Assembly (NCBI RefSeq): GCF_012912135.1
Contig: NZ_QMEB01000032.1
Span: forward strand, 1 to 34,522
Length of the DNA stretch: 34,522 nucleotides
Direction of reading: 5' to 3'
DNA from: Brasilonema bromeliae SPC951
GTDB lineage: Bacteria; Cyanobacteriota; Cyanobacteriia; Cyanobacteriales; Nostocaceae
The notes under the pieces are model-generated. The model had not been told where the DNA came from. It searched no databases and was given only the letters and a program-made list of their open reading frames with translations. The translations under genes were made by a program, and so were the position numbers. Positions 1-34,522 of this stretch are shown here, piece after piece (within the stretch, counting starts at the first letter, position 1; every line of letters begins with the position of its first letter).

Positions 1-264
1 GCAGTCAATCCTAGAATGACATCTCAAAAGTGTTCTGATTGTGGCGCAATTGTGAAAAAATCTCTTTCAACTCGCACCCATAAATGTGCTTGTGGTTGCG
101 AGTTACAAAGAGACGTGAACGCAGCAATTAATATTCTAAATCTTGCAAAAGCTAGGGACGGGCAGTCCCGAAGTAACGCTACAGGAGTTGGAACCTCTAC
201 GCTACTTGGTGCAAACCTGGTAGAGCAAGTTCTGACGATGAATGTAGAATCCCCTCGCCTTTAG
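1..264 (+). pseudogene. tnpB: IS200/IS605-type TnpB (OrfB), C-terminal part; gene starts before the window
   Basis: The frame is open from base 1 (AVNPRMTSQKCSDCGA...). It has the zinc-finger CSDCG...CACG and the RuvC-III motif RDVNAAINILN. Confidence 0.85.
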
Positions 265-271
265 GCAGGGG
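251..271 (+). repeat. Right-end hairpin of the IS200/IS605-type element
   Basis: CCCCTCGCCTTTAGGCAGGGG forms a stem-loop just after the tnpB stop, followed by AGTGTCAAG, typical of this IS group. Confidence 0.7.
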
Positions 272-277
272 AGTGTC

Positions 278-835
278 AAGCTGTTTCAACGCTCATCCTA
301 CGATAAAATAGGAGGACATCAGGCAGTTGCAGGCTATGTTGCTGAGGATGTGGCTTTGGCTCGACGCATTAAAGAGAGTGGTTTGAAGTTGCGACACTTC
401 TTAGGAGCAAATTTAGCAAAATTAAGGATGTACCGCTCTTGGACAGCACTCTGGGAGGGCTGGACTAAAGTTTTGTACTTGGGTGCCCAAAGAAGCTTGT
501 GGCTAATGGTATCCCTAGCTCTGCTAATGCTAAATATTTATTTGATTCCTTGGCTAGTACTAGTTATTGTGTTTAGTAAAAGTTTTTTAATTGGCTGGAA
601 AACAGTTGACTTGCTGGCGATGTGTCTAGCTTTGATTGCTATTCTCCTCCAGTACAATTTACGCACACTAGCAGCACAGGCATTTCGTAGCTCTCCAAAA
701 TACTGGTGGCTGCATGGTTTGGGAGGTCTACTGGTTGCAGTCATTGCCATTGCCTCAGTTATTAAGACTGAGACGGGTTGGGGTTGGACTTGGCGAGGTC
801 GAGTGCTTAAGCATCCTATTTCACCTCGTGAATGA
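278..835 (+). pseudogene. Glycosyltransferase family 2, C-terminal remnant (5' part displaced by the upstream tnpB element)
   Basis: The frame is open upstream of the called ORF, back to the IS end: KLFQRSSYDKIGGHQAVAGYVAEDVALARRIKESG. This carries the GT2 AED motif, followed by C-terminal TM segments. Confidence 0.75.
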
Positions 836-1019
836 ATTTTGTAGATCCAGAAGTAGCAAACGTGGCATAAGGTGATATGCATAATACAAAGTGAAAATGC
901 ACAGAAAAAGTTTCCTGAAAAATACTACTTCTAAACTCCGCTCACTCGGATTCCATCATCAATCCTGAAAGGCGATAAATCGAAATCTTTAACAATAAAT
1001 TTTTAAAGGAAAATAATAT

Positions 1020-2903
1020 ATGGGAGAATGGTGGCGCGTAATAATTACTCGAATCGTTCTTTTTGTTGTTATCGTGCTCTTCTTGGGATCACTGGTCTTT
1101 GCTGCATCGCAGTCGGAACAACGTAAGGTCATTAAAGAACGCATTAGTTTTGGTGAGAAAAGTTTAATTCCAGTAGAACTTTCCCCCCATAAAAAAGCCG
1201 GGATGAAAGCTATGGCAGACAAAAATTTGTCCCTTGCAAGGGAGGAATTTGACAAATCGCTAAAAAAGAATCGTAACGATCCAGAGGCACTTATTTTCTT
1301 TAACAATGCCAATATTGGTTATAATCGCAGCTACACCATTGTTGTATCTGTACCAATTACCAAGAATATCAATGATATCGATATCAATAATTCTTTGGAA
1401 ATTTTGCGTGGGGTAGCTCAAGCTCAACGTGGAATTAATGACTTTGGGGGAATTAATGGAGTGCGTTTGGAGGTAGGGATCGCATCGGACGATAATGATC
1501 CAGAAGTTGCTAAACAAGTTGCTACAGCCTTATTCAACGAGCGTAAGGTGTTAGGTGTAGTCGGTCATTACGCTAGTGGTGTCACTATAGCAGCAAAAGA
1601 TATTTATACATCCAAAGAACTTGTAGCCATTACTCCCATCAGTACTTCCGTTTGTCTTACAAACACTCCCACTCCCACCAAGACTCCCACTCCTATCAGT
1701 AATTCTATTTGTTCTAAATATTCTGACCGTTCAAAGAACTCTAAACCTTACGTTTTTCGCACAGTTCCTAGTGATAGTGATACCGCGAAGGCATTAGCAG
1801 ACCATATGTTGCAAGATTGGAAGAAAAAGAATGTAGCAGTTTTTTATAATTCCAGTAGTGACTACAGTATGTCGCTTAAGTCTGAGTTTAAGACAGTTGT
1901 GAAACAAAAAGGAGGACAAGTATTGCAAGAGTTTAACTTGAATGAGCGGAATTTTGATGCCAATTCAAGGGTGAAACAGGCTAAGGAACAAGGTACCCAA
2001 GTACTAATGTTAGCAGCCGATACGAAGACTTTACCAAAAGCGCTGGAAGTGGTTAGGTCTGCTAAGGGGAAGAACCTCAAGATTTTGGCGGGAGATGATG
2101 TTTACACCCCAGACACTTTGAAAGAAGACGCAGCAGTTGGGATGGTGGTAGCAGCTTTTTGGCATATTGATAACGCTCCCAACCAAGACTTTGTCAAAAA
2201 GTCTAAAGAGAAAGAGCTTTGGGGTGGTGCTACAGTAAACTGGCGAACTGCCCTTGCCTATGATGCAACACAGGCTTTGATTGATGCAATTGAGAAGAAT
2301 CCGACTCGAAGTGGGGTACAACAGGCTCTCCTATCACCAAAATTTAAAACTACCGGAGCTTCTGGTGATATTGAGTTTTTGCCGTCGGGCGATCGCAAGA
2401 ATGCTAAAGTAGAACTTGTGCAAATTTGCACCACTAAGAATTCTAGTACTCCTTACAAATTTGTCCCTGTTGCAGCTTATAAAGGTAAACCCTCCGACGA
2501 TTGTCCCAGTTCACTGACTAATAACAATTCAAGTCCAACCCCTACTTCTTCGCCGCTACCTACTGCAACGCCTACATTAACTAGTACACCCACACCATCC
2601 TCTTCTACAACTTCTTTGGAAAGTAATTCAGTATGTCGTCTCCAACCCGAATCCCCGGAGTCGTACAAAGCTAAAGTTGTTCAGCGTGAAGGTCTGAATT
2701 TACGAAAACAATCAAACCAAGATTCCGGGGAGTTAGGGAAGCTTCCGCGTGGACAAGGAATTATTGTTTTGAAGGAGGAGAAGAACGAGAAGGGTGAAAT
2801 TTGGAAAAATATTTGCGCAGAAGTAGGAGGTACTAAGAAAGAAGGTTGGGTAAAAGCAAAAGATAGTAAAGGAAAAGATAATACAAAGAAAGTTGTGGAA
2901 TAA
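1020..2903 (+). CDS. Periplasmic leucine/branched-chain-type substrate-binding protein with N-terminal TPR-like region and C-terminal bacterial SH3-like domain
   Basis: N-terminal TM segment. The Peripla_BP-like core includes VSVPITKN...EILRGVAQAQ, GVVGHYASG and DATQALIDAIE. There are Thr/Pro linkers and a C-terminal REGLNLRKQSNQDSGELGKLPRGQ SH3b signature. Confidence 0.75.
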   Translation: MGEWWRVIITRIVLFVVIVLFLGSLVFAASQSEQRKVIKERISFGEKSLIPVELSPHKKAGMKAMADKNLSLAREEFDKSLKKNRNDPEALIFFNNANIGYNRSYTIVVSVPITKNINDIDINNSLEILRGVAQAQRGINDFGGINGVRLEVGIASDDNDPEVAKQVATALFNERKVLGVVGHYASGVTIAAKDIYTSKELVAITPISTSVCLTNTPTPTKTPTPISNSICSKYSDRSKNSKPYVFRTVPSDSDTAKALADHMLQDWKKKNVAVFYNSSSDYSMSLKSEFKTVVKQKGGQVLQEFNLNERNFDANSRVKQAKEQGTQVLMLAADTKTLPKALEVVRSAKGKNLKILAGDDVYTPDTLKEDAAVGMVVAAFWHIDNAPNQDFVKKSKEKELWGGATVNWRTALAYDATQALIDAIEKNPTRSGVQQALLSPKFKTTGASGDIEFLPSGDRKNAKVELVQICTTKNSSTPYKFVPVAAYKGKPSDDCPSSLTNNNSSPTPTSSPLPTATPTLTSTPTPSSSTTSLESNSVCRLQPESPESYKAKVVQREGLNLRKQSNQDSGELGKLPRGQGIIVLKEEKNEKGEIWKNICAEVGGTKKEGWVKAKDSKGKDNTKKVVE

Positions 2904-3016
2904 CGTGATTTTTCACAGTTAAATAAAGCATCACCACCAAACTCCCTGTGCAATATTTCCCACAGAAACGCTGTGCGGTATGTCCTCTGGACACACTGTG
3001 CGATTCGCACACCACC

Positions 3017-3770
3017 TCAACCCCCATCAAAAAGCTGATGCAACAAAGCCAACTCACCAACACCCCGCGACTCCAACCCATCCGCACCAACAACATGAGA
3101 ACACACAGCACTTAACTGCATCGAATTCTCCAAAGCAATCACAACCGCCTCCGCATCCGGACTCCGCTTCAACCGCGCCTTCGTCTTCTCCTTCGCCTCA
3201 CAACAAATCTGGTCTTTCGTATTGATACTATAACGAGTTGCACACAAATCCTGAAAAATATAATCCTCCTTTTCACCCAAAGGAGCGTTAAGCGAAGCTC
3301 TGCCGTTTGCGCAGCGCCCCTTTTAGGGGCTAGGCAATCGCCACTTTCCCCGTCCTCAACCCCTCACGAAACTCCCAATACAACTGAGACTTGCGGTTAA
3401 AAAACAAAGAACGGTCATCAGCCCCATCACCAAAACGGCAACCACTTGCATTCATCATCCCACTTGCAAGCAAACTTGCCAACGTCCCCGCACCCACCCC
3501 AGTATTATCAACAGCAATATCACCCACCGTCGGATGTATCTGTACATCATACAGCACAGATCCACGCCAAATCGCCAAAGCGTGATTATCTTGTCCATCC
3601 CCCACATCCAAACCCAGCCGCCAGATATCACTCGTCGCCAAATCATCCCAATATTGGGGGTTAGCATCATAGCGATCGCGAGCTTGCAAAAGCCATGATT
3701 TCGGAATAATACCATCAGTATCATCCGTCGGGAACTGCGCTTCTACACGAGAATGGGATGGTCCCAGGAA
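3017..3770 (-). pseudogene. Phage terminase large subunit (TerL), C-terminal nuclease-half remnant, frame-broken
   Basis: On the minus strand: SRVEAQFPTDDTDGIIPKSWLLQARDRYDANPQ...LGLDVGDGQDNHALAIWRG...DNTGVGAG...LYWEFREGLRTGKVAIA, a break, then GEKEDYIFQDLCATRYSINTKDQICCEAKEKTKARLKRSPD. No Walker A half is present. Confidence 0.8.
3285..3333. repeat. 49-bp small dispersed-repeat-like insertion inside the terL remnant
   Basis: It contains the palindrome GCCCCTTTTAGGGGC. Removing exactly this segment joins GLRTGKVAIA to PLGEKEDYIFQ in one frame. Confidence 0.6.
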
Positions 3771-3873
3771 TTTAAATATTTGGAATGCTCTCTATATACA
3801 CTTGCTTTTACCGATGTCATGTATAGAATAGTTATGACAAATCATGAATTGCTGACAACGCCATAAATATGAG

Positions 3874-3960
3874 ATCAGTGAACAGTGAACACTTCGACAA
3901 GCTCAGTGCATCGCAGTGAACAGTAAAAACTGATAACTGATAACTGCTAACTGGTAACTT
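3874..3960 (-). repeat. Degenerate composite heptamer array (GTGAACA/CTGATAA; inverse orientation of the arrays at 11.9 and 20.8 kb)
   Basis: cagtgaacagtgaacac...cagtgaacagtaaaaactgataactgataactgctaactggtaact. Confidence 0.6.
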
Positions 3961-4055
3961 ATAAAGAATAAAATTGTTCAGCTATCAATAAATAGTTGAA
4001 CAATTTTAAAATGCAAAGACTTTAACAAGATCCATCTACAATTTTGGCTAGATAA

Positions 4056-5765
4056 ATGGGACAAGGCTTTTTTCAAATTGGGGTAACGTTGTGTATTGTA
4101 ATCGCAATCACTCCACTATTGGGCAGATACATGGCGCGTGTCTTTTTGGGAGAAAAAACGCTGCTGGACTCAATCATGAACCCTGTAGAGGGAATAATTT
4201 ATAAAGTGGCAGATACAGCCAGAATTGATGACATGACGGGTTGGCAGTATGCCAGAGCAGTACTTTGCAGCAATATAATCATGGGTATTGTGGTGTTTTT
4301 GCTGATATGTCTTCAGCAATTTTTACCTTGGAATCCTCAGGGATTAGCTGCTCCTAAATGGGACATCACGCTGCACACGACAATTTCATTTTTAACCAAC
4401 ACTGACCAGCAACACTACTCTGGTGAAACAACTTTAAGTTATTTTAGCCAAACAGCAGCTTTAACTTTTTTGATGTTTACTTCAGCCGCAACTGGGTTAG
4501 CAGTCGGCATCGCATTCATCAGAGGTTTGACAGGTAGACGACTGGGAAATTTCTACATTGATCTGACTCGTTCTATAACGCGCATATTGCTGCCAATTTC
4601 GATTGTGGGTGCGATCGCACTACTAGCCCTAGGCGTACCACAAACCTTAGATGGATCTTTGAAATTGACAACATTGGAGGAAGGAACGCAGTATCTCGCC
4701 AGAGGTCCTGTTGCTTCCTTTGAGATCATCAAACAATTGGGAGAGAATGGCGGTGGTTTTTTTGGCGCAAATTCTGCTCATCCGTTTGAAAATCCCAATA
4801 CCATTTCTAACCTCATAGAAATCATCGCCATGATTTGTATTCCAGCGGCGTTGATTCACACTTATGGTATTTTTGCCAATAACGCCAAGCAAGCTAAACT
4901 ACTTTTTTGGATGGTCTTTGCCATCTATGGAATTTTGATTGGTGTCACAGCGATTGCTGAGTATCAAGGAAATCCCCTGATTGATAACGCCTTGGGATTA
5001 GAACAGCCTAATTTAGAGGGGAAGGAAGTCAGGTTTGGCTGGGCACAAACGGCGTTGTGGGCAATTACGACGACTGGAACTATGACTGGTTCTGTAAACG
5101 GGATGCATGATTCCTTGATGCCTCAGGGAGTTTTTTCCACCTTATTAAATATGTTTTTGCAGATAGTTTGGGGTGGACAAGGAACTGGAACCGCTTACTT
5201 ATTCATTTATTCAATTCTCACCGTATTTCTCACAGGACTGATGGTGGGACGGACTCCAGAATTTTTAGGACGCAAAATAGAAAAGCAACAAATTGTCCTT
5301 GCCAGTGTCGTCCTGCTGGTTCACCCAATTGCTGTATTGATCCCCAGTGCCATTAGCTTAGCATTTCCAAATACCTTAGCATTTCTGATTCCACCGCCGG
5401 GATATACAAAATCCCCCGAATTTCACAACATCTCACGAGTGATTTACGAATACGCCTCAGCTAGTGCTAACAATGGTTCTGGCTTGGAGGGATTGGGAGA
5501 TAGCACTTTGTGGTGGAACTTAAGTACTTGTTTTAGCCTTCTGATGGGAAGATACATACCAATTATTGCCATTTTGCTTTTAGCACAAAGCATGGCAGCC
5601 AAACAACCAGTACCCGAAACACCAGGCACCCTCAGAACCGACTCTACATTATTTACTGCTATTACAGCTGGAGTCATTTTGATTTTGGGTGTGTTGACGT
5701 TCTTCCCCGTTTTAGCTTTAGGACCGATCGCCGAAAGTATTAAACTTGCCAGCCGCATCAAATAA
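4056..5765 (+). CDS. kdpA: Potassium-transporting ATPase subunit KdpA
   Basis: 569 aa multi-TM protein with selectivity-filter-like segments ([36 protein letters not shown]). Followed by kdpB. Confidence 0.97.
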
Positions 5766-5787
5766 TCTTGTTCGTAATAGGCGTTTA

Positions 5788-5806
5788 TCAGTTATCAGTT
5801 ATCAGT
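5788..5806. repeat. Short (TTATCAG)n heptamer array
   Basis: tatcagttatcagttatcag. Confidence 0.6.
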
Positions 5807-6075
5807 AGGACTTATATCATGTCCGGTTAATTGCTTATAAATTCCGAAGAACCCCACCCCGGTTTTGTCTTGCGCCAAAACCGCCCCTCCCCGCTTGCGG
5901 GGAGGGGATTAAGGGGAGGGGTGCAGATATCGCGGTAATCACAACTAACCAGCCGGACATGATATTACGCAAAAACTCTTTTAAACCCTCTTAACTATGC
6001 GCTAAGGCGCACGCTACGCTAACGTGTTCTTTGCGTCCTTTGCGGTTTATTTTTTCATTATTTTGCGTAAGTCCT
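5807..6075. mobile_element. MITE-like outer element with GGACTTACGCAAAA / TTTTGCGTAAGTCC termini, interrupted by an inner element
   Basis: The left terminus is split (AGGACTT ... ACGCAAAA at 5967). The right terminus TTTTGCGTAAGTCCT is at 6061-6075. Confidence 0.6.
5814..5965. mobile_element. Inner MITE-like element with ATATCATGTCCGG / CCGGACATGATAT terminal inverted repeats
   Basis: Perfect 13-bp terminal inverted repeats around ~150 bp. Internal hairpin CCCCTCCCCGCTTGCGGGGAGGGG. Confidence 0.7.
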
Positions 6076-6138
6076 GATCAATAAGCGTGTTCACTGGACG
6101 CCCACCATAACATAATCCCCAATTCACAATTCCCTCTC

Positions 6139-8247
6139 ATGGACTCCACAAATCCTTCACCCAAACCTTCTTATTCTCCTCGTAAAAGCGATCGCCGCCA
6201 AGCACGTAAACAATCGCGAGTCAGCACCAGAGGACTTTACCTCAGAGCCATCAAAGATGCTTTTGTCAAGCTCAATCCTAAATACGCGATCAAAAACCCG
6301 GTCATGTTCTTGGTTTGGGTTGGTACAATTATCACCACTATAGCGACTATCGACCCTTATTTGTTTGGTCCAGTTTCAGGCAACAATTTACAACTTTTCA
6401 ACGGATTAATTACAGCAATTTTGTTCTTCACCGTTTTATTTGCCAACTTTGCGGAAGCAGTCGCAGAGGGACGGGGTAAAGCGCAAGCTGATGCTTTAAG
6501 GACAACCAAGTCAGAAACAATTGCCAAAAAACTTCTCTCTGATGGTTCAGTTAGTGAAGTTTCTTCCACCAGCTTGCGGATAGGCGATACAGTGTATGTG
6601 GCTGCTGGTGATGTCATCCCTGCTGATGGGGAAGTGACTATGGGTGTCGCCAGTGTGGATGAATCTGCAATTACTGGGGAATCTGCACCAGTTTTGAAGG
6701 AAACAGGTTCAGATGTGGCTAGTTCAGTTACTGGTGGTACGCGAATTCTCTCTGATGAACTTATTATCCGTATCACTGCAGATCCAGGCAAGGGGTTTAT
6801 CGACCGGATGATTGCTTTGGTGGAAGGAGCAGAACGCACAAAAACACCGAATGAGATTGCTTTGACGGTGTTACTAGCAGTTCTAACCTTGGTGTTTCTT
6901 TTTGTTGTGGTGACTTTGCCCGCGATCGCCCGCTATGTTGGAAGTCCAATTAGTGTGGTAGTATTAGTTGCCTTGTTAGTTGCGTTAATTCCGACAACAA
7001 TTGGGGGATTACTGAGTGCGATCGGCATTGCTGGTATGGATCGAGTTGCCCAGTTTAACGTCATAGCCACCTCAGGACGAGCAGTTGAAGCGTGCGGTGA
7101 TGTCAATACCTTAGTACTCGATAAAACAGGTACAATCACTCTCGGTAATCGTTTGGCAGAAGGGTTTATCCCCATCAGCACCTATTCAACACAGCAAGTT
7201 GCCAATGTTGCCTTAGCAGCAAGTATTTTTGATGATACACCAGAAGGGAAATCAATTGTTCGACTGGCAGAAAAGTTAGGTGCAAAAATTGATTTTGACA
7301 GCCACAGAGCCGAAGCTGTAGAGTTTTCAGCAAAAACTCGTATGAGTGGTACAAACTTACCCAATGGTAGCCAAGCGCGTAAGGGTGCAGTATCGGCAAT
7401 TAAGGGATTTGTCCGTTCTCGCAATCAACAAGATACGCCGACGCCGGTACTGGATGCAGCATATGAAGGAATTTCACAACTGGGAGGGACACCTTTAGCA
7501 GTAGCCCTTGATAGTGAAATTTACGGCGTCATTTATCTTAAGGATATCATTAAACCAGGTATCCGTGAACGTTTTGAGCAGTTGCGGCGGATGGGAGTGC
7601 GTACCGTCATGCTGACTGGAGACAACCGCATTACCGCGTCTGTGATTGCGGGGGAAGCTGGAGTTGATGACTTTATTGCCGAAGCCACCCCAGAAGATAA
7701 AATCTCTGTGATTCAGCGCGAACAAGCGGCGGGCAAACTGGTGGCGATGACGGGTGACGGTACTAACGATGCACCCGCACTAGCCCAGGCAAATGTCGGA
7801 GTAGCAATGAATACGGGTACTCAGGCAGCAAAAGAAGCAGCCAATATGGTGGATTTGGACTCTGATCCCACAAAGCTGATTGATATTGTTGCGATTGGAA
7901 AACAACTGCTGATTACTCGCGGTGCTTTGACAACGTTTTCTATTGCCAATGATATTGCCAAGTATTTTGCAATTATCCCAGTGTTGTTTACCTCAGCTAA
8001 TTTGGGAAGTTTAAATATCATGAAGTTAACGAGTACCAATTCTGCTGTCCTGTCGGCGTTGATTTACAATGCTTTGATTATTCCAGCTTTGATTCCTTTG
8101 GCACTCACTGGTGTAAAATTTCAACCTTTGACGGCTAATCAGCTTTTGCAACGAAATATTTTTCTGTATGGTTTGGGAGGTGTGATTGCGCCGTTTATCG
8201 CAATTAAGTTGATTGACGTGTTGATTACTCTGGCAGGATTGGCTTAG
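6139..8247 (+). CDS. kdpB: Potassium-transporting P-type ATPase subunit KdpB
   Basis: 702 aa. Contains the DKTGTIT phosphorylation motif, [30 protein letters not shown] and [11 protein letters not shown]. Confidence 0.98.
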
Positions 8248-8285
8248 AAAACAAATCGTAGCAAGCGCAGAGAAAGGAGAGGAAA

Positions 8286-8558
8286 ATGATCAAAAAAAAT
8301 GTTCTATCAAGTAAGTTTTTCTTAACAAACGTACCTGAGGCAATTTCTTTTGTCTGGTTGCAATGGCGCTCTCAAAAGTTGCCTCTCGCTATTTTTGTAG
8401 CGCTGTGCCTAAATTTGCTGATTGCCCCGATAGTATATGCTGCTGGCGACGGTACTTTGGAACGCCTTTCTGCTTGGGCAATTGGTGTTTTGGGATTCAT
8501 AACACTAGCAATTATCCTTTATTTGTCTGTTGTCGTTTTTCAGCCAGAACGCTTTTAA
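8286..8558 (+). CDS. kdpG: KdpG/KdpF-like small membrane protein
   Basis: 90 aa, between kdpB and kdpC. The C-terminal WAIGVLGFITLAIILYLSVVVFQPERF resembles a KdpF transmembrane helix, with an additional N-terminal TM segment. Confidence 0.65.
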   Translation: MIKKNVLSSKFFLTNVPEAISFVWLQWRSQKLPLAIFVALCLNLLIAPIVYAAGDGTLERLSAWAIGVLGFITLAIILYLSVVVFQPERF

Positions 8559-8568
8559 TTAGGTAATA

Positions 8569-8697
8569 TAGGATTCTTATTTGATTTTTGCGAAACTAGG
8601 TACAGTTTCTGTTCCCTGTTAAGCGTTCCCTGTTCCCTATTAAGCGTTCCCTCTTTCCTAGCTCAACTAGTAAATTCATAAACCAAACCCGATTCCG
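8569..8697. repeat. Dispersed intergenic element, copy 1 (AGGATTC-TATTTGATTTTT ... TTCATAAACCAAACCCGATTCC)
   Basis: Its ends match those of the 32930-33074 copy. The middle is GTTCCCT-type heptamers. Confidence 0.75.
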
Positions 8698-8749
8698 ACA
8701 CAATTTTGTTAATTATGACAGTAAATTTCCGAGGTCGTTAAAGTTTTGT

Positions 8750-9355
8750 ATGTCTATTTATAGAGAAATTAGTAAAGCAATTCGCATCACCTTCATCTTA
8801 TGGTTATTAACGGCAATTATCTATCCTTTATTCATACTTTTCGTCGCTCAAGTCCCCTTTCTTAAATACAAAGCTCAAGGCAGCATAGTGCAAAATATCA
8901 AGGGAGAAATCATCGGTTCAGCTTTGATTGGTCAACAATTCAAATCTGACCAGTATTTCCACAGTCGTCCTAGTACAATTAGATATAGCCAAGGAAAGCA
9001 AGGTAATCCTACTGGGGTCTCTGGAGCTAGCAATCTCGCACCTAGCAGTCCACAATTGCTACAGCGAATTGTAGAAGAAGCAAATCTACTGAAAGATGAA
9101 GAAATTCAACCCATTGCTGACTTAATTTACACATCTGGTTCAGGTTTAGATCCGCATATCTCTATCAAAGCAGTACGGCAGCAGTTGGATAGAGTGGCTC
9201 GTGCCCGTAAACTCAGACCAGATGAGATACTTCCTTTTATAAATAAGTATACAGAAGGAAGATTTTTAGGTATTTTTGGTGAGCCTGGAGTTAATGTTCT
9301 AAAATTAAATTATGCTCTGGATTTAGATGAGTTTAACCGTCAACAAAATAGATAA
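8750..9355 (+). CDS. kdpC: Potassium-transporting ATPase subunit KdpC
   Basis: 201 aa with GSALIGQQF...YFHSRPST, ASGASN-like GVSGASNLAPSSP, DLIYTSGSGLDPHIS. Confidence 0.96.
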   Translation: MSIYREISKAIRITFILWLLTAIIYPLFILFVAQVPFLKYKAQGSIVQNIKGEIIGSALIGQQFKSDQYFHSRPSTIRYSQGKQGNPTGVSGASNLAPSSPQLLQRIVEEANLLKDEEIQPIADLIYTSGSGLDPHISIKAVRQQLDRVARARKLRPDEILPFINKYTEGRFLGIFGEPGVNVLKLNYALDLDEFNRQQNR

Positions 9356-9429
9356 GTAGTTATTAGTCATTGTTTCTTGACCTGTGATTTTCGCCTTTTA
9401 AATACTCTCAGGATTTATCACACCACCAG

Positions 9430-10596
9430 ATGTTTGATAATACTCAAACACCACAAGCCGGGGCTATGCCTGCAACCTTTCCTGCTAGCATAAGTCCAGC
9501 AAGACGAGGTAAGCATAAAATTTACATAGGTATGGCACCCGGAGTAGGCAAAACCTACCGGATGCTGGAAGAAGCTCATGCACTCAAAGACGAAGGAATT
9601 GATGTTGTTATTGGGCTTTTAGAAACCCACGGACGCAAAGAAACAGGGCAAAAGGCAAACGGGTTAGAAATAATACCCCGTAAGGAAATTCCTCGCGGTG
9701 GATTAACTCTAACAGAAATGGATACGAATGCGATCATTGCTCGCTCACCTCAGTTAGCATTGATTGATGAATTAGCACATACAAATGTCCCAGGTTCCCT
9801 ACGAGAAAAACGCTACCAAGATGTAGAAGTCATTTTGGCATCAGGTATTGATGTCTACTCCACAATGAATATTCAGCATTTGGAGAGTCTCAATGATTTG
9901 GTAGCGCGAATTACTGGTGTGGTTGTGCGAGAACGGGTTCCTGACCGTATTTTAGAAGAAGCGGATGAGGTGGTAGTAATAGATGTTACACCAGAAACAC
10001 TGCAAGAACGCTTGTTAGAAGGCAAAATCTACGCGCCGCAAAAAATTCAACAATCACTAGATAACTTTTTCCAACGCCGTAACCTGATTGCCTTAAGAGA
10101 GTTAGCACTGCGGGAGGTAGCAGATAACGTTGAGGAAGATGCCGTTGCTTCCACTCCACAAGGTCAATTCTGTAACATTCACGAGCGAGTTTTGGTATGT
10201 GTATCCACTTATCCCAACTCAATCCAATTATTACGTCGGGGAGCGAGAATTGCGAGTTACATGAGTGCTCCTCTATTTACCATATATATTTCTCATCCAG
10301 AGCGCTTCCTGACTAAGGAGGAAAGTTTGCACATCGAAACTTGTGAAAAACTTTGCAAAGAATTTGACGGTACATTCATTCGTACCACTGGCACTGACGT
10401 AGCCAAGGCGATCGCACAAATCGCTGAACAATACCGTATCACTCAAATTGTGATTGGGGCAAGTCAGCGATCACGCTGGCAAATTCTCTTCAAAGGCGCT
10501 TTAACCCATAAATTGCTACGATTACTGAAAAACGTTGATTTACATATTATTTCCGCTGAGAAAAACAATACTCCCACTCGTTCAGCAATTGATTAA
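9430..10596 (+). CDS. kdpD: Short KdpD: N-terminal KdpD sensor domain plus USP-like domain, no histidine kinase
   Basis: 388 aa with GMAPGVGKTYRMLEEAH, ETHGRKET, LIDELAHTNVPGS, a USP-like ERVLVCVSTYPNS region and IVIGASQRSRW. The protein ends before any TM or HisKA region. Confidence 0.92.
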   Translation: MFDNTQTPQAGAMPATFPASISPARRGKHKIYIGMAPGVGKTYRMLEEAHALKDEGIDVVIGLLETHGRKETGQKANGLEIIPRKEIPRGGLTLTEMDTNAIIARSPQLALIDELAHTNVPGSLREKRYQDVEVILASGIDVYSTMNIQHLESLNDLVARITGVVVRERVPDRILEEADEVVVIDVTPETLQERLLEGKIYAPQKIQQSLDNFFQRRNLIALRELALREVADNVEEDAVASTPQGQFCNIHERVLVCVSTYPNSIQLLRRGARIASYMSAPLFTIYISHPERFLTKEESLHIETCEKLCKEFDGTFIRTTGTDVAKAIAQIAEQYRITQIVIGASQRSRWQILFKGALTHKLLRLLKNVDLHIISAEKNNTPTRSAID

Positions 10597-10759
10597 AAAT
10601 AGTAACCACAAATACACAAGGGATATACGCGGATAATTTTGAGATAATTATCTGCGTACCCTCCGGGTTCGGGGGTTCGCAATCGACGGGAACCGCCAAG
10701 ACTGCGACCCCCTCACCGCTCAGAGGGCGTCTACAACAACATCAGCGGTTTAAAATCAA

Positions 10760-11917
10760 ATGACTCGTGTAATTGGTTTAATAAGTGGCACGTCTGTAGA
10801 TGGTATAGACGCCGCCTTGGTAGATATTTCTGGTACAGACTTGGATATCAAAATTGAGTTAGTGGCTGGTGCAACATATCCTTATCCAGCAGATTTGAGA
10901 GAACGCATTCTAGCAGTTTGTGCTGGTGTTGCGATTTCGATGGCAGAGTTGGCAGAATTGGATGATGCGATCGCTTGTACTTTTGCTCAAGCTGCACAAA
11001 ATATTCAAATTGGTCACCACAAGCCCACTCTAATTGGTTCTCATGGTCAAACAGTATATCATAAACCACCATCACAACCTATCACACCAATCGGGTATAG
11101 CTTGCAACTTGGGCGTGGTGAATCAATTGCCAATCAAACAGGTATAACAACGATTTCTAACTTTCGTGTAGCGGATATTGCTGCTGCTGGTCATGGTGCG
11201 CCCCTTGTACCACGTATCGATGCGGCTTTGCTCAGTCATCCTCAAGAAGAACGTTGTATTCAAAATATTGGTGGCATTGGTAATGTTACTTATATACCAG
11301 TCCGTCGTGACAACTGGCTAGAAAAAATTCGCGCCTGGGACACAGGACCAGGAAATAGTCTTTTGGATCTGGCGGTGGAGCATTTAACGGATGGTGCGAA
11401 AACTTATGATGAAAATGGTTCTTGGGCAGCGAGTGGTACTCCCTGTTCTCCCTTAGTAGAGCACTGGCTAAGCCTTGACTACTTTCATCTACCACCACCC
11501 AAATCCACAGGTCGAGAATTATTTGGTGTTGATTACCTGCATCAATGTTTACAAGACGCCGAAGCCTACCAACTCAGTCCAGCCGACTTACTGGCGACGC
11601 TTACGGAACTCACCGCAGCTTCAATTGTTCATAGTTACCGGACTTTTTTACCGCAAATGCCGCAGCGAGTGCTTTTGTGTGGCGGAGGTAGTCGCAATCT
11701 CTATCTCAAGCGTCGGTTACAGGTACTATTGGAACCTGTGCCAGTTGTTACCACAGATGAAGTTGGTTTGAGTGCTGATTTTAAAGAAGCAATAGCCTTT
11801 GCAGTTTTGGCATACTGGCGATCTATGGGTACTCCTGGTAACTTACCAACAGCAACCGGAGCGCGTCAAGAAGTACTGCTGGGTCAAATTCACTCACCGT
11901 TGGTTGTGAGCGCCTAA
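10760..11917 (+). CDS. anmK: Anhydro-N-acetylmuramic acid kinase
   Basis: 385 aa. [55 protein letters not shown]. Confidence 0.95.
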
Positions 11918-11945
11918 GGGACGCGATTACACGCCCTTCTTAAAA

Positions 11946-12036
11946 CAGTTATCAGTTATCAGTTATCAGTTATCAAGTTAAGAGGGGTCAAGAAATCGCT
12001 TCCTCTGTTTACTGTTCACTGTTCACTGTTCACTGT
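11946..12036 (+). repeat. Composite heptamer array: (TTATCAG)n then (TGTTCAC)n
   Basis: cagttatcagttatcagttatcagttatca ... gtttactgttcactgttcactgttcactgta. Confidence 0.8.
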
Positions 12037-12144
12037 ATTTGTAGCCCTTCTGACTGTATTCCAATACAGTCGAAGTGAAAAAACACTAAGCTGTATATAT
12101 GGCATAAAAACTCTGCTGACTAACTACCTGTAACTTAACTGATT

Positions 12145-13599
12145 ATGTTTGAAGCATTAGCTGACCGTTTAGAAGGTGCCTGGAAGAAACTCCGGGGTCA
12201 GGACAAAATCTCCCAATCGAATATTCAAGACGCTTTGCGCGAAGTGCGTCGTGCGCTGTTAGAAGCGGATGTTAATCTTCAGGTAGTTAAAGATTTTGTC
12301 ACCGAAGTTGAAACCAAGGCGCTGGGAGCGGAAGTCATTGCTGGCGTCCGACCTGACCAACAGTTCATCAAGATTGTCCACGATGAACTAGTGCAGGTGA
12401 TGGGGGAAGAGAATGTTCCTTTAGCACAAGCTGATCACTCTCCCACAGTTGTTCTGATGGCAGGGTTGCAGGGTACTGGGAAAACGACTGCTACTGCCAA
12501 GTTAGCCTTGCATCTACGTAAATTAGAACGCAGCTGCTTAATGGTGGCGACGGACGTGTATCGTCCAGCGGCTATTGACCAATTGATCACACTAGGTAAG
12601 CAAATTGACGTGCCAGTGTTTGAACTCGGATCTGATGCTGATCCAGTTGAGATTGCACGGCAGGGCGTGGAACGCGCCAAAGCAGAAGGGGTTGACACAG
12701 TTATTATTGATACTGCTGGTCGGTTACAAATTGACCAAGACATGATGGCGGAGTTAGCCCAGATCAAAAAAACTGTCCAACCCGATGAAACTCTTTTGGT
12801 GGTAGACTCCATGACGGGTCAAGAAGCCGCCAATCTCACCCGTACTTTCCACGAAAAAATTGGGATTACGGGTGCAATTCTTACCAAGTTGGATGGTGAT
12901 AGCCGGGGTGGGGCAGCACTTTCTGTGCGGCATATCTCAGGAGCACCCATTAAGTTTGTCGGTGTGGGTGAAAAGGTTGAAGCTTTACAACCGTTTTATC
13001 CTGACCGTATGGCATCGCGCATTTTGGGCATGGGCGATGTTCTGACCTTGGTAGAAAAGGCTCAAGAAGAAATTGACCTTGCTGATGCTGAGAAAATGCA
13101 GGAGAAAATCCTGTCAGCGAACTTCGACTTTACCGATTTTCTCAAGCAAATGCGCCTACTCAAGAACATGGGTTCACTGGGTGGTATAATTAAGCTCATC
13201 CCTGGGATGAACAAGCTAACAGATGACCAACTTAAGCACGGAGAAACCCAGCTTAAGCGCTGTGAAGCGATGATTAATTCCATGACGCGTCAAGAGCGCC
13301 AGAACCCCGATTTGTTGGCAAGTTCTCCTAGTAGACGGCGACGCATTGCGAATGGAGCGGGTTATAAAGAGACAGACGTTAGTAAACTGGTCAGTGACTT
13401 CCAAAGAATGCGCAATATGATGCAGCAAATGGGTCAAGGGCAGTTCGCTGGTATGCCAGGAATGTTTGGTGGAATGGGTGGTCCGGCTGCTGCTGGTAAC
13501 AGTCCAGCTGCCCCTGGTTGGCGGGGTTACAATAGCGGCGCTGGCTCGAAAAAGAAGCCGAAGAAAGACAAAAAGAAGAAAGGCTTCGGTACGCTTTAG
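12145..13599 (+). CDS. ffh: Signal recognition particle protein Ffh
   Basis: 484 aa. MFEALADRLEGAWKKLRGQ, GLQGTGKTTATAKLA, DTAGRLQ, and a Met-rich C-terminal M domain. Confidence 0.98.
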   Translation: MFEALADRLEGAWKKLRGQDKISQSNIQDALREVRRALLEADVNLQVVKDFVTEVETKALGAEVIAGVRPDQQFIKIVHDELVQVMGEENVPLAQADHSPTVVLMAGLQGTGKTTATAKLALHLRKLERSCLMVATDVYRPAAIDQLITLGKQIDVPVFELGSDADPVEIARQGVERAKAEGVDTVIIDTAGRLQIDQDMMAELAQIKKTVQPDETLLVVDSMTGQEAANLTRTFHEKIGITGAILTKLDGDSRGGAALSVRHISGAPIKFVGVGEKVEALQPFYPDRMASRILGMGDVLTLVEKAQEEIDLADAEKMQEKILSANFDFTDFLKQMRLLKNMGSLGGIIKLIPGMNKLTDDQLKHGETQLKRCEAMINSMTRQERQNPDLLASSPSRRRRIANGAGYKETDVSKLVSDFQRMRNMMQQMGQGQFAGMPGMFGGMGGPAAAGNSPAAPGWRGYNSGAGSKKKPKKDKKKKGFGTL

Positions 13600-13838
13600 C
13601 CACTCATGAGTGGTTAGCCGCAATTCACAAATAACAAACAGCTACTAACACCTAAGACTTGGCAAATGCTAAAATAGGCATTTTAGCACCAGAAGTAAAA
13701 CTGCCTACCCAAGGGGACAGCTTTCAACAGGAATAACATTGCCTTTGGAACTGTCTTCAGGAAACTTCACGCTCACCTAACTTGCCAATAAACTAACTGC
13801 AAACAGATTCCTAAAAACAGGAGAATGATTTCTTAACC

Positions 13839-14099
13839 ATGATTAAACTGCGCCTGAAGCGATACGGTAAGAAGGGAGAACCAAGTTACCGCATAATCGC
13901 AATCAACAACCTCGCTCGCCGCGATGGTCGTCCGTTGGAAGAACTGGGTTTTTATAACCCCAGAACTGATGAAGTACGACTGGATGTTCCCGGAATCGTC
14001 AAGCGACTACAACAAGGCGCTCAACCGACTGATACCGTACGTCACATCCTGCAAAAAGCCAATGTCTTTGAACAGGTCAGTGGAAAAGCCTCAACATAA
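13839..14099 (+). CDS. rpsP: 30S ribosomal protein S16
   Basis: 86 aa. [43 protein letters not shown]. Confidence 0.97.
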
Positions 14100-14493
14100 A
14101 ATCGGAACAAAATCCCCCACAACCAGTCCAGACTACGTTGGACTGGTACGGTTTCTGATGCAACCGTTTTTAGATTCTCCTGAGTCTTTAAGCATCGATT
14201 GTGAAATGTCTAACACCCTCAACCGTGCTTGGATTCGCATTGCCTTTGAAAGCTTAGATAAGGGAAAAGTATTTGGTCGAGGTGGACGTAATATTCAAGC
14301 GATTCGCACTGTGATTACTGCAGCAGCTCAAACAGCTGGACACTCAGTATACCTGGACATCTATGGCAGCAGTGCTGGTAATCGGGATGACTCATCTTTT
14401 GAAGAAGACAGGGAAGAACGATTACCGCCACCAAAACCCAGAGAAAAACGTGGAAACGAACATAAACCTATTGCTAGAATACGCTCCCACTAG
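14062..14493 (+). CDS. KH-domain RNA-binding protein (KhpA-like)
   Basis: [32 protein letters not shown] is a GxxG KH motif. The in-frame ATG at 14062 (or GTG at 14080) overlaps the rpsP end. The ORF track start at 13924 lies deep inside rpsP and is unlikely. Confidence 0.8.
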
Positions 14494-14886
14494 ATTTCAC
14501 ACAAAGTCCGTAACAAAAGGTTAAAAGGTGAATACCAGCACTCAGTAACTAGTCAACCGCAGCTTTTATCGACTTAGGAAATTCAAGTCAAAGTTTGTAC
14601 CGAAGTGCGATCATAGTAGAAAAGCTAGCATTTCAAAAAAAACCCGGTTAGCAATAGCTTGGTTTGGCACAGTTGCAAGCTTCATTTGATTCGGTCTACC
14701 CCAAAGCGTCAAAGGTGTTGTGTAAGCGCCGAGCATGATTGCTACCATCTTACGCCTACTCGGTTGAGTCTAGCACTCGTAAACTAAGTAAAGCGCTCAC
14801 ACCATAAGTCAGAAAATAAAAAGCAGCGGTTGACTACGTTTTTAGATGATACTTAGAGAATCTCTGTAAGGAGGTGAAACCAGGGA

Positions 14887-15063
14887 GTGGCTGAAGTCCG
14901 TTTGGGTGAAGATGAGTCAATTGACTCAGCATTAAGGCGTTTTAAAAAGAAAATTCAAAAAGCCGGAATTTTATCCGAGGTCAAGCGCCGAGAAAGATAC
15001 GAAAAACCCAGTCTGCGCCGTAAGCGCAAAGCGGAAGCCGCACGCAAAGGTGGTCGCTTCTAA
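14887..15063 (+). CDS. rpsU: 30S ribosomal protein S21 (not in the supplied ORF track)
   Basis: GTG start with upstream AAGGAGGTGAA. Translates to [58 protein letters not shown]. Confidence 0.95.
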
Positions 15064-15309
15064 ATCAAAGTCATATCTTTGATGATGGCGGTTAACCAAT
15101 GCCAGCTAGCTATTTACGTTAAGGTTTGAAAGTTGTTGTAGAGCAAACTCAGGGAAAGTAGAGCAGCGATTTTACCTGCCTCTACTTTTCCTAACCAAGT
15201 CCGATTTCAACGCCAATGTTCTTAACATCAACTAAACAACAAAATTGTTTGAATTGTTTAGTTCAATTAAAGTCTGTGAAGTCTTTTCCTAATTTTGAAT
15301 TCTGAATTT

Positions 15310-16266
15310 ATGATGTCAGGTGCCTTAACGATTGAACTGCCGAATCTTCCAAGTGCGATCGCACTAGCAGGAGAGGGGGAAGAAAATCTCAAAACTTTGG
15401 CACAACAAACAGGAGCCAATATAGTTCTGCGGGGACAAGAACTGTATATTTCTGGCACAGAAAAGCAAGTGGATTTGGCGAGTCGATTAGTGCGATCGCT
15501 TGAAGACCTTTGGGGCAAAGGCAACAATATTTCTAGTACAGATATATTAACAGCTCGCCAAGCCTTGGACACTCATCGTGAAGGGGAACTGCTAGATTTA
15601 CAGCGGGACATCATTGCTAGAACGCGTAAAAGTGAGGAAGTCCGCGCCAAAACCTTCCGACAACGACAGTATATCGAAGCACTACGCAAACGGGATTTAA
15701 CTTTTTGCACTGGTCCAGCCGGTACTGGTAAGACTTTCCTCGCAGTCGTCGTCGCTGTACAAGCACTTCTGGCGAACCAATTTGAACGGCTGATTCTCAC
15801 TCGTCCTGCTGTCGAAGCTGGCGAAAGACTTGGTTTTTTACCAGGAGATTTGCAGCAGAAAGTGAATCCCTATTTGCGTCCACTCTACGATGCTATCAAC
15901 GAATTTATTGATCCAGAAAAAGTTCCATCACTGATGGAAAGAGGCGTCATTGAAGTTGCTCCTTTAGCGTATATGCGGGGACGGACTCTCAACAACGCTT
16001 TTGTCATTGTTGATGAAGCTCAAAACACCACACCAGCTCAAATGAAAATGGTTTTGACTCGTTTGGGTTTCCGTTCCCGTATGGTGATTACAGGTGACAT
16101 CACACAAACCGACTTACCAACCAACCAACAATCTGGATTAACGGTAGCTATACAAATTTTAAAACACGTAGAAGGCATAGCTTTTTGCGAATTCTCTCAA
16201 AAAGATGTTGTGCGCCATCCTCTTGTTCAGCGTATAGTCGCTGCATACGAACAACATGAAAAATAG
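15310..16266 (+). CDS. phoH: PhoH-like ATPase
   Basis: FCTGPAGTGKTFLAVVVAVQAL, TRPAVEAGERLGFLPGD, FVIVDEAQNTTPAQMKMVLTRLG, GDITQTDLP. Confidence 0.95.
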   Translation: MMSGALTIELPNLPSAIALAGEGEENLKTLAQQTGANIVLRGQELYISGTEKQVDLASRLVRSLEDLWGKGNNISSTDILTARQALDTHREGELLDLQRDIIARTRKSEEVRAKTFRQRQYIEALRKRDLTFCTGPAGTGKTFLAVVVAVQALLANQFERLILTRPAVEAGERLGFLPGDLQQKVNPYLRPLYDAINEFIDPEKVPSLMERGVIEVAPLAYMRGRTLNNAFVIVDEAQNTTPAQMKMVLTRLGFRSRMVITGDITQTDLPTNQQSGLTVAIQILKHVEGIAFCEFSQKDVVRHPLVQRIVAAYEQHEK

Positions 16267-16281
16267 TCCCGAGTCATGAAA

Positions 16282-16318
16282 AAATGACAAATGACAAATG
16301 ACTAATGACACATGACTA
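16282..16318 (+). repeat. (AAATGAC)n heptamer array spanning the phoH-downstream gene junction
   Basis: aaatgacaaatgacaaatgactaatgacacatgacta. Confidence 0.8.
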
Positions 16319-16716
16319 AAACACTAAAAGAATTTTTGGAAGCTTGTGAAACTCTGGGAACACTGCGTCTGATTGTCACAAGCAGTGCTGCTGTTTTGGA
16401 AGCACGCGGTAGAGTGGAAAAGCTGTTTTATGCAGAACTCCCAAAAGGTAAGTACGCGAACATGCACACTGAAGGTTTTGAATTTCACTTGAATATGGAT
16501 AAAATTACGCAGGTGAAATTTGAAACGGGTGAAGCGAAGCGAGGTAACTTTACCACCTATGCCATTCGGTTTTTGGATGACAAACAAGAGCCAGCTTTGA
16601 GTTTGTTTCTACAATGGGGTAAACCAGGAGAATACGAACCTGGACAAGTGGAGGCTTGGCAGACTTTACGGGAGCAATATGGAGAACTCTGGGAACCTGC
16701 ACCAGCAGAGATTTGA
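16312..16716 (+). CDS. Putative ChuX/HutX-like heme-utilisation family protein
   Basis: 134 aa single-domain protein. The family assignment is by overall resemblance only (HLNMDKITQVKFE..., LSLFLQWGKPGEYEPGQVEAWQTLREQYG). Confidence 0.45.
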   Translation: MTKTLKEFLEACETLGTLRLIVTSSAAVLEARGRVEKLFYAELPKGKYANMHTEGFEFHLNMDKITQVKFETGEAKRGNFTTYAIRFLDDKQEPALSLFLQWGKPGEYEPGQVEAWQTLREQYGELWEPAPAEI

Positions 16717-16745
16717 TGAGAATTAACTCATCCCACGGTTATGTT

Positions 16746-16783
16746 AAACCCCGCAGGGTTTCAACCAAAGACTTGCGGGGTTT
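16746..16783 (+). terminator. Possible intrinsic terminator / hairpin after the HutX-like gene
   Basis: AAACCCCGCA ... TGCGGGGTTT forms a 10-bp perfect stem. There is no long U tract. Confidence 0.45.
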
Positions 16784-16820
16784 GCCATTTACGACTCCTT
16801 AATTGACAAGTGTCTTATGT

Positions 16821-17330
16821 TTAAGCTATAATAGAAAACTGCATAACATCATGATTACTACCACGCAAAACAGACTCAATTTGTTTTCCGTGCAAGCGCT
16901 TCTTCAAAAAAGCTTCTAAAAAGCCTTGAATAACGCCTAAAGTATAGCTGCAGTTTCGTAATGATCCCTCTGCTTCACCAGCAGAACAAAAAGTTTCTTT
17001 GGCATAGACTTTGTAAATGTCTCCTTCTAGTTCTATCTTGTCGATCAGGCACAAGCGAGTTCCCTCTTTGCCCAGAACCAAATTAATCTTGTATTGGATT
17101 TGTTCAAGAGACAATATTGCTTCATTGCCAACTAAATTTAAGTCTCTAGCCAAATTTTTGCCTTGATTGCGACCAGCAGATATCATTGCGATACCAGCGG
17201 TTTTGTCACCTAAAGTTTCTTCGATACCAACAAGAATTGCTTTCAAAAAGATTATACTGCTAAAATCACCAAGTTCTGGACGCAAATGCCCCATTTTATG
17301 ACTTATAAAAGTCTGTTCACTTGATATCAT
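16821..17330 (-). CDS. V4R/hydrocarbon-binding-like protein, paralog 1
   Basis: 169 aa. LRPELGDFSSIIFLKAILVGIEETLGDKTAGIAM...ETFCSAGEAEGSLRNCSYTLGVIQGFLEAFLKKRLHGKQIESVLRG. Homologous to the products at 18401 and 21934. Confidence 0.6.
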   Translation of the reverse strand: MISSEQTFISHKMGHLRPELGDFSSIIFLKAILVGIEETLGDKTAGIAMISAGRNQGKNLARDLNLVGNEAILSLEQIQYKINLVLGKEGTRLCLIDKIELEGDIYKVYAKETFCSAGEAEGSLRNCSYTLGVIQGFLEAFLKKRLHGKQIESVLRGSNHDVMQFSIIA

Positions 17331-17608
17331 CTTTTCCTTTCCTTTGTCTGTTGAGTTTATCTAGAATTCGTTTTACGGTAGAAATTAGTCTTAAGTTTCC
17401 CTGTAATTATTGTCAGAGTTTTGTCATATCTAACTCAGTTTGTCTGGTTTTTTCCCTGAAAATATAGCGTTTACCGGTTTCAGCTATCGAATGATGGTAA
17501 GTGTAATCCCATCACTCTATTTTTGTCATAGTTTAAGTTGCATTTGGTGTTTGAATTTTGCATTTCCATGCAAAATTTCAAATCTACAATCCATGCATTG
17601 GTTGACCT

Positions 17609-17986
17609 TTAACCCAATAGGGATGTTATTTTAGCAACAGCCCGTTTGATTTCTAGAAACAATAAGCCTTGCTTGACAGAGGCATGAGCGAGAACCAATA
17701 AAATTGCATCACCACAGCTAACCAACACGCCATAGCCTTTCTCACCTTCAACGAAGATACGATCAATATTACCGCGAACGAGTTCGTGTCCTATTTGTTC
17801 GCTCAACGAGAGCATAGATGCAGATATGGCAGCAGTGCGCCCTTCATTCATTCCTGGTGGTAACACAGAAGCCAAAGCTAAGCCATCAGGAGTTGCCAAG
17901 ATTGCACCCTGAACCCCTGTGCTGTTTGAGACAAAATTTTGCAGCTCGTCTTGTAGCATGGAAACGTGAATCCTAACTCTTTCCAT
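17609..17986 (-). CDS. Roadblock/LC7 domain protein (MglB-like), paralog 1
   Basis: 125 aa. LQNFVSNSTGVQGAILATPDGLALASVLPPG...AISASMLSLSEQIGHEL...IFVEGEKGYGVLVSCGDAILLVLA. Confidence 0.85.
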   Translation of the reverse strand: MERVRIHVSMLQDELQNFVSNSTGVQGAILATPDGLALASVLPPGMNEGRTAAISASMLSLSEQIGHELVRGNIDRIFVEGEKGYGVLVSCGDAILLVLAHASVKQGLLFLEIKRAVAKITSLLG

Positions 17987-18400
17987 TGTGAGTGAGGGTG
18001 TTTTAGTACTTTTTACAGATGTCGCTATTATAGTAAATCGCTATACCTACAATAGTATTAATTAAGTAGGCGTCATGAACTGCGTACACCAGCACGCATG
18101 AAAAATTTTCTCATCTCCCCCTGCTCAAAGCTCCCTGCTCCCTTGCTTTTTCGAGTCAGATGGGTGTAAATAAACAGAACTATATTGCAATCGGCAAAGG
18201 GGCAGGGAAAAGGGGAAAACCTTTAACCTTTTCTCTTTGCGCTGACAAAACGTTATATACTTCGCTAAAATTAGTGCCAACCTACTCGGAGATCATTTAT
18301 AAAGTAAATCTTATCTGAGGAGGGTTTTCCTCCGGGAGAAACTGTCCCTCCTATTGTAGCACAAGCGCTTGAAAAAAAATTTTGTGAGTCTTCTTAGCTC

Positions 18401-18946
18401 TCACAAAAAAGTAAACTTAAAGACATCGTAATCACCACCACGAAGCACTGATTCCGTGTGTTTACCTTGCAAGCGCTTACCGAGAACTTGCTCTATAAAT
18501 CCCCAAACAACACCGAGCGTGTAAGTACATTTACGCTCGGAACCTTGAGGCTCGCCCGCTGAACAAAAGGTTTCTGAAGTGTAAACATGAATAACATCGT
18601 CTTCTCTTATGACGTTATTAATGATGCACAAGCAAGTTCCGTCTTTACCTAAAGCTGTTTCGAGTTTGTAGCCAATATCCTCAAAGGAGCAGGATGATCC
18701 TGAGAAACATAATTCTTGTGCAAGATCTTTGCCGCGATGACGCCCAGCTGTAGTCAAGGCGATCGCAGCTGCCTTTTCACCTAAAGCTTTTTCTATTCCG
18801 GTAACTGCCGACTTAAAACAGATAATACTATTGAAGTCTCCAAGAATTGGACGTAGCTTTGCCTCTGATTTTACTAGAGCTTTGTCCTCATCTGGCAGCC
18901 CAACACGTCTTTCCGCTAAAGACAAGGCTTGTGGTTGTAAAGTCAT
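18401..18946 (-). CDS. V4R/hydrocarbon-binding-like protein, paralog 2
   Basis: 181 aa. LRPILGDFNSIICFKSAVTGIEKALGEKAAAIAL...ETFCSAGEPQGSERKCTYTLGVVWGFIEQVLGKRLQGKHTESVLRGGDYDVFKF. Confidence 0.6.
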   Translation of the reverse strand: MTLQPQALSLAERRVGLPDEDKALVKSEAKLRPILGDFNSIICFKSAVTGIEKALGEKAAAIALTTAGRHRGKDLAQELCFSGSSCSFEDIGYKLETALGKDGTCLCIINNVIREDDVIHVYTSETFCSAGEPQGSERKCTYTLGVVWGFIEQVLGKRLQGKHTESVLRGGDYDVFKFTFL

Positions 18947-19408
18947 GTGATAGTTCTCCTAGTATCAACAAAAACCAGATTTCATCAAAAGAGCGCGTCT
19001 AGTCTAATTTGTTGGCTAAAAATTAATCGGTTGATGAGTCTGTTTTCCTTCTTCCTTGTGCCTCTGCACTCCTGCACCCTTGCAACTTCAATCCAACATT
19101 TTAGTGTGGACGCAGTACTACTCAATGTCTTTCTATATTTATAGTTAGGTAATTACTGATAATCCCAAAAAATACATATAATTGATACAAGTATTTATTA
19201 CTTAATATATTCCTAATAAATATTTACAATAAAATTAACAAAAAGTTGAAATATAAAGGTTTATTATCTATCCTGTAGATAAAAACCGACAGGCTGGTTT
19301 TAAGCGAGTCATAAAGTCCAAAAAAATTCTAGTTCACTTGAGCTTGCAGTGGTCTAGCTTGCTATGCTCACCACTTCCGACCTCTACCATTACTCCTCAG
19401 TGGCGCTG

Positions 19409-20434
19409 CTAAGTTTTGTTTCGACGAAAACTAAATAATCCTTGGAAGAACGACCGAATGACACGCAGCCAACCAACTAACTTTTGGAGAAACGACTGAG
19501 AGACATTTGTTTGGCCCGAAGAGTCTATGACTGGAGTTGGTAAGTTTTCTGCTACAAGAGTCGTTTCTGCTACTATGTTAGTTAACGCCTGCGTGTTATC
19601 GGTTTGACTGGAAGAGTCTACAATTGACTCTGGTAAATTTTCTGCTACAGAAGTCGTTTCTGTGACTTCGTTCCTTAAAATAGCAGTTGGGAAAACTTCT
19701 TCTGCTAGATCACTCATCAGGAGTTGAAAGGCAATCTGCTGCACTTTTTCTACAGCAAGTCCAAGTTGATTGGCAATTTCCCTCAAGGAAATGGTACCAT
19801 TCGCCAACTGCCAAACTTGCCATTCCAGAGAGTCTAACTGGAACTGAGGCTGAGTCATATTCTTATTTGACAGGATTAAACTTAACTCAGGCAGTTGTTC
19901 TGCTAGTAGACTCCAGTCTCGCAGCGATAAGCCGGAGGCTTGACGCTTCGCGTATCGCAAACCGATAAGTGTTACTTCAGTTGCTGGTAGACTCATGCCT
20001 GTCATCTCTGCTGAGGGTAAATCAGCTTCGGCATCAAATTCAAACTGACCATCCTTGAGTTCAAATAAAGCAGATACTTGATCTACAACCTGGGTACGAA
20101 ACAGTAGTTTCAGTTGTTCAGCTTGCAGCAGTCCTTGGAACTTGAGGCATAAACCTATCGGTGTGTTAACCCGACAGATCTTAGCCATTCTCAAAGTAAC
20201 ATCCTGGCTGACCCAGCCCCGTTGGGCGATCATTGAAACCAAGCCTTTTTCGTCTAGACGATCAGCAGCAGCCACAATCCGACCTTGATACAGCCAGATG
20301 TAATAAACTGGCATAAAACCAGTCACATCAGCAGTAATGGTACGAATTGTGAGTAATCCTGTGTTGTCTCCTTGCTCTAGCAATTGAAAGATTTTTGGCA
20401 AGGAAAATTCTGCTAAATTACCAGTAAATATCAT
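19409..20434 (-). CDS. DUF4388/PATAN-like domain protein
   Basis: 341 aa. Starts MIFTGNLAEFSLPKIFQLLEQGDNTGLLTIRT...YYIWLYQGRIVAAADR, followed by a second helical/HTH-like region and a repeat-rich C-terminus. Confidence 0.7.
   Translation of the reverse strand: MIFTGNLAEFSLPKIFQLLEQGDNTGLLTIRTITADVTGFMPVYYIWLYQGRIVAAADRLDEKGLVSMIAQRGWVSQDVTLRMAKICRVNTPIGLCLKFQGLLQAEQLKLLFRTQVVDQVSALFELKDGQFEFDAEADLPSAEMTGMSLPATEVTLIGLRYAKRQASGLSLRDWSLLAEQLPELSLILSNKNMTQPQFQLDSLEWQVWQLANGTISLREIANQLGLAVEKVQQIAFQLLMSDLAEEVFPTAILRNEVTETTSVAENLPESIVDSSSQTDNTQALTNIVAETTLVAENLPTPVIDSSGQTNVSQSFLQKLVGWLRVIRSFFQGLFSFRRNKT
19511..19680 (-). repeat. Intragenic tandem duplication, period about 93 nt (31 codons)
   Basis: ETTSVAENLPESIVDSSSQTDNTQ and ETTLVAENLPTPVIDSSGQTNVSQ. 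The gagtcta landmarks are 93 nt apart (19521 and 19614). Confidence 0.75.
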
Positions 20435-20827
20435 ATTAGTTTTACTTAGTAGTCTGACAGACTAGCAGGTTGAAATGTAAATTTTATATCTAGTACCTCT
20501 CTCAAAAATTTTGTCAGGGTATGAAATAAAGCTACGAAGTTAATAGACTGATAAGCTGTTTTTAATGAGAGTTATGCTGATAAGGCTTAATAAATAAGCT
20601 AGGTCTTGTTGATAAAGTCAGACCTAGCTTTTTACCCGTTGACAAATGGGAATTTCCCAGCGGCTTTGGTTAAAATTTTACAGGTCACAAAGCACGTGTG
20701 ACCTTCATAGGCAGCTAGGCGTTATGATCGACTTGATTGTACATCCAAATTTCTGCAATTTTCTGTAAATGTGCGCTGAAGTGCCACAATTTTAGTTAGC
20801 AGTTTCTAGCCGCTTGGTGAACTTTAA

Positions 20828-20909
20828 CAGTTATCAGTTATCAGTTATCAGTTATCAGTTATCACTGTTCACTGTTTACTGTTTACTGTTCACTGTTCAC
20901 TGTTCACTG
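20828..20909 (+). repeat. Composite heptamer array: (TTATCAG)n then (TGTTCAC/TGTTTAC)n
   Basis: cagttatcagttatcagttatcagttatcagttatcactgttcactgtttactgtttactgttcactgttcactgttcactga. Confidence 0.9.
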
Positions 20910-20923
20910 ATTTAAAGGCAGAA

Positions 20924-21298
20924 TTAGTACATCATAGCCTTTCTCAATTCTGTAAGAACACGCTTAATTTCTAGCAAGAGCAAGCCCTGCTTGGCACTAT
21001 CACTTGCTAAAACGAGTAGTACAGCATCCTCGCCGCATCCATTGAGAATTCCAAAACCCTTGTCACCTTCAACATAAATCCGCTCTATATTGCCTCTGGT
21101 TAACTCACTCCCAATGCGTTCACCAAGAGATATCATAGCCGCAGCCATTGCTGATACCCGCTCTTCATCCATCCCGCCTGGTAAGCTTGAGGATAAAGTT
21201 AGACCATCGGGAGAAACAAGCACTGCACCTTGCACATCACTGGTTGCAGTGACAAAGTTTTGCAGAATGCTGCTAAGTTTTGCTGTGTTGATTGCCAT
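20924..21298 (-). CDS. Roadblock/LC7 domain protein (MglB-like), paralog 2
   Basis: 124 aa. LQNFVTATSDVQGAVLVSPDGLTLSSSLPGGMDEERVSAMAAAMISLGERIGSEL...IYVEGDKGFGILNGCGEDAVLLVLA. Confidence 0.88.
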   Translation of the reverse strand: MAINTAKLSSILQNFVTATSDVQGAVLVSPDGLTLSSSLPGGMDEERVSAMAAAMISLGERIGSELTRGNIERIYVEGDKGFGILNGCGEDAVLLVLASDSAKQGLLLLEIKRVLTELRKAMMY

Positions 21299-21459
21299 CT
21301 TACACTCCTATGCAAGTTTTGATTTTGTAACCTGTAGATAATGTTTGGTTGCCAATTCAGTTTTCTATTTGACTACCTGCATTACAGGATTTTTCAAATG
21401 ATTAAACCACAAATCGTACAGTGGGCATTGTCCATAAAAGTCATTTGATGGACATGTGA

Positions 21460-21569
21460 AATATAGCGCTTCTGGTGTTGTGTGCAATATACGGTTGTAA
21501 TGAAAGTGCATGCACTTTCATTACATTATTCGTGGTAGTGTGTGTGATTCAAATGAGAACCGCTATATT
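21460..21569. mobile_element. MITE-like element with AATATAGCGcTTCT / AGAAcCGCTATATT termini and a central palindrome
   Basis: Terminal inverted repeats match 13 of 14. A 30-bp perfect palindrome lies at 21496-21525. Confidence 0.7.
21496..21525. repeat. 30-bp perfect palindrome TGTAATGAAAGTGCATGCACTTTCATTACA
   Basis: Direct reading; both arms are exactly reverse-complementary. Confidence 0.97.
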
Positions 21570-21933
21570 CGTTCGTGGCAATGCTCACCAAAGTAGAAAA
21601 CCCCTGTAATAAGCTTGCAGGCAAATTCTATCTGTGTGAACAGAGTTTGGGTAAGAGGATGACTGCATTTGCTGTATTAATGATCATCCTCTAAATATAT
21701 GCGATGAGGCAGTGGGAGGCGAGAGTTTCACAGGCTTAGACGCCCGCCAGAAGACTTCCCGCAATCTGCCGCAACTGCCGTAAGCGCAGCGTCTGGTGGA
21801 GGAGATACCTGATAGCCCTCCGGGTTCGCCAGAGCATAGCCGCGTTGTCTTCAATTGGTTTGGTGCAGCACCGATAGCTTGCGTGGCGGAGCCATTCCAA
21901 TTGCTTCTTACCCTTACACCCCTTCTTTTTATT

Positions 21934-22425
21934 TCAAAGGGGTGTAAACTCGAACTCCGTTTGAAGATTTATTTGATCGGCAACAGGAACTTGTCGAGCT
22001 TGGTGGCGTCTTTGCATAACCTGATCGATAAAGCCACCCAGTATACCTAGGGTAAATGGGCACAAACGGCTTGAACCTCCGGTCTCACCAGACATTTCAA
22101 CTGGCTCGGTCACCTTTACCCTAATAAAGTTTTCTTGTTGAGAAACTTCTTCGATCATACACAGTCGTGTTCCTTCCATACCTAAACACAAGTTTAGGCG
22201 CTTTAGTATAGTTGGAAGATCTTGTGATTCCATTGATGCCCCAAGTGCTGTGGCAATTTTCTTACCGTAAGTACGACCCGCAGCACTAATTATAACTGCT
22301 GCAGCTTTGGAACCTAGGTTATCTTCTATGCCATCCAGCAAAGCTTTGTAGTCCATTACATTGACGAAATCTCCTAGCTGTGGTCTGAGAGTACAGGAAG
22401 TTGCCATCATACGGTGATCACTCAT
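21934..22425 (-). CDS. V4R/hydrocarbon-binding-like protein, paralog 3
   Basis: LRPQLGDFVNVMDYKALLDGIEDNLGSKAAAVIISAAGRTYGK...GTRLCMIEEVSQ...SRLCPFTLGILGGFIDQVMQRR. The ORF track start at 22635 adds ~70 residues encoded by repeat-like DNA; a start near 22425 fits the paralogs better. Confidence 0.6.
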   Translation of the reverse strand: MSDHRMMATSCTLRPQLGDFVNVMDYKALLDGIEDNLGSKAAAVIISAAGRTYGKKIATALGASMESQDLPTILKRLNLCLGMEGTRLCMIEEVSQQENFIRVKVTEPVEMSGETGGSSRLCPFTLGILGGFIDQVMQRRHQARQVPVADQINLQTEFEFTPL

Positions 22426-22936
22426 AGAGAAAGAAATATTTGTCCAAAACTTGTAGATAGATGGTTTGGTTGATCGACGTGCCATAAAAAACCTGTCCCT
22501 TGCGGGCAATTTCTTAACCCGAAGGGCGCTGCTCTGGGCAACGGACTGGCTCCCCTGCCGCACTTCTGTTGTTTCACCAGTCTCTACGATGGGAAACCCG
22601 TCTCCATGTCTAGCGCTCAACAAACACTCGTTCACGTCCTGCTTACGAGTTTGTACTTAAGTCGCTGCTTTCTGGAACGTCTTGCACCCGAATTCCATTT
22701 AGCTCTAAAGGTTTTACGGCTATCTGGATAGGTTAAGGAGCTACTAATCAGGTGGTTATTTGCTGCCTGATGCCTTTGTTTAAGATAACATTAAAAATGA
22801 CATATTCAGGATAATTACTGATTTTTTTGGATGATGGGCTGAAAACACACCTTAAGGTTGATACCATACAATACAATTCGCTTAGAAAAAGTTATTTGTT
22901 GAGGCAAGCATTTGTAGGCATAAAAGCGCCCAGCTA

Positions 22937-23482
22937 TCAGGTGGTGTGCTGGTAGTAGTTAGCAAATTCTTCGACGAGTGCATTCAAAGCTTGTTTGACC
23001 GAAGTCACCTCGGTAGCATTGACTGTAATTATTGGTGGTCGAGTTTTCTCATCGTCCAGTCCTAAGGCGATCGCCACATCTTCCGCTTCCCATGCATCTG
23101 GGCAATCAGTATGAGTCAATCCAATCAGATACGGAATTTGCACCCGTTGATTCATAAAGTTGAGTTGTTTACGACCATAGCGAAAATGGTGTGGACGGTG
23201 AGCTGCTACTAGCAAAATGTAAGCGTGGGCTTTTGCAATCAATATCTCCCACATATAGTCAAATCTACTTTGTCCTGGTGTGCCATACAGGTGAAGTGAT
23301 TGATTTGGTCCTATAGTCAGCCGCCCAAAATCCAAAGTGACTGTGGTTGTTTTCTTCAGTAGTCCAACTTCATCTGTCGCTTTCCTGTCAGTATCCACAA
23401 CTTCTATTTCACTAATTGTCCGAATCAAGGTTGTTTTCCCCGCACCCATACCTCCTGTCACCACTATACGTAGGATTTCCAT
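22937..23482 (-). CDS. MglA/COG2229-like small Ras-family GTPase
   Basis: 181 aa. P-loop GGMGAGKTTLI, DFGRLTI, switch II-like LYGTPGQSRFDYMW, and a G4-like position reading THTD instead of NKxD. Confidence 0.85.
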   Translation of the reverse strand: MEILRIVVTGGMGAGKTTLIRTISEIEVVDTDRKATDEVGLLKKTTTVTLDFGRLTIGPNQSLHLYGTPGQSRFDYMWEILIAKAHAYILLVAAHRPHHFRYGRKQLNFMNQRVQIPYLIGLTHTDCPDAWEAEDVAIALGLDDEKTRPPIITVNATEVTSVKQALNALVEEFANYYQHTT

Positions 23483-23814
23483 CTATACTCTGCTACTCCA
23501 TACAACTTATATAATGCTGAACATTGATGTTTACTTGTGCCCAAAGTCGCTCACCGTTGCCCCGAATCTCCGATTCGCGTCAGCCTGTTCAGCAAACAAC
23601 AGGCGCTTGCGTATACGGACGATCGCTCTTGAGGAAAAACTACCATCAGCGAGCTTCCACACCTGTCACTCGAAAGGCTTCAAGTGGATTTGTGGTTGGT
23701 CTTGCGTAAGATTTTGTATTCCTGAACTAGTATGCAGCACTACATCACCCGGTACTTTATTTTTTATCTTACTTAGCTTTTACTCAAAAAAAGTTTACAA
23801 AACGCAACTAAAAT

Positions 23815-25578
23815 TCAAAACTGATTCAGAAGTTCTATTAAACTGACATCTTGCACAGTACCGAGAACTCGATGACGCCGAGATAAGTTAGTCATCTGTT
23901 TGACAGAAACCCAAGCATAGCTTAAGGGTGGAAGTTCCGAAACCTGATGTACTCGCTTGCCGTGATGGGGAGTATAAAATTTGAGTAATACGTCAGATTT
24001 GCCTCTTATGTCTACAAAATTAACAGCAGATGAGTGTAAAACTTGAGCAATTGTAGGTTGTTGGATAAAGGCTTTGACATCAGGGTTGTAGTCGCCAAGA
24101 AAGCCACTACTACCAGCAGCAGCCAAAGATATCCAAACAGGAATTAACCAACTCGCTAACCAGTAACGAGAAGTTAGAGACTTTTTGCCCAGGTGGTAAC
24201 GACCAATCCATACTAAAGGTAATATTAACCAACTGGTTCCTGATACCAATGCCACGATAGCGTACTTATCAACTTGTGCATCACCCCAAACTAAAGCAAC
24301 CATTCCCACCCCTAACAGCAAAACACCTAGTACGCCAAAGGCATAACTCAGATTGCGAGGAAAACAGATGGGAGGAACTGGGGATGAGGACGATGAAGAG
24401 GATAAGAAAGTCATTTCTCGCCTTGCTCCCCCTGCTCCCGTTCGCGCAGCGTGTCCGGAGGACTCAGCTTCCCCTGCTCCCCTTGCTCTCTGTTGTTTTC
24501 TCATCCCTCCACTCAGCCAATTTAACCCTACAGCAGCAAACAAAGCGATGAATGGATACAGCAAAAGACTGTAGTGAGATAAACGAGTGGAAAAAAAACT
24601 TAGTTCGGCAAATAAAATGAGCGGATAGCCAACTAATAGGAGATGGTAGCGAGGAATAGGACGACGAATGAGCAAAACTAAGCCTAAAAGACTGAAAAAA
24701 AACCAAGGAAATGCTTTTAGGGGTATATCCCAGAAATAAAACCCTAACCCATTGTGAGCGCGTTCACCAGAACCTAATTTGAGAACAAAGTTAATTAATT
24801 GTCCAAAACTATCATCACCGTATCGTAACCAGCTAAACCATAACCAGATAAAGGTAGGAATTAACCCTACCACGAACCCGAAATACAACATTGGGTTTGC
24901 AAGATGACGATGACGGCGATGTTCCCATATGAGATAGGGTAGCAAAGCTATGATTGGCAAAAAAATCATAAAGCTTCTGACTAAAAAGCCCAAGCCAAAA
25001 CTCAAACCAGCAAGAAAGCACCAAACAAAGCCATATTTGGGGTGTAATTCTGCTTTCAGTAAAGACCAAATCGCGAAAAGAATCAGGAAAATAACAGGCA
25101 CATCTGGTGTGCCTAAACGGCAGTATTGTAGCCAGAGAAATTCTACACTCAAAATTGCCGCAGCAAGCCAAGCAAGTTTTTTCCCAAGAAGAATTTTGCC
25201 TATTTCATAGACAAGTTGTATGCTCAGAACACCAGCAATCATGCTTGGTAAGCGCGCACTCGCTTCACTGATGCCAAATAATCTGTAACAACTGGCTATT
25301 AACCAATAAGGACCAGGAGTTTTATGATGGGGAGTTGTCCAAGGATGTATCCAATCACCAGTGTCTATCATCAGGCGCGAGCGCCAAGCGTAAAGCCCTT
25401 CATCATGCGCCATCAGGCTACTCTCCCCAGAACTGAACAGCAATAAGGGTAGTGCCCAAATTAACAGCAAAACCAGGGGAAAAGCACTTAAAAAGCCGAT
25501 GGTAAGCTTGGTTTGATGAAACAAGTGTAATCTATGTAACATAAAATCATGGGCAGCCAAATTCTTCTTTTGGCTCAT
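23815..25578 (-). CDS. GT39/ArnT-like polytopic membrane glycosyltransferase
   Basis: 587 aa. MAHDEGLYAWRSRLM...HHKTPGPYWLIASCYRLFGISEASARLPSMIAGVLS...LGTPDVPVIFLILFAIW. Many TM helices. Confidence 0.85.
   Translation of the reverse strand: MSQKKNLAAHDFMLHRLHLFHQTKLTIGFLSAFPLVLLLIWALPLLLFSSGESSLMAHDEGLYAWRSRLMIDTGDWIHPWTTPHHKTPGPYWLIASCYRLFGISEASARLPSMIAGVLSIQLVYEIGKILLGKKLAWLAAAILSVEFLWLQYCRLGTPDVPVIFLILFAIWSLLKAELHPKYGFVWCFLAGLSFGLGFLVRSFMIFLPIIALLPYLIWEHRRHRHLANPMLYFGFVVGLIPTFIWLWFSWLRYGDDSFGQLINFVLKLGSGERAHNGLGFYFWDIPLKAFPWFFFSLLGLVLLIRRPIPRYHLLLVGYPLILFAELSFFSTRLSHYSLLLYPFIALFAAVGLNWLSGGMRKQQRARGAGEAESSGHAARTGAGGARREMTFLSSSSSSSPVPPICFPRNLSYAFGVLGVLLLGVGMVALVWGDAQVDKYAIVALVSGTSWLILPLVWIGRYHLGKKSLTSRYWLASWLIPVWISLAAAGSSGFLGDYNPDVKAFIQQPTIAQVLHSSAVNFVDIRGKSDVLLKFYTPHHGKRVHQVSELPPLSYAWVSVKQMTNLSRRHRVLGTVQDVSLIELLNQF
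24361..24505. repeat. In-frame repeat-like insertion inside the GT39-like gene
   Basis: GCTCCCCCTGCTCCC...CCCCTGCTCCCCTTGCTC array with an SDR-like GTTCGCGCAGCGTGTCCGGAGGACTCAGCTT in the middle. Encodes low-complexity RKQQRARGAGEAESSGHAARTGAGGARREMTFLSSSSSSSP. Confidence 0.6.
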
Positions 25579-25692
25579 GAATATTTTTGTGTCTATTTTT
25601 AAAATACGTATGGTGATATATCAATTGTTTCCACCAAACGGAATCAAAATTGACAAAACTTTGGAAAAATTGGAAAAACTTGTTCTTAAAAG

Positions 25693-26346
25693 ATGTTTAT
25701 GCCCCTGAAACCAGACGAACGCACTAAGCTAGACAGCACAGACGACAAGCTATTTTATGAATATCCCCGCTTTGTCACTCATGTGGACGAAGGTTTTATT
25801 CAACAGCTGACGGATTTATATCGCGAGCGCCTCAAACCCAATACCCGTATCTTGGACATGATGAGCAGTTGGGTGTCACATCTACCACAAGAGATACCTT
25901 TTGCCCATGTTGAGGGACACGGACTCAATGCAGAGGAACTAGCACGGAATCCTCAATTCAATCATTACTTTGTCCAAAATCTTAACGAAAATCCTCAACT
26001 ACCCCTCAAAGACCAAGATTTTGATGCCGTTCTTAACTGCGTTTCAGTACAGTATTTGCAATATCCAGAAGCGGTCTTTTCAGAAATTCACCGCATCCTC
26101 AAACCTGGTGGTGTGGCAATTTTCAGCTTTTCTAACCGCATGTTTTTTCAAAAAGCGATTCAAGCATGGCGAGAGGGTACAGAAGCCAGTAGAGTGGAAT
26201 TGGTAAAAAGCTATTTCTCTGCAGTTCCAGGACTTACACCTCCAGAGGTAATTGCTCGTCAGTCAAGTCTTCCTAATTTCTTACAGTGGATGGGTGTCGC
26301 AGGAGGCGATCCGTTTTATGCTGTTATTGCTTACCGTAGTCCTTAG
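25693..26346 (+). CDS. Class I SAM-dependent methyltransferase (type 11-like)
   Basis: 217 aa. RILDMMSSWVSHLP, HVEGHGLNAEELARN, FDAVLNCVSVQYLQYPEAVFSEIHRILKPGGVAIFSFSNRMF. Confidence 0.8.
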   Translation: MFMPLKPDERTKLDSTDDKLFYEYPRFVTHVDEGFIQQLTDLYRERLKPNTRILDMMSSWVSHLPQEIPFAHVEGHGLNAEELARNPQFNHYFVQNLNENPQLPLKDQDFDAVLNCVSVQYLQYPEAVFSEIHRILKPGGVAIFSFSNRMFFQKAIQAWREGTEASRVELVKSYFSAVPGLTPPEVIARQSSLPNFLQWMGVAGGDPFYAVIAYRSP

Positions 26347-26454
26347 TCATCGGTAATTGCGAAAAACAGTCATCAAAAAGTAAATTTTCCAGGTATTAGC
26401 CAAAACAAACGTCGATAATTTTCACAGAAAGCCAAGCAAAAAGAGGAGTCCAAT

Positions 26455-26985
26455 ATGTTTTTCCCCCGTGCTCGGAGAGTTTTAGCAGCTTTGTTGTTAT
26501 GTTTGTTACTGTTTACAACAGCCTGCGCGCCGAAGACTCCTGGACGTTTTGACCAGGCACAGCAGGAAAGCAGCCGACAAAGAAGCGGTCAGGCGGTTGC
26601 GAAAGATTCAACCCAAGGTAGCGAATTTAACAAATTTTTCCCAAGTGCTGACGCTGGCTACCAACGCGTCTATACCCAAGAGAAAAAAGGCTTTGCTGAA
26701 GCGAAATTGAAAAAAGACGGCAAAGACCTAGCTGTACTTTCCATTAATGATACACAAGCAGTCAAAGGTGCCGCAAACCCAGCGGCAAAATTCGTGAACA
26801 GCCCAAAGACAATAGCCGGATATCCAGCTGTTAGTCAGGGGAGTACTGGTACTGCTATTTTAGTTGCTAATCGCTATCAAGTGAAAGTGCAATCTCGCGA
26901 CGCTTCATTTACAGAGGCTGAACGCGAAGCTTGGATACAGAAATTTAACTTAGGTGGTCTGGCGCGACTCGCTAAAGCCCAATAG
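26455..26985 (+). CDS. Conserved hypothetical lipoprotein
   Basis: 176 aa. Signal peptide with lipobox LLFTTAC, then a soluble domain. Confidence 0.7.
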   Translation: MFFPRARRVLAALLLCLLLFTTACAPKTPGRFDQAQQESSRQRSGQAVAKDSTQGSEFNKFFPSADAGYQRVYTQEKKGFAEAKLKKDGKDLAVLSINDTQAVKGAANPAAKFVNSPKTIAGYPAVSQGSTGTAILVANRYQVKVQSRDASFTEAEREAWIQKFNLGGLARLAKAQ

Positions 26986-27061
26986 CTACAAAGACAAGCT
27001 GTTAGGAGTTTGAGAACTGAAATCCTGAGTCACCAGAAAATAATTAAGTAGGAGTCTATTT

Positions 27062-27949
27062 GTGAGTAAATCAATTTTTGAGTTGGTTGATGAACTACCA
27101 ACCAGCAACTTGACGGTTTCGGCATTGCGATCGCTCGATTTTGTTGCTCCTGGTGAGTGGCAAAATGTAGTTGGCTTTGTCAACACGATCAAAACTGTCA
27201 CTGGTGAAGACGACGAAGACCTCATTCAACAAATTGGCGAACGAGCGGTTTATCTCTACAATGATCGCTCTCAAGGATACCAAAGAGCAATGTGGCTTTA
27301 TCAAACCGTTGATAGCACAGATAAAGCACTTGGTGCAGCCGCTTTAGCAAACAAAGTGGGTGAGAAAATTCCCCTTTTGGGTTTTTTAAACCGAGTCACT
27401 CCCAAAGCGGAGAAAGCACAAACTATAGACTTGTGCTTGAAATTAGTTGCTGAGTTAGTCGCCTTCTGCCAAATTAACGGTATTCCTGGAGACAGTATTG
27501 GGGATTTTGTCGCGTCTTTGGGAGAATATAGCGGTGAATCGTTCATCCGCATGGCTGCATTAGTTTGCTTTGATGGTTTGATACCCCTAGGTCCAGACTT
27601 TATCAGTAGCGCACTATCGAGAATTAATCAGACAAGTCCTCAAGAGTTAGATCAAAACTCGACCTTTGCGAATATTAGAGAGGCAATTCCAGGTAATGAT
27701 TCTAGCAGCAAACTGAACTTTATCGGTGAAAGCTTCCATTCAGTCAGTGGTTGGATGAGTGGTCTAGTTGCTTCAAATAACTTAACCCCACAAAAGGTAG
27801 CTAACAACTTGCAAAATTTTGTCGATTTTGCTGATGATAAGCTAGACTACCTCGCTGCATTCCTGGATGTATCGACAAATTACTACGAACATACAGGTAC
27901 ACAAACTTTAGCACGTCGATTGATTGAGCGAGCTTCGGCGGAAATTTAA
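27062..27949 (+). CDS. Conserved hypothetical protein
   Basis: 295 aa ORF (GTG start) with normal codon usage. No family recognised. Confidence 0.65.
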   Translation: MSKSIFELVDELPTSNLTVSALRSLDFVAPGEWQNVVGFVNTIKTVTGEDDEDLIQQIGERAVYLYNDRSQGYQRAMWLYQTVDSTDKALGAAALANKVGEKIPLLGFLNRVTPKAEKAQTIDLCLKLVAELVAFCQINGIPGDSIGDFVASLGEYSGESFIRMAALVCFDGLIPLGPDFISSALSRINQTSPQELDQNSTFANIREAIPGNDSSSKLNFIGESFHSVSGWMSGLVASNNLTPQKVANNLQNFVDFADDKLDYLAAFLDVSTNYYEHTGTQTLARRLIERASAEI

Positions 27950-28265
27950 CTAGTTTGGCGTAAGTCCCCCGCCATAATGTACTCTTTTGGCGGCGGGATA
28001 TAAGCCAATGTTGGACGATAAAACTCTAGTCCTAGGTGCTTCTAGGTGGCGGGTCCCAATCCCCCACTGATTGATTCTGTAGCGCTGAATTCTGACTTCT
28101 GATTCAAATATGCACGTATCGTATAATTTGTCAACGTTAATGGTGCGATCTACGTTCTTCTTAAGTTTCCAAAGGTTCACATTGAAATCAACCTCAGGGC
28201 TGGTTTTATCAGCCAGATAAGTTGCGTATAGTAAATCAGGTGATGTGCTTGTTCTTTTTCCGTAG

Positions 28266-28287
28266 AAGCACGGCAATGCCGTGCTTT
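28266..28287. terminator. Hairpin, possible terminator or dispersed palindrome
   Basis: AGCACGGCAATGCCGTGCTTTTC. Confidence 0.35.
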
Positions 28288-28644
28288 TCTTGCTGCGCCA
28301 AATTAACTTTCTGATGTCGCTACTTCTTCCAAGCAAATATAACGCTTAATCCTGCTCCATAAAACTTATACAAATCGCTCAAAACTGAGCAAATCGATGT
28401 TTACTTCCCGCTTCAATCAAGGCAGTCGGCTGCTACTTGTCCACGGGCGTATCTTCCGGTTGAGCCAGCCGTACATACTCATTCGAGGCATTCAACAAAT
28501 TCAAAGCCGCGTTCAAATCTCTATCTAACGTGATTGTGTGAGCTACGCAACTAGAGTTAATGCATTTGTAAACTCTATCAGATAGTTTCAAATCATCGCG
28601 CTTTGCACCGCACATGCAACACGTTTTTGATGATGGATACCATC

Positions 28645-29663
28645 TACAGCCGATTGCAGGTAAATGAGGTACAGTCATATAAGTGCATCAACTCTTAAAA
28701 TGAAAGCTTACTCAATTGACTTGCGAGAAAAAATAATAAAGGCTTACGAACAGACAGACACCTCAATTAGGAAGGTGGCTGATAGATTTGGTGTCGCTAA
28801 AAGCTTTGTACAAAAACTTCTCTCCATGAAGAAAATTCAAGGTCACGTAGAACCCAAACAACAGGGCGGAGCAATGAAGGGAGAGTTGGATGGATCTGAA
28901 GCTCAATTAGCTGCAATGGTTGAACAATATCCAGACGCGACATTACTAGAATACTGTGAATATTGGGGTACAACTTATAATCATTGGATCAGCACGAGTA
29001 CGATGTGCCGTACATTACAAAAACAAAAACTAACATTAAAAAAAAGACGCTACGCAGCAGCCAAGGGAAAACAGAAAGAGTCCAAAAGTTGAGAAGTGAG
29101 TACTGGCAGCAAGTTAAGCAAGTAGATCCAGAAAACTTAGTTTTTATCGATGAAATGGGTGTTTTATTGGGTTTGACACGAACTCATGCTAGAAGCCCTC
29201 ATGGAAGTAGGGTGTATGATTTTAAACCATTTTATCGAGGAGCCAAGGTGACAGTAATTGGGGCAATTAGCTTAAAACAAGTTTTGGCTGTTATGACTCT
29301 GAATGGTTCAATGGATGGAAACGCATTTAAAGTCTTTGTCGAGAAGTGTCTGCTTCCTCAATTATGGAAAGGTGCTGTAGTTGTTATGGATAACCTTCCA
29401 GCACATAAAGTCCAAGAAATCGAGCCTTTAATTGAATCTGTTGGTGCCAGTGTTATCTACCAGTCTCCCTATTCTCCTGACTTTAATCCAATCGAACATT
29501 GGTGGTCGCAATTAAAAGCTTTTTTACGACAATTTTCTCCAACTAATGCATTTAGGGTTGATGTTCTAATTAGAACTGCGCTTGATTTAGTCAATTCCCG
29601 ACATCTAAAAAACTGGTTTACAAACTGCTGTTACTGTACCTCATAAACCTGCAATACGCTGTA
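28645..29663 (+). mobile_element. Complete IS630-family insertion sequence with TA target duplication
   Basis: Terminal inverted repeats: left TACAGCCGATTGCAGGTAAATGAGGTACAGT, right (reverse complement) TACAGCGTATTGCAGGTTTATGAGGTACAGT. Flanked by TA. Confidence 0.92.
28664..29646 (+). CDS. IS630-family transposase, OrfA/OrfB joined by a predicted -1 frameshift at the A8 run
   Basis: OrfA 28664-29092 has an HTH (MKAYSIDLREKIIKAYEQTDTSIRKVADRFGVAKSFVQKLL). OrfB ends at 29646 and has DDE-type FIDEMG, VVMDNLPAHK and NPIEHWWSQLKAFLRQF. The overlap contains TTAAAAAAAAG. Confidence 0.85.
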
Positions 29664-30688
29664 TCAACCAACTCAACTTTAGTCCCGTAAACTTGGGATT
29701 TATAGGTTAGTTGACGGCGAAACTCATAAAATCCTAAATCAGAGATTGCTGCTGATAGTTTTCTATTAGCAAACATCCCACTTACGTTCAGATCTTCTAT
29801 GCGGATTCGATAGTATTTGCGGCTTATATCTGTTGTTAACTTGTGCAAGAAGTCTCGACGCTGACTAGCTATCGCGTAATGTTGCCTAGCTAGAGAGTCA
29901 AAATACTTCTTAGCTTTATTTGATTGCTTGACACCCAAACGACGGTTACCCAATTGCTTTTTGCGGTTACGCCATTGTAATTTAGCCAGCTTGATTTTCG
30001 CTTTTTTCATTGGCTTTGGCGATTCCACGCTAGTCCCGTCACTTAAAGTGGCAAAACACTTTACCCCTAAATCAATTCCAACTTTCTCCTCTGGATGGTA
30101 AGTCGGTGGGATTTTCTCTGCATCTACAGCAAAACTTACAAACCATTTACCCGCACAATAGCTAATCGTAAAAGTCTGCGTGCAATATGAACAAGGCAAA
30201 GCTTCTTTTAGCCGAAATATCCCCAGTGTAGGAATTTTGATTTGCTTTCCTGATCGAAGCAATACCTTACCATTGCCGTCATAGACAGTAAAAGATTCTC
30301 CATCTTTGCGACGCTTAAATCTTGGTCTGTCAGATATACCTTGCCCCCATCTGTTGTAAGCACTCTCCAAGGCTTGTAATGAGCTTTGGTAAACCTTGGA
30401 AGAGAGCTTGGACATCCATCGAAATTCTTGCTGCTTTTTGGTGTAGTTCGTCAAAACCTTTTTGATAGCTTTGATTTTCTTACCGTACCCACCTGCTATC
30501 CCATCCCTTTCTAGCCCCTGCATGAGTGCTAGCCCGTAGTTGTAAACAAAACGAGCAAAGCCAGCATGTTTACGCAATAAAGTTTGCTCTTTGTTATTCA
30601 CTTTTAGCTCAACTTTGACAGCGTACATTGCTTGAATCATAAAGGGTTATACTGTCTATTGTACACACACCTTACGGATATAGCAAGA

Positions 30689-30850
30689 GTGAAACAGGAT
30701 AAGAGAATAGACTTACGAGTAACACAAACAGAGTTGGAATTGCTAGATGAGTATTGCCAGTTGACCGGAAAGAACCGGACTGATGTGCTACGAGAATTCA
30801 TCCGTAGCTTGAAAAAGAAAATGCGGAATGCTGAAAAATATTCGATTTAG
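30689..30850 (+). CDS. Small ribbon-helix-helix (CopG-like) protein divergent from tnpB
   Basis: VKQDKRIDLRVTQTELELLDEYCQLTGKNRTDVLREFIRSLKKK. GTG start at 30689 (ORF track start at 30632). Confidence 0.65.
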   Translation: MKQDKRIDLRVTQTELELLDEYCQLTGKNRTDVLREFIRSLKKKMRNAEKYSI

Positions 30851-30975
30851 CTAGATTTTTGACTATCTAGTATCACCTCCTTTCAACGGATACCATCTGA
30901 AGATAGAGGTATTTACCGACTGAATTTTATTATCTTCAGGAATATATCAAGAAATATTATGTAAAGGAGGCTACT

Positions 30976-32184
30976 ATTACCGCTCAACTATCCAAGGATG
31001 TTGTCATCCAGGAACGCCACAGCTCAAGTATTGCTGAAGCGTTGACACATGCTGTAGAAATTGCTGATTATTGTGCAGCTAACGCCAATGCCATAGATAA
31101 CAATGGCGCTTTTCCCGAGAGCGAGTTTAAGCGAATTGCAAAAGCAGGTTTACTGGCTGCACCTTTGCAGCGAGAGTTAGGCGGGTGGGGTGCAGGTATT
31201 GATGCCAACGTTACCTACGAATCACTAATGCTATTAAAGCAGATGGGGCGTGGGAATTTGGCAGTGGGTCGAGTTTATGAGGGGCATGTGAATGCACTGC
31301 AACTGATTCAGAGTTTTGGAACTAGAGAACAGATTGCAGCTTATGCTTGTGATGCCCGCGCTCGCCACAAAATCTTTGGCGTTTGGAATGCAGAAGCCTC
31401 TGATGGTGTCAAGATTATCCCTCTTGACAATGGTAAGTATCGTCTGGAAGGTTCTAAAACCTTTTGTTCGGGATCTGGTTATGTTGAGCGTCCCTTTGTG
31501 AATGGAGCCTTACCCGATGGTAGTTGGCAAATGTGCATTGTGCCAATGGATGAAGTGACTACAGTCAGTGATCCTAATTGGTGGCAACCTTCTGGAATGC
31601 GAGCAACTGCTAGCTACAAAGTAGATTTTAGCGGCGTGGAGTTGGCAGAAAGTTCATTAATTGCTAAGCCAGGGGACTACCTTCGCCAGCCTTGGTTGTC
31701 TGCGGGAGTGATTCGCTTTGCTGCGGTGCAATTGGGTGGGGCGGAAGCACTGTTTGATTTGACTCGCCAGTATCTCCAGAACATGGAATATACAAACGAT
31801 CCATACCAAAAAGAACGCTTGGGCAGGATGGCGATCGCCATTGAAAGCGGTAATCTCTGGCTGCGGGGTGCTGCGGATATGGTAGCAGCTTATGCGCCTG
31901 TGTTTGGAGGCTATCCCACTGTTGACAACCCTCAAGCAGAGCAACTTGTCGCCTACGCAAATATGGTGCGGACGACAATTGAACAAATTTGCATTGACAC
32001 GATGCAAATTTGTGAGCGCTGTATTGGCACTCGCGGTTTATTACCACCAAATCCGATGGAACGCATCATCCGGGATTTAACTTTGTACCTACGTCAACCT
32101 GCCTTTGATGCAGCCCTTGCCAATGTTGGACAGTATGTCCTAGCTGAAACTCATCCTGCTCGCTCGCTTTGGAATAATGAATAA
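30976..32184 (+). CDS. Acyl-CoA dehydrogenase family protein
   Basis: 380 aa from the TTG at 31042, with the frame open upstream to a strong SD (AAAGGAGG). Acyl-CoA dehydrogenase-like ARGE-type N-terminus (FPESEFKRIAKAGLLAAPLQRELGGWG) and C-terminal QICERCIGTRGLLPPNPMERIIRDLTLYLRQPA. Confidence 0.8.
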   Translation: MTAQLSKDVVIQERHSSSIAEALTHAVEIADYCAANANAIDNNGAFPESEFKRIAKAGLLAAPLQRELGGWGAGIDANVTYESLMLLKQMGRGNLAVGRVYEGHVNALQLIQSFGTREQIAAYACDARARHKIFGVWNAEASDGVKIIPLDNGKYRLEGSKTFCSGSGYVERPFVNGALPDGSWQMCIVPMDEVTTVSDPNWWQPSGMRATASYKVDFSGVELAESSLIAKPGDYLRQPWLSAGVIRFAAVQLGGAEALFDLTRQYLQNMEYTNDPYQKERLGRMAIAIESGNLWLRGAADMVAAYAPVFGGYPTVDNPQAEQLVAYANMVRTTIEQICIDTMQICERCIGTRGLLPPNPMERIIRDLTLYLRQPAFDAALANVGQYVLAETHPARSLWNNE

Positions 32185-32923
32185 CCAGGTTACTGTTGCA
32201 TCACCACTGACTCATTCTAATAGTTTGCCTTGGCGTTCACTTAAGGATATTGCTTGTGGTTCGGCGTTAGTCGTTGCCCCTCATCCCGATGATGAGACAC
32301 TAGGTTGTGGTGGTGCGATCGCCCTACTGCGTTCTCTCAATTTGATGGTACGTGTTTTGGTCATCAGTAACGGTACTCTTTCACATCCTAATTCTCAGAA
32401 ATATCCCGCACCTGCGCTGCAGGCATTGCGCGAAAGTGAAACACTTTCAGCGCTTTCTGTATTAGGAGTGGAAGCGAATGCTGTCACTTTTTTACGACTG
32501 CAAGATGGCTCAGTTCCAGCACAGTATAAAGGTGCAGTGACGACTTGCGTTGCTTATCTAACAGAAATTGCGCCGCGAATGATCTTTTTACCGTGGCGCT
32601 ACGATCCTCACCCAGATCATCAAGCCAGTTGGAAGTTAATTCACACTGCGCTGTGTGACTCACACATATCACCGCAATTAATCGAGTATCCTATTTGGGA
32701 CTGGGATCCAGATCAACGTGGAACCCTACCAGAATCTCTTGAAGTCACAAGTTGGCGGTTGGATATTAGCGCGGTAGTGGAGTTGAAACAGCAAGCGATC
32801 GCCGCCTATCGTTCCCAAACCACAGATTTAATTGATGATGATCCAGAAGGCTTTCGCCTGACTCCGGAAATGCTTTTGAACTTTACCCGTTCTTGGGAAG
32901 TTTATTTAGAAGCCAAAATTTAA
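32177..32923 (+). CDS. PIG-L/LmbE family deacetylase
   Basis: 248 aa. ALVVAPHPDDETLGCGGAIALL and FLPWRYDPHPDHQASW zinc-binding motifs. Confidence 0.93.
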   Translation: MNNQVTVASPLTHSNSLPWRSLKDIACGSALVVAPHPDDETLGCGGAIALLRSLNLMVRVLVISNGTLSHPNSQKYPAPALQALRESETLSALSVLGVEANAVTFLRLQDGSVPAQYKGAVTTCVAYLTEIAPRMIFLPWRYDPHPDHQASWKLIHTALCDSHISPQLIEYPIWDWDPDQRGTLPESLEVTSWRLDISAVVELKQQAIAAYRSQTTDLIDDDPEGFRLTPEMLLNFTRSWEVYLEAKI

Positions 32924-32929
32924 GAACTA

Positions 32930-33074
32930 TAGGATTTCTATTTGATTTTTAAACAGAACTCCGTACAGTTTATGTTAAGCATTCGGGTGTTAAGCGTTCT
33001 CTGTTGCCTATTCCCTGTTCCCTGTTCCCTGTTCCCTGTTCCCTCTAGTAACTTCATAAACCAAACCCGATTCC
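32930..33074. repeat. Dispersed intergenic element, copy 2, with an internal (GTTCCCT)n array
   Basis: AGGATTTCTATTTGATTTTT...TTCCCTGTTCCCTGTTCCCTGTTCCCTGTTCCCTCTAGTAACTTCATAAACCAAACCCGATTCC. Same ends as 8569-8697. Confidence 0.8.
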
Positions 33075-33077
33075 TAT

Positions 33078-34376
33078 ATGAAACTGGCAATTTTTGATAT
33101 TGATGGAACCCTCACTCAAACAAATGATGTAGATAACCAATGCTTCGTGCAAGCATTTGCCAAGGAATTTCAAATCAAAGAAATTAACACTAATTGGGCT
33201 ACCTATGGACATACCACTGACTCTGGGATAGCTTTGCAAATTTTTCAGCAGAACTGGGGACGTGTTCCCGAAACCAGTGAGTTATGCCAATTGCAGCAAT
33301 GCTTTGTAGAGTTGTTGCATGGTCATTATACAGAAACTCCTGGATCATTTGTCGAAATACCTGGAGCTTGTGTGATGTTACAGCGCCTAGCCCAAACAAA
33401 AGATTGGGCGAGCGCAATTGCTACAGGCGGATGGCGTGCTTCAGCCGAGATGAAGCTGCAAGCAGCAGGATTAGATATCAGGGAACTACCAGCAGCGTTT
33501 GCTGACGATAGCATTTCCCGAGAAGATATTGTGAAAACGGCTGTGTCGAGAGCTAAAGAGTTCTACCATCAGCCTGATTTTGAAAGAATTGTTTGCATCG
33601 GCGATGGTATTTGGGATGTTTTGACTGCTATCCAGCTGCAACTACCTTTTGTTGGTGTCGCCAGCGATACACAAAAGCCGCTCTTAGAAAATGCTGGTGT
33701 AGAGTGTATTATACCAGACTTTGTAGACTTTGATTCTTTTTTAAAAGCCCTAGATACTGCCAGCATCCCCAACCAGCACAAACCGTTGCAGGTACAAAAC
33801 AATTCCCTGCCACCGAGTTATTTTGAAACGCTCTATGGTAGCAACCCCGACCCGTGGAAGTTTGAAACGAGCGAATACGAAAATCAAAAATATACTGCTA
33901 CAATCGCAGCTTTACCCAAACAGCGCTATCATTCTGGTTTTGAAATTGGTGGTTCTATTGGTGTTTTGACAGAGAAGTTAGCTCAACGTTGCGACTCGCT
34001 ACTTTCGGTTGATGTATCAAAAATCGCTCAAAAAAGAGCAATTCAACGCTGTCAACACTTACCGCAGGTGCGCTTTGAAATTATGTGTTTGCCACAGGAG
34101 TATCCTGAGGAAATGTTTGATTTGACTGTGGTTTCTGAAGTTGGTTACTACTGGTGCTGGGAAGATCTGAAAAAAGCCCAACAGTGCATTCTCAAACACC
34201 TTGAACCAGGAGGACATCTGCTTTTAGTTCACTGGACACAATATGCTCCTGATTATCCCCTCAATGGCGATCAGGTTCACGACTCATTTTTTGATTTAAC
34301 GCCTACTCACTTGCGGCATTTAAAAGGTAAACGGGAAAAAGAGTATCGGCTTGACGTGTTTGAACGGGTGTTTTGA
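33078..34376 (+). CDS. Fusion protein: HAD-family hydrolase plus NodS-like SAM methyltransferase
   Basis: 432 aa. The HAD half has MKLAIFDIDGTLT and VCIGDGIWDVLTA. The C-terminal half has SYFETLYGSNPDPWKFETSEYENQKYTATIAALP...GFEIGGSIGVLTEKLA...LLSVDVSKIAQKRA, resembling NodS. Confidence 0.9.
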   Translation: MKLAIFDIDGTLTQTNDVDNQCFVQAFAKEFQIKEINTNWATYGHTTDSGIALQIFQQNWGRVPETSELCQLQQCFVELLHGHYTETPGSFVEIPGACVMLQRLAQTKDWASAIATGGWRASAEMKLQAAGLDIRELPAAFADDSISREDIVKTAVSRAKEFYHQPDFERIVCIGDGIWDVLTAIQLQLPFVGVASDTQKPLLENAGVECIIPDFVDFDSFLKALDTASIPNQHKPLQVQNNSLPPSYFETLYGSNPDPWKFETSEYENQKYTATIAALPKQRYHSGFEIGGSIGVLTEKLAQRCDSLLSVDVSKIAQKRAIQRCQHLPQVRFEIMCLPQEYPEEMFDLTVVSEVGYYWCWEDLKKAQQCILKHLEPGGHLLLVHWTQYAPDYPLNGDQVHDSFFDLTPTHLRHLKGKREKEYRLDVFERVF

Positions 34377-34444
34377 TCAACAGAGAACGCACCAACACAT
34401 AGGTCAGAACTCACAAGTCAGGAGAAGAAACAAACAGTTCCTTG

Positions 34445-34470
34445 TGAATACTGAATACTGAATACTGATA
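34445..34470. repeat. (TGAATAC)n heptamer array
   Basis: tgaatactgaatactgaatactgata. Confidence 0.7.
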
Positions 34471-34522
34471 CTAAGTTGCGTTCAGAGGTAGTATCCACCA
34501 GATGAGGGAAAAAAGTTAAAGA

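Follow-up and report, generated by a model that had tools for sequence, protein, structure and literature searches.

We analysed a 34,522-nt stretch of DNA, hereafter the window, from Brasilonema bromeliae SPC951 (GCF_012912135.1, NZ_QMEB01000032.1, positions 1 to 34,522, forward strand). Its minus strand carries seven intact consecutive open reading frames (ORFs) at 16821-23482 (the locus), transcribed in the order GTPase, V4R-3, roadblock-2 (RB-2), DUF4388, V4R-2, roadblock-1 (RB-1), and V4R-1. The locus thus encodes an MglA-type GTPase, two roadblock proteins, three members of the V4R family, and a DUF4388/PATAN protein, a set which an initial annotation had proposed to be an undescribed signalling system. 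The features are listed below, with the evidence for each in parentheses.

22937..23482, minus strand: MglA-family small GTPase, 181 aa (Pfam Ras/Arf/Roc matches, alignment motifs, tree)
21934..22485, minus strand: V4R-3, divergent V4R-like protein; start ambiguous, at 22485, 22425 or slightly later (two alignments, tree, dN/dS)
20924..21298, minus strand: RB-2, roadblock/LC7 protein of MglB type with the DG pair (Pfam PF03259, 2e-16; tree; dN/dS)
19409..20434, minus strand: DUF4388/PATAN protein (Pfam PF14332, 1.9e-25; AlphaFold2; tree)
19421..19501, minus strand: PATAN protein, C-terminal amphipathic helix SQSFLxxLVGWLR... (kept in two alignments; model helix 313-338)
18401..18946, minus strand: V4R-2, chimera of V4R with a protoglobin-derived N-terminal tail, residues 1-30 (AlphaFold2, Foldseek, tree)
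18858..18974, minus strand: globin scar, comprising the 5' UTR, ribosome-binding site and initial ~30 codons of a protoglobin gene since lost (HMM, DNA score, alignments)
17609..17986, minus strand: RB-1, roadblock/LC7 protein of the native Scytonema/Calothrix clade (Pfam PF03259, 7e-15; tree)
16821..17330, minus strand: V4R-1, nearest outside clade of Coleofasciculus/Symplocastrum type (weak Pfam V4R match, tree)

Scytonema tolypothrichoides (L038) and two Brasilonema loci (L036, L115) share the seven-gene layout, and approximately 60 more cyanobacterial loci carry simpler forms of the cassette. The locus genes form a conserved grouping, beyond chance. Gaps between them measure 278-635 bp, which counts against assuming a single transcript or co-expression of the seven genes, and promoter and terminator scans across the locus gave results near chance. 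We considered whether the locus is a decaying remnant, with diverged sensors and a missing globin (see below), that no longer forms a working switch. The globin loss, the large gaps, the divergence of V4R-3 and the weak constraint on V4R-2 (dN/dS 0.67-0.80) would fit such decay. However, the seven ORFs are unbroken in four genomes, dN/dS is below 1 for all seven genes (0.27-0.35 for V4R-3), and in comparison with Brasilonema the GTPase (0.14) and RB-2 (0.06) are strongly conserved; we regard decay as very improbable.

A ChuX/HutX-like gene flanks the locus. We rejected it as a part of the system, as it goes with ffh, rpsP, KH and phoH in a housekeeping block of conserved synteny (ffh-rpsP-KH-phoH) that runs opposite to the locus.

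The GTPase, its roadblock partners and the PATAN protein

The GTPase exceeds the Pfam cut-offs for Ras, Arf and Roc, and its motifs are GGMGAGKTT (G1), TT (G2), GTPGQ (G3), and THTD (G4). MglA Groups 2-5 are defined by one small G domain of 150-240 aa and GTPGQ in G3 (PMC4316618); the 181-aa protein is a single G domain, and YGTPGQ is unvarying in nine orthologues. TTV-x-x-DFG is likewise unvarying in the alignment, with a Thr beside the G2 Thr replacing the intrinsic Arg finger, as in Groups 2-5. The G4 motif, in contrast, departs from the [NT]KxD of Group 5, a group known from Cyanobacteria and Deinococcus/Thermus (PMC4316618): the window has THTD and its relatives have THxD, SHTD or TYTD, all without the lysine. 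A missing G4 lysine has been reported for Groups 2 and 3 (PMC4316618). Taken together, these motifs and the Pfam matches point to a GTPase of MglA type, in agreement with the initial annotation.

The mark of an MglB partner is a roadblock gene that lies no more than four genes from the GTPase and encodes the conserved DG pair. The roadblock proteins match PF03259, PDG is unvarying in 11 aligned roadblock sequences, and a roadblock gene adjoins the GTPase in 19 of 19 genomes. A third roadblock of this genome lies on contig C183; adjoining cassette genes are absent there, and we excluded it from the system.

The PATAN protein scores 89.7 bits for DUF4388 in Pfam (cut-off 25). Its AlphaFold2 model (pLDDT 82.5), for which a fold search returned no significant match, predicts a PATAN domain (residues ~1-168), a winged-helix-like region (~200-247), a disordered linker (~250-310), and the C-terminal helix. 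The protein groups in the tree with those of V4R-RB-GTPase-PATAN cassettes, and its Thermus and Deinococcus counterparts have a terminal stretch that resembles this helix as judged by eye (hydrophobic moment 0.47-0.52). It shares the PATAN/DUF4388 domain with the Pix/Tax response regulators (PatA, PixG, PixE), but Pfam detected no receiver domain in it, and it has instead the winged-helix-like middle and the conserved terminal helix.

MglA/MglB genes beside PATAN genes have been described previously (Makarova 2006; Wuichet & Sogaard-Andersen 2014, PMC4316618). The term undescribed thus holds for the sensor part of the system alone. The locus resembles the MglA/MglB polarity switch (Groups 2-5 and above all Group 5; Wuichet & Sogaard-Andersen 2014) in its single-domain GTPase with GTPGQ and Thr for the Arg finger, its coupled roadblock with the DG pair, and its PATAN neighbour. 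Unlike that switch, the cassette has dedicated sensor genes (protoglobin, V4R). The Streptomyces conservon (CvnA-D) also combines a small GTPase and a roadblock protein in one operon with sensory input. However, the histidine kinase CvnA and CvnC (DUF742), which the initial annotation had reported missing, are absent both from the window cassette and from the recurrent cassette genes, and soluble sensors are present instead; membership in the conservons was therefore rejected.

V4R proteins and the recurrent cassette

The V4R proteins fall under all Pfam sequence cut-offs: V4R-1 scores 13.8 bits (E 0.063) against a gathering score of 31, and the Pfam V4R search gave no match for V4R-2 or V4R-3. 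Hence, we used fold comparison to establish V4R. A profile of 69 V4R sequences found no credible match in the PDB. The AlphaFold2 model of V4R-2 (mean pLDDT 87.7) matched the V4R domains of MopR, PoxR and DmpR as well as Bet3/TRAPPC3 in Foldseek, with probability 1.00 and TM about 0.5-0.65. A trait of the V4R/TRAPPC3 superfamily is Gly pairs with three residues between them in two helices (PMC2253512); V4R-2 has G68/G72 and G145/G149 in predicted helices 57-78 and 141-155, invariant or at least 90% conserved in the 69 sequences. The model supports an alpha/beta V4R fold for V4R-2, that of phenol-binding sensor domains, and argues against the unrelated fold that the initial annotation had allowed for.

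The Bet3/TRAPPC3 matches (human, mouse, Naegleria, Thorarchaeota) included chains from TRAPP-Rab complexes, which raises an alternative: V4R and roadblock proteins could act together on the GTPase as one exchange-factor complex, arranged as in TRAPP, where Bet3-fold subunits sit on either side of a longin/roadblock-type platform, with V4R more than a ligand sensor. The eukaryotic/Asgard TRAPP core (TRAPPC3/Bet3, longins and Rab) likewise joins the V4R/Bet3 fold, a longin/roadblock-type platform and a small GTPase, a likeness drawn here from genes and predicted fold. V4R has been proposed as the ancestor of Bet3 (PMC2253512), and V4R, roadblock and GTPase share one cassette in two phyla, whereas such genes are generally in separate operons in the Asgard archaeon MK-D1 (PMC10933270). 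Yet TRAPP pairs a Rab-type GTPase (DxxGQ) with a longin platform, and here we find a GTPGQ GTPase of MglA type with roadblocks replacing the longin. In addition, the phenol-sensor V4R domains score at least as high as Bet3, and several cassettes use a globin and no V4R, which makes V4R dispensable for the switch. We consider a TRAPP-like complex unlikely. A broader version, a bacterial one-operon TRAPP-like exchange module in which V4R and roadblock jointly regulate the GTPase and a gas-binding globin may replace V4R, also seems rather unlikely to us.

By V4R alone, 80 cyanobacterial loci were retrieved. Roadblock (67/80), GTPase (66/80) and PATAN (62/80) genes recur around V4R, always sharing one strand and arranged in several different orders, and this clustering bears out the proposal that the grouping is a real signalling module. 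We surveyed 194 genomes. Within the window's class, the GTPase and the roadblock occur in the same 19 genomes, adjacent in each. A stand-alone protoglobin (PF11563) adjoins the cassette in 17 of these 19 (Fisher p 3e-20), and V4R is found in 11 of the 19 versus 2 of the 175 others (p 2e-11); both p values ignore the genomes' shared ancestry. The two genomes with V4R but no GTPase are G062 and G070, the latter with fragments, and some V4R genes sit apart from the cassette (L023, L034).

Synteny extends beyond cyanobacteria. Deinococcus plasmids carry PATAN-like-GTPase-RB-V4R, their V4R 40-42% identical to V4R-1, and Thermus plasmids carry DUF4388-GTPase-RB-protoglobin-GGDEF/EAL; since the Thermus cassettes adjoin c-di-GMP enzymes, their output may differ. 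What the cassettes generally share is roadblock-GTPase-PATAN together with a sensor. The layout with three V4R and two roadblock genes is real in the window but not general, and the initial annotation, whose named partners are all present, overlooked the usual protoglobin. Globin and V4R appear to be exchangeable in the sensor slot, across phyla. Our searches of the open-access literature found no description of a globin/V4R sensor slot, and no paper on a roadblock-protoglobin pairing or on roadblock, V4R and GTPase in cyanobacteria.

The protoglobin, its trace in V4R-2 and the origins of the locus

The PF11563 protoglobin is related to the solved Tlr1989 protein (8h17; no paper on it was found in the open-access literature), to a globin histidine kinase, and to the aerotaxis transducer HemAT. 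HGbRL of Methylacidiphilum is a precedent for globin-roadblock fusion (PMC4476040), although it is one fused protein with a different globin group and with no PATAN or V4R described; in the cassettes, globin and roadblock are joined only as neighbouring genes.

The pairing of V4R proteins with a globin recalls the cyanobacterial Fe-S/V4R/bilin-globin (BBAG) cluster slr0144-slr0149 (PMC10151467). If the locus were a counterpart of this cluster, linked to tetrapyrroles or bilins, it would serve pigment or photosystem assembly, not motility, and the flanking ChuX/HutX-like gene might be counted in favour of this reading had it not belonged to the opposite-strand ffh block. That cluster, however, has an Fe-S protein and a phycobiliprotein-type globin, whereas the cassette globin is of the protoglobin family; Fe-S protein, haem oxygenase and bilin reductase were not found among the recurrent neighbours, and the text of PMC10151467 does not mention GTPase, roadblock or DUF4388. 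We give this explanation little credence.

No protoglobin was found in the window or elsewhere in its genome. A protein HMM detects a globin match at residues 1-31 of V4R-2, only in the four orthologues, and the DNA of the scar scores 52 against a shuffle maximum of 20. The globin and V4R alignments abut (junction +89/+91), with the protoglobin start joined in frame to V4R codon 2 in all four genomes. The start of V4R-2 is thus a deletion scar: the globin gene was lost, except that its initial ~30 codons now open the V4R gene.

The trees show that the locus is a mosaic of cassettes. The GTPase (26 rows, SH-aLRT 99) and RB-1 (27 rows, SH-aLRT 98) fall in native Scytonema/Calothrix clades, and RB-2 falls outside that of RB-1. 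V4R-1 has the Coleofasciculus/Symplocastrum type as its nearest outside clade (11 rows, SH-aLRT 97), V4R-2 is sister to Scytonema V4R, and V4R-3 forms a long branch with four orthologues. Three V4R genes are present, as annotated, but because the copies of V4R and roadblock genes fall in different clades we rejected plain tandem duplication.

A proposed ligand-gated switch

At four Calothrix/Rivularia loci (L075, L079, L082, L102) the cassette lies directly upstream of a pix-type chemotaxis operon, with genes for a PATAN-type response regulator, a receiver, a CheW-like protein and an MCP on the same strand. The link to motility is drawn from neighbours in these few related genomes. In Synechocystis, PATAN regulators bind PilB1 (PMC12288463).

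On balance, we lean towards a ligand-gated switch of the MglA/MglB kind, with exchangeable globin or V4R sensors, a PATAN output, control of surface motility, and a rebuilt copy in the window. V4R, and ancestrally also a haem protoglobin, would bind a hydrophobic ligand or gas. The sensors would act via roadblock dimers on the one MglA-family GTPase and set its GTP/GDP state. The GTPase would then work with the PATAN protein, which is probably anchored to the membrane or a partner by its terminal helix, to control surface motility machinery, probably type IV pili. In the window copy, the globin was deleted while V4R-2 kept the start of its translation and its N-terminal tail, and RB-2 and PATAN would have been supplied by a second cassette.

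If this switch operates as proposed, bacterial Ras-like switches would take their input straight from soluble sensors of ligands and gases, globin and V4R being interchangeable in that role, and oxygen or ligand sensing would be testably tied to pilus-based motility. How V4R/Bet3-fold proteins came to be coupled to small GTPases is an open question on the origin of eukaryotic TRAPP. Being compact and present in culturable organisms (Thermosynechococcus, Anabaena, Deinococcus, Thermus), the cassette would lend itself to the study of that history and, were the TRAPP-like module true, would give a bacterial counterpart for testing the origin of TRAPP-type GTPase activation.

Gene content and recurrence of the locus

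All seven ORFs that the initial annotation had placed on the minus strand were found, intact and in position. Pfam confirmed a Ras/Arf-like GTPase, two roadblock proteins (RB-1 and RB-2; Robl_LC7) and one DUF4388 (PATAN) protein. All three V4R-like proteins fell below every Pfam cut-off, and an NCBIfam search of the locus proteins gave nothing beyond Pfam. The proposed V4R-like fold was borne out for V4R-2: its AlphaFold2 model (mean pLDDT 87.7; alignment input of 69 sequences) matched in Foldseek the V4R sensor domains of MopR, PoxR and DmpR, and Bet3/TRAPPC3, with probability 1.00. The family also conserves two Gly-x3-Gly pairs, a mark of V4R/Bet3; hydrophobic-ligand binding is thought typical of V4R domains (PMC2253512). 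dN/dS is below 1 in all seven genes, most weakly for V4R-2. At 0.06, the dS of V4R-2 against Brasilonema is strikingly low (the other six genes: 0.17-0.25), a hint of recombination or of constraint at the DNA level. Features in and around the locus are as follows:

4056-10596: ORFs that appear from their sequences to form a kdp operon for potassium transport, among them a KdpD/UspA-like gene
12145-16716, plus strand: flanking block read as ffh, rpsP, KH-domain gene, phoH and ChuX/HutX-like gene
18401-18946, minus strand: V4R-2
18858-18974, minus strand: leader and 5' part of V4R-2, derived from a globin gene
20830-20910, RB-2/PATAN gene interval: short tandem repeats similar to the STRR repeats of cyanobacteria, with heptamer-like units of the AACAGTG and AACTGAT types
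21496-21525, between V4R-3 and RB-2: perfect 30-bp palindrome, TGTAATGAAAGTGCATGCACTTTCATTACA, possibly an operator or hairpin
G000:C183:10733-11209, another contig of this genome: third, divergent roadblock gene without a GTPase neighbor

A V4R of this family is present in 13 of 194 genomes of the phylum. We fetched 80 V4R loci, all cyanobacterial, from named genomes and tested their surroundings with profiles. The synteny proposed for checking across cyanobacteria recurs in most of them: roadblock (67/80), GTPase (66/80) and PATAN (62/80) genes, on the V4R's strand in every case. Gene orders differ (V4R-RB-GTPase-PATAN; RB-GTPase-PATAN-V4R; PATAN-GTPase-RB-globin-V4R; others), and the exact layout seen here occurs also in S. 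tolypothrichoides (L038) and two Brasilonema (L036, L115). In the window's class, genomes with a strong-kind roadblock and genomes with the GTPase are an identical set of 19, with the two genes within ~1 kb in all 19.

Many Scytonema/Calothrix cassettes carry two GTPases or two roadblocks (L037, L040, L048 and relatives); where roadblocks are doubled, one has a ~65-100 aa N-terminal extension. Nostocaceae loci L054, L065, L070, L074 and relatives have a HisKA_3 histidine kinase/LuxR-type response regulator pair upstream. The ffh-to-ChuX/HutX-like block is syntenic in ~20 related loci, which suggests a common chromosomal site for the cassette.

A protoglobin partner and the origin of V4R-2

The seven genes are real, but the claimed gene set overlooked a partner. 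Clustering of neighbor ORFs yielded a fifth family (~185 aa) at 36/80 loci, a median 113 bp from the cassette. Its members are stand-alone protoglobins (PF11563, 4e-21) close to Tlr1989 (structure 8h17). Of the 19 GTPase-bearing genomes, 17 have the protoglobin gene next to the cassette, and the family is nearly missing from the rest of the genome sample. Three small genomes (G085, G089, G179) have globin-RB-GTPase-PATAN without V4R. A second gene of this protoglobin family lies away from the cassette in G048, G064, G072, G074 and G153, and a hemerythrin gene follows the cassette in L121 and L122.

The window's genome has no globin match. Residues 1-30 of V4R-2 do match the globin profile from its position 1, as in only the four orthologous proteins. 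At the DNA level, the stretch from -28 to +89 can be aligned with the leader and first codons of the globin gene in Scytonema loci; from +91 on, the match is to V4R from codon 2, and the two alignments abut. The globin alignment scores 46-52 for the nearest Scytonema loci vs a shuffle-control maximum of 20. V4R-2 is an in-frame deletion fusion with a globin gene, whose ribosome-binding site and tail now serve V4R-2; the tail is modeled with low AlphaFold2 confidence (58-67).

Quick trees without bootstrap point to a mosaic locus. GTPase, RB-1 and V4R-2 group with the cassettes native to Scytonema/Calothrix. Outside this group fall RB-2 and the PATAN protein, the latter with the V4R-RB-GTPase-PATAN type. 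V4R-1 clusters with sequences from Coleofasciculus/Symplocastrum; V4R-3 forms a long branch whose placement is uncertain.

Relation to known systems

The locus had been called undescribed. GTPase-roadblock-PATAN neighborhoods were reported in 2006 and 2014 (2014: PMC4316618). V4R and globin go unmentioned in the 2014 text, and a search of open-access literature for protoglobin joined with roadblock found no paper. The locus is neither a conservon nor TRAPP. A cyanobacterial cluster of V4R with bilin-binding globins (PMC10151467) likewise pairs the two but is distinct: its report describes no GTPase, roadblock or PATAN. The operon here is notable, since in MK-D1, an Asgard archaeon, GTPase genes of this sort generally lie outside operons with roadblock or TRAPPC3 genes (PMC10933270).

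Plasmid records of Thermus and Deinococcus hold GTPase relatives (39-46% identity), and those of Deinococcus also V4R relatives (~40%). The Deinococcus operon, with overlapping or closely spaced genes, runs hypothetical-GTPase-roadblock-V4R. Its hypothetical protein gave no DUF4388 in Pfam; by eye, it has a PATAN-like start in D. ficus and D. gobiensis and, in these and D. sp. AB2017081, a short basic amphipathic stretch at its end. The Thermus operon runs DUF4388-GTPase-roadblock-protoglobin-GGDEF/EAL, with three protoglobins, one weak, in T. brockianus. V4R in one and protoglobin in the other indicate a sensor slot that takes either, the core unchanged.

Proposed signaling chain

By its motifs, including the GTPGQ and TT signature of MglA Groups 2-5, the GTPase belongs to the MglA family, though not demonstrably to Group 5, as its G4 motif lacks the lysine. 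MglA GTPases are regulated by MglB-type roadblocks (PMC4316618; PMC10933270), the roadblocks here bear the DG pair, and the locus probably works like the MglA/MglB switch. HGbRL is a precedent for globin-roadblock coupling (PMC4476040). In the PATAN protein, the PATAN domain is followed by a winged-helix-like part and, after a disordered linker, by a terminal helix that is amphipathic and conserved. PilB1 is a target of PATAN regulators in Synechocystis (PMC12288463), and Calothrix/Rivularia relatives have, directly downstream of the cassette, a pix-like operon encoding a PATAN-type response regulator, a receiver protein, a CheW-like protein and a large MCP, which in L082 has repeated GAF domains. 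We observe this anatomy and infer each arrow between its parts: the sensor would act on the roadblock, the roadblock on the GTPase and the GTPase on the PATAN protein, which may in turn control the pilus.
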